Assembly: GCA_037974965.1 (NCBI GenBank)
Contig: JBBPFI010000015.1
Location: forward strand, 345,001 to 409,000
Direction: 5' to 3'
DNA: 64,000 nt
Source of the DNA: Dacryopinax spathularia
Taxonomy: Eukaryota > Basidiomycota > Dacrymycetes > Dacrymycetales > Dacrymycetaceae
The notes under the pieces were generated by a model. It saw nothing but the letters and a program-made list of their open reading frames with translations. It was not told where the DNA came from and made no database searches. The position numbers were made by a program, and so were the translations under genes. The first letter of the stretch is position 1. Each line of letters starts with the position of its first letter. Of the stretch, positions 1 through 64,000 are shown piece by piece.

Positions 1-1
1 A

Positions 2-844
2 GTCGTAGGACCAGGAGGACAAGCAAACCAAGTCCTCCTCCGCTTCACACTCTACATCCCGCCCATCTCCCTCCTTCTATCAGTAGCGTTCGCCCTAGCC
101 AGAGTCTTGTTCTTTTGCTTTTTGTTTACGCGGGGTGGGTCGCTGGAACGGAAGACGCTTGTCGTGCTGTTTGCGGGGCTCTGGGGGATGTGGGAGGTGC
201 ATAGGCTTGTGGGGGCTCATTTTGCTGCTGCTGCTGCTGCCGCCGCCGCCGCAGGCGCGGGGCCGGGCGGTGCAGGGCCGGCAGGGCATGGTGCGCAAGC
301 TGGCGCTGCACCGGCGCGCGGTGGGCCAGCTGGCGCTGGAGGAGCAGGAGGTGGAGCGGGAGGAGGACGACAAGGCCAAGCACCAGTGAACCAACGTTCT
401 CCCCTCCTCTCAATCCTCGCCCATTCCGGCCTTCCCGTAGAAGACCAACTCCTCTTCCCCCCTCCTTCTCCCAGCGACCCTCCTCGCCCCCGCCCCACAG
501 CCCTAGACAGGCTAATGGCCCACCCGATCCTCTCCCTCCCCCTCCATTTCCTGCTCACGATCCTCCCCGAGTTCTCTCGCCTCCGAGCGCAAGCTCTCGC
601 CCAGCGCGAAAAACGGGTCAGGGAGTTCTACGGCCCCATGCGCCGCTTAATGCAGCGCCGCTCTGAGGGAGATCAGACAGAAATGACGGACGACGAGCGC
701 CGAGCTGTCGATCAGTGGGCGAGGCTAGGGACACGGGAGAGGAAGTATGTCCAGAGGGTGCTGGATGGAGGGGTGGATGAGATTGCTGTTATGTGGGCTG
801 CGGCGGAGGGTGCGGGGGAGGAGGTTGGGGGTGCTGTTTGGTAG
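2..844 (+). CDS. HERP/Usa1-like ER membrane protein, 3' part (5' end outside window)
   Basis: The frame is open from the left edge, so the N-terminus, where a ubiquitin-like domain would be expected, is missing. Visible are two hydrophobic segments (about residues 15-40 and 50-65 of the fragment) around FLFTRGGS, then an Ala/Gly-rich linker, a proline-rich stretch, another hydrophobic stretch (HFLLTILPEF) and a basic helical tail (QREKRVREFYG). In fungi this layout is typical of HERP/Usa1-type scaffolds of the ER-associated degradation ligase. The family call rests on layout, not on a diagnostic motif. A second frame (135-389) is also open through the GC-rich linker but loses the conserved tail, so I rejected it. 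The gene ends in TAG at 842-844. Confidence 0.5.
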   Translation, partial: VVGPGGQANQVLLRFTLYIPPISLLLSVAFALARVLFFCFLFTRGGSLERKTLVVLFAGLWGMWEVHRLVGAHFAAAAAAAAAAGAGPGGAGPAGHGAQAGAAPARGGPAGAGGAGGGAGGGRQGQAPVNQRSPLLSILAHSGLPVEDQLLFPPPSPSDPPRPRPTALDRLMAHPILSLPLHFLLTILPEFSRLRAQALAQREKRVREFYGPMRRLMQRRSEGDQTEMTDDERRAVDQWARLGTRERKYVQRVLDGGVDEIAVMWAAAEGAGEEVGGAVW

Positions 845-1086
845 TGTCTTGACCTGGAGCGGCTGCGGGGGGATTGGATTTGGACTGTGCGTGTAGATGA
901 GTGTATTGGAAGATAGGATCTGTTTGTGGATGGAGGGGGCAATGGATGAATTTGTCGGCCTGGACATATATGTCCCGCTTGGTCGGAGTCCGCAGACTAC
1001 GTATCCGTGTACTTCAGAGTTAAGACCATGGTTCACGCTCGACATCGGCATACTTGGACAGACTGAAGGAGCTCACTGTCTCTCAT

Positions 1087-1178
1087 GGGCGTGTAACTCA
1101 GGGGTAGAGTGCTTGCTTCGCATTGATATCCTAATCAGAGCTTGCATGAAGTCGTGCGTTCGATTCGCACCTCGTCCA
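1087..1178 (+). tRNA. tRNA-Ala(CGC) with a 20-nt intron
   Basis: A cloverleaf can be drawn: acceptor 1087-1093 pairs with 1171-1177, discriminator A1178, D arm ACTC/GAGT, anticodon CGC at 1119-1121, and T arm GTGCG-TTCGATT-CGCAC. The acceptor carries the T-T mismatch also seen in fungal tRNA-Ala. A 20-nt intron (about 1123-1142) follows the base 3' of the anticodon, the canonical position. The mature anticodon stem has one T-T mismatch (C-T-T-G-C against G-C-A-T-G). CCA is not encoded. Confidence 0.85.
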
Positions 1179-1191
1179 GCTTCCCGCTTCC

Positions 1192-1196
1192 TTTTT
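1192..1196 (+). terminator. Pol III oligo-T terminator of tRNA-Ala
   Basis: A run of five T residues lies 13 nt after the discriminator base, the usual RNA polymerase III stop. Confidence 0.7.
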
Positions 1197-1199
1197 GAC

Positions 1200-2154
1200 T
1201 CGTGTCATCGCTTTAGGTCCTCGTGACCAACATTGTGTACTTGTGTCAGTTATACACTGATTGTTCACTGTTCACCTTCTTTGATACCCCGTGCCAATGG
1301 CAAGCTCAGGAGTTGGAGGGCTTTTGCCACAAAATAAGCTTTGCTCCCGAACTCCATGCGTCTGGTAAGCTCAGCACAAGTAGACCATCAGGAAAGTGTT
1401 TCCTAGACCTTTTACCCTTCCTCTGACTCAGACTCCACTAACAAGTCAGCTGTATGTCCCCTAAACAGACTCTGCTTCCGAAGTTTGTGCCAACGACTGA
1501 CCCTAGGCTTCTCCCGCTGCAAGAGCCACACAGCGGACTCAAGAGCACCATAAGGTTACTCCATTCAGCGGTAATATCCTCCAAAACCCGCATACAGCTC
1601 TCTGGGATATTATTCCCTCGTACAGTTAGTCGCCTGCGAACGAACCTGCCGCTGTTCGGCATCAAACTCAACTGGGATCAGACTCCGCTCCCGACGGCCA
1701 TCGCCATGGACTCCCTCTTCATCCCCCATGAATGCTTCATACAGTCCCAATGGCCAGAAAGGGTCAATATGGATGCATGATATCTATGTGCGCGGGTTCT
1801 ACAGTTGTTACAAATGCAAATGCAAATATTTACGATGCCGTACAGTCTCGCAATCTCGATCTACAATCTCGCCCTCTCGCCACGGACCACTTGAACTGCA
1901 CCAGGGCCAAGAGGTGTGGCCGGCGGGCCGTATCTACACGTTCTACAAGACGTCGCGGCCCCAGTAAGCCGCACTCTGATGTTGATCGAGGGAGGACACT
2001 AGTTCTCCCTCCACTCACGGTGCCCCATGGCTAGCCTGAGGCGTCTCCCTTCAACCGTGGGATGGCCCCGCCCTCTCACATCCCGATGGTCCTCCCGGCC
2101 TTCTCCACACGGTCTGGTTCATATGCCGGGGCCAGACTGCGCTATACGACCCCT
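1200..2154. other. Intergenic, no gene recognised
   Basis: Only short overlapping frames of under about 110 codons with no recognisable protein. It separates the tRNA from the 3' end of the O-fucosyltransferase-like gene. Confidence 0.5.
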
Positions 2155-4179
2155 TCAACCCCGATCAACGACCCCCCACCCCCGCCCAACCCTCCACCCC
2201 ACATCCGCCACCCAACCCGAGAACGTACTTCCTCTCGTACCAACTACCCATCTCCCTTCACTCGCCACCAGGGCATCGACCATCCCTATCATCCACTTGC
2301 CCACTTCTTTGCCCTCGTTTTCTGCCTTGCCCTCCTTGCCCTCCTTGCCCTCCGGGCCACGGTCGTCCTTTAACCCTAGAACGGGCTGGAGGAGAGGAGA
2401 GAGCTGAGGTGAGGAAAGCGTATAGGTGCAGGGAAACGTGCGGAGCAGCGGAAGTAGGAGTGGGGAGTGAGGGGAGGGGGTGGCCAGGAAGAGGGGTACG
2501 TTGAGTGCTTGCAGGGATGGATGAGAGTGAAGGGGGCGTGGGCAGGCGAGTGCGTGCTTGGGTGGGAGGGGGAATGGGACGAGCGGCGGGTGGGGGGATT
2601 TTAAGGCTTGACGGTCTTCTGGTTGTTCTGGGGGTGGAGCGCCCAGGTCCAGGTCTGTCCATCCTGACTCTTCATCCGCGTTTCCGCCGAGTAGGGAGAA
2701 GTGTGATGAGGAGCCGTTGGAATTCGAATGCGCCCATCTCTCGACGTCTATCGCGAGTTCTTCGGGTATGCCAAGGGACCGAACAACACCCCACCAAACC
2801 TCCCTCATTCTCCCCCTTCCGTCCCTCTCGAACTCCCCATCCCCTAGCCTAACATGCACAGCGACGTACCCATCCCTTCCCCCAAGCCTCCTCACCACAC
2901 CCTCCGCAGCCGTCAGGACAGTAGGATGCGAAAAGGTAGTTTGCGCTTTGATGGATTTTCGGAGGTCTTTGGCTTGACGCGTGGAGAGTTTTATGCGGGA
3001 GGAGCCGAATAGACTGCCGAGGGAGAGGAGTCGGTGGTGCCGCGTGGAGTGGGCGAGGGTGTCGAGGTCGAGGCGGGTGGTGTACCGGCCCATGGGGCGT
3101 TGGAGGGTGGAGAGCTCGTAGAATTTGTGCGTGTAGGGGTGGGAGGAGGTAGAAGGGAGGGTGTAGATCGTTTGGGGGGGGAGGTTGAGGTCTCGAAGGT
3201 GGGAGGGGAGGGGGATTGGGCTGGGCAAGGGGAGGGTGGGGATGAGGGATTGGGGTGGGAGGTGGAAGAGGGATGGGAGGGGGAGGTAGGCGTACTCTTC
3301 TCCAGTCAGTTCTTCTTCTGGACACTGGGCTGCTTCCCCTTCCCCTCCGGCTAAGGAGGTGGAGTTGGAGTTGGCGTAGCGCTGAGCACCACAAGCAAGC
3401 TCAACCTCCAACCTCCCCCCACTTTTCCACCCCAATGCCCGCCCCACCCTTAGCTGGGGGACGAGCAACGTCCTCCCCAGTAAGGCAGCGAGCAAGAGCG
3501 CATTTTGGAGCTCGATAAGTTGGTTGTGGATCCCGCTATGGGGGAGGTAGGTGAGGTATTTCTCGTTTTTTGGCCTATCGGTAGGCGGCCAGGGGGTGGG
3601 GGGGAAGTCGGGTGTTTGCTGTTGGGAGAAGAGCGCGGGTAGGGGAAAGAAGGGGATGGAAGAGGAAGAGAGCGGCCAAGGAGGGCAGTAGGTCCATAGC
3701 AGTACCACGGCGAGGAGGGCGACTATAGAGAGAAGTGCCCAGCGTAGACGAGACCATCGTGGTAGTTGAAGTGTTCTCCGTTTTGTCGGTTCTTGTCCCC
3801 TTTGCAGTGGGAGAAGCGGCGTCCTCGCTCCCCACGAGCTGAGCGCATATATCTTCGGGCTCCACCCCGCACTCAAGCCTGGACTCCACCCTCCCCCTCC
3901 TCCTCCTCCCCCTCCCCCTCCTCCTGATCCAGCCCTCGAACTCGGCGCACTCGCCTGCCGCCTCCTCGGCGCCCCAGGCGGGCTCATACTAGCCTGAAAA
4001 CTCTGGAAAGAGCTCGCGCTCGGAAAGGTGGGTGTGCTAGGGTTTGGCGATGGTGGGCAGGATGATGCGGACGTGTGGGATGAGGCGGATGGAGGTCCGC
4101 GAGAGGGCGGGCGGAGGTGGGTTAGGAGGGGGAGACCGCGTTCTATTGTTAGCGAGGGGCGGGGGGCGTGACGTTTCAT
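2155..4179 (-). CDS. O-fucosyltransferase-family type II membrane protein
   Basis: Single-exon gene of 674 codons. I chose the ATG at 4179 because the frame upstream (to 4461) looks like 5' leader. A Ser/Pro/Gly-rich cytosolic N-terminus of about 145 residues leads into one membrane anchor (about 147-164). The lumenal domain carries PHSGIHNQLIELQNALLLAA (213-232), the Gly-rich sugar-nucleotide motif of the GDP-fucose O-fucosyltransferase fold, then HVRLGD (442-447), the HxRxGD-type motif, and a C-terminal GTRGSTFSGW segment corresponding to the (T/S)xxSxFS motif. By family it would act in the ER/Golgi on glycoproteins or glycans. Its acceptor cannot be told from sequence. CIGA-like proteins of Cryptococcus belong to the same fold family. 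Confidence 0.75.
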   Translation of the reverse strand: MKRHAPRPSLTIERGLPLLTHLRPPSRGPPSASSHTSASSCPPSPNPSTPTFPSASSFQSFQASMSPPGAPRRRQASAPSSRAGSGGGGGGGGGGGGWSPGLSAGWSPKIYALSSWGARTPLLPLQRGQEPTKRRTLQLPRWSRLRWALLSIVALLAVVLLWTYCPPWPLSSSSIPFFPLPALFSQQQTPDFPPTPWPPTDRPKNEKYLTYLPHSGIHNQLIELQNALLLAALLGRTLLVPQLRVGRALGWKSGGRLEVELACGAQRYANSNSTSLAGGEGEAAQCPEEELTGEEYAYLPLPSLFHLPPQSLIPTLPLPSPIPLPSHLRDLNLPPQTIYTLPSTSSHPYTHKFYELSTLQRPMGRYTTRLDLDTLAHSTRHHRLLSLGSLFGSSRIKLSTRQAKDLRKSIKAQTTFSHPTVLTAAEGVVRRLGGRDGYVAVHVRLGDGEFERDGRGRMREVWWGVVRSLGIPEELAIDVERWAHSNSNGSSSHFSLLGGNADEESGWTDLDLGAPPPEQPEDRQALKSPHPPLVPFPLPPKHALACPRPLHSHPSLQALNVPLFLATPSPHSPLLLPLLRTFPCTYTLSSPQLSPLLQPVLGLKDDRGPEGKEGKEGKAENEGKEVGKWMIGMVDALVASEGRWVVGTRGSTFSGWVADVGWRVGRGWGVVDRG

Positions 4180-4757
4180 TTCTGCGGCTTCCTCCTGGGT
4201 CGTGGGTCTGAGTGCGGAGGGGTGAGATGGGCCTGGGGAGAGAGTGGGTGTATGCGCACTAGGTTGGCGGTTTAGATTGGGGGGTGTTGTGATGATCGTG
4301 AGTGAGGAGTGAACCAGACGCCCGCGCCTGTCCTCTCCCAGCCTGAAGACAACAACTCTTCCACCACTCCCAGATGCCAGAGAGACAAAATCAAGGCAAC
4401 ACAAGAACGAGACAAGAGACGACCACCCAGCCCAACCCAGCAAACCCAAGACAAAGCCCAACCGCCCGACCTTCCTTTCCCCAAAGTCGGTCGGTCGAGC
4501 GAGTGAGCGAGAGCCTAGCCCGCCTCGAGGCCTCCAAAGGCGGTTCGCCGCAAAAGGAAGCCTAAGCCAAGGGCTTCATTCCATTTCGATCGAGTGATCG
4601 GGAGGTAATTATGAGGTTTGGTGGCTGTGTTGAGGAGAAGGGAATTTCGGGATTGGTTCCGTTGTTCACTTGCTTTCTCCAGCTCTCGCACGAGAGCGAT
4701 AACTTCGACCCGACTTCGTTCGTCTTGCTTGACTGGAAAGGAGGACAACGGGACGAG
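4180..4757. promoter_or_regulatory. Divergent promoter region
   Basis: A 578-bp spacer between two genes transcribed away from each other (O-fucosyltransferase-like and mitochondrial protein). No TATA element is obvious. Confidence 0.4.
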
Positions 4758-5852
4758 ATGCTGTCAAGAAGTAGCGTCTTACTACTCCGATGCGCTCGAC
4801 CGCAAGTCCTTGCTAGGCGCGTGGTGCAAATACGACTGCAATCCACCGACACCGCTTCATCCACCCCGTCCTCCTCCTCAGAAGCAGGCTCAACGTCAAG
4901 TTCGCCCGCATCACACATCCCGACATCCCCCTTCCCCCCCTCATTCATCTCCACCCTCTCCCGTACCCTGCACACCAAGTCCAGCCAGCTACACGACCCC
5001 CCTCTCCAGATCCTCGATCTCGTCGCCTCCGTGCTCGTCACGCATCCTCTCACCGCCGACCTCAAACTTGAGGGGCCCGAGATCGAGGGACTCTCCGCAA
5101 CGCTAGGTGAAGAAATGAAGAACCTGGAAAAAGACCGTTCTTCCGCCGTCGACCCCGAGGCGGCCTCCGTGATCCCTCCCCCAACCGTGCCAACACGCGT
5201 CGGCCCTCCACTGACAAGAAAACAAAGGGGTGCCATCCGCCGGTTCTTGGCAAAGTTGTCCTGGGCGCCGCATACGGGCGCGCCGGTCCCGACTCTGTCG
5301 TACAACAAGCTCCGCCTGCTCACCCAGCTGTATCACAAGACCGTCACTTTCCCCCACCCGGCCGCGCTGGAGGCGTACATCGACCCCGTCCTCGCGCCGG
5401 TGCATAACATCAGCACGATCGGGAACCAGAGCGCGAAGCAGCTTATGCAGCGGGTGAACGAGCGCAGGTCCCTGCCGAGCCTTATCGTGCCCGGGCGCGG
5501 GACGGGGCGGGCCCTGGCACTGGACGCGAACCCGGCGGTGAGCCAGGATCTGGGCGAGTACCCGGGCGCGGAGGAGGACTATATGGCCCGCATGCCCCTG
5601 CCGGACTTTAGGACCGCCGAGGTGTTCGCGGCTCTGACGGGGACGGAACGGGCGACGATGTTTGGGAGGACGAGGGCTGCGGAGCTTGCTGGTCCGGGGC
5701 TGGACGCGCTTAGGGAGGCGGAGGGCCGGCCGGGGTGGGAGATGGCGAGGGGGTTGGTGAAGGTTAGGTTGAGGGGGGAGAGGCCGCTGGTCAGGCCGAT
5801 TAAGAAGGAGAAGAGGGGCGTGGGGGCGCGGAGGAGGGAGGAGACGTGGTAG
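4758..5852 (+). CDS. Mitochondrion-targeted protein of unknown function
   Basis: Single-exon frame of 364 codons from the ATG at 4758. I preferred this to the upstream ATG (4611) because it places a classical presequence at the N-terminus: MLSRSSVLLLRCARPQVLAR, rich in Arg, Leu and Ser and without acidic residues. A Ser/Thr/Pro-rich linker follows, then a conserved-looking basic core (TRKQRGAIRRFLAKLSW, about residues 155-171) and a strongly basic C-terminus. I do not recognise the family. The presequence and basic core would suit a mitoribosome-associated or mtRNA-binding role, which is inference. Confidence 0.65.
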   Translation: MLSRSSVLLLRCARPQVLARRVVQIRLQSTDTASSTPSSSSEAGSTSSSPASHIPTSPFPPSFISTLSRTLHTKSSQLHDPPLQILDLVASVLVTHPLTADLKLEGPEIEGLSATLGEEMKNLEKDRSSAVDPEAASVIPPPTVPTRVGPPLTRKQRGAIRRFLAKLSWAPHTGAPVPTLSYNKLRLLTQLYHKTVTFPHPAALEAYIDPVLAPVHNISTIGNQSAKQLMQRVNERRSLPSLIVPGRGTGRALALDANPAVSQDLGEYPGAEEDYMARMPLPDFRTAEVFAALTGTERATMFGRTRAAELAGPGLDALREAEGRPGWEMARGLVKVRLRGERPLVRPIKKEKRGVGARRREETW

Positions 5853-6175
5853 TCCACTTTATATTACGGCTGCTATATTGATGCACTACTGATGCTACTA
5901 CTTGTTGCGTGCCGTCCAGATCTTCTGCATAATTGCGATAGACGTGCATTACCGTTTTTGGCAATGCCCGGAAGCAGAATATCCTGAGTCGTGTCGTGAT
6001 GGCGGTATGTACTGGGTCCCTCCGACTAGTTTGAGCGCTTGAATCCTCGTCCGCCGACCGCATATACCTACAACTCAACCACCTTCCGTCTCTGGACTAC
6101 CCACTTGGATATCCCTACTCCCTGCCAAACAACCCCACCTCTCTCAGCTGAGCACCTCTTTCTTGGTGAAACCGC

Positions 6176-7395
6176 ATGCACGTCCCCGTCGCCAGGCGGA
6201 TAGGGACGCGCCGCCTCCCCCTCCCTCGCCGAACCCTCCATGCCAGCAGCACAACACACCGTCCACATCCCATAGGCAAGCTAGAAGAACAAGAACAAGC
6301 CCAATCCGCCGCCGCCGCCGCATCCACAACATCAAGTAGCACCTCCACAGCAGGCGCGCAGGCCGAGGCTGCTGCCCAGGAATCTACGGCACCGGGTGCT
6401 GGAGAGCCGGTATCAGGACCAGGGAAATTCGATTTCCAAACCATCACCTCCGCTCCAAGTAGCAGCACCAGCTCCCCCTCCTCCTCTCCCTCCTCCGACC
6501 CAAGCCTTCCGGGCACGTCACAAGAAACAGCCAACCAACTCCCAGTCCCCTACTCCCTCCCCCATTCCTCCCGCCCCGCATCCCAGAAACCGCCCTTCGA
6601 CACCCATGGGTTCATAAGGACGCTCGTGAGGGAAGGAGGGTTCGACGAGGGGAAGGGGAAGGGGATTATGAGGATTGCTGAGGAGCTTTTGAGGAGGAAG
6701 AGGGAGTGGGCTTGGGGGGTTACAATTAGTAGGGGGGATTTGGAGAATGTGCGTCGTCTTCCTCGCTCTTTGTCCCGGTATGTACTTTGCTGACAGGGAG
6801 CATAGCAAGCCTACCTCTTCCGCGCCGCCCTCTCCGAGCTGCGCTCCGAAGCCTCCTCCCGCTCACGCGCAGACAGCGCCTCCATCCGCTCCACCCTAGC
6901 CGCCCTAAGGCGGGAAGTAGACGCGCTCGGCCAAAAGCTGAAGGAAGATGTCGATACCCTGAAACACGAGATCCAGATGGAGATGAACACGCGGAAGAAC
7001 GAGAGTCGGCTGGAGACGAAGGTTGCGGAGGTCGCGATGGAGGAGGTGAATCATAAGAGTATGATCACTATTGGTGATCTTAGGTGCGTTCCCTTCTCCT
7101 CTTCCCCTCCTCCCCTCTTCCGCTCTTCCTCTCTTCCCCTCGAACGTCGTACGTGTACTGAGTGTGGCGTAGGACGGAGATCGAGCAAGCGAAATGGAAC
7201 AATACGCGAAGAGGCGTAGGCGTGATCGCATTCTTTGTAGTGTTCATCATCGCCTCCGTCGAGCTCCTACCGAAGAAACCGGCTGTGCCGGTCGTACCTC
7301 CGCCTGCGGAGGGTGGAGCGCATACGGCTCCTCCGCAGGCGGCTGTTATTTTGGGGGATTTGAGGGAGTGGGATGAGAAGCAGTCGCCCAGCTAA
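6176..7395 (+). CDS. FMP32: DUF1640 coiled-coil mitochondrial inner-membrane protein (Fmp32/MCUR1-like)
   Basis: Three exons: 6176-6748, 6806-7083, 7173-7395 (introns 57 and 89 nt). The product has a basic presequence-like start, an Ala/Ser-rich linker, then FDTHGFIRTLVREGGF, the entry motif of the DUF1640 family. A long coiled coil follows (from QAYLFRAALSELRSE to the third exon) and ends in RTEIEQAKWNN before a single transmembrane helix (VIAFFVVFIIASVEL) and a short tail. This matches yeast Fmp32 and animal CCDC90/MCUR1, inner-membrane proteins linked to cytochrome c oxidase assembly and, in animals, calcium uniporter regulation. Exon phases agree across both junctions. Confidence 0.85.
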
Positions 7396-7721
7396 TGTTG
7401 TATCGGTCTAATTGGTGCGGGGCCGGTGTGGGGAAGGGGAAGGAAGGGGAGAAAGGGGATATCTGATATGAACGTAATGAAATCGTTAATGATCTGCTAT
7501 GTAGCGTACAACATGGCGAAGACGGGTGGAGATCGACGATACATGCGGGAGGTTGAGGACTGTCGTCCGTGCTCGCGGGTTTTGGTTACACACCTTGAGT
7601 GTGCGACCTCATCCTGCCACTCCCGCTCTAGCATCGAAATCGCCGAATATATGCGCGCATATACCTCGGGAGAGCCTCGTCGACCACGACTGAAGGGCGA
7701 GTCGAGCAGGCAGTCAGTCGG

Positions 7722-8359
7722 TCAGACTTTGGCCTTCTTCTCCAACTCCTCCGCAAGCTTATCCACCTCTCTATCCGCCTGCTGTCCCTTCGCCTCCCCA
7801 GCAGCCGCAGTCCCTCCAGGCTTCCTCTCACCAACCGGCTCATCCTCCTCATCCCACGCATCCCTCATCGGCACATCCTTCCCCAACCCTCCACCAGGCC
7901 CAGCATCCTTCGCCTCCTTCTTCTTCTCCTTCCGCTTCTCGTTCTTCTTCGCTGCTTTGCTCTTTGCGGCGTCGCTCGCTCCTCCTCCTCCTGCTCCGGA
8001 TGCGGGTGCACCGGGTACACTGCGCTTCGCCGCTGGTGCACCCGGGACGGAAGTACCCCGGGATTCGGCAGCTTGCTGTCTTCTTGATCGGAAGAGACCG
8101 ACATCCTCTTGCGGCGTAAACCCCGGTCGGATGCGGAGCTCTTTCCTCATCCTGCGCCCGTATCATCGTCAGTTCCAGTCCGCGCAGTCTTACGAGAAGG
8201 AAACGGGACTCGGGGAGTGAAGTGAGATGAGAAGTGAAAGAAGGAGACTCACGTTCCATCCGCCCTCCGGGTAGCAGGTACGATCCGCTGCTGCGTGTTC
8301 GGGTCGACTACGATGCCCGATGCGGAGCGCTCGGGCTCGAGCGGCGGGAGGGTCGGCAT
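7722..8359 (-). CDS. PYM1: PYM: partner of Y14-Mago (exon-junction complex disassembly factor)
   Basis: Two exons: 8253-8359 and 7722-8151. The short first exon ends in ATRRADGT and the second continues RKELRIRPGFTPQEDV, together the N-terminal PYM signature that binds the Mago-Y14 dimer. The Trp usually found in DGTWRK is Met here, on the splice junction (intron 8152-8252, GTGAGT...CAG). The rest is charged and low in complexity, with a Lys/Glu-rich helix and a C-terminal DREVDKLAEELEKKAK coiled coil. The family recycles exon-junction complexes on translating ribosomes. Total about 178 residues, in the usual size range. Confidence 0.85.
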
Positions 8360-9635
8360 CCTTTCTCCGCTTGGTATACCGTCCAGACCAGACCCAGGCT
8401 CCTTCCGATCAACCTCACTCCGGTGAATAGATCGATACGATCTCCAACGAGCCGCCGGACTCCAGGAAAAGGAAAGGGAATGTAAAGGTAGGTACTTTGT
8501 GTAGGGGACGAGCAGTAGCGCCGGTGCTGATGAGTCGACCGGCTGATGCTGGCTGGCTGGCCGTTGAAAGTGCACGCGCGCCACTCCGACAAAGGCCGGC
8601 GCGAAGGACGGAAGGGCGCAAGGGCCGGAGGCGGAGCGCCCGTGCGTTTTCTCCGCGGAGGACGCCAGAAGCGCGCGGAATGTTGGGAAGCGGGCGGATG
8701 GGCGGCTATCTTTGTTGTTGTTTTCGGTTAGCCGGTTACAATGGGTTTTGTTGGAGGATTTTGATTCTGACCAATTGTGTACTACGTCAGTTACTTGATA
8801 GCTTGTTCTGAAGACCAATGCAATTTGTTTTCTCGGAATCCTGCTGCGTGAACCGGTCCATTTCTCATCTGCTTGGCGAGCCGTAGTTGCCGAGTAATCT
8901 TCGTCCAGTTCCTAGGAATTAAAAAGAAGTATTTGGTCCGGCAATAGCGTCAGTGAGCAGGAATAGATTGAGGTATGACAGAGAGTGAACCCAAGAAGTA
9001 TTCTATTGGGAAGGCTTCGCAAGATCCTCTGGAATAGTCCCACGAAGTATGTACTGACTGCAGAGCTCGGTGTGCTATCCAACCAGACCGTCATCTGACG
9101 GATTTATTGTAGGAGTTCTAGAACCTCTGCCCTCTGTAAGCCAGCGTATGCTTTCATATCCGGCCCACTCGGCCTCCGACCGGTCCTTTCACCTTTCCGA
9201 TCGGCACTGTGCGCTCTCCGACCACGGCGAAGAGCAAAGACCGGTAGGAAAGCTGCAGCAGATACCGCTGCCACGAAAGCGCCGGACCGAAGTGGCTGCC
9301 AATGTGTCTCTTGCATGCCCATTCGCTCTGACCGGAGCCTGGGATTCACCGGTCAAGGTCTTTCAACTGACTCGGCGCAAGGAAATGACCGGTGGTGCAA
9401 GAACACTTTGTGGTTACTCGCCATGCTCCCTGTCCAGGCCTGCCGCAGGTCCAGTGGAAAAGCAGAATATCAGCCTGCATTACAGTAGAAGTTGTGAGCT
9501 AACTATACGGAGAGTAGGAAGGCTTGAGCAAAGTTTGCAACGAACTGAAGAGATAGAGAAGACTGCCAGACCGCAAGCAGAATGCAGATACTTCAGTCGA
9601 CGAGGATTAACTGACCGGCTTCCTGACCGACAATA
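8360..9635. other. Intergenic flank of the large element, with a cluster of ACCGGT sites
   Basis: No gene recognised. Between about 8852 and 9625 the hexamer ACCGGT or the core GACCGG recurs about eight times (near 8852, 9178, 9239, 9330, 9349, 9387, 9612, 9625), dense for random sequence. It ends directly at the left terminus of the KDZ element. Confidence 0.4.
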
Positions 9636-9646
9636 GCGATTATCCC
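9636..9646 (+). repeat. Left terminal inverted repeat core of the KDZ element
   Basis: GCGATTATCCC; its exact reverse complement is at 28348-28358. Confidence 0.55.
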
Positions 9647-9694
9647 AGGACGTTGAAGATCGTAGGGTCGAGATAAACGCCGAGTCGTGAGAGA

Positions 9695-9723
9695 CGATAA
9701 TCGCTGGATTATCCGCGATTATC
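9695..9723. repeat. Left subterminal repeat cluster
   Basis: Three related units in 29 bp: CGATAATCG (9695-9703), GGATTATCC (9706-9714) and GCGATTATC (9715-9723). They are probable transposase-binding sites, by analogy with subterminal repeats of other large DNA transposons. Confidence 0.5.
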
Positions 9724-9925
9724 TGGCCTGCCGACGCGCATTCTCAAGGGGGCACGGGATCGAAAGCGACGTTTGTGTAAGACAGATTGACAACACGGAC
9801 TCCCATTAACTTCGTGCTACTACAGGAGACAGGAGAAATAGGCTACAATAAACGTTAGCCATATAGATCCAACGAAGAGCAACTTACACACCTTTGAACT
9901 ACCAGCTCGTTGAGCGCGCACAAGC

Positions 9926-11112
9926 TCAACTCCCGCAATAACGTCCCAGCGTGAGGAAGTTTATCACCTTCTTTACAGCCCCGATAAAGTCAAACGGCGC
10001 TGGATTATTGTTGATGTTGAGGACGTTCCCGTTGAACGAGTCCTGCGCTTGGACGGTTGGCTGAGGCTGCGGGGGATACGCCGTAGCTTGAGAGGAATGC
10101 CCGCCTATTTATTCGTCAGTAACGCGCCGGTCGTCCGAGAATGAGGAACGCACCTGACGTTCCTTGCCCAAGTCGAGTCAACGCGGCGAGACGTTCCGCT
10201 AGAAGATATGCGAGTTAGTACAAGAAAGAACGGTCTGTACAGAGGGGCGCACCGCGAGCCAACCTATGCTCCTCCCTCGCATCCTGATAGGAACGTTGCA
10301 CCGCGAGCCACCGCTGCCTGACCTCGACAATGGCCTCGTACGCCTCGCCCACTCTCACTTCCCCAGCGTCGAGCCGTCTCTGACCAGCCTCGCTGTGATC
10401 GTTCAGCTGGCGAATGAAGTTGACGTCCTCGATAGCGAAGGACAGATTCGTTTTCGCCTCTTCCAGATCGCGTTCAGCCGCCTGATATTCGGCATGCGCA
10501 CGCTTCAGAACGTTGCCGGCCTCCACTACTGCAGACTCGAGCGCGGCCATGTCGTTCAAGCCGCCGAGGGAAGAAGGGTGGACGTTGGCGTTCGCGGTCG
10601 CTGTGATGATCGACCCGATGCCGAGAGCAACGTTCAGGGCGGTAGGATTGCCGGTCATCTTCTGATGGACTCCCTGGGTAAGCCGGTCAGCAACGTTTAG
10701 CAGAAGATTGAGAGAAAGGACGTACTTGCGTCGTGGTTGTTCGTGGGCTAGATATCTCACGAGAGGATATGGACGGCGTGAGTAGGGTCCCGCGCCTGAT
10801 CGGAAGCAATTCGTCCCTTACTCACAGCCTCGGCTCGTCGTCTTTCCTTCGTGGCGCTTTGTACGCCTCACTCGACGAAGAGAGCTTCTTCGATCGACGC
10901 TTTCTGACTTGAGCCGTTCTGATATCTTTGCAGCAGGATCAGCATGCTGCGCACGGAGAAGAGAGAGCAACGTTACCGAGATCGACTATATCCTCCCAGC
11001 GAAGAGAGCAATAGGATCGGCCTAGTTTGGCCGCTTGCCAAGTTTGTTGGCGAGCCTTCTCGGGTCGATCATCGCTTGAACTTCCCACACACGGGTGACG
11101 TACAGATGCCAT
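9926..11112 (-). CDS. Element gene 1: coiled-coil protein with SUMO-interacting-like motif
   Basis: Exons (reverse order): 10977-11112, 10826-10925, 10726-10747, 10253-10673, 10154-10198, 9926-10104; all phases agree, giving about 300 residues. Near the N-terminus is EDIVDLD (40-46), a hydrophobic-core-plus-acid motif like a SIM, then a basic NLS-like stretch (VRKRRSKK). The middle is a long Ala/Glu-rich coiled coil (LKRAHAEYQAAERDLEEAK and onward). The C-terminus has a Gln/Pro-rich linker and a hydrophobic end (FDFIGAVKKVINFLTLG). No family recognised. The 5' end is uncertain: a further upstream exon starting at the ATG at 11461 is possible. Within the element it shares the SIM theme with genes 2 and 7. 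Confidence 0.6.
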
Positions 11113-12032
11113 GGGATTCTTTTCGATCAAAGTAAAGGAGCGGGGACGTTGATAAAGAAGCCCGTATCCATCGCTTGCTTCCGGCGCGGCGGAGGTTGAC
11201 TCATGGAGCATGAGAGCATGGCACGTCCATATTCGCAGCAAATGGTTCAAATTCGCTAGTAATGTAAACAAATCGCTGAAACCTAGAACATCTGGCTGGC
11301 GAGTCAGTTAATGCGCAGGACGGTGAACCATTGAATGAGTTACTCGCCTCCACGCCGATCGAACTCCCAGTGACACACGACCCGAGATAGCGGTCCCCCA
11401 TATCAAAGCTCCCCACTCTGCAGCTAATCCGCAGCCACTCTTTCGGCGTCAAGACGTTCATGCTTATAAGGGGTCGATGAACAACGCGCTTCGCATGATG
11501 AGGAGTAAGATCCGTTGAGCGGCGTCCGTGAGAGATTGTTAATGGGAAAGACAGAACATGTCAGAAGCCATCTTGCTGACGATAGCAACGTTCCTAGGAT
11601 AGAGTGCAATTGCGGTTTGCTCGACTGACGAGTTCTAAGAGAGCGAGGTGGACGTCGGAGGGAGAAGGGGGGTGGGAGGAAGTCGCAAACGTGGCTGGCA
11701 CCCGTTATCAACCAATGGGAAGAGTGGCTCAGCCGGTCGCACGCCATATGCTTCCGTCCGATCCACGTGTCCCACTCACTGCCATCAGCAAGAACGAATC
11801 TATTAGTGAGAACGAAGCTAGTCAAGTTAGTGATAGGGAACGCTGGGTAAATGGACATCGACAGCAAGGCAGCAAGAAGGTACTGGCGCGATGGTCATGA
11901 AGTAGTAGCGGGCTAAGATGAGACAGTGAAGTAAGCTGGGGTGAAAAATCAAGAGTCTGACCAGCCGCGAGTGTATGGATGAAGTATCGGCGGTTATGTT
12001 CTTTGCAGCCTTCGACGCGACCAGTATGGTGC

Positions 12033-13454
12033 TCACTGCGTTAAGTCGATCACTTCGACGTCACGATACAGACAAGCTTTCTTTCTTGCGAGCGCGACGT
12101 TGTCGCGGGTGGAACTGTGCTTGCGCTTCCGACTGACTCCCTCGCCTGCAGAAGTGCTGGGTTTTTGAGACGACGTCGGATAATCATCGTCCTCCTTGAG
12201 AGGGTTATAGATTGCTATAGAATCTACTGTCAGTAGGCATGGAGACGTCGGCAAATATGAAAGGACGGACCTTCCCTCTTCCTCGCTGACTGGCCCCCAT
12301 TCCCACCCGCAGCATGTCCATACGTTCGGCGGTTGCGTGCAGCTCGGACGTCTAGGAAGTTAAGTTAAGGAGGTGCAACGTCCCGACTGGTCGCTAGAGC
12401 TCACCCTCACGTGTGCCTTCGGTCGGCCAACCGACAAACGCGTCCCCAGGGAAAGCTGCTAACAGGGCTACCATCCTCTCATACTCCACAACGATCTCTG
12501 CGCCGAAAGCATCTCGGGCAATGCTTCCGCTTGCCCTCAGGAGGAGAACTGAGCCGCTTTCGAGGCGGAAATAGTCGTTTGACCCCACATCCATCCAGAT
12601 CCAGAGATCTCGCTGAAAATATTGTACTTCAGCCGCATCCAGGCCGAGGATAGAGAGCTCGCGCTTGACGTTCTCATGATCCAACGGCATGAAGTCGGTA
12701 TTGGGGGAGAACTTCCACTCAACTGGAGCGAGAAAGGCCTTGGGGTATGCACATAAGCGCAAGATAGCGAAACATAAGCGATACGCACCGAGATCCAGAA
12801 GAAGACTCTGGGGCGCGTCTGTGAGGGAAGACCTCCGCTAGCCGCCAGGTTCATATCACTCCCGATACCAGCTCGCATCTGCTTCGCCTCCCGTTTCAGG
12901 GTTGGGTTGACCTTAGGAGACACGACGTCGGAAAGCGGCGATAACGTGGAAGAGGGATGATAGCTTTCCGAGGACGCAGGCCGAGGGGAGGACGTTGCGA
13001 GGAAGCGAAATTTGTCATGACCAGGTCGGCTGCATCCTGGACAGCAATTAATGCATGCGAGGAACGGGCAATGACGATTGCCGATCTTGAGACAGGCGGG
13101 ATTGGAGCAGTGGATTGAGAACGCAGGAGTTGCCGGAAACAGAACAGACAGGTTGTCGACGTTGTGCGCCGACGTCGGTTGGAGTGGAGGCGCAGAGGCC
13201 GCACGCCTCCAGGGCACATCGGCTCTCCAGCTTGCCCAGTGGGATACACCACCGATCTCTCCATTGCACTGAACGCTAAGATGTCAGATGCAAGCAATGC
13301 AAGCGGGTTGAGCATTGCTTACCGCTTGAAAGGAGCGCCCCTTGTTGACCGCGGTCGATGCGACCATGATGCGCGGATGAATGCCGCTCCCGCAGTGGCG
13401 ACACACTTCATCAATGTGCGGAGCGCGGAACAGAACAGGAGGGACGGGTGGCAT
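12033..13454 (-). CDS. Element gene 2: GRF zinc finger / Cys-cluster protein ending in VIDLT SIM
   Basis: Exons: 13323-13454, 12789-13268, 12405-12738, 12271-12351, 12033-12226 (406 residues, phases consistent). Residues 18-55 form a GRF-type zinc finger (C18xxC21, NKGR at 37-40, C45, W55), a fold that binds single-stranded nucleic acid in topoisomerase 3a and APE2. A second cluster, CSNPACLKIGNRHCPFLACI followed by NCCPGC, would bind zinc. Downstream is a domain with an LGLDAAEV start, then an Arg/Lys-rich region, and the protein ends exactly in VEVIDLTQ, a canonical SUMO-interacting motif. I recognise this architecture as a highly expanded basidiomycete family that travels with KDZ elements. 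A TATAAAA lies about 100 nt upstream. Confidence 0.75.
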
Positions 13455-13549
13455 ATCGAGCAGAGTACGACGAGTGGCAACGTTGGGCGGCTGGAGTATG
13501 CGAGAGAGCAGATAGAGAGCGATGTATGCCTGTATTGCGGACTTGCCCC

Positions 13550-13556
13550 TTTTATA
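13550..13556 (-). promoter_or_regulatory. TATA box of element gene 2
   Basis: TATAAAA on the minus strand, about 96-102 nt upstream of the ATG at 13454. Confidence 0.5.
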
Positions 13557-13726
13557 TGCGTCGAATGCTCTTGGAACGTTGGCCTGCCGCAGACTTGGCT
13601 AATCTCGACTCGTCGTACGGTCCGTCGTGCGCCATACTCGGCCTGAGTGTGAGTGGATCGACCCATCGCAAGACCGTGCCTGATGGGAGAGTCGTCAATC
13701 TCGAACCACAGCGTTCCAGGCTGGGG

Positions 13727-13969
13727 CTATTTCGGAGACCGCTCACCTTTTTGCTTATCCTGCCGCAGGCCGACAGATCGACCCCAGGGCATGGTAACGT
13801 TCCGGTGCCTGTGAAACATGCATGTCGACCAAGCTTCAGTCGGTTCATGCCTCGTCGAAAGAGTCCACCCGGGTTCTCCTTGGACAACTAGTATCGAGTT
13901 GGTATCATAGCCAGTCCGAGGGAGTGACCTGTAGACCCTGCCGAAGAAGTGGGAGCGCGTCTCGGCCAT
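13727..13969 (-). CDS. Candidate small protein in the gap between gene 2 and the transposase
   Basis: An 80-codon frame from ATG 13969. Its central part (GYDTNSILVVQGEPGWTLST) has protein-like composition, and a GT donor lies near its end, so it may be the first exon of a short gene running to about 13600. No family is recognised and no complete gene model could be closed. The rest of 13455-14405 shows only low-complexity repeats such as ACGGCGACA (around 14020). Confidence 0.25.
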   Translation of the reverse strand: MAETRSHFFGRVYRSLPRTGYDTNSILVVQGEPGWTLSTRHEPTEAWSTCMFHRHRNVTMPWGRSVGLRQDKQKGERSPK

Positions 13970-14405
13970 AATTGATCCGCATCTTTGGAAGAGGGCTTCT
14001 TGATCAATAACGGGAACAACGGCGACAACGGCGACAACTCCAATAACTCGGCTCCCAAACGTTGGGGAGCTTCTCTTCGGACGAACCCGCCTGCGGTGTG
14101 GTGACCATCATAGCGGCGTCGGCGTTCTTTGCGCAGCGAAGCCCTAGGAACCAGAAGCCCCATCCATCTTCGTTAGAACGTTCCAAGGACGGCAATAACT
14201 GAGAAGACTTCTATTCCAAGACACTGGACCTCGGTAGATGAGCTACTCTTCTTCTTATTGAGAATCTGCAAGAACGACGACCATCCATGGAGGTACGGCG
14301 GAACACGCTCTGCCCAGCCCATCGCAGACTCGTTTCGACAATCACCGCCGGGCATTGCGCGAGCCAGCACTTACGATCAATTCTGAGTGTGCCGTATGTA
14401 AGGGG

Positions 14406-17400
14406 TTACGGGCTGTGCTCGTAATCCTTGCGTTCCTCCGAGAAACGTTGCGAAGGCGTCAAGCCAACTACCGAAGCTTCGGATGACCGTAGCGTCTTCT
14501 TGTGCGGACACGAAGACGTCAGAGCTGAGTTCAGGCGTTGAGGATCGGACCAATCATTGAGCCAGGCTTTGAGCGGTTCCTGCTCGTCCCCCTCCCCGCT
14601 GAGATATGCGACGCAAGTGTGGCTGAGCTGTTGGCAGGAGAGGAGTCAACAGGAAACAAGATTCGTATTGAGATAGAGCGAGAACAACGTCCGGGCCTGG
14701 TGAGCTAACAATGAAAATACCGTAGATTGCTTGACAGCGTAAGCCGCCCACCCCTGGTTGGTCTCTCGAGTGCGAGCCTCCTCGCCGACCGAGCTCCACG
14801 CCGCGGCGAAGAACTCATAGAATCGTACGACCCTCCGCATCTCAGCCTGGAGCACCTCGAGCTCCTCTTCTCCACGTTGTAAAGCAGCGAACGCACGCCA
14901 CCACGTCACAGCATCCACTGAGAAACGTTAGTCCTCCTCCATGCATGAAGGCGATGGCACGTGCCTGCTTCGCTCCATGAAGCCCGAACGTTGCTGTCTT
15001 GCAGCATTGAAGGAAGTCGAAGGCTGTAGAACCAGGGTTGCGCTGGACGTTTTCCCCGAGTCCCTACCACCTGGCCACTGAACGATCCGATCGATAAGTC
15101 CGTGTCGAGAAGAGGACGATACTTCTCATGATCCACAGGAAGACCGAGGGCTAGCATCGCGGTTCTCGCCCGGCGGTATGCTTCGGCATAGCGCGTCACT
15201 ACTTCTGCCTGCAGCTGCATAGTCCTACGGGCTCTCGTCTTCATGCCCGACACGGAGGCGTTGGTACGTGCTTTCTCGCGATAGACTTCTTGGAGCTTGA
15301 GTGCCTCTATGAGGTTGCCGATGGCTTCTTCGGACTGCGCCATTCTGAGAGTGAGCTCAATCGCGCCCAGGTGGTCCAGCTTCAGGGAACGTCGTGCTTG
15401 AAGGTCAAATGACGAGGGCAGTCCTAGAGGCTCCAGTTCAGGCTCGAGGCAATCGCCGAGTCCGGATGATGACAGCGAGCTGGGAGTCGATAGGAGAGGC
15501 ATCTCCCTCAGTTGGAGCACTCTCCAAGTCTCCAGTTGCGGCATGAGGTTGGCCCGGAGACAGCTGCGCTCGAGATGCACGTCCACCCCTTCTGTGCTTT
15601 CCGACACATCGTCCAGCTTCTTCTTGATGAGCAGCCTGGTAACGGTAAGTTCGTCCTCTTTATTCCCGCGAAACATCTCACTGATGTTCTTGAAGCGTAA
15701 TCCCTAGCTGTATGAACGATACAGAGCTCACTCTGTCTACACTGTCGGACAGAGCTTCCATCATCTGCATGGCGACGTGCTCTTCGTCCCGCATACGATC
15801 GGCGATGTGCTGCTGGCTAGGCACTGTCAAAGACAGCTTCAGTTTAGGCGCAAGCGGAACGAGGCGAAGTGGCTTACTCGACGTCTCTGGGTATCGGTAG
15901 ACACTCCGAAACGTTCCGTCCGCACGCTCCGTATACTGTGCATCCGAATGCCAACGCTTGATACGTTCCTGTCCAAACGTCGAGGTCAGAGAATCGAAAT
16001 ACGCCTTTGACTGCTCGACGAAGGTCTTCCCCAAATTGACTCTGCGACAGAGATAGAGAGCTGTTGCATTCGTCAACGAGAATTTTTGGCAGTGAGAGAA
16101 GAATCTCCATGCTCACCAACGTCTCGCTGCTTCTTCCAGTTCCAATCAAGGAAATGAGACTCTATGCAATCCTTTCGGTGCCCTGGATTCATCTCCTTGG
16201 TACTACCTCCGAGCTGGTTATGCTCAGCCCACGTCCGCTCTACTCCCTCGCCGTCAACACGACCCGCTCCCCTTTTCCAGGACAGAGAGAATGAGTATCG
16301 GCACTTCTCTCGGTGGGCATATTCATGCATCTTCGGAACGACGAACGTAATGCGCTCCCAAAGCGAGACGAGGTGCGGAAATCGAGAGCTCATGCGCTCC
16401 TTCCACCGAGGAGACCACATGCAAGCGAGATCGTACGAAAGAAAGACGGAGGGTAGCGGCTCCGCTCCCGCTATCGCGCCCGCAAACGCGTAGTCGACGT
16501 TGGAGAAGCTACACGATAGACTCAGTTTCTGTTATGCCCGTACTTCACCTGAACCAAGGACGTACCGTTCCCCGACTTGGAGATCCACTGTACCGGCGGG
16601 CCGGTATAGATTATGTCGCAAACAGCTCCACGAGTACACTCCTGAAGAGCGACAACCTAGATCACCCTGGAAAAGCATGGACGTCTTGAAGCCGCTGCAA
16701 GTCTGTGGCTGCGGAAGAGCGTTAAGGTTGTCTCTCAATCATAGTTAGATGCTTACCAGCTTAAAGTCCTCATGTGTCAGAATGTATTCTTCAAAATGAC
16801 GTTGGTCTGGGAAGAAGCCATTTCCATTATTGAGTGGGAGATCGTCAGGATCGATCGTCTTCTTCTTGGCTGACAGGCTGAAGTTCCCATCTCCTCCAAG
16901 ATACAGGGCGAGAAGATGTCTGACGATTCGTCAGTGAGATATCAAACAGGTGAACGCGATCTCGTCCGTACGGCTTGGCAGGATCGGCACTTCGAAGCTC
17001 CTCTAACGTTACGTTGAGCTCGGGTTGCGGGCAGGCCGGGCAAAGCGGACTCCGTATACGGTTTCCTGCGTACGAAGGAAGGAACCTAGAGAGTCCATGT
17101 GCTTCTCCAGTTCGTCTGCAGTTCTCGAGCTCCATCCAAAGGCGGCTGACGCGGAGGAGCTCGCGATACCGATCATTCGCAGATGCCGGCGTGATATCGC
17201 TTGTCTGTCTGACAAGTTTTGCATAGTAATCGTAGGCCGACTTTTTCGAGCATAGAGTGTGAAGATGGAAGTCCCTCAACACAGCGAAAGTAAATGCTGT
17301 CTTCGGAGTATCGAAAGTGACGGGGAACAACTCCGCTTTCAAGAGCTGAGTATAACGTTCTGAGGCAGGGGCGCAATGACAGAAGGAGAGAGCAACGTTG

Positions 17401-18017
17401 TGGATGCCGTTTACATGCACAACGACGAATGATGACCTCTGAGACGCCGCAGAAGGGCAGACCAATCCAGAGTGGCCGAGGTAGACGACCAGTCCGAGCT
17501 TCTCCAGCGAATTTCGGCGAAAGAAGTCTCCATTCCAAGAGTCAACCCAATGAAAGGGATTGCACCTATGCGCATCTACCTGACACGCAGCGCAGACCTC
17601 TGGGGCTTGAAAGCATTCCCTGCAACGTGTCGGCGAGCCGGACGGGCTGTCGCAACGAGCGCAGGGAGATGAGCTCGCCCGCCCATAATGCCGCAAGCAT
17701 TCCTCCAGAAACGTTGCGCGTCGAGCTAGGAACCTCCTCGTATAATCAGAAGCGGCCTAGAATGGAGTTGGTAAGTGAAATATACGCCCATGTCCGCTCA
17801 GTCAACACACCTGCTTGCGAGCCCCATCCTTCGCTGCTTGTGCCGGAGAAGACGTCCTTCCCGCAATCAGTGGCGGTATGGGCCGGCGAAAGTCCTCTAT
17901 GACATGGCTCCCGACCGTGGTAGGAGTTAACTTCGTCTTAACAGCTCGATCGTGAACTCCTGCTTGGGTCGGAACGTCGTCGATTATGCTGATCTGAGGA
18001 TGCTTGCGCCGTCGCAT
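14406..18017 (-). CDS. Element gene 3: KDZ transposase with CxC2 cysteine cluster (intact)
   Basis: Nine exons: 17811-18017, 16972-17756, 16757-16919, 16566-16702, 16117-16508, 15682-16060, 14965-15635, 14721-14917, 14406-14627; 1050 codons with every phase consistent. The CxC2 cluster is at about 101-138 (C101, C104, C114, C117, C124, C127, H132), followed by the HWVDSWNGDFF and SLEKLGLVVYLGHSG signatures, then AFTFAVLRDFHLHTLCSKKS and PLCPACPQPE. The catalytic region shows SYDLAC (455-460), a His-rich helix, and RVDGEGVERTW (514-524) followed by GGSTKEMNPGHR, all diagnostic of Kyakuja-Dileera-Zisupton transposases. A C-terminal helical region has the usual EMRRVVRFYEFF pattern. Intron 7 (14918-14964) starts GCACGT, a GC-AG intron after CAG. 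It shares an upstream spacer with gene 4, transcribed the other way. Confidence 0.93.
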
Positions 18018-18596
18018 GGCAGCCCTTGCAACGTTACTGACGAAAACTTCGGGCGCTGGGCGCGAGCCACGTAGGTCGGTCTGAAGAGTTTGACCACTGG
18101 AAGCAGCGTATAGTCGAGGCGAAACTCATCACAACACGATTCGGAGGGAGCCAGCGACGATGCATGATAAGCGGGGGTCGAGGTGAGCCAAGTTGTTGGG
18201 GTAAGCCGGCGGAGCTCCCTGGACCCGATCAGCTTCTTCAAAGCCGCCCAGGTGCGGAACGAGCTCCCCTGAATCGTTTCATCTCACTCCATCATGTACT
18301 CCCTCAACGTTCACATCCGACGACTTGGAAACCTTCTGCAAGAGATAAGCCGCCGTTTTCTCCGTTCCTGAAGTCCGGCAGATGCACAGCACGTGGATCT
18401 AGCCCTGGAACGTGAACCCGTTTGATACCATCTTACTCTTCTGGCAGTCACCATTCCGCTCGTTCTGCTCGACAACCATGCCTCCAAAGAGGGAACGGGC
18501 GGATGAGAACCTCTTCCTCGAGCGCGCTGTAGGTGAAGACGAATCTCGACCCAGACGTCTCGAGATTGCTCTGTCCAACTCTTCGCCGACAAACCC
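18018..18596. promoter_or_regulatory. Bidirectional promoter between transposase and element gene 4
   Basis: 579 bp between the divergent starts. An in-frame ATG at 18478 could start gene 4, but the intron needed to join it would be only 26 nt, so it is unresolved. Confidence 0.4.
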
Positions 18597-20747
18597 ATGG
18601 TCAACTTCAGAGCAGAGCACCGCGCTTGGCTGTTAGAGCGCCTTACGTCTTTTGCCGAGCACGTTCTCAAGAGAGAAGGCAAGCAGTATGCGCATCGTGT
18701 CGCCTCAGCATTTCGAGCACGCTTCCCGGAATACACACCGAAGCGAGAATCACAAGATGTCGCCGACGTGCGTGAGCTTTTTTGCTTGTGTACGTCTGGA
18801 AGTACTAACGTTGTTGCCTATAGCAAGTTTATGTCTTTTTGAAGAACAATCACAGTCATAGCGGTGATCCGGTGCTAAAACTACCGAGGCCTCGAGACAA
18901 GACATGCCCCGTCACCAATCGCGCGAGAGAGCTCATGGCGGCGGATATGCCGGACTTCAAAGAAGAACTCGTGGAGTATGCTCTTCAGGTCAACAAAAGC
19001 GCTTTCCAAGCGCGTCCCGAGTTTCTCAAGCTGCAGTGGGAAACGATCCTCACGCCCGAGCGGCAAGCCGCCTATCGAGAGCAAGTGGAAACTGAGCGGG
19101 CGGAGGCGGCGGAGGAGGGCGCTGCGCTTGCAGGTACACGTTGGTAAGCACTGGCTCTCTTCCGATAATAGGCAGCTCACAGCTCACTGATCGCAGGTCT
19201 GCCCAACAAGTGTACAGTACCATTACGGCATTTCACAAGTCCATGTCCACGCGCACAGGCTGGATCTTCCTCACCTTAGCTGGGGGACTCGACCAGAGTG
19301 GAGTCCGTGCGATGACCCAGTGAGAGCCTTTGACTCTCCGGCCGCCGCTACTAATCGACGATGATTCTATCTCAGAGTCGATTCAGGCAAGACCGCAGCC
19401 GGTCTCACGTTCTCCGAATTCCATCCTCGTTACGAAAGTGACGTTCAGCAGCTGTGGAAGGAATTTGTGAAAGAAGCCGGTATGTGAGTAACAGCGCAGG
19501 TCAGACTACAGCTTACCCGCAACGATAGTCCCCTGCGACGTACGAGACGCCTCCACAAGAGTACTGCCCACTCTGCAACGTTATGAAAACAATTGCCCCG
19601 TTCTTCCTCCACTAGATCACTCCTGGAATCGGATGGAAATCGCGGTCATGCTACAGACGTTTTTCCGTCATCTGCATGGTAGGAACCGTCCCACGGAGTG
19701 ACGCGATCTGATGTCCATCCCAGCTCATGAGCGAGACGCGTATCCATTAGTGTGGATATCAGCTACCATTCGACCTGGGAGGCTACCTACCGACGTGGTC
19801 TTCGGAGATCCAGAGTCGATGTCCTTCGTTGATCTTCTCAAAACGTACGAGCACGTCCACAAGCAGCAATCCGAACATCAGGAATCATACACCTTCTTCG
19901 CCGACCCGGCAGCTAGTTCAGCGAGCATACTGTATGGGAGTCCTACCGGATCGCTCCGCCGTGAGTCACGTTTGCCGAGTACGCCTTCTCATACTTCTGC
20001 ACAATCGGTAAGTCGCTTTGCTCGACCTTTGACATAACTGAAGGGATTCATAGGGCAATCGCCTTGGGCGTCGGTCCCGCCAAGATACCCTATCACCATT
20101 ACGGGGAAACAGCCTCCTCAACGAGCCTCTGACGTCCCCACCACCGTCGGACTCCGAGGACGATTACTCTCAAGAAGATAGGCGAAGCTGTAACCTGGGT
20201 AAGCCTCTCTGTCCCTTTCGACGACGAGTCCTCAGGTCGACTTCTGTAGATTCGCCACTGTCGGCTAGACGAGCTGCCAGACAACCTGCCGGCTCGCTTG
20301 TTGCCTCCCCGCAGCCTCGGAGAGCTGAACTTGAAGCCGAACGAGTGCCGAAGCGCAAGGCGTCCGTCCGTGGTCGCGGTGATCCCACGAGCAAGCGGTC
20401 GAGAAAAGTCAGGTAGGTGAATGGACGTTCATGAGCAAGTGCGAGTGCCTATCGGGTTCGAGTAGCCCGGCGAAGTCTCTCAATAGTACTATATACAAGA
20501 GGAAGTAAGCTTCGTTCAATATGACTAAGCTGGACGCTGACGTTCATGCACAGGTCCCCGTACCGACTGGCTCCCCCTTGTGTGCCGCGAAGATGAACAG
20601 CGCGGTGCTCAAGCACCAGGCGACGATGCATGCCAGGAGGACGTCGAATACTTCAATTCTACTCTGTCTAGTTTACAAAGAATGGAAATGCGTTCCCGTA
20701 CAGATGGATTACCGATGGAAAATGAGACTATGCTTAAGGTCGCTTAA
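18597..20747 (+). CDS. Element gene 4: KDZ-associated basidiomycete protein family
   Basis: Exons: 18597-18767, 18824-19143, 19197-19319, 19376-19479, 19529-19678, 19724-20007, 20054-20198, 20250-20412, then a terminal exon about 20556-20747. The first eight join in phase. The N-terminal part (AEHRAWLLERL, then an HMG-like helical stretch around NRARELMAADMPDF and RPEFLKLQWETILTPERQAA) and the segment RTGWIFLTLAGGLDQSG resemble a family widely repeated in mushroom genomes beside KDZ transposases. The C-terminal third is basic (KRKASVRGRG). The last junction is uncertain: the terminal reading frame (EDVEYFNSTLSSLQRMEM) needs a 5-nt microexon or an unusual splice. It ends 17 bp from the convergent gene 5, which supports the stop at 20747. 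Start also uncertain. Confidence 0.6.
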
Positions 20748-20764
20748 TCTAGACAGCCTTACTC

Positions 20765-22303
20765 TCAACGTTCTGCCTCTCTCGAGCGACTCTCTTGGTC
20801 ATTTCCCCTTTCGCTGAGCTCAGAAGGCGCAGTTCGAGGGTCGTCGCGCTGATGCACTGGTCGAGGTCGACGTCTGCCCCTGCGCTCAATATCGGGATCA
20901 ATAGCTTCTTTCTCCTCCCTTGCTTCTGCCGCGGCTACGATCGCCCTCCATGAAAGAGCTGGCATCTCAACGGGGACGGCTAAGTCGACTGGTTCGGAGA
21001 AGTCGACGTTGAAAAGCGCTGCAATCTCTGAGACGTGGAAGAGGACACCATTAGTGCACTGCACAAGAGGTGGGTCAAAGTGCGAGCCTTCTTCTGTTCG
21101 CTATTAAGCTGCGAAGGTAAGTCTCTGATCGAATCGCTTACCGTCCGTCCAGGGTCTGAACCCGAGGGTACCGTCCCACATCCCAACATTGAAGGCCCAT
21201 TGTGACTCAGTGGGCCATCTGTATGGCTGCGAGTCGAATCCAGGCAGAGGGATGTACTGTGTCACGCCGCAGAGCACCTTCCTTTGAGATCGCAACACTC
21301 TGGGAAGCTGTCGCCACAAGCAGTGGCCTCCGAGGTGTGTATCTAAGGATGAGATTAGCATGGAACGTCGCCGTACGGGCAAAGCTTCGTACCGAGCCAG
21401 TGAGGGAAGTCGTTTCGCAATAAGACGTTAGATGCCTTCAGAGGAATGTAGGCAGCTGGCCTTTCTGGCCAAAGAGCGCGAGCAGGAGAGTGAGGATTAA
21501 TGGGTATGCGTTTGGCGACCGAGAAGTGATAACTACCGGTGCCAGGCAGCAAGACAGTGGAACCGTCTGCTCTGGTAAGAAACCTTGGGTTTTGTACATA
21601 GTCCAGCTCCCAAGAGGAGCAGGCAGATCCCCCCCGTACGCGTATCTGGTCGCCGAGACGTGATTCTTCGTGCCACCTCTCTGAATGAGCCCACCGCGGA
21701 GAATCGGGAGATGAATGAAGATCGGCTAGCGAATGCAGGATATCGCGTATGCTGTTGGGCATATCTTCCGTCTGGAGAAATCGGCTCGTCCCCGTAACGT
21801 ACAGAATTTCGATCGCCTCCCTCAGAAACAAGGCTGAAACGGAGTGAGCTGGGAAGAATAAGGGAGACCAAGTACTCACCGGCCTGCCTCCCGTCCACTG
21901 TGACCAGGAAGTTGCGGACGACGTCCTCAATATAGCTGCTCACTTCCCTTCGACGCAGTGTGTTAGCGTACGTCATTCCATACGAGACAGGACCTGGTCG
22001 ATTGTGCCAAACTTCGGAGCCTGGTACACCGTTGATCGCACGCCCCGACGTTCTGTCACGAGGTCGTTGTTCACAAGGTTGAGCAAGACGAAAGGAAGTA
22101 ACTGGCTCCGAGACGATAGAGCCTTCCCTATTCGCACAGAACGTGCCAGGTTGCTTCCAAGATGTAGGCGGAGGTTGTTGGCGGTACTGCACGGACGACG
22201 AGCCTGGGAGCAGGAGGCGCGCTGGCAGCATAGGCGGAAAGGGTGCTGAACCGCTCGTAGTGACTCCACCTGACGTCCCTCGGTGTGCAGTGTCGGAGTT
22301 CAT
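20765..22303 (-). CDS. Element gene 5: orphan protein
   Basis: Exons: 21880-22303, 21393-21833, 21142-21342, 20765-21093 (464 residues, all phases consistent). The frame also continues upstream to an ATG at 22567; I chose the ATG at 22303 because the sequence after it (Ser/Pro-rich, then SYIEDVVRNFLVTVDGRQA) is the more protein-like. Landmarks are IPINPHSPARALWPERPAAY, WAFNVGMWDGTLGFRPWTD and a C-terminal coiled-coil-like basic tail. No HxD...H pattern of TET/JBP dioxygenases is visible, although such enzymes accompany some KDZ elements. I do not recognise the family. Confidence 0.55.
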
Positions 22304-22697
22304 TTTGCGAAGGTCGAGTACGGGCTCCCGTCGATGATAGCAAGCTGGGTAAGGTAAGGGCTCGTTGACTGGAGGAGACGAGAGAGACGACTTGTCCTGA
22401 ATACGTGCACAACTAGACCGCAGTCGCCGTATCAGGGTCCGCTCGACTTGGACGTGCGGCATCTGGCCGGCCCATGTAATCGGCGTGCAAACAGTCACAG
22501 AGAGTGACGAGCAGTTGTTGCAGACCGAGTAGGCTAGCCTCGCCTTTCTTCGTGACTCGAAAGGCATGGATTGGGGAACGCTGGCTAATGATAACTATTC
22601 ATACCGCTCCAATGGCGGACGTTGTCGAAAAGATGTAGATATGTATCTAGCGGATTGGACACCATCACGCACAACCCACTCGGCCCTACGTAACTGC

Positions 22698-23453
22698 TCA
22701 GATGAGAATCTCCGATGGCACCTTTCCTTCGTCCTCCCAGTTGTCGCGGAGATAGTGGACGGCACTACCAACCGAATCAACTGCCGCAGACGAACCCGAT
22801 GAACCACGGTCGGTAGATCCTTGAGAAACCCCGTCGAAGCAGGAAGGAGGCGCGACGTTGCCAGCATCCTATGGTATAAAACACATGTCAATTCCTATCC
22901 CGCTGACTCTCGACGTTGTTATTGACTCACCGAGGGGGTCTCAGTTATGAGGGATCGATGAGCGATGTAATGCAAAACCTCTGAGAGGCCCTTCTCAGCA
23001 TCCTCAGCCACGTCCAGGGGTACGACATCATGGGAAAGGGGGCCCGCGAGCCACAGAGAGTGAATAGATTGGATGGTGACCAGTCTAGCTGTCTGTGAGC
23101 AATACCATCGGGCGAACAGAATATACGTCACACCTCAGTCCGCATACTTTCCGTCGTACGTGCTCTGCGATCTCGATGACGGAGTGCACATCTATTTTCC
23201 CCATAGATACGAGGGCACTGAGACGTCCACCAAGCATTGCTGGTATGCTATTGAATCCGTCGGTTATCTCGACGCTGTGCGGATCAGTCAGCTTTGCATC
23301 GAGCCAGGGCGAAGAGAGAACATACAGATACTTCTTCCTTCCCTTTTCATCCACATCTGCTTCTTCAATGGTCAGGACTTGAACATATCCACTCTTGATG
23401 GGCTGGTCGTCCAGAAGAGCGATACAAGTTCCCTTGCGCAGAGTTACGAACAT
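22698..23453 (-). CDS. Element gene 6: small RPA70N-like OB-fold protein
   Basis: Exons: 23326-23453, 23148-23274, 22931-23092, 22698-22868 (195 residues). The start MFVTLRKGTCIALLDD, then GYVQVLTIEE, then KKYLVEITDGFNSIPAMLGG and a helix ending SMGKIDVHSVIEIAEHVRRK, follow the N-terminal OB fold of RPA70 (L.kG...v/PVLQVL.I, Y.l.lSDG...AML...l..lV..g.l). The remaining 80 residues are acidic and unassigned. RPA70N recruits checkpoint and repair factors in the host. A stand-alone copy on a transposon could bind or decoy those partners, which is inference. It is one of two RPA-related genes in the element. Confidence 0.6.
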
Positions 23454-24390
23454 CGCGGTAGTGAAGAGAGTGACGCGGCGAAGTGGCGCCTCAGGAGTCG
23501 CCCGTTTGCTGCCGAATCACATTCCCCCTCTTCGGAGCCATACTATAGCCACTCCCGATTCCCCGGAAACCTGCGTCCCTTGCTATGACATCATCGGGCG
23601 ATCTAATAAAGTGGGAGACTATAAAAGAGGTAACTCCTTTAAGTCTAGAGAGAGCGAGGTGAGAGGCTGAGTAGGCGCTACACTGGCCGCATGAATAATA
23701 ATAAGCAATTCTCCCACATTTACAGGCAACTGGTACAGCATAGTCGGAGAAGCGGGTACGGCAAATGTGATAGCGAAGAATAACATATCTCAGCACTACC
23801 GTTGTCATTCACAGCCTTTCTCGTCGAGTACGTCTTTGGACGTTGCATGCAAGGTTTGCCCCCCCAAAACGTTGGGAAACCGAGCGAACTCTCTGAGTGA
23901 TACTCTGATAGCAGTGTATTTTCCTGTCTGCGAGAAGATCTTTGGAACCTTGAGCTCAGACCTTGCTTGACCCCTCCCAACATGGACGGAGTCGAGACGA
24001 AAGGTCGAAGAGCTCTTCGACTCGTTCAGAGCTCTTCGAGTCGTTCGTCCCTTGAAGGGGTGGCCAGAACAACGTCAGAGCAACCGACCTTGAAGTCTGG
24101 ATCCAGGCCCACCTGCGAATGAGCTTGCCGAGCCTCACTAGTCCGCACCTCAGGCTTCCTTCCGTCGTTTCAGCTCCTCGCTTGGCTAAGAGCGACGGTG
24201 GCTGGAGACGTAGTTCATCATGAGAAACTTTGAACGCACTAGACACACTTGACAGAGAACGTTGCTCTAATTTGACCCATCTCTAGCTACTGTAGCTCAG
24301 AAAACTGTACCTTATCCTCTGCAAGGCCGACAACGAATGAAATGAAGCACAACAATTAGAGCGCACGAGAACGCTCGATGACACACTATC
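23454..24390. other. Element intergenic region without recognised gene
   Basis: No supported gene. It contains a duplicated 18-bp unit GAGCTCTTCGA(C/G)TCGTTC at 24009-24026 and 24028-24045, overlapping the perfect palindrome CGAAGAGCTCTTCG (24006-24019). Confidence 0.5.
24009..24045 (+). repeat. Two-copy 18-bp direct repeat with internal palindrome
   Basis: Two copies separated by 1 bp and differing at one position. The unit is itself nearly dyad-symmetric, as expected for a protein-binding site. Confidence 0.6.
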
Positions 24391-25026
24391 CTACTGCGGT
24401 GAAGCTCCCTCCGCTTCTCTCTTCAGCTCTTTGATCTCCGCGCGCAGCCTATCGTTCTCCTTGAGTGCGTCGGCCCAATGGCGCTTGATCATGATGAGCT
24501 GGAACGTCTTGTCGGAGCACTCTTGCTCGTATGCCTGCGCCTCGCTCTTCCAGTACTCGATGTCGTGCTCCTCTTCAACGTTCCATTTGAAGTCCACAGG
24601 CTCGACTTTAATGATGATCTGATACATACTGGTCAGTTCGCAAGCAACGTTGAATGAGTAGGTGTCCACGCACGTTGTCATCATCTTCGGTCAGGTCGAC
24701 AACCTCGCGCTTCTGCCTCTTCGGCACATCTCCATCTCGCCCAGAACCCTGCGCAGGGCGCTTCTGCGAGCCTACAAACTGAGACTGCGAACGAGACTGT
24801 TGGGAGGGTTGACTAGGCGTAAGAAGAGGCGTAGACATCTGCGACAGCGAGGCCGAAGGCGCTGACGCTCGAACGCCCGATGTATGCGGTGCGACGGCGT
24901 CGCTTGGCACATGTTGGTGAAAGTCGAGGTGGGCTAAGAGACGATGAGAGGACGTTCTGAGTAAGAGAGGGACGTACCATCGTTTCCCGATCCTTGCGAG
25001 GCGAGTGCTTCATGCTGAGGAACCAT
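24391..25026 (-). CDS. Element gene 7: SIM and coiled-coil protein
   Basis: Exons: 24978-25026, 24674-24933, 24391-24618 (178 residues). A Ser/Gln/Pro-rich N-terminal half runs into a bipartite basic NLS (KRPAQG...PKRQKR), directly followed by EVVDLTEDDD (93-102), a strong SUMO-interacting motif with the acidic tail. The C-terminal half is a helix/coiled coil (HDIEYWKSEAQAYEQE, DRLRAEIKELKREAE). The second acceptor used is the TATCAG at 24624-24619, because the nearer CAG gives an early stop. The SIM and NLS combination resembles the C-terminus of gene 2. It is divergent from gene 8 over a 212-bp spacer. Confidence 0.7.
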
Positions 25027-25238
25027 GCTGAGGAATGATGAGACGGGAGGAAGGGGTGATCGATCGTCTTTACTAGGACTCACGCAGGAGGCGCGGAGCA
25101 GGAGGAACATGCCAGTGCACGTCCAGATTGCCTCCGCAGATTGCCTCCGCTTTATAGGGGACTCCACCGACACTCCAGACGTACGCCCTTCTTTTCTCTC
25201 TTACCACCACGACGTCTTGACATCCTCAACGTTTCAAG
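25027..25238. promoter_or_regulatory. Bidirectional promoter of element genes 7 and 8
   Basis: 212 bp between divergent start codons. Contains a short duplication (ATTGCCTCCGC twice, about 25128-25150). Confidence 0.45.
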
Positions 25239-28085
25239 ATGACTAGTTCTACCTTGTTGAAGAAAGATGCTTGCGCATCGCTTGTCAACTCATACGATAC
25301 TGAGTTTCGTGGCTTGATCATGCAAGTACTGGAGATCTATCCAGGAACGCTGGACGGCCATAACGTCGGCTCCCGTGACGAGTATGGGTGAGACGTCTAT
25401 CTGCGGAGTCTCTGAACGACGGTACTAATCATCCTCATTCAGTATCATCCTCTCAGATGGAAAACACGCTATGCTGGTGATGTTTCACCCCTCTCTCAAC
25501 GCATACATAAAGAAGAACGACATCAGGCGGGGATCCTTCTTCCGGATCGATGCTGTAAAGAGGAAGGTTCTGGGAGGTTATCGGTACGTTGATAAGTGTA
25601 TATGCGCGCTGATCTATGCTGACAAGTCTACAGCATCATCACAATACTGAAGGGGGCGCCTGTGGGTAGACCGGCCGACATTATCGGTAACCCAGTTGAA
25701 GTGAGCCTCCGCGTCGAGGCTCTCGTTTCCGACGAACGCCGCGACGTGGACGCTGGTCGCGAGAAAGCTACTTTCCGTGCTCGGTCTGGCGTACCTGCTC
25801 CTGCTCGCCCCTCCCACACGGATCCAGTCGTTGGACCTGTTCAGCTGTCGCCGACTCATGACTCAGCGGCCTCCAACAAGCATGACTTGCAGCTTACCGA
25901 GAAAGCGTCGTCGCAAAATCCCTCGGATAGCCCTGTGCCAGCTCCAGCCGCTTCCGCGCAGACCGTCGCGTCTGCCACTACTGAAGATAAGGCTAAAGAT
26001 AAGAAAGACAAGAGCAAGAAGAAAGTCGAAAGCAAAGCCAAAGGCGAGAGTCAGACCAAACGTGATGGCAAGACGCCTAAACGTGCCTACGCAGGCTTGC
26101 CCAAGGTGAATGGATCCGCGGGCCCCTCACGACCGGTCTACACTTCGAGGACCCGGTCGGAAAGCCATGGCACGTCTGTAACTACTAAAGCTATCGCCGC
26201 CGGCAACAACAATGCAGATTCTGCTTACTCGAAAGTCATCCTTTCTAGCGAGGTGCAGTCCGACGAGCCCAACCTCGTCATGCTTAGCGACCTCGATCCC
26301 AAGAAGCCCATGAACTGGTTTACGTACGTCCGTGTATGCGAAATTCATGGGCCGCATGCCTACGCAAACGAGAAGGGGTCTGGCAGAGTACTGTCTTTGA
26401 AGGTCAAAGACTGCGCAGAGGTGAGCAAGATTGAGCCGTTCCGCCCATCTGCCTTCTCATTGACGCACACGAAGAATTATATGCGCGCCGTGCTCTTCGA
26501 CGATGCTGGGATCGAGGGGATGCTAGCCCAGGCCAAGGTCGGCTCCGTAAGTCCTGGTTGTGCGCTTCTTGTTGAAGACGCTAAGTTGTTTTCCAGATTA
26601 TCAGAATCAGCAACGTCAAGGTCGCGCCTGTTGCACCTCGCTATAAAAGTCCGGACATCTTGCCGTTCCAGCTGAATATAACCGGCGGTTCCGATCTGGA
26701 CTTCGTCCTGGAGGTACGGCCGGACGTTCTTCCCTATCCCGCACCACATTGCTGACTCCCTACCAGGCCCATGGTATCTCTCCTGTCGCTATTCCCTTGA
26801 CCAACATTCAGCTACTGCGCGGTATGGAAGCCAAGTCCAAGGTGAACGTCCTGGGCATCATCTTGAACGTCGGCAAATTGGCTTCGATGTCCGCTGAACA
26901 GCGTGTCGCTTCCGACGTCGACGTCAATAATGACCCCGACTCCCCGGAGAATGGGCCTGGGGAGCGCAAGCGTTTGGAGCTTCAGGTTGTCGATCAAACT
27001 ATGCATGTCGTCCGCGTGGCTTTGTGGAAGGACAAGGCTGTTACGTTTGGAGGCAAAGTCGGACAAGCTGTGCTCTTCAAGAAGATCGTCGTCGCCTCGC
27101 ACGGCGGAGTCAGTCTCAATGCCTACGATTTTACTGAGATCATCCTGAAGCCCGACGTTGAGGGCGCCAAGGAGATTGTCGAATGGTGCGTAGATAAACA
27201 GGGAGTGGTATTCTTTCTCACTTGCATGCAGGTACGAGAATCTTCCTGAACACCGAGAATTCAAGCACATCTCGTCTGGCTACAGCGGCTCTGGTGGTCT
27301 GACCGGCGACGTTGAACCGCGCTCGTCTACCCTTTCCATTGACGAAGTCGTGCACTCTGAGCTCGGACACGGCACCAGGGTCGATACTTTCCACATCGAA
27401 GGGTACTTCACCGGCATCAATCCTGATACAATTTACGAAGCCTGCCGCCACCCCGACTGCAACAAGGACTTGAAGAAAAACAATGGCGTCTGCCCGATCC
27501 CGGGTCACGAGAATCCCCCAGAGGGAGATGACGGCGAGAAACGCTGGTGGTATGCTCAACGCTCAACTTCCTGGCTTGATGCTAACGCACGCCTTCCAGC
27601 TACAAGCTCACTCTCTTTATGGGCAGTAAGAAGGAGGAGATGGTAACCTTCCTGGCTTTCTCACCTGCTGCCGACGAGATCCTGGGGGAAGCACCCGAAG
27701 AGTTGATCAAAACCAAAGTGAGTTGGCAGATAGGGTTAAGAACCCAGCTGAACGTCTCTCAGGTGTATTGTTACAGTGCTTACGAGCAAGTCCTGAAGGA
27801 TCTCATCCAGAAACGTCCTGTCTGGAAGCTCACTGTTCAAGCTCGCACGCGTCGCTGGCAGGTAAGGTCAGGTTAGTGGAGTTAGCGCGCTTCGTCTGAC
27901 GTGCTGTTTAGAATAAGAACGGCTGGTGGTGCAGCGACCTGCAATACGTCATCGTTGCTGCCCATCGTAAGGAGGAAGATGAAGATGTTGGGAAGGACGA
28001 TGTCAACGGCGACGAAGAGGATGATTCCGGGGAGGGCGAGGAGAAAGAGAGCGATGTCGTCGCTGACGAGGCTGTTGATGAATAG
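25239..28085 (+). CDS. Element gene 8: divergent RPA1-like large subunit
   Basis: Exons: 25239-25387, 25443-25583, 25634-26546, 26597-26713, 26767-27185, 27232-27549, 27600-27717, 27763-27861, 27912-28085 (815 residues, all phases consistent). The RPA70N fold (MQVLEIYPG ... IILSDGKHAMLVM) is followed by a long Lys-rich linker (DKKDKSKKKVESKAKG), DBD-A from about 313 (LSDLDPKKPMNWFTYVRVCE ... RAVLFDDAG), DBD-B (KSKVNVLGIILNVG ... VVDQTMHVVRVALWKDKA) and a DBD-C-like domain with a zinc-ribbon start C651xxxxC656 ... CPIPGH. An acidic tail ends the protein. Eukaryotic RPA1 is about 600-620 residues; here the linker and tail are enlarged and the OB cores are divergent. By family it binds single-stranded DNA. 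It ends about 270 bp from the right terminus. Confidence 0.75.
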
Positions 28086-28290
28086 GAATGGATGGGATCG
28101 GTTTTTTCCTTGCTGCTCTGTACTATAGCTTACGGTTGCTGGTCTCAGATGTCATTGTAGAAGCCCTTGATGGAAAGATTGTGTTATGGCGGTAACGTCC
28201 GTATTGTACAGTAATGAAGTCCGTCATGAAACTTGCAGCCAGAGACGGCTGACAATAACGTTAACTATACAAATAATCTCTGTTTTATCT

Positions 28291-28321
28291 GGGATTATCC
28301 TATGAGACATGCTGATTATCC
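28291..28321. repeat. Right subterminal repeat cluster
   Basis: GGGATTATCC (28291-28300) and GATTATCC (28314-28321), the same unit as at the left end. A further variant, GGGATGATCG, is at 28381-28390, just outside the proposed end. Confidence 0.5.
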
Positions 28322-28347
28322 TGACTTGGCCCGCTTCTGATCCGCCG

Positions 28348-28358
28348 GGGATAATCGC
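28348..28358 (-). repeat. Right terminal inverted repeat core of the KDZ element
   Basis: GGGATAATCGC, the exact reverse complement of 9636-9646. Confidence 0.55.
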
Positions 28359-30467
28359 AATCTAGGGACTTACTGCGTCCGGGATGATCGTAGTCGACTG
28401 AGGTGGCTGCAGAATGACCACCAAAGCCCGCTCCCCGTGATTGCAGGACAACCGCATAGTTTGTCCTACAGTTGTTCACCGTACGCACACACACCGGGCC
28501 TTACAAAATCCCGGTCGCAGAAGCCCATGGCCACCCGTCATTCGACAGGTACCAATTTAGTCATGGGTGCCAAATAAGGAAGGCTCCAAGTTGTACTCAT
28601 CAAAAGTATCGGAGAGCGGAAACCACCGGTGTGCCTTTCGGGTGTTATGGGAGAGCTCACTGAGTGCATCGGGTCGTCCTGGTGGCCCTGCGACAAGATC
28701 GGACACGTGAAATGGAAGGGAGCGCACGGACCAATCATGGGTCTTGTGAGCACTCAGCCCGCAATGGCTCCAAGGCGCTGGGGTAACAGTTGAGTGGATT
28801 TAGGAGAGACGTGTGTTGCAGCACTTACGCCTTCAAGTTTCAATGCGGCAGAGATCGCCTACGCCTCCCGCCCTGGTATCTGCTTGTCATCTGGAAACCA
28901 GGCTAGCCTGCGGGTGACAGATTCCGCGGTAGAGTTGATGACCTTCCCCAGTGAAACACTTTGACGGAGAGCTGATCCGCGGCAGCTATTCCAGTTCATC
29001 ACAGGCTGATCTGTGTGGAGATTCTGCAGAGACTCCCATCACCAGTCAGATGAGCCGACAGCACACCGACAGCTCCGGCTGCAGTCTGAGATGTTGCTGA
29101 GGAACGACGTCCACAACGTCATGGCAACTAGCACCGCATGTGCCCCCTCGAAACAAATGCCGGCAGCTTCTGCCGTGAAGGGGGTGAGTCGGGCCGAGAT
29201 CAGCTTCCCGATTCTCACGGTCGAGAAGACGAGCCGCAATGGAGCGGCACGATGGGTAAAACAAGCCCGCATGAGCCCAGCCAGAGAGATCGGCCATCTG
29301 ATGCTGCCTCAGATGTGCAGCGCCCCTATGAATGATGATTCGCGTGAAGCCCCAGATTCTCGCCACATGCCGGAACCGAAGCGAAGGACAGCGTATTTGA
29401 CGTCCCGCCGGCGAAGTGATGGGATGCGGGACGGAAGCCGCCTGGAAGAGGGCGGGAGGCGTCCTAGTTCGAGGCGGGGTCGCTCGGTTAGATTGGAATG
29501 CAGCCTCTCGTTGTCTCAGCCAAGGGTATTGCACAAGAAGTAAGGGTAGCAAGTAGGGTCATGATGCGCAAGTTTCTAGGGGCTAACCATACCGGTTTCT
29601 CAGATTCAGGGTTGTAAAACGACTTTCACGGGAATACACGACATGACGGAAGGAGGAAGAGATGGGTGGACATGGTGCATAGCGGGAGCTGTGGCGCATA
29701 CTTCCTTTCGGAAGCAAACCGGTGGGATGCTTTCGCCGGAGGTCAGTTTCCATTGTGGTGGACGTGTTGATCAACCGCTCACTGACGTTTTTTTTGCTGG
29801 ACAGCTTTGCAGTTCAAACCCCATGTGCTGATCTCTGACAATGCTGGCTTACAATAAATCTGTTCCGCATTCCGCCGTTGATGTGGGAAAAAGCTTGCTA
29901 CTGTCAAGCTGAAACTGGTCGGCTCACTCGCGGCTGGCTGGATACCAATGCAAAAATCTATTGGTTCTTCATGTTCTGATGCGGTCCGGCTTCCTCTTCG
30001 CTGTCCGATGCTCGGAGTTCGCCCCACTCTGACGAGTCCCGAAACACGGGCGCGTATGAGCGCCCAAAGCCAAGCGAGACTGCATGGCAAGTTGCGCAGG
30101 GGAAGGGGGGGTGACGCTCGTGGCGGCGCCGTGACGGAGCGCGTCCTGCGTGTGGGGGGGAGCCAGCACCCGTCTCTCTGGCATCTAAATGAAGACTCGG
30201 CCCTTTGTATTCGCCGGAGAAAGGAAGCGTGTAACTGTCTCCCTCTAGTCCAGGGCGGAGGCTGACGTGAACGGCTTCTTACAACCTTTCCTTGGAGGCG
30301 ACCACATTGCGAAGCGCCCGGCGTCGGCTCACGGCTACCGATACCAACGCTCGTGCCACCTCCGGTGATCTTCTGTTCGTTAGCTGTTTCTGTCTAGCCG
30401 GTCGGTGGTATGCTTGCTCCAACATCAAGAACTTGTAACAATCTCAACAATCGTGCCTGAACTCTTG
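28359..30467. other. Gene-poor stretch right of the element
   Basis: About 2.1 kb with only short overlapping frames on both strands. No gene, RNA or repeat that I can support. Confidence 0.5.
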
Positions 30468-30473
30468 TATAAA
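30468..30473 (+). promoter_or_regulatory. TATA box of the SDR gene
   Basis: TATAAA 72-77 nt upstream of the ATG at 30545. Confidence 0.5.
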
Positions 30474-30544
30474 GCTTGAAGGTCTACTTGGCCACAGACA
30501 TCCCAAGGATTGGTCGTCTCTCGTACCATCCCATTCCCGTCGGC

Positions 30545-31850
30545 ATGTCGTTAACAGACGAGGAGCTGTTTGCATATGCCGCTGAACTCGCCAATAAAGT
30601 GGTGCTTATAACGGGTGAGCAGTTTTCTTCATGATGGCCTCGCCGCAGCTCACACTCTGCTTTCTAGGTGCTGCTGGTGGCATAGGCAAAGTCGGTTCTT
30701 CCCTTACACTCGAGCGTTTAGCAGGTCCTGAACGTCATCACAGGCACTCTGTCTAGAAGCAGCAAGAAATGGGTATGTATTGACCCCTAATCCGCCAAAG
30801 TTTGTCGCTGAGCAAACTGCAGAGCGCATCTCATCATTGGGGACATCGATGAGGCTGCATTGAAGGCAACTGGCGACGAAATCAAAGCAATTGGCGGGTA
30901 TGGTACCTCACATTTGCACTTCGTATCCCTGTCCAACCACTTTACTAGGAACGTGGTTAGCCAACAATGCGACGTCACATCCTGGGAGGACCAAGTGTCC
31001 CTATTTCAGCTTGGCATGCGAACATACGGCAAGATCCACATCGTGATACCCAACGCTGGCATCAGCGAGCGGTCAAGATTCAACAACCTAGACACCGAAG
31101 ATCTCGGGTGCGGGCCCCAGCCAACAAAACCGGATCTCAAACCGCTGGAGATCAACCTCATCTCGGTGCTCTACAGTACGTGGCGCCGGTGCCTCGTGCC
31201 CGGCGGTCTGAAACCGAGCCTCCGGTGCTGACTGTGGCCCGCCGCAGGTGCTAGATTGGCTGTTTTCTATCTCCGCTCAAATCCTGATCCTGGCAAGACG
31301 ATCGTGTTCATCGGATCCATTGGTAAGCCTGCCACACATTTCGGCACGCATAAGACTGACAACGGCACGAAAGCCTCCCTAATGAGCCTACCCCCGGGCT
31401 GCATCTATGTGACATCAAAACATGGCGTAAGCAACCTTTCCGGTCTCTAACGAAACTTGCAGTTGACGGATTTGTAGGTGTTGGGACTTGCAAAGAATCT
31501 AGCTATGGAAGTGCAAATGTGGGGCATCCGAGTGACCACAATATGCCCTTGGTTCGCTGGTCAGCGTTCTGAATCACGCACTTGCGCTCTCATGGCTGAC
31601 TCGAGGTGCAGATACGGCCATTGTGTACCCCGCCGCCCGCAAGCTACTCGGTGGTCTTCCAATGGCGCAAATTCGCCATATTGTCGGGTCGGTAATACAC
31701 AGTGCGACCAGCCCGGACCCGGCGACGCATGGAGCGGTCTACACGATACCAGACGACATTGGCGCATTCAGAATTGACGGTGACGACCTGGACCTGCTGA
31801 GCACGGGGATGTACAACACCTTGAAGGAGCGGATCCTTCGTGTAATCTGA
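30545..31850 (+). CDS. Short-chain dehydrogenase/reductase (classical SDR)
   Basis: Nine exons: 30545-30614, 30668-30690, 30744-30772, 30823-30897, 30949-31175, 31248-31322, 31374-31426, 31478-31559, 31606-31850; every junction keeps phase. The product shows the NAD(P) motif GAAGGIGK near the N-terminus, GDID at the end of beta-2, NAGI, and the catalytic YVTSK (YxxxK) after PPGCI, with a Ser in the preceding strand (FIGSI). About 290 residues, in family range. The Asp after beta-2 favours NAD over NADP. It resembles hydroxyprostaglandin-dehydrogenase-like fungal SDRs; substrate unknown. Two exons of 23 and 29 nt are unusually small. It sits alone between gene-poor flanks. Confidence 0.85.
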
Positions 31851-33084
31851 GATGGACAGACATTCGTATACCACATCATGCTCGGATATACCTCCTAGTT
31901 TGTTCGAGATTCCCTGTAGACAGCCGGATAGGGCTGAAATGGCAAGCTGGAACGTGATGTCTGACTTCCAGGGGCCCTTCCCGTCCACCGAGACCCTGGA
32001 GGCCATGTTGTGCGGCTTCCGGTTTCCCGATTATTCGGAATCCTTGTTAAACCCTTTGGGGAATCGACCGACAATGGCCTTTTTTCCAGGTAGATGGAAC
32101 AGAGAACACGCTGCTGCCTCTTGTCTTGGTTGTCGCGCATAGTGGACCTGAATCTCGCGATTGAACCTGGTCAAGAGGCGAGTCCTAAGTGGCTTCCTGT
32201 TTGTTGGTGTGCGGCCGCAAGGTATTTTTGGGCAATGTAAGGGGAAGTGTGACAAGCCACTTTCGTAAGTGGTGTCTCGGCTCCGTGGGGTTTCCCTTAT
32301 TTGTTGGCTACTGTCGCTTCAAGAGTCGCAGGGCAATAAAAGAACCATGGATAGATCTGTCCCCCGACTAGGACCACGCAGTGAGCTGATGTTCCTGACA
32401 CCGGTGAGTTGGCTGCCCGCAGTAGACTCGCACTCTAGCAGGAGAGGCTTAAAGTTTGGAATAGTGACATGTACAGTAGGGGTGGTTTACAGAGAAAGCC
32501 GGTGGGTCGGCTTTCCGAGCGGCGCCGTGAAGTGCCGGAGCGGTCTCTGCCAGCATTGTGGAGCAGCTACTTTCCCGCCAAAGCCACACCTGCCAGCGAA
32601 GGGACCGCTATCAATAGCCACTATTCGGACATTTACTACAGGATGGGTTGCGGCGATCGCGGTCACTGGATATTACCGGCCCTGGACCACCGTGCGCCTG
32701 TGAGGAACCGAGAGAATCGCATGAAAGGCAGAAGCGTCGCGGCGGGAAGCGAATAATGCACCGAAGCTTCGCGTGCCCGTGACTCAAGCAATTAGTCAGG
32801 AGTTGAGGGATGACGCAACAGGGACAAGTCTGTTGAATGCACACCGCGCAGGTCGACCGTGCGCCGTGCGCGTGCCACCATTGAATGAGACCGTTTGCAA
32901 GGTTCACGCTGGCATAGTTATATTGTAACAATAATATCTTGTCTAATTCTTCTTCTGTTCATAGGCAGGCAATGTTCGACCGAGAAAAGGATGAGATATC
33001 AACAAGCCCCGAATGGAAAACATTAATAATATACAGAGTTCAGCAGGAGAAAAAGGGCCAGATCTCCAAATCTCTAGTGAGAGA
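31851..33084. other. Intergenic, no gene recognised
   Basis: About 1.2 kb between the SDR stop and the 3' end of the Zn2Cys6 factor. Only short unsupported frames. Confidence 0.5.
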
Positions 33085-36000
33085 CTAGTGCTGCATGTTC
33101 ATGTTCGTGCTCCCGGGACGCTCAGCGTCCAGCGGGAAAAGAGGATCGAAACCGAAATCGTAGTTGCCTGGGTCGAGGGACATGTTGCTGTCGAACATGT
33201 GGTCGGAGCCACCCCACTCAGACCAGCCCTCGCCGAAATTGTTGAGGAAGTCCTGGTCACCTGGAGGCAGGTTCAAGCCTTCAAGGTCGAACGAAGGCAT
33301 GTTCCCGTTTGCTCCGACGTTGAAGGAGGTCTGGTAGTTCGGCGGGGATGGCGTGTATGAGCCCGGATTGGGAGGAGCGCTGGGAGTAACCTGCAGAGGA
33401 GCAGGAGACTCCCGCTTGACAGGAGAGTTCCATTCCTGCTGACCGGGCGGAACGCCATACGTCAATCCGGGGTTGATAGTCCCTCCAGCACTCTGAGCCA
33501 AGTAGTTGGGCGGCAACGGCGGGAGCTGCGCATATGCGCCCTGAGCCGGAGGAGCAGACGCCGGTTGCTGCGGGATATTGACGTTAACTTGTGGGATCTG
33601 CCCAACGTTGATCGGCGATGGCAGCATGTGCATCGGCCTGAGAGGCTGGTTGTTGGGTCCAAAAGTTGGGATGTAGGAAGACCCGGCTGGGTCTTGAATT
33701 TGACTTTCTTCCCGGGTGCGCTTATGACTGGAAGAGGATTCCGAGCTCGGCGGCGATTGGTATGACGGCGGCTGCATATTGTAGTTTGGCGCACTCATAG
33801 GCGGTCCAGACATGCTCGTAGGACGAAGCGAGGTCGAATTGTAGTTCCCAGCTTGACCCATTCCTTGCATCACATTCTGCCCCACAGTCTGATAACCCGA
33901 CGGCGGCGTAGGCTGCTGTACGACAGCGGGCATCTGGCCAGGCGACATCCTCAGCGCTTGACTCGACCCTGGCAGTTCCCTGGGTGGCGTAACAGTCGGC
34001 CTCTTCCCCGTCCATTCGCTCGGCGAGCTCGAGCCAGTCTTGTTTGACTGCCTGCGCGTCTTGCGCATGCTCCCCGTTCGATGAAGATGATGGTGCGCAT
34101 GCTTATCCTTCTCCGCTCTGCGCGCCGCGTATTCCTTTGTGACGTCGAACAAACGACTCAAGAGCTCACGACATTTCTTTGCGCCGGGGTAGGAGGCTTC
34201 CAGGTCTTGGAGACATTGAATGCACTGCGTTACTTCGGACATTGATTGCTTGGTTTGAGCTTCGTCCATGAGGCGCATTATGCAGAGACAGAGGATGACG
34301 GCGCTGCTGAAGAGATACTGGACGAAGAACGCCAGGTGGTGGGAGGGGAATATGATGTTCCTCAGAGCCTTGGCGAGCTGAATACAGTTTCTGGACGCCG
34401 AAACGGCTTTCTTGACGGAGGGCGACTGGGCTTGCGGTCCATGCCGGCGCGAAGTAGGCAGGAAGACGCGATGCAGAGAGATAAGGATGGCGTAGTACGA
34501 CGTGCACAGCACAGCAGCCATGAACGTCTGTTTCTCGCCCTGGGGCTTGCTCCTCAGTTCTGGCGGTAAAGAGTCACACCACGTGCTAAGCTGCGTGTCG
34601 AGCGCATCGACCGATTCTTGCAGCGCCGCGCTCGCAGCCGCATCCAAGTGGAATCCAGCCTTATTGACCGCATACACCTGTCTGAGCATCTGGCCCCCGA
34701 TCTTGGCCAGCTCGGTCAGGGCGATGAACCCGACCATTATGGTCGATGGCTCGCCCATGGGCTCGGTGCCGTCCATGTGCTTGCGAAGGGCTTCGTCGTC
34801 TAGTGGAAGAGGTGGCTCGACATCGCAGTCGCTGTCTTCTATCCCGAGGGGACGGCCAAGCGCGATGGCGAGGAGTCGGTCGAGCATGTAGACGCTCCAC
34901 CAGATCCGTTTGTGCATCTCTCGTTCGAGTGGGGTGAGAGAAGATTTAGGTGCTGCACGCTAGTAGGCATATATGCATCAGCATGCATTCGCAACTTACG
35001 TCGAGAGCATGGACGTACGTGTAACCCCAGATCCTGAGCCGTCCTTATACCCTGCCCCAACAGCAACCAACTCTCCGCCAGCAAATTCCAGCTCGCCAAA
35101 AAGCTGCTCAAAAGAACCACACACTGCACATGCGCCAACTGCGTCTTCGTCGCCCCAATAAAATGCAAAATCATCGCCCGATCATAGAACGTCATCGCGA
35201 GCCCTCCGTCCGAACTCGAGTCTCCCAGCCGTGGGTCATTCACGAACCTCGCGGCGATGGCGAAGACGCCGAAGATCGTGCTTTGGAACCCGGCGTCGTC
35301 TCGGTATGTCCAGTGGTCCATGTGGTCCTTGTATTTGGCGAGGAAGGTGATCTTGTCTAGGACGGGGAGTGTGTGGTGAAATTTCGCGAAGTAGGCTTCT
35401 ACGAGCGCGTCGGCCAGGTCTCGCGGTGGGTACTCGGCTTGGTCGGACGAGGGGAGGGCGACACGGCGGACTTTGCCTAGTCCGATAGCGGGGGGGAAGA
35501 GAAGGTCATCCATCCCGCCTCGTTCGCCCGGTGGAGAAGGGTAGGTAGGCTGCTTGGCGAGCATACGCAGGCTCTCGACGAGGGACATGGTGCTAGCACC
35601 TCCGATCCACCTATAGCAATGCTATCAGGAGGGCGGCGTATGCGCTGCGATAAGGACACACGCACCTCCACTGCCCATTCTCGTCAATCTGCAACTGGCC
35701 AAACTTCCGTGCAACCTCCTCCGAGCTATCAGGAGCCGTGTCCTCTCCCTCAGAACCAGCACTGTCCTCCTCACTCGTCCCTTCCTCGTCCAGCTCGCTC
35801 GAGTCTTCCAACTGCGGAACCGGCGGGGCAGTCGCAACGACCGCAGGCGCACTGAACACTGCGCCTGCTCCTCCTGATAACGCGGGCAGAGCTTGGGAGT
35901 TGGCAGCGGCGGCAGCAGCGATGTTCTGCATATACTGCCTGGCGGCTTGGGCCGCGACTTGCTGGTTGACCGCTATCGGCACACCTCCAGCACCCGGAAG

Positions 36001-36544
36001 GACGCCGTTCTGCTGCGCCGCAATCCCGGGTGGCACCCCAGGTGCTCCAGCGCCAGCGGACGCACTAAGGGCTTCCATAACGGGCGCGACGTGCTGGAAG
36101 AGCGTCTCCATATGATGCAACCGAGTCTCTAGTTGCTGGACATATCTATCACACATATCAGAGCCGTGCTAGGAAGAGAAAGACGATGTTGCTTACTGCC
36201 GACTATGCGCCGCTCGGTCCGCAGTGGGCTTCCACGTACATTGATTTATACTCCCCAAACACTGTCCACACACCGGCTCGACCCCATCACACTTGATCTT
36301 CTTCCTCCTGCGTCCGTCAGTTCACACCTGCCTTGTCCATGAGAAAGGCAAGGAAGGGGACGCACCGACAGCTCTCGCATGCTCTGTAGACTCGAGGTTG
36401 ACGGGGAACGTTCGCGTCCCGAGGTACGTGACCCCTTCCGGCGGCTGAGCCATCTCGTCGGGGTTTCTTGCGCGCTGTCCCGTCTGGGTCGGAGGACGTG
36501 GATGGGCGGGCTTGGGGTGCTGGGGCTGGGGGTTCGCTAGGCAT
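33085..36544 (-). CDS. Zn(II)2Cys6 transcription factor with fungal-specific middle domain
   Basis: Five exons: 36366-36544, 36197-36307, 35666-36145, 35019-35610, 33085-34959 (1078 residues). The binuclear zinc cluster is complete: C56-x2-C59-x6-C66-x6-C73-x2-C76-x6-C83, split by intron 1. A dimerisation helix follows (YVQQLETRLHHMETLF). The fungal-specific transcription factor domain is recognisable by AYFAKFHHTLPVLDK, REMHKRIWWSVYMLDRLLA and LGRPLGIEDSDCDVE. This layout occurs in the XlnR/Ctf1-type regulators. The C-terminal 400 residues are Pro/Gln/Ser-rich, ending in an acidic-hydrophobic activation-like region (SEWGGSDHMFDSNMS). Nuclear DNA-binding role by family; target genes unknown. 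Confidence 0.9.
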
Positions 36545-37890
36545 TATCTGTAATCGAGCTCTCCAAAGCGCCTAATCGCTGTCGGCTTCGTCGTCGTAAC
36601 TGTCTTCGTAATCCTCGGTGTGGTTGTCGTCGTCGTGCTTGCCAGAGAAGGACAGATATTGTTGAGCAGAGTAGAGGAGAAAGAGAGATATCTGTCGCGC
36701 TGGAGCACAACCCAACGCCCAGGATCCCACTTTCCCAATATTCACGAGCCCTTACTCCCTAAATAGGAGGAAGGGTAGCGAAGTCGACGCGAGCTCCCGA
36801 AGCACAATCCTAATCCCGTGTGCGCTTGCGTATATGCCTGCGCGGTGTGTTGTGGTGTGACTCGTCCTGCTGTTTGTCGACCGGAGGGGGTGAGAGTGGT
36901 GATAGCCGGTATCGCCGCTGGTGATGAGCGCTTGTGTGGTCGTTGTTGGAGAGGGAGTGCGCTAGTGCGTAGCGCTGATGATGATGATGATGGTGCGGAG
37001 CGGGTTGTCGGCTATAGCCTGCTCGAAAGCCGATGCCGAACAAGTGGATGACTTGCAGTTGTCTTCGTAAGTGTGCACAGCGTTATCCCGTCCTTATACG
37101 CAGTCCAGCACAGCCCAACCCCCTGCGCTGTACAACCAACCAGCCAAAGAAGATGAAGAAGTCGTGAAAATGGGCAGAGGGTTGCGGATTGGGGAGCAGT
37201 GGCCGTGGGAGGAAGCTCAGCTGGGCTCAGGGTACCTGGCTGCTTATGGTGCAGGACGTGCGGTGGACAGGGTGCCGTATCGCGTATCGGTCCCTCACGC
37301 ACAGCTGTCTTTGTCTTGTAATTGGGTTGGCACACTTGCTGTCTTACCCAGCTGACGGGGGGGTCAGGGGCGATCTTGCTTGGGTTGGGCGGGGATCGGT
37401 TGGGTTCGAGCTGGAATGTAAAATACCCCAAATAAAAATAATAGGAGTTCTAGTTCTAATAAGTTATTTGTTGGTAGTTGAACAACAACCCCGACCTAAC
37501 GAGCGAAAGAAAGAGCGGGGTTCTCAATCAAACTGGTCGATTAGACGATACCCCTCGCCTTCTCGCCCAATCCCACACTGCCAAAGCCCTCGCCGGCGGT
37601 CCAGCTCCTCGGCACACACGCCACGCTTGTCCTTCTTTCATCTCCTCGGCTTCGACTGGCTCGGAGGCAATAGAGGTACAGCCACTGCAAATGCCCCGCC
37701 ACTCGCGAGGTTTTTGGGAAGGGCCCTGACGCGGCGGTCGTGTGTTTGACTTTGTGTGACCGACGGTTGAGCGCTCGTTCTTCCTGCTTAACGCGCATAC
37801 ATCTACAGCTGCTGCTACTGCTTCGACTCCTGAGGCTATAATTCCTTCAAGTAACGATATAAGAGGAGCAGAAAAGAAGAGGTGAAGAAG
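36545..37890. promoter_or_regulatory. Divergent intergenic region (1.35 kb)
   Basis: Lies between the starts of the Zn2Cys6 factor and the poly(A)-binding gene. Holds a short (ATG)n microsatellite near 36977-36991 and no supported gene. The length suggests extended regulatory DNA and leaders. Confidence 0.4.
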
Positions 37891-38894
37891 ATGGCCGACT
37901 CGTCAGACTCCCACCAGCCGTCGCAGGACAACGAAGACATTGATCTCGAAGGCTATGACGGTTCCGTACGTCCCACCTCCCACCTCTCCCTCCCCCCCCC
38001 CTTCTTTTTCTCTCCTCCGCGGGCTAACGAACGAGAATAGGAACTAGAAGAGATCAAAGCCCGCATGCGGCTGATGGAAGAAGAAGCCGCCACGCTCCGT
38101 TCCCTGCAAGCCGACGCGCCAGTCCGGGCTCCGTCAGCTCAAGGAGGGGCGACAACTCCGGGCGGAGCAGCAGCTGGGACACCAGAAGCAGGAGCTGGAA
38201 CGAACGGGCAGACAGGACAGGAGGGGGAGCAGCAGGCTGAGGGGGAGGCGCAGGAGGAGGTCGATAAGCGGAGCGTTTATGTTGGCAATGTACGTCTCCC
38301 GTTCTCCCCTTCTACCTCGCTCTCTTCCCTTTCAAGCGTGAGAGTATGAGAACATATGTTGACAAAAAGAGGATAGGTGGACTACTCAGCAACGCCGACA
38401 GACATCTCAAACCATTTCGCCTCCTGCGGTCAAATAAACCGAGTAACAATAGTCTGCGACAAGTTTAGCGGCCATCCTAAGGGGTACGTCCACTTTCCAT
38501 TTACCCTCTCTCCTTCCTGGGTGACTCACACGCGCATGACAGGTTCTGCTACATCGAATTCGCCGAACCAGCAACGGTGCAGAATGCGTTACTCTTGAAC
38601 GAAAGCATGCTCTGTGGGCGAATCATCTCCGTACGTGCACCTCACACGTTATTTCATCGAGCGAGAGTGTTCAATACGTGGTTATGCGTAGGTCGTGCCG
38701 AAACGGACTAATATTCCTGGCTTCAACCGCGGACGAGGGAGGGGGAGAGGAGGATATAGGGGTGGATATCAGAGAGGAGGATATGGGTATTCTCCCTATT
38801 CGCGGCCAAGGGGGCGGTAAGCCTTTCCTACCACCTCACATGAGCAAATTCTGATGGTCGAAATAGTGGCCGAGGCGGTTGGAGAGGTGCATAG
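37891..38894 (+). CDS. PAB2: Nuclear poly(A)-binding protein, Pab2/PABPN1 type
   Basis: Six exons: 37891-37965, 38041-38289, 38377-38483, 38543-38630, 38692-38816, 38867-38894 (about 223 residues). An acidic N-terminus leads into a coiled coil ([20 protein letters not shown]), then one RRM with RNP2 SVYVGNVDY and RNP1 KGFCYIEF, and an RG-rich tail ([16 protein letters not shown]). This order and size match PABPN1/Pab2, which binds poly(A) in the nucleus during 3' processing and exosome-linked decay. The RG repeats are the usual arginine-methylation site. The last exon codes for only nine residues plus stop. Confidence 0.9.
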
Positions 38895-39862
38895 TCCCTC
38901 TCCCGTATAGATGGGAGGGAAAGTGAGGAAGAGGTTAAAATCGCCCCTTTGCGTTACAGGAAAGCGGGCGTTGTATTGTTCAGGACGAGTTTACTACTCC
39001 AGAGCTGATTCTACTTAATTGTATCATGACCCACTGTCCATTCCCTTCTGTGCCTGGCGCAACTGCCACATCAGGAAAGACGTCTGATGCTGCAAGTTCA
39101 ATGCAGAGCCATTCCCTAACTACGCTCCCACAAGGATCTTTGCATCTCCGTCAAAGCTTGTTCCCATACATAACCAACAACTCCCGAACCTGCCATATGA
39201 AAGAAAGTTGCCACCGCCGAGCGGAGTATTTCCCACCTAGGCAACCATTAACGGAAGTGGAAGAAGATCCCAGCAGAGGGAGGAGGGGGGACCCTTTGAT
39301 ACGTGACCAGTTCCTTCCTTCCTCCTCCGCCGAACCGCTCCGTGCCGACTGTACTTCAGGGCAGACTGTTCTCCTCTGTCCTAGAACTGTGTGGGCCGCA
39401 CCGTGTGGGCATAAGGGGGCACCGACCCTCTCCCCCTCTCTTCCACCCTCCTGCTACTCAACAGCCTCTACCCCCGCTGTTGAGATCATATACCTTCCCC
39501 CGTTAGTTGGTACTGCTGGTGGTTCGTAGCACTCGATCATTGCGCGTCAACAGCCGTACGCGTTGTCAACCACTTTGGACGGCGCTGACGACCGGTCGTG
39601 CCTGGCTTACGACATCGACACCCTTTGATTGCGTGTCCTTCCCCGAGCTTGTTAACTGCTACAGTAACTAGTGCGTATGCTGGCTGCAATTCTTTTCTAC
39701 ACTTAACATAGAGCTCAGGTTGACGTCGTTCTGGTGGCGGTATTGCCCATACGAGGATAGCGCGTCGCCCTTCCGACCCCGCAGTCCCCACCCGATCACT
39801 CCCTCATCATTCATCCATCACCCATCCCAACAACGGCGGAATATAGAAAGGGAAAAACAACG
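38895..39862. other. Intergenic, no gene recognised
   Basis: Downstream of PAB2 and upstream of the DEAD-like gene. Short frames only. The last 100 bp is CT/CA-rich, as in a leader. Confidence 0.45.
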
Positions 39863-42800
39863 ATGTCGAACAAGAACCTCAACCCCTCCTCAGCACCTTT
39901 CTTCCCCTCCGCGCCGTCCGGCCCACCCGGGCTGTCCAACCTGCCCAACCTACCCAATCTTCCAAACCTGCCGGACTTGCCCAACCTCCCCCCCAACCCG
40001 CGTTCTCAAAACCGACTCTCCGGCTCCTCAATCGGGAGCTTCAGGTCTAGGGAAGAACAAGACGAGTTCAACGCTGCGGCGGGCTTTACCTCCCGCAGCC
40101 CTGGTGTCCCCTCGTCCGCCAGCTCTCGAGGGTACGGAGGAGCAGGAGCGGGAGGCGGAGGCGGAGGGAGGCCAGGACTGGGAACATCGCATTCCTTTTC
40201 CGGCGCTCTTGGGGAACCGTTCCTCTCTGCCAACGTCAACGTCGGCATGGGCTCGCTCTCGCTGCACGACAACCACAGCAATCACGGCCTGAACGGCCTG
40301 ACCCAGCCCAAGCATGGGAGTGGGAATATCGCCCCGGGTCGCGCACCGAGCACAGGAATGTCGATGTCCGCCGCTTCCGCCTCGACGCCCTCGACGGCCG
40401 CGAGCGACCTGAGCGGGTCCTCTCCTCCTCCCGGAGCGCAAGACAGCGCCAGTGCCGTCTCCGTCTCCGCGCACAGCAACGGCACTGGTGCGGGAGGGGA
40501 CGACACCTTTGAGCAGCAGGCCAAGGCCAGCCCGTTTTTGAATGATATCCTTGACCGACTGGTCCGGAACGAATATACGAGCAAAGAGATTCAGCGCGAG
40601 CTGGGGGATGTGAACCGCAAGCTTTCTCTCTTGCTCGCTCGCACACTCCCGGACGGTGCTGGCGCTGGGATGGCGCAGCAGAGCCCGTTCATGCCTTCGG
40701 CAGCGAGTTCCGTTTCGAGCCTCACCACCCCGACGATCGGGTCTCGTGCACCCGGCACCCCAGGGGGTATGCCTCCCGGTTCTTTCCCTGGTGCTGGAGG
40801 AGCGGGAGGAGTAGCCAGCGCCGAAGAAGTCAAACAGCTCTCCCAGCGCGTCAACACCCTCACCACGTCCGTCTCACAGCTCCTGGCACTGCAAACGAAA
40901 GCGCATATGCAGAACATAAACGCCTCGTTCTCCTCTCTCCCCCCAACCCCAGGGGCAGGAGGACCCGCACCCGTCACACCCCGCCTAGGAGTTATAAGCG
41001 ACACTCCGCCCGGTGCGCCTCCCGGTGGTGGGCCTTTACAATCCCCCGCTGTTCTTCAGAGCCCCGGTATGTTCGCCCTGCGTGACCCGCGCCCTAGCCC
41101 TAGAGCGGCGGGCCAGGCTGGAAGTCCGTTGAGACAGTGGAGTCAGCCGAATCTGGATTTGAGCGCGGTGAGGGAACAGGGTGTCCAGGATGTGAGGGGG
41201 ATGATGAGGGATAAGAGGAGGCCGAGTGCACAGCTTGTTAGGCGGGAGAGCGCTAGTGTGAGTATCTTTCCCGCTCACTCGAATACACGCTGATCTTTTC
41301 GAAAGACTGTTGATACTGGTGACTGGGGCGGAGGAAGTCCCAGGGAGCCTGGGCCTAACGTGACCAAATGGGACCAGCTCCCTCTGAGCCTTGAGCTGCA
41401 GCATGCGATCGTCAAGTATGGGTACGTCTTCTTACTATTTGGCCCAAGCGCATATAGCTGACTCTGCCGCCAGAATCGGACCACCCAACAAGATCCAGCA
41501 ACGTGCAGTCCCCTTCCTTCTCCGCGGGAGCGACATCATCGCCCAAGCCCCGCCGACCCAAGAACGCATAGCAGCATACGTGATCCCCGCCATCCAAATC
41601 TGCCTCAACACGCTCGCTCAGCGTCACCCCTTGCGCGGTCCCGTCGTGGTGATCATCTGTACGACGGTTGACCAAGCCAATCAGGGGCATAAGATGCTCC
41701 GCGATCTCGGTGGGCCCATCGGCCTGCGCGTGGCCATCTCTACTGGAGGAGGGAATGACGTGTCGAACGACCTCAGGCAGTGGGCACAGAACCCGCCTCA
41801 TGTTATTTGTGGCACGCCCCAGCGGATGAACGCTCTCTTCACTACTCCCCAAGGAGGAGTGAGCGGCGCGGACGTGCGCTTCCTAGTGCTGGACGAAGTG
41901 GACCAACTCATCGCCCGAAACCTGCACGAACACGTATTCAACGTCGTCCGTCTTCTCCCGCCCGCACGCCGATCTGGCGCTACGGGTGGTACGCCTGCCG
42001 TCTCACCCGCCGCGCCGATGACACCAGTCCATAACCCGTTCGAGAACCCTTTCCCTGGGAATAGTCAAGCATCGCCTTTCCAGCCCAGTGTCGCTCAAAC
42101 TGCCGCGAACCGCCGGTTCCCCGCCGTCCTCCCCAACCCGGGGCTTGAAGTCTCGCCCGGAGTGGAACGCCAGACGGCGTTGTTCAGCAACACAGTTCCG
42201 CAAGATGTGCTCAACCTCGCCAATGCGATCCAGATGCGTGAAGCTGTCCGCGTCCTCGTACGAAGGGACGGCAACGGCCCGCATCAGCCTGGTGAAGGCG
42301 GTGGCGGACATTCCCGCCCAGGGCTGAAGAACTACTACCTTTATCTGGCGTTCACAGCTGGTGGTCGGGCGGAGCCTGCGCCCCAGACGCCAGGTGGCGG
42401 GCTGGGAATTATCGGCAGTGGAAGGGGCGCCACGAATGCGGAGACTGAAGTGGCCAGGCAATGGAAGCTCGATGCGCTTACGGAGTTGCTCGAAGATGTC
42501 GACGTGCCTCAGGCCATTGTTTATGTTGGAGGGATGAATGCGCTCGAGGCGGTTTATCACCGTTTGGCGAGCAAGGGGCTTGAGGTCGTCCCTCTCGTGA
42601 GTATCACCCCGCCCTCCGTTGGTGTTCCGGCTGACCTCGAATACAGCACGGCGATATGTCCCAAGGTCAGCGCGTAGCGGCGTTCCAGAGGTTCCGTGTT
42701 CCGCATGGACAACGTCAAGGGCCCACGAAGGTCTTGGTGGTATATGACGTGCCGATCAAGTCGTCCGAGGTTTACCAAGTCCCGCTGATCATCAACTATG

Positions 42801-43148
42801 GTTTGTGCCCGCAACGTTCACTTTTGACTGCATTCGCTGACGTTGCGCGTAGATCTGCCGAAGGCCGTCGAGGAATATTCCCCTCGGTAAGACCGATTGT
42901 TTCATGCAGGCGACCGGGGAGGCTTATACTTGTTCAGCGTTGCGCCCGCTATGACCAATAATCGCGGTGGGAAAGACGGCGTCGTCGTCAATTTCGTGAC
43001 TGCCACTGGCGGTGACGTGGAGATGCTGCGATCTATCGAGTGTTTCTATAAGTATGCAAATAATTCTCGGATGCTCTGGCTCGGCGCTGAATATGTGTAC
43101 AGGATCAAATGCCCCGAAGTCCCCTCTTCTCTTCGCGATGTGCTATAG
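39863..43148 (+). CDS. eIF4A/DEAD-box-like protein with all catalytic motifs degraded
   Basis: Seven exons: 39863-41257, 41306-41421, 41474-42596, 42647-42800, 42853-42886, 42938-43051, 43103-43148 (993 residues). The first 460 residues are Pro/Gly/Ser-rich with one helical island (SPFLNDILDRLVRNEYTSKE). The rest follows eIF4A: Q-motif context YGIGPPNKIQQRAVP, then AQAPPTQERI (527-536) where AxxGxGKT belongs, GTPQRM for TPGR, DEVD (644-647) for DEAD, VPIKSSEVYQVPLIINY for the ARGID region, and PRVAPAMTNNRGGKDGVVVN where HRIGRGGR belongs. The fold positions are kept (HGDMSQGQR, INYDLP, NFVT), so it is probably a folded pseudo-helicase. All phases agree, so it is not decaying. Possible roles: scaffold or competitor of translation or decay helicases (inference). 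Confidence 0.8.
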
Positions 43149-43544
43149 TCAAGCCTTGTATCGTTAGCTTCTCCGGTCGGAACCTGTCTTCCTAGGGATC
43201 AAGGTATTATCAACCAACCAAACCAAATTACCAACAATCAACACTATATATAACTGCCGGTTCTTCTTTCCCGGCCTGCCGCCCTTGTACGCAGGCTACA
43301 TTCAGGTTATTTTACTTTTCGTCGTTGTTTCCATTCATTATCTGCGTCTCCTCGCTCGCTACATCCGTGGAGACAAGCCATTGGATCGACGGATCAGTCG
43401 CTCTCGCCGGAGTGCCCCCTCGAATCGACATACCCGTCCAGGCTAGAGGGATAGACTGTATTTTGTACACAAACGAATCAGAATATATCGTTGGATTATC
43501 GCCATTAAACTGTATGGTAATGGTATAGCAACCATGCAGAGATG

Positions 43545-46500
43545 CTATGAGAGCTGGATCGTGAAGACGCGGAGAGACCCGTCTTCACTACACGATGCTA
43601 GTTGATACATATTCGAACCAGGTCTGGCAGGACTCCAGTGCAGCCGGTGAATCTCGTGTACGTGGGCGAGGCTATCCAAAGGTTAGTACGCGGCAGCTGA
43701 CCGCGCAGCCATGTCTACTCACTCTGATTCTATAGTACGGATCTTGGTCCACTTCTCCGCAGCAGCCTCTGATTGGTAGAGCTCGATTTGACCTGTCTCG
43801 AGGCCGACAGCGAGGACATAACTATTATGGCATGAGTGAGGGAAGGACAGTCCAGCACAGTTGGGAGTACGTACCGGGAAGTTGTATCAAGGTATAGTAG
43901 ATCAACCGCATTCGCTGACTCTGGCAGTTTCAAGGTTGCAGCGTTCTTCCAAGCACCGGACTCTCGGAGCCAGACTTTCACCTAGAGATGCCCCTTTAGT
44001 GTAACTCAACCAAAGAAATGGTTATCACTAACCGACTTGTCCCTAGCAGCTGTTACGAAGAGGTCATCATCTTTGCCCCAGCTGCAATCCCAGATGATCC
44101 GAGCATGGGCCTTCTCGGAAGCCACGGGGTGATATCCTACAACGGAGAGTGGTCAGCCACCGTCATGCCTAGCGATGGACCACCTACCATCAGCGCCCAG
44201 TTCGAACAGTCGCCAACTTCGATCACGAGAAACGGACAGAATGTGTTTGCCGCTTGGGCTGAAGGCAATTCTTGTGATTGTCAAGGAATGACCAGCGAGA
44301 GGTGCGCCGAACTGTTTCCAGGTAACCGTGTCGTATACCCGGATGACCGCGTGTTGCGGCGTTGTTGACTTGCATGACGTTGCTATGAATCTCTCGTCCC
44401 GCGATGTGGCCAGGGCGAAGAGTTCGTATCCGTGACCGAAGATCTTCTCGATTTCAGGCCAAAGGGTGGATAGGGCCAGTTCACTCTCTACTGGTGGCCG
44501 CTCTGACAGCTGAGAGTCATCAAGTGGCGCGGCCGTATCCTCTGCAGGGTCATCATTAGACTCTACCAGTGGACATTGAGATCCACTCACCTCCACCCGA
44601 AACTTTATTTGACAAACCCAAAGCGGGCACGGTAGCAGAAACCGGCCGATTCTCCTGAAAGGACTTGAGAGGGAGCCCAGCAGAAGCCGAAGTGATGACT
44701 TACAACCGGGATATCCTCCTTCACCAGTTGCGCAGCCCGCAGGGTCCGAACGAACGTTGCCGGTGCATCGAAGACCCTTGCAACCTTCTCGTCTGATCCG
44801 CTGACAAACCGTAATGGGTTCAGGAATGCTCCGGTAACCAGATCATATCCATGAATTTGCGGCCGGGCTAGTTCATGCCACGTCGTTTCAGCGGCCCGAG
44901 AACTGGACGGTTCAGAATGCCAAGGACCATGTATGCGGCTTGTCTGGTCCGAGCTGCCAAACAATTAGTAGACAGACGCATACAGTAGCAGAGGTCTTAC
45001 CTGCACGACAACAGGTATCGTCCCTGCGGCTCCCATGCCACATCCCGAACAGGCTGGTTATGACCCGTCAGAGCCAGCGCTGGCACCCAGTTCGCAGCAA
45101 CGTGCTCCTCGCTATTAGGGTCATCTGTATGCCATCGATGGAAACTTCCATTCCAGCCATGGGCAAGCACATCACGACCGTCATGACCCCACAATGCACC
45201 AAAGAAGCCCATGCCCTTCCCTACAATATCGCCAAATCGTTGCCGGTTGAGCCAGATCGAAGAATCAGGATCTTGTGACCACATGATGAGGGAGTTATCC
45301 GAAGCGGAGGTAAGCAGGACAAGCGGTTGCTTCGAGCCGTTTGGTGTAGATCTCGGAGGATGCCAATGCAAGCCAGTGACCCAGCCTTCATGCCCAAGCA
45401 AGAGAGCGTCGAATGCTACTGAATACCTGGCATCTCCGAGCGCCAGGACGTGAGACTTTGTGGATAGCTGTCCGCTACCACCTTCTGACAGGGACTTCTC
45501 GAACATTTCGAGTAGATCGTGGTCAAGCGTCCCGCCAGATTTGCCGTTCGCTTTAGGCTCTTCACGCTTCATGGCAGCGATGGTCCATAGTCGAATGTAT
45601 CCATCTTGTGATCCTGAGGCAAGGATAGTGCGCACAGGACCATCCGGTTCCAAAGGAGTTTCTGTGACGAAGGCAAGGCAGCGAATCCAGTCTTCGTGCC
45701 CTTCCAGCGACAGACGGTATCGGAACTGGAATGCGTTAGGGCAAGAATACGAAACGCTAAGGAACGAATTATACCTCTCCCTCTTCAAGAGTCCATATCT
45801 GTAGCCGCCTGTCGGTACACGCAACAGCCAGAATAACTAATCATAGCATGTGAGAAGCCTGAAGTCAGCTCCGAGAAAGGCGTCTTACCATCATTTGTGG
45901 GAAGTACCGTGAGTGCCAAGTCCAAGGGGTACTTTCCCTTCAGGCTCAGGATTTGTATAGGATCGCTCTTTTCTGCTATCAGATTGTCAACGTGAAGGCA
46001 TATATAGGAGACAATACCAACCCACCTGACAACTTGGAGACATCCCATACTTTGACCGTGCCATCCGAAGCGCCAGTGAGCAGGATCTCAGGTCGACTTG
46101 GGGCAGTAGTGTCGGAGTGATCCAGGATTCCCAAAGCAGATATTGATGTAGTATGTCCCTTCAGACGAGCTGCGATCGTCCACTGTCATATTATGGCGCA
46201 TGATCAGGCAGAGGATCCAGCCGTCATGGGTATGACGGCGCACCTCCTCACCGGTTTTCCTCCAGATTATTATATCCCCGCTCGCATCCCCACTTACAAG
46301 CCCTGTACTCCTCGGCCGGCCATCCGGATCTACGGCACGAAGGAATTTGACGGTTGTGACGGTATTTGAGTGACCAGGCAAGGTGCGATGGATCCCTCGG
46401 GCGCTTGTTTGCTATGCGGGTTCAGCAGTGAATCAGAACTCCGACAGGTCATACTTACGCTCAGTTGCCACAGCGCAACGAAGCGGCCAGCTCCGAAGGC

Positions 46501-46596
46501 CACCAGGTTCTCTGGACTGCAATCGGCTGCATTAGAGAATCTGTTGCAGCCAATGGCGACGTAGTCTAGCCGGACGTCATTGTTGGAGGATGCCAT
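43545..46596 (-). CDS. ELP2: Elongator complex subunit 2 (WD40 double propeller)
   Basis: Thirteen exons: 46459-46596, 46244-46411, 46026-46182, 45889-45975, 45775-45836, 45001-45725, 44704-44953, 44591-44654, 44188-44541, 44033-44136, 43875-43981, 43723-43821, 43545-43671 (813 residues; phases consistent). WD repeats occur along the length (LPGHSNTVTTVKFL, LKGHTTSISALGIL, LEGHEDWIRCLAFV, LLGHEGWVTGLHWH, LTGHNQPVRDVAWEPQGRYL). Elp2 landmarks are WHELARPQIHGYDL, RFVSGSDEKVARVFDAP, LWPEIEKIFGHGYELFALA and SPSGKHILSVSRDRSWRLF. Elp2 is a core scaffold of Elongator, which modifies wobble uridines of tRNAs. It shares a 108-bp divergent promoter with the holo-ACP synthase gene. Confidence 0.95.
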
Positions 46597-46704
46597 GCAA
46601 GTCAGGGTCGTTGCCCAAATTCTCGAGATGACCGAGTCGCGGACGATCGTCACCGCCGTAAATTTCACCGCGGCCCTACGCCCACGACTCCGACCCCGTC
46701 GACG
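46597..46704. promoter_or_regulatory. Compact bidirectional promoter ELP2 / holo-ACP synthase
   Basis: Only 108 bp between start codons on opposite strands. Confidence 0.5.
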
Positions 46705-47263
46705 ATGCGCATATATGGCATCGGCACGGACATCCTCAGAGTCAACCGGATCCGACTACTTATGGAGAAAAGAGGACCGCTGCGAGTCGCGATGAAGTTC
46801 CTTAGTGAATCGGAGCTGCACACGTTCAATCAGTTACACGCTCCTAAGATCGAGCAGACATGGAGAGAAGACAAGCGGTACTTGTGGCTAGGTGTACGGT
46901 ACGCATGTGTTCATCTCAATATCATGGACTTTTCACTGAAAACGATGCAGGTTCTCTGTCAAAGAAGCCATCTACAAGGCGGCCTACCCGCGGTGCAAGT
47001 TCACTTGGAAAGACCTCAGCATCGTGAAAGTTAGGAGCAAACCCACGGTCCGAATAGAAAATCCGGAACTCTCGAAAAAGATCGGCAAGATCCACATAAG
47101 CATATCCCACGACGGAGACTACGTCAGCACATACGCTATAGTCGAAGAGCCCGAGAGACCGCCAGCCAAAAAAGACGATCATCTTCCGACTAAAGATCCA
47201 CCGGACTCGCACGAGGATTCGAACATACAAGAACGAGAGGCTTCGACAGAAGAAGAGAGGTGA
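46705..47263 (+). CDS. PPT2: Holo-ACP synthase type 4'-phosphopantetheinyl transferase
   Basis: Two exons: 46705-46898 and 46951-47263 (168 residues). GIGTDILRVNRI at 5-16 carries the metal-binding Asp of AcpS, and FSVKEAIYKAAY (66-77) is the (W/F)xxKEAxxK motif; ISHDGDYVSTYAIV is the terminal strand of the fold. The protein matches single-domain AcpS size, with an extra charged tail. In fungi this type (yeast Ppt2) loads phosphopantetheine from CoA onto mitochondrial acyl carrier protein. No presequence is visible before the catalytic start, so either targeting is internal or an upstream start is used. Confidence 0.85.
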
Positions 47264-47401
47264 CTACATTGGATGGACGCTATACACATTGTACAAAACA
47301 GCAAAGATACCCATGCAAAACGATATCCTGTAATGGCGTTGAGAATATGTACCTCCTAATACCTAATAATACGAAGAAACGCACCGCTCATGACGCTCGT
47401 C

Positions 47402-47736
47402 CTATTGATCAATCGCCTGAGCCGGTTGTGTTGCACCGCTGCCCGCTCGTGACTCTCCAACTGCGTTGCCTCTGAATCGTTTTCGCATGTCGAGCTGCGT
47501 AGTTTGAGACTAGATCAGCTGCAGCGGACTATCAGACGGGACAGCCAACTCACCATTCCTCGCTTGCATTCGAAGAGCGCCCGCCTCAGGTGCTGACAAT
47601 GTGTCGGCAGCTCATCCTGATGGTGCGTCAAGCAATCACTCGGTGTCCTGCCTTGCTTCAGGACGCAATCGGATCGTAGGATACACTCGGCGAGGTCATC
47701 ACGTATAGGTTGGCATGGTCCGAGTCCCGGCGACAT
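47402..47736 (-). CDS. PET191: Cytochrome c oxidase assembly factor PET191/COA5
   Basis: Two exons: 47554-47736 and 47402-47509 (96 residues). The cysteine pattern is that of the twin CX9C-related PET191 family: PCQPIRDDLAECILRSDCVL, KQGRTPSDCL, then HCQHLRRALFECKRG and DMRKRFRGN. It acts in the intermembrane space in assembly of complex IV. I chose the ATG at 47736 because the frame upstream (to 47850) overlaps the start of the divergent IBA57 gene and adds a stretch not seen in the family. The 44-nt intron splits the conserved C-terminal motif. Confidence 0.88.
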
Positions 47737-47824
47737 GGTTGTGAGCGATGAGCAGTGTTGTGCCGGATGTCCGAGGAGCAAGGGACCGGTGACGAAGACC
47801 AGAACGAGTCGTCGTCCCTGAACG
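47737..47824. promoter_or_regulatory. Compact bidirectional promoter PET191 / IBA57
   Basis: 88 bp between divergent start codons of two mitochondrial assembly factors. Confidence 0.5.
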
Positions 47825-49069
47825 ATGTCAGCCATGGACATCTTCACCATGAACCGCGTTCATAGGTTTATTCGCTCAGCGCCGCTATGCAGAACATACT
47901 TTACCGCTCCTCCGGTAGCGCCATCGATCGCTCTTGTACCCAACAGAGCCGTCCTTAAAGTGTCGGGCTCGGATGCGGGCGAGTTCCTGAATGGTATGAC
48001 AACGAGGAAGCTCATACCACGGCCTAATGCTGGGATCTTCTCGACCATGTTACATGCACAAGTACGCCCCATCCTCCTTCTACCCAGGGGCATGTCTAAT
48101 GAGAACAAGGGGCGGGTGCTATGGGACTGCTTCATCTATCCAGTCGAGCATGGGTTCCTGGTGGAGTACGATCCACGACCCACACAAACCCTACGCGACT
48201 ACCTTCGGCGATTCGTGTTACGGTCGAAAGTCAAGTTAGCCGATGTGACGGAGGAGTGGAGCGTCTATCAGGTCTTCGGGGGCCAACAGCCGACAGAGAA
48301 GAGGCAATTCCAATGGGGACCAGGAGGAGCGCTGGAACCAGTATGGGAGAATGACCCGCCGACCCAGTTCCCGAGCGCCATCGATCGGCGCGCTCCTGGC
48401 ATGGGCAGGAGATGGCTTATGCCGCAAGGCAGCAAACGTGAGTATGTTGTGTATCCTGGTCAGGAGATGTCTGAGGGTTCGTTCAGCGCCGGTGCCGGAT
48501 GGCCAAGAATATATCGATGTGGATAGCATGTCCTATACTTTACATCGCATAATCACTGGCGTACCTGAAGGGTCGGAGGAGATCTTGCATGGTCAAGCTC
48601 TGCCGTTCGACGTGAACCTGGACATGATGGGCGGAAGTGAGCTCCGAACGCACTAAAGTCTATCTGCGGTACTGACGCTCATACAGTTGACTTCCGCAAG
48701 GGATGTTATGTCGGTCAAGAGCTCATTGTTCGCACGTACCACACCGGCGTGGTGAGAAAGCGAACGTGGCCGGTTACACTCTACCGCGCTGGCGAGGAGC
48801 CCCCTTCGACTCTCATGATCTCCTCGGAAGACCGCCGCCTCCCACCTCCTCAGACGGCCATCCCATTACCTGGCATGAGGAGCAAAGGACGCTTGTTGTG
48901 CGCGTATCAAAATGTTGGGCTCGCTGTCCTGCCTGCACCGACGGACGACACCTCGCGCAGTGAGGTGGAGATGCCGCTTGACTGGGCGGAAGACCCGGAC
49001 TGGAGGATCATGCCAAGGCGGCCGGATTGGTGGCCTGTGCGAGAGACTGCTCAGACACCCTTGGCGTGA
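47825..49069 (+). CDS. IBA57: Mitochondrial iron-sulfur cluster assembly factor IBA57 (GcvT-like)
   Basis: Four exons: 47825-48061, 48110-48437, 48487-48636, 48687-49069 (365 residues). A short presequence-like start ([18 protein letters not shown]) precedes the folate-binding-like fold: [44 protein letters not shown] and the signature KGCYVGQE (243-250) containing the conserved Cys245, followed by [14 protein letters not shown]. Iba57 works with Isa1/Isa2 in 4Fe-4S maturation in the matrix. Intron 1 (48 nt) keeps the frame open, so an unspliced reading could mislead gene finders. Confidence 0.92.
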
Positions 49070-51071
49070 GACTGTGCGGAGTTCTGGTTGGTGAAACAGT
49101 GAGACAGCTTAGTATGGCTAGTGGTAACCCCTTGTATCATAAACTACACAATGTGACGCTTTGTATGATTTGCGCTGGGCTTTTTCCAGAGAGCATTGTG
49201 TGAATCCCAGTGGGTGCAGGTACTGTAGTAGGCTGGTGGAGAATAGCGTCTTTGCCCATCTTCCGCAGTTCTCAATCTCAATCCTCGTCGGTGGGATGGC
49301 GAGTTGTCATACTGAATGTGGCAGGGTGGCAAGCATCTGAGGAAGAAGAGCGGGGAGCGGAAAGCGTCACGGTCTAGGCGGAAGGCGGTGTCCAAGGTCA
49401 GCGACAAGAAATGATGTTACTGCTCCCAGGCCGACATGTCGTCCTCCTAGTGCATCATACCCTCTAAGGCCTTGCAATCCTGATCATAGGCTAGAGATGA
49501 CCTCTCTGTACATCGACGCTTTACCACTAGCCCAAGCAATGATACAGAGCCGAAGCGAACTCAGCAACTAGAAAATGCGACGATCGACTATCACACCAAG
49601 GACGTCCGTCTGCATTCTGCTCCGATGTATGCTCAATCGCATTTCTGCTCTCGTCACGAGTGGCGGATAGAAGTCAGACATGAAACTCCATGAGCTGGGG
49701 AAACCAGTCGAACACGGAAAAACACGTTGTAAGACGCATGCACCGCCGAGACGCTTACTAATTGACCACGCAACCGTTCCCACATCTCCGCTCCTTTGCA
49801 AAATTTCTTCTGTTAATTGAGAAAACGCAGCCATAAAGGCGGCGCCAAGCCAAGCAACGAGGTCCACACGAGGAAGGAAAAGAAAGAGAGAGAATGAGCG
49901 GGACCGGGCAGAAGCCTCTCGACGCCTTTGTAGCTGACAAATCCACTTGCTCGATGGTTGCAACCATGTAGAAAAAATCTGCATGCCTTTCTGGTAGGTA
50001 GTTTGCGATGAGTCCACCCACCGCACCCTCAGGAAGCCAAATGAGGCAGGCACAACCTCCGCTTTGGCTGACAAATCACCATCAATTCGGATTCCCAGCC
50101 TAACCCTGACCATGCGAGTAGAACGCTGTTTGTCGTCATGACCTGAAACACTCCGTCTTCATTTCCGCTAGCGAGTGGGGAGGTGCCACCGTGGCGGAAT
50201 TCCAGGAATGGATGGCGGCGGAAGATTGTTATCGGTCGCACGACCAGGCCTCATGCAAGGAAAAAGAAGCGCCCGTGATCATACGTCCCTATTTTCGGCG
50301 TCTGGGGGAGATCGTACCATTGCTGAAGGGTTGCTGTCCAACTTTTGGTCATGAACAGAGAGTGGTAGAATCTTGTACCAACGTTGCTGCTAATACACGT
50401 AAAGAGAAGGCAGCACCTGGACTTTCGGTCCAATTCCGAGGGCGCTGTTGCGTAACAACTCGCGCGGGATCACAGTGAGAAGCGTATCATCGGTGCACCC
50501 TGAGCTGCACAGCCAATCATTACCGCCCGCGTTCCGTCCCGTCGTTGCCGTCACCGTTCAATCCGATACCTGCCTCTCTCGCAGGAACGTCCACCATTTC
50601 CACGCCTGTACCATTCCAATAAACCTACTGCCTCGAAACACCCGCTGGCGGGAGGAAGAAAGACATCGAAATTCGGGCTATTTTTGGCCGTAAACCGCTC
50701 GAAAGGAGACCGGGGATACTCGCCGCATTCTAGACCTCGGCCCTAGCCAGCATCTCGACTGATCCGTTACACCGCACATTTACCTCGGGCTACCAGCGAA
50801 GCGCATTGCATTCTTCCCCTGTGTACAACGCCTGCTTGCCAACAAGCTCGAAATCAGCTGCCCGAACGAATTCACGCGCTGCGAAGTGCGCCAGCGCCCG
50901 ATATTTCATTCACAGGAGAGAAGAAGCGAGGCAATCTTGATCGTTGTACCGCACAGTCTCTCACCACCGCCTACATTGCTGTCCAACTCTGATCGGACCA
51001 CCCCCTCACCCGTCGCCGCACCACCACATCATCGCTAAAAAGGAAGAGGAGAGGGTATATATGTGGCAAAC
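49070..51071. other. Intergenic, 2 kb
   Basis: No gene recognised on either strand. Several short frames (for example 49568-50113 minus) lack protein-like features. The last few hundred bp before 51072 is probably promoter and leader of TVP38. Confidence 0.45.
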
Positions 51072-52867
51072 ATGGCCAACGCCGGCCCTTCCACAGTCGA
51101 CAACCCCTCTCTCCCTGCCTCGGCCCAGAACTCGCAGCCTCCCTCCCGCTCGAGCTCCGCGTCTGGCTCGGACAACCCCTCGAGCTCCTACTACCGCTCG
51201 CATCAGCACCAGCACAGGCCGCCGCCCCTCCCCCTTACAACTGAGGACCGCTCGCGCTCCTGGCACTCGGATCACTCCACCCGTTCACAGCATTCGCAGA
51301 GCTTGCATACGCAGCACAGTCGAGGACGGCAGGCCCGTACTCCCCCTCTTGACAGTGCTCATCCTCAATCGGCTGCCTCAACCTCGGGCTCAGCGCCGCA
51401 TACTGCAACTGGCTTTCGACACCGGAAAGCCAGCATGGACGTCGATCTGTCGTTCCACCCCGGCTCTCACAGCCACGCGAGGGATATACACGAGCTGCGA
51501 CAGCATACGGCGCAGCGATACTCTCTCGATATGCGGCAGAAGCCTGTCTCTCGCAGTCGAGATGTATCCCCGCCTCCTCACTCGGCCAAGTCGAACGGGA
51601 CGGCCCCGGTAGGCAGCGGAGGACGATTCGGTCTCTTCCCACCTCACCGACCCGCAAGGCTTACCCATTCCCTAAGCGATGCCCCGCCATCGATGGCCCA
51701 CCCTTCCCCCGTCCCCGAACGGAAAACCTTGTGGGCAAGACTGAGGCCTTGGAGTCTCGCCGCCTTATGGGTGGTGACAACGCTCGGGTTCCTCATCGCT
51801 ATCGCATTCTGGAAGAAGCAGGTGTTTTCAGGTACGCCTGGCTTCCTATCCCTTATTCCGGCACATACTAACCAGATCAACAGGACTGGATAGCTTAGCA
51901 ACATGGCTTCGCAGTCATGGTGTCGCCGGATATCTGCTACTCTATTCCCTCATATTCATCACGACTATACCCCCTTTGCCGATGTACTCTACACTAATTA
52001 CACTCGTTCGTCCCTCTCTTGTCTCGGGTGAACGCTAGCGCTGACCTTAACGTAGGCTGGATACTGTTTTGGTACATGGATGGGCGCCGTCGTTTCCTAT
52101 TCGGCTGCCTTGACTGTATGTCTTTCCTGCATGATGTGCTGAGTGGATCGCTGATGAAGCTACCAGGGCGCTGTCGTTGTTTTCGTCGTCTCCAGACAAT
52201 GTTTCCCCGGTGCTGTCCACAAGACCATTTCCGCTTCGCCTTCGTTCAAGAAGGTCATTCGGGCGATTGAGAAGCGCCCAAGACTGCTTTTCCTTATTCG
52301 TCTTGCACGTGAGCGGTGTACTTTCCCTAGCAAAATGCCTCTATACTGACTCCAACCACAGCATACCCATACAACATGATGAATGTGCTTCTATCGTCTT
52401 CACCCTATTTAACCCTCTCGACATACACGCTTGTCACCGCCCTATCTCTCTTCAAATGCCTCATCTATACCTACGTCGGCTCCGCCATTCATAGTTTCGC
52501 CGACTACCATTCACATTCCCATCCCAAATCTGGACAGCATACCGCCCAGCAACGGCTAATGCACATATGGGGCATCATTGGCGTCATCCTCTGCGTGGGC
52601 ATCATGATCTACCTTACCTACCTGGCGCGCAAGGCGGTCAACGAAGCTGATGCGGACGAAGAGGAAGTCGGGAATGTTGAGCTAGGTGGGGAGAGGGGCG
52701 AGGAGGCAGAGCCGTTCCTTGGAGTTACCAGGACGAGCAGTCCCGTGGAGATGAGCGGACGCGGGCTGCCCCTGAGCCTAGAGGCGACTGAGGTGCCATT
52801 CAGGACCACCTCATTATTGTCGAGACCACCTACGCCTGGCGACGGCCTCGAGCAGCAGCCACAGTAG
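51072..52867 (+). CDS. TVP38: TVP38/TMEM64 family Golgi membrane protein (VTT domain)
   Basis: Five exons: 51072-51831, 51884-52005, 52056-52115, 52167-52308, 52362-52867 (about 529 residues). A long Ser/His/Pro-rich cytosolic N-terminus precedes the first helix (SLAALWVVTTLGFLIAIAFW). The VTT/SNARE-associated core is clear: GYLLLYSLIFITTIPPLPMY, AGYCFGTWMGAVVSYSAALT, the RLAPYPYNMMN motif and SLFKCLIYTYVGSAI. A final membrane helix (IWGIIGVILCVGIMIYLTYL) and an acidic tail follow. Yeast Tvp38 is found in late-Golgi tSNARE vesicles; VTT proteins include lipid scramblases. The GTG in frame at 51063 was not used because an ATG follows at 51072. Confidence 0.9.
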
Positions 52868-54982
52868 GAACGAGCCGTCGCTGGTGGCCGACAATGAGGG
52901 CTCCTGGTACGGCACCCGCACGAAAAGATGGGAGGGAAAAGTGGGGATACCCGGCTAATCCCAGGTGTCGATTCCGATATGCAAGATTTTCTTGAAGTCG
53001 CACACATCGGTGATGTAAGGATACCAATCTACACTCTATTCACGCAACTTGCAATGTACATTCGTTCTCATATGGGCTTAATAGCTCTCTGTAAGGGGGA
53101 TCATAATAATTTTGTTTAAGTTATAGATGTCATCAATCCCCACCAATGTTTTGCATACCTCCAGGAGGCATTGTGCTTTGCTGGCCCTCTCTGCCCTCAG
53201 CCGCTCGAACAAAAAGCTGCAATATCGCTGAGTGCCGTCTGAGGATAACCCATTTCATCATCGGGGGAACGGGGGGCGATACTCCTTCAGCGACGTTGAG
53301 GGCACCACTAGCTGTACGCATTTCCGCCACGTTGACCATCGTTTTACCCTGATTTATGCAGCTGTTCCCAAGAGTAGATGCGTCCCCTGGGTTAGCTTGG
53401 GCACCCGAGCCTGACCTCGTCCATAATCAGGAACTAGCTGCTAACCAGGAACTCGTCTATTTCAGATATCCGTGAGGTGATCCTCCAGACCCAATCTTCA
53501 GCCCATCCCGCCGTTAGCCAGGTTAAGGTACTCAGAAACGAGCAGCTACGGAAGTCCCAAAAGATAAAGATAAAGCAGCCCTGCGACAGCTGCAGAGTTG
53601 CACCGAGCTCCCCACGCTTGGAACGCGCCATTCTGCCTGCGACCAGCAAGTTCATTGCTCTAATTTACCCTTCGATGGATTAGGCAGACAGGTGACAGAG
53701 GACCCGTCTAATCAACTCGCAATCAGCGTCCTCTCCCAAAGCGCGAGCAGAGTTCCAGAATCTCCGCCGACGAGAAAGGGCACCGCGTCTGTCAACCCAT
53801 AACCTGCAGACCAGTGACTTCCGATTTCCGAGACACTGACGGTTGACGGCAGAATCCAGAAGCGCGGATGGATCTTATCGCCGCGACGCCGCTCTTTGAC
53901 AAGTCACACGTCCCGCTTCCACGAACAGCGGCCCATTTATGGAACGCTTGCGCCACCAGGGCGAGCGAGTTCCACGTTTCCGTCTCTCGCGGCTGCCCAT
54001 TTCTCGGAAGCTCTGCGTTCCAGCCTCGGCCGCTGGTCCGCGGCTTACGCGGCTCATGAGCGCGAACCATGAGGACAAGCCCTCGATTGCTCAGGGCTTT
54101 GATGGAATGTCGAGGACAGATGATAGGCTATTTGACTGCGAGGGAACGAGAAGTGAGAAGCCGAACGGGGGTTGATCGAATGAAGAATGGAATGTTTACC
54201 TCTTCTTTCTGGAGGTCTCCCGATTTGGTGCGTGCGGTTCTGTCTGTGGTCTTTGCCGAGTGCCACTCTTGATGATAATCCTCGAAATACAGATGGTGCC
54301 TGGCTGGGTTTCCATTGCGTCCGGTCATTGTGTGGGAATAGAGCAACGGACAGCACCAGCGGTGTTTTGGGGGTCATAGTGGTTCATTACTACATTCGGG
54401 ACCGGTACATCGTTGCACAAGTGAGGCTGTTTGCAAGTTTGCAAGGTTGAAGGAGAGATTTTTCCACCCGAAGGCCCAAAGGGAAGAAAGGTTGAGAAGA
54501 GACAAAGGGAGTAAGATCAATAACGCGAAACAAATTGCGCTTGGGGCAACACAGTCGGGTCGTCCTCGTCGACGCCGACAACAACAGACGAAAGAGAACA
54601 CAAAGGCAAAAGACCAGTCCGATCGCCGAAGGGCGAGAGAAACGTTTTCGTTTCGGCATACATCTATGTGTGCCGACGTGCGCTGCTTGAGCCTTCGGTG
54701 CCGATCCAAATGGTCGTCGTTGGCGACCAGGAAAAGGGTAAACAGGCGGGTATCGACAGCCGAAGACCCAAGCGAGCGTCGCGTCGACTGCACCAGATAC
54801 AACAAGACCTTCCGCGAGAGAGAAAAAAAGGATATGGACACTTCTTGACATGAGAGACATGACTTTCCGAACGCCGTCCGTCCACCAAAGCCTTTTATGA
54901 ACAGGGCCGCTTGCACGGCCAAATGAGCGCGACTCGCTCCCCATCATTTTGTGAACACCCAAGATTCGGAAAGGGTTGGCGA
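52868..54982. other. Intergenic, 2.1 kb
   Basis: Convergent 3' flanks of TVP38 and the HSF-type gene. No gene or repeat recognised. Confidence 0.45.
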
Positions 54983-57044
54983 TTAGACAGCCTCCATACG
55001 GACGGACTCGTGCCCGTATGGCTGGGTCATGCCGTCCGGTCCTCCGGGAGTGGGCGTAGCCATCGATCCGTGCGAGCGAGCGCTGAGAGAAGAGTGGCTC
55101 GTCGAAGGCCGGACTTGATGGTGGACATCGCCGCCTTGAGGAACCGGGACGGAATGGGCGAATTCGGCAGTTGTAGGGGACGAGGAATACGGCTCCATCT
55201 GCATACCCATAATACCCTTCGTTGGCTGACCGTGCATGTCCATCGTCATCCCACCTCCAGGAGCTGTAAGGGGCCGAAGCGAGTATTGACCGTATCCGCT
55301 CGCTTGACGCGGTCGACCAGAGGGCGAAGGAACAGCGCCGATCGAAGTGTTGGGACGGCTGAGAGCTGGGTGGACGGGGTGCTGCTGGCCGGACATAGGC
55401 TGCTGGTTGGCGTGAGACGAGCGAGGACGGTAATCATACGGCGATTGAGGCCCGTTCGGTCCTGCGGAGGCTGGACCAGTAGAGGTCACCGACGAATGCG
55501 ATTCCATGTCATAACCCATACCTGGCATGGAACTTGCAGTGCTGTACGCCGTACCTGGCCTCGTTGCCGTGGGAGACATCGCGCTTGCCGTGTAGGGAGA
55601 GCCGTTCGCGAAGGAGCCGGCGCCGTTCTGGGTCTGGATGCTGATAGGGGGTACGCCGGTAGCTGTGTTGGGGCGGGAGTAGCCAGCAGGGTTAAGCAAA
55701 GAGGAGAGATTGGAGTGGCCGCCAGATTGAGCATGCCCGTTCGACTGCTGCGGCATGCTTTGAGAGTTGGAACCAGCGTTGGGGAAAGAAGGCCAGTTCG
55801 GGTTCTGCTGCGCTTCCTGCTGCTGCTGGTAGCTCGAAGCGGAACCAGGGTAAGAACTCGGAACGGCGCTGAAGTTGCTCTGGTGGCTTTGATAGTGAGG
55901 GGACGTCGGGTCATCGATTGGTGAATAAGAGGTGTTGTTATAATTGGAGTTGGGGTATTGGGGGTGCATATCTACAGGATTCTCGATCAGTAGGCGCTCA
56001 CTGCCCGTAGTGGCGAAAGGACGAACTCTGCGATTGCTGGGGATAGGCGCCGTTCCACTGCTGCTGGGATCCATAGCCAGGGCCGGCGCTGAGTGGTCCG
56101 CCATGAGAAGACATCGGCCTGGTATTCACATGCAGAGAAGGCTGAGTGTATGCTCTCGCTCGGTTCTGGTGGGGACCACCCTGCATGCCCATGCCTTGAG
56201 GCATCATACCAGTGCTTGGACGAGACGACGACTGCGAATAACCACCGGGCATGCCGGGGTGCTGACCGGGCATACCGCCGGGCAGGGTCGGCGACACCTT
56301 CTTACGACCCTTCGGCTTGCGATCCTGAACTCGCCGCTTGAAGTTCGTCACCGCCTCAGTTCCCCTCGACGAACGACGCAGAGTCGGATGGGCTGTTCAG
56401 AAATCAGATCAGAGAGACGATGTAGTCGTAAGAATGATGCATACACCAGGTGCTCGCATCCGGATCCTCGATCCCAGGATTTAGATTCCGAAGATTAGCT
56501 TTCCGGAAGAAGCCATAGATCTTTCAAAGAAGCATTAGCATTTGGACCAGATGTATGCGCATGGTAGGGCGCATATACGAAGGGTACGCACATTCAACTG
56601 CCGCGTGAAGCTTGCGAACCTCGACTGGCGGTAGACGGAAGGCAAGACGTGCAACGCCAACATCTCCGGCCGCTCAACGATGATGTGCTCGCCCGACGCA
56701 TCCCATCGTATCATCGACTGATACTCCGGCTTCTCCAATAGATCGTACAGTTTCGTAAGGAAGGACGTCTGCGCCTTAGGCGCAGACTTCTTGCTACCTC
56801 CCGGCGAAAGTTGAGGGTCGCTGTTGTCCTCGTTGTGTTGCGAGCCCGAGCCTCCATGTTCTCCGTCGTTATCGTCGTCCGGTTCGGATCCAATGTCGTC
56901 TTCGCGTTGCGCGACCGGCTGCAAGGGATACATTGATTGCCCTTGGCCAGTCGGCCCTGAAGCTGAGGAATGTTGTGGCGCGTTGTTGGAAGGAGCTTGG
57001 GAGGACGAAGAATGGGAGAAGGACATCTGGTTGTGATAATCCAT
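54983..57044 (-). CDS. HSF-type DNA-binding transcription factor
   Basis: Four exons: 56592-57044, 56445-56520, 56027-56392, 54983-55971 (627 residues). An acidic, Ser-rich N-terminus leads to the HSF domain from about residue 82: TSFLTKLYDLLEKPEYQSMI, then HVLPSVYRQSRFASFTRQLN, IYGFFRKANLRNLNPG, DPDASTWSHPTLRRSS and VTNFKRR. The domain is interrupted by introns 1 and 2. After it come basic residues and a 380-residue Gln/Ser/Pro/Gly-rich tail without an obvious heptad trimerisation repeat, which suggests an Sfl1/Mga1-like regulator rather than Hsf1 (inference). Intron 3 uses GTTCGT at 56026; the nearer GTGAGC donor would break the frame. Confidence 0.88.
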
Positions 57045-60000
57045 TGTCGATGATGAGGGAGGATTGGAGCGGAAAGAAGGGAAGAGGGGGCGTTTCGAGT
57101 GGACAGGTATGAAAGATGAGCGAGCCGAGGGATGTGATGATGAGCAGAGGTGGCTTGACGGCCGAGGTGGCAGACACGCCGGGGAGGACGGGCGATGATT
57201 TGGATCGAGGCGGAGGGGACCGACCGGGCCAAGAGATAGGGAGAGGGAAGGAGGGTGGGGAGGAGGAGTGAGTACGGTGGACTGTGTTGTGTCAGTGGGT
57301 TGGGTTCGCCGGGGAAGGCTGAACAAGGGACACAGGAATTGGGATGTGACCGGAGTGGGAGCAAAAAGCAGGCAGGATTATAAGCTCGCGAAGGAGGAGA
57401 GGCGGGGCCGCATGGCGTTGGGGAGAGAGGGCAGAAGATAGACGAAGGTCACAGACGAGGCCACAACTCCCGAAGCTCTTGCGGGGTCACACACACACCG
57501 AGAGCAGAGAGGGCAACAAGAGAGAGGGGAGGAGGGTGAGGAGCGGGGCGGGGCGAGAGGGGGGTTGAGCAGAGTGAGAGGAGAGCGCGTCTGGAAGAAG
57601 GCAGAGGATGACCGCACTTGATTGGATGGGGTCCCTGCCGGTCCTTCGCCACGGGCTTCTTCCTGCCTCTTCCCCTCGCTTTTTTTTCCCTGGATGGGCG
57701 TGGAAAGGGCCGTGTGTTACAACGAGGGAAAGAGGAGAGGAAGCTGGTGGGGTCTCCCGCCTACGTCTCTCCCCAATCTCCCCCTCGGCGCCCGCGTGTA
57801 CCGCCAAACGCGCGCAACGCTCGGGCGGTCTGTTTCCAAAACGGCAAATCAAACGCGAAATGGATGGGTGGGTGTGACGACGCTCGTCAGACTATCGACC
57901 GTTTGGTCCGCAAATACCGTGTGCGTATTGGGGAGGTGGAACGCCGTGGGTCAACCGCCGGAAGTGCGTCGCGTGCGCATGCACACCCTTGCCAGGCGCA
58001 GCCCAGGAGCAGCTCCTTGGGCCCGATTGCTTCCCTTTGGACGAGGACGCGATATGCTGACCCAAAAATCCTCAGCTCTCAATCTCATCTCGGGCTTCCA
58101 ACCTCTTCTCAAAGCAGGGCAAACGGGCAATCGCGCCGCAAATCCCATCCAGTCGCATGCCGGCACAACGAAAAGAGAAGGCAATCCCCTCGGCGGAGAA
58201 GGCGGCTTGCGTCCGTTTGTTCCCGTAAGACCGGCGTGCTTCGATTTGCTCCCGGGCTTTCACACCCTTACCCTCGAAAAAGAAGGCAGAAGGCCCATTT
58301 GGCGCAATTCCATCATCTCCCATCCCCGGTTCCCAAACAGCAGGGACCCCAAATGACTCCTTTGGGTCTGAGAAGCCCGCGTATTCAAACAAGAGGACCG
58401 GGCCATTGTAAAGTGATCGTCATCAAAAACTAGTCTGGTTGGCCACGCGGCAGCTGGTTCCCGGTTGCCGTAACTGGAAACGGTGCCAGGTAGTTCATAG
58501 CAGGCCCAGCAGCGCGGATTTCCATTCTGCTCCTCGTCGAGGTGTTGCGCAGCTGCATTGAGTAAACAATGTTCCATGCTCTACGCGGCTCACCGGGCAT
58601 GGCCTGGCCGAGCACAACTGGAGCGGGCAGGAGCACGTCCGTCCGCCGACGAGCGCAGATTTCTATGGAAAGGTCGGCTGTGCGGATGGCAGCCGGCCAA
58701 TCTCCAATCGGCAACCAGATCGTCATTGTCGTCTGTACCAGTGACGCGCTACTTCACAATATCACTATCTCAACAATCATGGGCGATACGCAATAGACAT
58801 CCACTCACCGCGACGGCGACCAAGGACAACCGTGGAGGGCCGCGCTGGCAACCGCAATGCATTCCGAGGGCTGTTTGCGCCGTTTTCCGTCCAATGCCGC
58901 GGTAGGCAGAGCGACGGTAGCGATGAGAGCGAGCTCCCTTGGCTCGTCTGATACCGCTAGGTGAGTGCAAGAGCTACAATTCCGACTGTCCTCCGGAGCG
59001 CGATTCGACAGGGCCAGGGACGATCTCGGACGAGCGAACTGTGGCGGGCGACCAGAATGTAGGGCAACGAAGCTCAGAAGCGGTGCATTGTCCGCCTTCT
59101 AGCCTGCCGAAGAGAAGCATGTTGAGCCAGGCTTCGCCTCCCGAGACTTCGCGCGGTCCCACTGCTACCCGCACCACCAGTATGTTGCCCAACTCGAGAT
59201 CGCACCTTGTACTCTGCTCTCATGACCTATGGGGGGCAATCTGGTAGCCATTTGGTCGCATTTAGACATTACACTTTCCTTGCCGAGGAGACGCTGAATT
59301 TCCTCAGCGCATATCGGGGTGCTGGTCCTCGAGACCCAGCTATTTCAGGCAAGGATAATCGCATGCGTGGTTGTTACGTACAAGCACGTTTGCCGGATGT
59401 TACAAGTGCTACCGCGAAAGGTCGACACGGTTCGCTTGCCACATATGGGTGTATCCATTGCAATACTGCCCAGTGTGCTATATAAGAAACGGTCGCCGGG
59501 ACACCCGACAGGTATGCGGGCTCCGGCCGAGCCGTTTTCGCTGAAGAAACGGCACCGTGGCTGACCCTTTCTGCGCGAGCCGCAAGCGTGCCACCCAGAC
59601 CCTTAGGGAAAACCGTAATTGGTCTTTTCATTTGCTATTACATGCTGCCTGTGGCAGGTAGGCAGAATGATTCAGTCGTAGCTTGTCTGGAAATTGCATG
59701 TTATCAGACTTTCGAGGATATTGTTGGCGGCTCCGGGAGTGTGGATCGTCAATCACCACCCTCGATTTTGCTTTCTACCGAGCACCTTCTAGACATTCGA
59801 GCCTAGAACCTCCATTGTTGAAGCAATGGCCCTCGCCCCGAGTAGGAGGATAAACTGTTTGATCAAATTGTTTGACCGTCGGACATTGCCCTCTTAGCAT
59901 CGTTTTGCAAGGCGGTCGCATCCGCATGGGAAGAGTATTATGGGATGGGTCTATGCCCGCTTGCCGAGCAGACGAGCGAGAAATGAAGTGCGTTCCAGAG

Positions 60001-60860
60001 TTGTGGTAGACCTACTAAGAGTTCCGCAGATTCCATCTTACGCGTTCAATTCTGCAATCCCGGGCTATTCAGGCGCACCCGGGGGAAAGGGAAGATTCCA
60101 TTATCTGCCCATATCGCGTTATCGCATATCTCCGATCACGGATCGAGCAAAGCACCCGAAAAGCACCGGACTGTTCGGGTTTATTACCAGCTCCGGATCG
60201 CCCGGGTGGGTCTGATCTAATATTGGGGTCGACCCGACTGGACGGATATACTATTGTCAAGAGTAAAGGTGATGGGCTAAGAGCATAAGGGTTTGCCTTA
60301 TCGGCGATGTGAATGAGTTGAACGCCAAATATGTAAAGGGAGCAACCTATCGGGTGTAACGCGTCGAAAGTCGGTCTCACCGCTGCAATAATTGGCCGAG
60401 TTGAGGGAATGCAAGGGATGCTTGAGGAAGAACGTGGGTTGTGGAATTCTGGAGTGAACAAGGTCTGTCTCGGGGTCCCAGCTGGACGACGTCAGAAGGG
60501 GTCAGCTGGGTCGCGGCCTCGGGGCATCCCGCGGAGGAGCTTCCTAAGCGGGTCCATCTGCGTTCACGCGTTTTAGGCGTACTTCTCTCATGATCGGGTG
60601 CTCCGAGTCCCGGCATGATCGAACGCGTGCGTGCGATTTTGACATCGGTTGATGAGCGCTGACTGCGATCGGGCACAGTGTGGCGCTCTGATTCTGGCCC
60701 CTCCACGTGCTCAACAGCTTAGCCGGGGCTTCCAAAAGGCGCTTCTTTGCGAAACCACAAGGGACCATATGGCTTCTTTCCAACCGCCACGTCCTCGGCG
60801 CCCACCCCCGCACCGAGCTTGTCTTACCTCGAAAGCATTCATGAAAGCGGTTACTTTAAT
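57045..60860. other. Long upstream/intergenic region without recognised gene
   Basis: Promoter side of the HSF-type gene. About 57.2-57.7 kb is purine/pyrimidine-skewed, giving long spurious frames such as 57618-58433 plus. A fragment at about 60720-60841 plus (GTIWLLSNRHVLGAHP) looks protein-like but is isolated. Confidence 0.4.
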
Positions 60861-60861
60861 G

Positions 60862-63168
60862 TGATCGAGAAGCATTCGAACAACCAATTCAGTCACATAT
60901 GCGTGGGATGTCCCCTATGAGCGCATATACGACCAAGTCGAAACCCGGTTCATGCCGTCGCGCTCATCATATCATCACTCCACTCTTGCTTATACCGAGC
61001 CAAGCTCCGTGGACGTATCATCAGTGATGAAAATGCGAACGGTCATTCACAGCGACTCCTCTGTCAACCAACTGCACGAAAATATACAAGCGACGGCCGA
61101 AACTCCAATACCCGAACGGTATTGCTGACGAATCGAGAATGGCGCGTCTTTCGATGTACTCGTCACAACTCCTCCCGAACCGCCGGTTCTCTCGAGATCC
61201 CTGATCGCACTGTCGGGAACCGTCCGCAATCACTTTCTCAGGAGCTAGTGCAGCCTTCCATCTTCGAGCTTACAAGCAAGAACGCCTTCTGCCCCAGGTT
61301 GAATGTCCTTCTCTCATTCGCCCCGATGTGACTGACCGATAAAGTCCTTCTGCCAATGAAAGAACGACACATGAACGCCGGTCTTTCTCAGGGCTCTCCA
61401 GTGGCCAAGTTCTTTCAGAGAGTGCCAGCTTTCTTTTCCTTCAAGAATCACCGGCAGTTTGGCTCTTCCGGATATTTCATTGGGTTTATTGATCTCGAGG
61501 CCGCGAGGATATTGGCCCGGATACTTGGTAGTCGGCACAATCCGAGCACCCACCCTTGCAACTGCTGGCATGAAGATCAACGCTTTCCACAAAGTCGGTA
61601 CCATCATTATATTTACGGGCGGAACCACCAGACTGCTGGAGGAAGCCCCAAATATGGGACTTCCGGAAGCCCACGGCCGAAATCCGCCAGAGGGTCAGGA
61701 ACAGATGATCCCATCAATGACGGTCAACTCCTCGTCTCAGCTGACTTCCGCTCAACATTGCGAGACATGGGCGGTGACGTCTGCTATCTGCTGCCGTCTC
61801 AAATCACCCTTTTCCTGCAGCTGATGGCCTTTATCCTTTCGGCGGATTTCATATGCAAGGAATTATCAACGGACCCGCTATCGCGATGTCCACCTTTCTG
61901 CGGAAAGGCGAAATACGTAATGCTAACGTGTCTTGGTCGCCGTGATGATTCGGTTTCTCCTGATTGGCGGTGATGAGTCCGCTTGTATCGCAACCGAAGG
62001 CCGCTATCATCTTCCGTGCGACCCACAAAGGCATTTGAGGATCTTGTCTCAGTCTGCAATATCTCCGCGAAAGATCCTTTTTACTGGAGAAACAAACATG
62101 CTGTCGAGGCGAACGTCGTCGCCTGACCTATGATGAGCAGCTCCAAGATCCTCTTGCTGGTGCTCATCGACCGGTAATCGCGGCTCTGGCAAATTTCGCA
62201 ATTCAAGATCTTTTCCCAAAGAATCAGCCGAGTGGAGGCTGGGCGTAAAGCTTCGCCTTATGGTACCTCTGATCGAACCACCGAATCGCCGCGGAAGCGG
62301 TTGGTGACTGTCCGCAGGCACAAATAAGGCTTCGTGGGTGTTTTCTTAGCCTTCCGAGCGTTGGCTCCTCAAGCTTGTCGTGTCACCTTCTCTTTCTGAT
62401 GCAAAGTGACGCAGGCTGACTTCTTTGCAGGACCCTTAGCTCGACAGCGAAGCACTCGTATGCCACAATAACGCTGCAGGCATACGACCCGGCCATAGCG
62501 GTCTATTTGCGAACGCACTCGTTTCCCGCGGAGAACACTCGTGAACATTCCCTGGTTTATCGCCCAGCCTGCCAAGTATGGAAACCCCAACGTTCGCTTA
62601 GAAGGGCTTTATGGAAGAGCGGACTCGCACCGCATATGGCCACACGCAAGAAGGCTCAACGCAGGCCCGCCGGTTCTCGCGGCTGTTTTCCGCCGGGTCG
62701 CAACCCTCGAATTGCTTAGGACGAGTTTGGTCGTTCCTATGTTGGCGCATCTTCCAGCGAGTCGCTCGCTACCATCAAGAACGTTGGTCTTATGCGAGGA
62801 ATGTGGAGTGCTGCCTTCTAATAGTTCAGGAAGCGCGGGCCGCCTGACCGTGTGGGGCATGGTACGTTCGAATCCACCGGCTCCGAGGCAGAGCCTTCTC
62901 AACCGACTCGAAATACTGGACGCACACGCACGAACTCCCCTCGCTCGTCGAATTTGCCCGTCTCGCAACCTTGTCTTTCTTGCGACCTCGTCGGTGGGCG
63001 GTCACAGAAGCCGGTGAAGGCTTCTTTTCCGACAGTTATCTTATCTTGCTGGCATGTGCTGCACTTCGCTTCCTTGCCAGCAAACCTGGGCTTCCGCAGC
63101 GGATCGTCTTCACGCCTAAGGACGCTGGTCTGTCAGAGATGAACGCTCGCCTGGTTCCGGTCAGGTGA
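60862..63168 (+). other. Discontinuous coding-like segments, family unknown
   Basis: Several plus-strand stretches have strong protein character: about 60880-61130 (AWDVPYERIYDQVETRFMPS), 61140-61310 (GASFDVLVTTPPEPP; AYKQERLLPQVECP), about 62045-62249 (DPLAGAHRPVIAALANFAIQ, ending PKNQPSGGWA) and about 62880-63168 (YWTHTHELPSLVEFARLATL, FFSDSYLILLACAALRFLAS, IVFTPKDAGLSEMNARL). They do not join into one simple gene model and I do not recognise a family. They may be exons of one or two real genes, or an aged gene copy. Confidence 0.35.
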
Positions 63169-64000
63169 CCTGTCATGAAGACGCGCTCTCGAAGCAAGCT
63201 GCCGCGAAAGCTGTATTGCGCTAAGCTGTGTTGCGCTTTATCTCGTCATGTGGCGTTTGCGAGAAGAGACATGTGCGGTCTCCTGGGCTGTGAGCTTCCA
63301 AAGGCAAGGATACCGTGGACTCTGGATGATGGAGGGACGCCGTGCTGGCAGCTCAATGAAGCATTTCTCTTGCTCTTCGCGGATCTGGCGTCGTACCTCA
63401 CGAAACGGCGATACCGACTGCTGTGTGCGGGTTCTTGTCGTCAACATATCAAGCCGCATTCCAGTATCGCGCCAAGGTCTTTTCGTGCACCCGCCAGGAT
63501 ATCGCAGGCTGTCCTTTGCCATTCGACGAGGCTGTCAATCAAAAACCACCCCCGCGTGCAATTCCAAAGCGCTCGTGGCAGTCGACTCGTCCTTCAAGCT
63601 TTGAGGTACGACGTGGTCTGATCATGTACGCCATACCCAAGCCGGGAGCGTGCAGCATGTTTGCGGTCTGGAGCGGCAACACCCTAGATGGACACCACGA
63701 TGGACGACATGGCTCCATCCGATCCGATGCTGTCAAGCTATTTTTTTAGCATTCACACTTGCTCATAACGCCTTCCTCCCACATTCTCCCAATCTTCCGA
63801 AACACCATCCTCAGTCCAGCGACACCTTGACATTCCAAGCGGTCTGGTCGAGACCGCCGAGTAACGATGCTTCCACATACCATTGCTACGACGAAATCTG
63901 GACAGAGGGACGATCACTCCTTTCCGAGTCACCTCGGCTGTGGCGCCCCAAGCCATGCATTTCCAGCATCTCAGGACTACTGCCAGAGCAATCAGTGGAC

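Follow-up and report, generated by a model that had tools for sequence, protein, structure and literature searches.

A probably autonomous, Kyakuja-like KDZ transposon of 18,825 bp with an RPA70-like gene in Dacryopinax spathularia

KDZ transposons are widespread in fungi, and little is known of their mechanism. In a 64-kb stretch of Dacryopinax spathularia DNA (the window, 64,000 nucleotides in all), a KDZ transposase gene stands among several other genes, which raises the question of whether they form one mobile unit and, if so, where that unit begins and ends. Judged from this one locus, very probably they do: we read the interval as a single, probably autonomous DNA transposon of the KDZ superfamily, Kyakuja-like by its ends and with largely open genes.

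9585–28409, no strand assigned: whole element, 18,825 bp, with 5′-CA..TG-3′ termini; the best AACGT-dense segment, located blind, is 9650–28258

The two ends of this element comprise a target-site duplication, a short imperfect inverted repeat and a subterminal repeat cluster on each side.

9578–9584, no strand assigned: left target-site duplication, CAGAATG, 7 bp, flush with the 14/17 terminal inverted repeat
28410–28416, no strand assigned: right target-site duplication, CAGAATG, 7 bp
9585–9601, plus strand: left terminal inverted repeat, CAGATACTTCAGTCGAC, identical to the right end at 14/17 positions
28393–28409, minus strand: right terminal inverted repeat, CAGCCACCTCAGTCGAC (minus-strand letters)
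9636–9724, no strand assigned: left subterminal cluster, GCGATTATC(C), four GATTATC sites, the first 51 nt from the end
28291–28358, no strand assigned: right subterminal cluster, three GATTATC sites, the outermost 51 nt from the end

Of the position pairs in the two 400-nt end regions that carry a flush 7-bp repeat, the outer one gives the best inverted match, 14/17, and the next reaches 8/17; the maximum over 1,451 random region pairs was 12/17. In addition, the 64-kb window holds just two occurrences of TCAGTCGAC, at 9593 (plus strand) and 28393 (minus strand). Alignment of the 600-bp ends alone is not significant, because its score of 51 is also reached by random regions of the window (the top scores among about 300 regions were 47, 50 and 51). 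The earlier note had placed the ends at GCGATTATCCC repeats. These repeats exist, as do the subterminal clusters, but we rejected them as true termini; they are subterminal, the outer pair fits better on the 14/17 versus 8/17 comparison, and the true outer ends lie 51 nt further out on each side (9585 and 28409). An 8-bp duplication, GCAGAATG (9577–9584 and 28409–28416), is possible, but it leaves asymmetric termini, and the best inverted match given by flush 8-bp repeats is 6/17. Exact copies of GCGATTATCC are found at 9636 (plus strand) and 28349 (minus strand), plus one outside the element at 59353. GATTATC has 13 sites in the window, against a mean expectation of 5.35 over all 64 kb, and 7 of them are no more than 140 nt from an element end.

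Between these ends lie the transposase gene, a gene for a divergent RPA70 homologue, another whose start weakly resembles RPA70N, and some four unknown genes.

14406–18017, minus strand: KDZ transposase gene, about 9 exons and about 1054 aa, CxC2 plus KDZ; exon structure after the KDZ domain provisional
25239–28085, plus strand: gene F, divergent RPA70 (RPA1) homologue, 9 exons, 815 aa; gene model firm
20749–23453, minus strand: gene D, N-terminal RPA70N-like region below the cut-off, possibly two genes; model provisional
18478–20747, plus strand: gene C, no Pfam family, divergent from the transposase gene; model provisional
12033–13454, minus strand: gene A, no Pfam family, Cys-rich N-terminal half, C-terminal VEVIDLTQ; model provisional
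24391–25110, minus strand: gene E, REVVDLTEDDD motif and coiled-coil-like tail, no Pfam match above the cut-off, divergent from F with 128 bp between; 5′ part provisional
9926–10658, minus strand: gene G, coiled-coil-like by eye, one 148-nt intron, no Pfam match above the cut-off; model provisional

The transposase matches positions 3–217 of the 217-position KDZ profile in Pfam (1.8e-46, 159 bits against a cut-off of 26.6) and has a CxC2 cysteine cluster (2.5e-36, Pfam); this full-length KDZ domain, the CxC cluster and the 7-bp duplication are the features that assign the element to the KDZ superfamily. The gene had been described as intact with nine exons, and a stop-free reading of 1054 aa bears this out, except that an intron near 14918–14961, after the KDZ domain, is without a GT donor (15 of the 16 introns in the transposase and F models have one). 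For that region a gene finder offers an alternative with more exons than the nine-exon model.

Gene F is, by its domain content, a complete but divergent RPA70 homologue. Two of its Pfam matches are above the cut-off, Rep-A_N (7.3e-7, residues 9–103) and REPA_OB_2 (2.8e-7, 30.9 bits, residues 506–562), and a match to Rep_fac-A_C (0.0032, residues 636–754) is below it and in the expected place, so that the order Rep-A_N, REPA_OB_2, Rep_fac-A_C (weak) is that of RPA70. The first DNA-binding OB fold of RPA70 has no Pfam match in F. The closest solved chains are 4gnx_C (1.1e-13) and 8rk2_A (6.7e-13), which we take to be RPA from a smut fungus and human RPA70, respectively.

The functions of all the accessory genes, F included, are putative. 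Where at least seven genes besides the transposase had been counted, we find six (G, A, C, D, E and F), with a seventh if D should be split in two; of these models, that of F is firm and the rest are provisional. The divergent pairs for which bidirectional promoters had been suggested are seen, with the transposase gene and C 460 bp apart and E and F 128 bp apart. A PDB search with gene D gave no match up to E 10, and predicted structures of single exons had a mean pLDDT of 36.3 (D) and 35.2 (A), too low to be of use. The VEVIDLTQ at the C-terminus of gene A is presumably SUMO-interacting-motif-like. Two earlier sets of gene-finder models were set aside: the first merged genes and chose antisense frames, and the second held only four genes and was superseded by later models.

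A scan of ten frames in the flanks gave ordinary domains in six, one of these scoring below its cut-off, nothing in the other four and no transposon domain in any. No relatives were found in viral (two scans) or prokaryote (one scan) sequence collections.

The element also differs from its surroundings in the use of one short word.

9650–28258, no strand assigned: zone of dispersed RACGTY palindromes, with 101 sites in 9585–28409

Because the element holds 101 RACGTY sites and the other 45 kb hold 44 (0.97 per kb), the density of this word is an independent marker that delimits the element. All 14 sub-segments counted contain it, at 3.96–15.6 per kb. The blind AACGT-dense segment (9650–28258) has a gain of 61.1, compared with at most 10.9 in 100 uniform permutations, which do not keep composition, and the best 5-mer gain is 59.9 for the element against 3.6, 5.9 and 5.2 for three other, mutually overlapping 18.8-kb segments. 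Within the transposase gene there are 18 RACGTY sites where 6.2 are expected, and none of 1000 synonymous shuffles reaches 18. Exons, introns and intergenic DNA of the element are all enriched in AACGT, and about equally so; an intron branch-point effect was thus ruled out as the sole cause. With observed/expected ratios of 1.07 inside and 0.93 outside, CpG frequency is ordinary, and we saw no sign of CpG decay or a RIP-like process behind the word. Long repeats were likewise dismissed as its source; repeats of at least 30 bp (14-nt seeds) are absent from the 64-kb window.

That all of this is one mobile unit, as the earlier note proposed, is supported by the flush 7-bp duplication, the CA..TG ends, the subterminal repeats and a bias in word use that does not extend past the ends. 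It might instead be a smaller KDZ element beside host genes, with the right part (F, perhaps with D and E) belonging to the host and the outer right end arising by chance. The strict word AACGTT would fit such a boundary, as its best segment (9851–25228) ends before F, and F has 9 RACGTY sites against 5.7 expected, a count matched in 71 of 1000 synonymous shuffles and no clear excess on its own. However, the subterminal cluster and terminal repeat of the right end are found past F, the AACGT segment extends to 28258, and an RPA70 as divergent as F (REPA_OB_2 at 30.9 bits) would be unexpected for a fungus's single housekeeping gene; we consider a smaller element very unlikely. Since the AACGTT segment stops before F and the RACGTY count of F is near codon expectation, F may be a later capture by the element. 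A composite, with two or more transposons nested together, could account for the large size (1.7–2 times that of Cryptococcus KDZ elements) and for F being less word-biased than the transposase gene. Against this, no copy of the 17-nt terminal pattern lies within the element, where its 8-nt core, CAGTCGAC, has a single occurrence at 20984; a scan of 8 gene models gave one transposase; all 14 sub-segments contain RACGTY; and the window has none of the long repeats looked for. We consider a composite most unlikely.

A separate doubt concerns the word only: its excess could be a base-word habit of a foreign donor genome rather than a functional signal of the element. Sites are spaced irregularly, close to random (CV 0.92), with no longer consensus around them, and the even rise of AACGT across exons, introns and intergenic DNA points the same way. 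In contrast, a single sharp word is in excess (5.51-fold). Seven classes lie one step away from it; three of them do not exceed 1 (RATGTY 0.85, RCCGTY 0.86, RGCGTY 0.92), and the remaining four show a mild rise (RAGGTY 1.21, RTCGTY 1.35, RAAGTY 1.61, RACGTR 1.85). CpG is ordinary, and so sharp a genome-wide habit would need its own cause. We regard a donor habit as a real possibility that falls somewhat short of probable.

For the single-unit reading, we propose the following mechanism. The CxC2/KDZ transposase would bind the GCGATTATCC subterminal repeats, pair the 17-nt ends and move the element by DDE cut-and-paste, leaving the 7-bp duplication. The RPA70-like protein, perhaps with the gene D product, could then coat single-stranded DNA at the excision gap or the ends, or stand in for host RPA there, and repair would restore a copy. 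Proteins with VIDLT/VVDLT motifs may link the complex to factors of SUMO-linked repair or silencing. The least certain step is that the dispersed RACGTY words might be where a DNA-binding protein encoded by the element attaches, marking the long DNA or holding it together. In a bolder and rather unlikely version, RACGTY is an 'address code' kept by selection even inside codons and bound by an element protein that recognizes all 18.8 kb as self and organizes it, so as to pair the ends across the distance or shield the element from self-insertion or silencing, while the element's own RPA70 handles single-stranded DNA in a KDZ transposition that exposes far more of it than simple cut-and-paste. 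That the element has a complete RPA70 homologue of its own suggests that a large DDE transposon is limited by how single-stranded DNA is handled. The element-wide, sequence-specific word across coding frames, if functional, would be a signal by which a eukaryotic transposon recognizes itself; in any case, the bias makes it simple to delimit elements of this kind when only one sequence is available.

What is unusual about this element is its RPA gene and the word spread along its whole length. We found no report of KDZ elements with either in the open-licence literature, where the claim that such an element is undescribed is thus uncontradicted. Starships, whose tyrosine recombinase captain is DUF3435, also hold several genes inside one fungal mobile element; as far as the available accounts go, they differ in being Pezizomycotina elements of up to ~700 kb that use a tyrosine recombinase, and no such captain is among the 8 scanned gene models here. 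To our knowledge, transposon-borne RPA genes were previously known from Helitrons, which are not known to have a DDE transposase or such target-site duplications. RPA-encoding Helitrons resemble the element in bearing a distant RPA homologue and differ in their Rep/helicase and a probably single-strand mechanism, according to the accessible part of the source (PMC4683698). In Pleurotus ostreatus a CxC2 cluster precedes all intact KDZ transposons, as in the element, and the available text on these KDZ and CxC2 genes does not mention an RPA-like partner gene (PMC7641404). Cryptococcus KDZ1–3 are likewise large KDZ transposons with an intact transposase; in the excerpted description they differ in size (9.2–11 kb, so that the element is ~1.7–2 times as large), in inverted repeats of 139–241 bp, in 4–8-bp duplications and in having CxC1, not CxC2 (PMC12810828). 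Comparison with giant cargo transposons, as had been suggested, is therefore overstated, given KDZ elements of 9.2–11 kb and an RPA-like gene that resembles transposition machinery; this sole nameable extra gene looks more like such machinery than like cargo that would benefit the host. Target-site duplications are given, in the portion of the source at hand, as 7 bp for Kyakuja and 8 bp for Dileera and Zisupton (PMC12730594). Within that same portion, Kyakuja-1_LB and -2_LB of Agaricomycetes share with the element a KDZ-type transposase, 7-bp duplications and 5′-CA..TG-3′ termini; they are reported to lack terminal inverted repeats and to carry a TET/JBP gene (PMC12730594). The element instead ends in a short, imperfect inverted repeat and bears RPA-like genes, and its 8 scanned gene models include no TET/JBP family. 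Because its ends match inversely at 14/17 positions whereas Kyakuja-1_LB and -2_LB have no terminal inverted repeats, the element is Kyakuja-like, not Kyakuja.

The candidate KDZ transposon extends from 9585 to 28409 (18,825 bp), and we placed its ends by a pair of 17-nt inverted repeats that agree at 14 of 17 positions and are flanked exactly by a 7-bp direct repeat. The features to which we refer are as follows.

Features of the candidate element (window positions)
9578-9584 and 28410-28416: direct repeat CAGAATG, 7 bp, exactly flanking the 17-nt ends
9585-9601, plus strand: left terminal inverted repeat CAGATACTTCAGTCGAC, 51 nt outside the GCGATTATCC copy
28393-28409, minus strand: right terminal inverted repeat CAGCCACCTCAGTCGAC, 51 nt outside the GCGATTATCC copy
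18017-14406, minus strand: KDZ transposase gene, about 1054 amino acids
25239-28085, plus strand: gene F, RPA70-like, nine exons, 815 amino acids

The earlier note had taken the GCGATTATCC copies as the termini. These copies are indeed present at both sides, as are clusters of GATTATC (of the window's 13 sites, 7 are no more than 140 nt from an end; mean expected for the whole window, 5.35), but the true termini probably lie elsewhere, and the outer pair fits better. When all position pairs flanked by a flush 7-bp repeat in the two 400-nt end regions are compared, the outer pair is by far the best, the next reaching 8/17, and the maximum in 1,451 random region pairs was 12/17 (1,500 were drawn and 49 near the left end dropped). 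TCAGTCGAC occurs in only two places in the 64 kb, both of them element ends; the shorter CAGTCGAC has four further places in the window, one inside the element (20984). Because the score of 51 obtained when the 600-nt end regions are aligned alone is also reached by random region pairs, the weight for these ends rests on the flush duplication. A lone exact GCGATTATCC lies outside the element (59353-59362, minus strand), probably by chance.

The transposase has a cysteine cluster, CxC2, at residues 153-256 and a KDZ domain at residues 336-556 that covers positions 3-217 of the 217-position profile; its GGDGNF, YDLACMW and GEGVERTW motifs presumably hold the catalytic D, D and E. It had been described as a nine-exon gene: a KDZ gene with a full KDZ domain is present, but one intron after that domain lacks a GT donor in the nine-exon model, which leaves the C-terminal exons provisional. 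In Pleurotus, too, CxC2 lies ahead of intact KDZ genes (PMC7641404). Mobile KDZ elements of Cryptococcus are 9.2-11 kb long, with inverted repeats of 139-241 bp and duplications of 4-8 bp (PMC12810828), and KDZ elements at its MAT loci are about 11 kb (PMC12510652); it is with these, rather than with Kyakuja families, that we compare size. In Kyakuja, a KDZ-superfamily lineage, the duplications are 7 bp long and the termini are CA..TG and lack inverted repeats (PMC12730594); both it and Zisupton have been noted in Chlamydomonas (PMC8226300). A term search of a review of giant eukaryotic transposons found neither KDZ nor Zisupton (PMC6431247).

The gene F product passes the Pfam cut-offs for Rep-A_N and REPA_OB_2; its match to Rep_fac-A_C, in the expected place, falls short of the cut-off. 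Among solved structures, its best matches are chains 4gnx_C (1.1e-13; 'putative uncharacterized protein'), which we take to be a smut-fungus RPA, and 8rk2_A (6.7e-13; RPA 70 kDa subunit), presumably the human protein. Since gene F is about equally distant from both, its predicted product is likely a divergent RPA homologue. At its start, gene D has a sub-threshold Rep-A_N match (3.9e-4) and shows weak similarity to the start of gene F (27/118 identical; E 0.041 for one comparison). A Pfam scan of four other genes in the element, A, C, E and G, gave no family above cut-off. The gene A product ends in VEVIDLTQ and that of gene E contains REVVDLTEDDD; we assume that these VIDLT and VVDLT motifs are SUMO-interacting motifs. 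Over the window's six frames, [VI][VI]DLT appears three times, including these two. Two gene pairs are divergent, E/F (128 bp apart) and transposase/C (460 bp apart). RPA homologues are known in Helitrons (PMC4683698); among the matches listed for titles and abstract openings in the open-licence PMC literature, there was neither an RPA-carrying KDZ element nor an element-wide RACGTY word.

That word, a dispersed palindrome (R, purine; Y, pyrimidine), independently delimits the element. An over-represented-word search of the interval first proposed (9636-28358) put AACGT and ACGTC at the top of the 5-mers by a wide margin. Searched blind, the densest AACGT segment was 9650-28258 (gain 61.1, against a maximum of 10.9 in 100 uniform permutations), likewise the densest ACGT segment (gain 43.2); for AACGTT it was 9851-25228 (gain 23.0), stopping short of gene F. 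The best gains in the element were 59.9 for 5-mers and 23.6 for 6-mers, against 3.6, 5.9 and 5.2, and 6.2, 5.0 and 8.2, in three other 18.8-kb segments that overlap one another. RACGTY has 101 sites inside and 44 outside (5.4 versus 0.97 per kb) and ranks first among 162 palindromes tested; its 5.51-fold inside/outside ratio compares with 0.85 (RATGTY) to 1.85 (RACGTR) for one-step neighbour classes. Spacing is irregular (CV 0.92), no longer consensus surrounds the sites in the element, and CpG depletion was absent there.

From the observed domains, ends, duplication, repeats and word bias, we infer a model in which the transposase would use its cysteine cluster to bind the subterminal repeats, bring the ends together and move the element with 7-bp staggered cuts, while the RPA-like protein may handle single-stranded DNA at the ends or gap. 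RACGTY sites, bound by an element-encoded protein, could mark the whole element as self. The main alternative, at least as likely, is that the excess is a habit of a former host genome. Calculated on partly provisional gene models, AACGT density differs little between exons (6.3 per kb), introns (8.6) and intergenic DNA (7.4), against 1.4 outside; the introns of the two firmer genes hold 6 sites in 846 nt. First-order simulations gave 11.5 (sd 3.7) for the 49 observed in intergenic element DNA and 55.7 (sd 7.9) for the 62 outside. The transposase coding sequence has 18 RACGTY sites against 6.2 expected from synonymous shuffles (reached by 0/1000), spread over all three codon frames (5, 5, 8). 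Gene F has 9 against 5.7 (reached by 71/1000), eight of them in one frame, and thus alone lacks a clear DNA-level signal; it is perhaps a later capture. A 1,220-nt RACGTY gap starts at 25392, mostly within gene F. Of the 16 introns modelled in the transposase gene and gene F, 7 have a branch-point-like sequence that runs into ACG (e.g. CTAACG, CTGACG), which means that some of the excess in introns falls on branch sites.

The window looks eukaryotic by its intron lengths (43-57 nt in 15 of those 16) and branch points, CTRAC-like in many. By eye, 1086-1180 resembles a split tRNA gene; ARAGORN, at the settings used, reported none in the window. Ten frames were sampled outside the element: four had no Pfam family, and six matched a fungal transcription factor, DEAD helicase, HSF, WD40 (twice) and GCV_T, the last below its cut-off.
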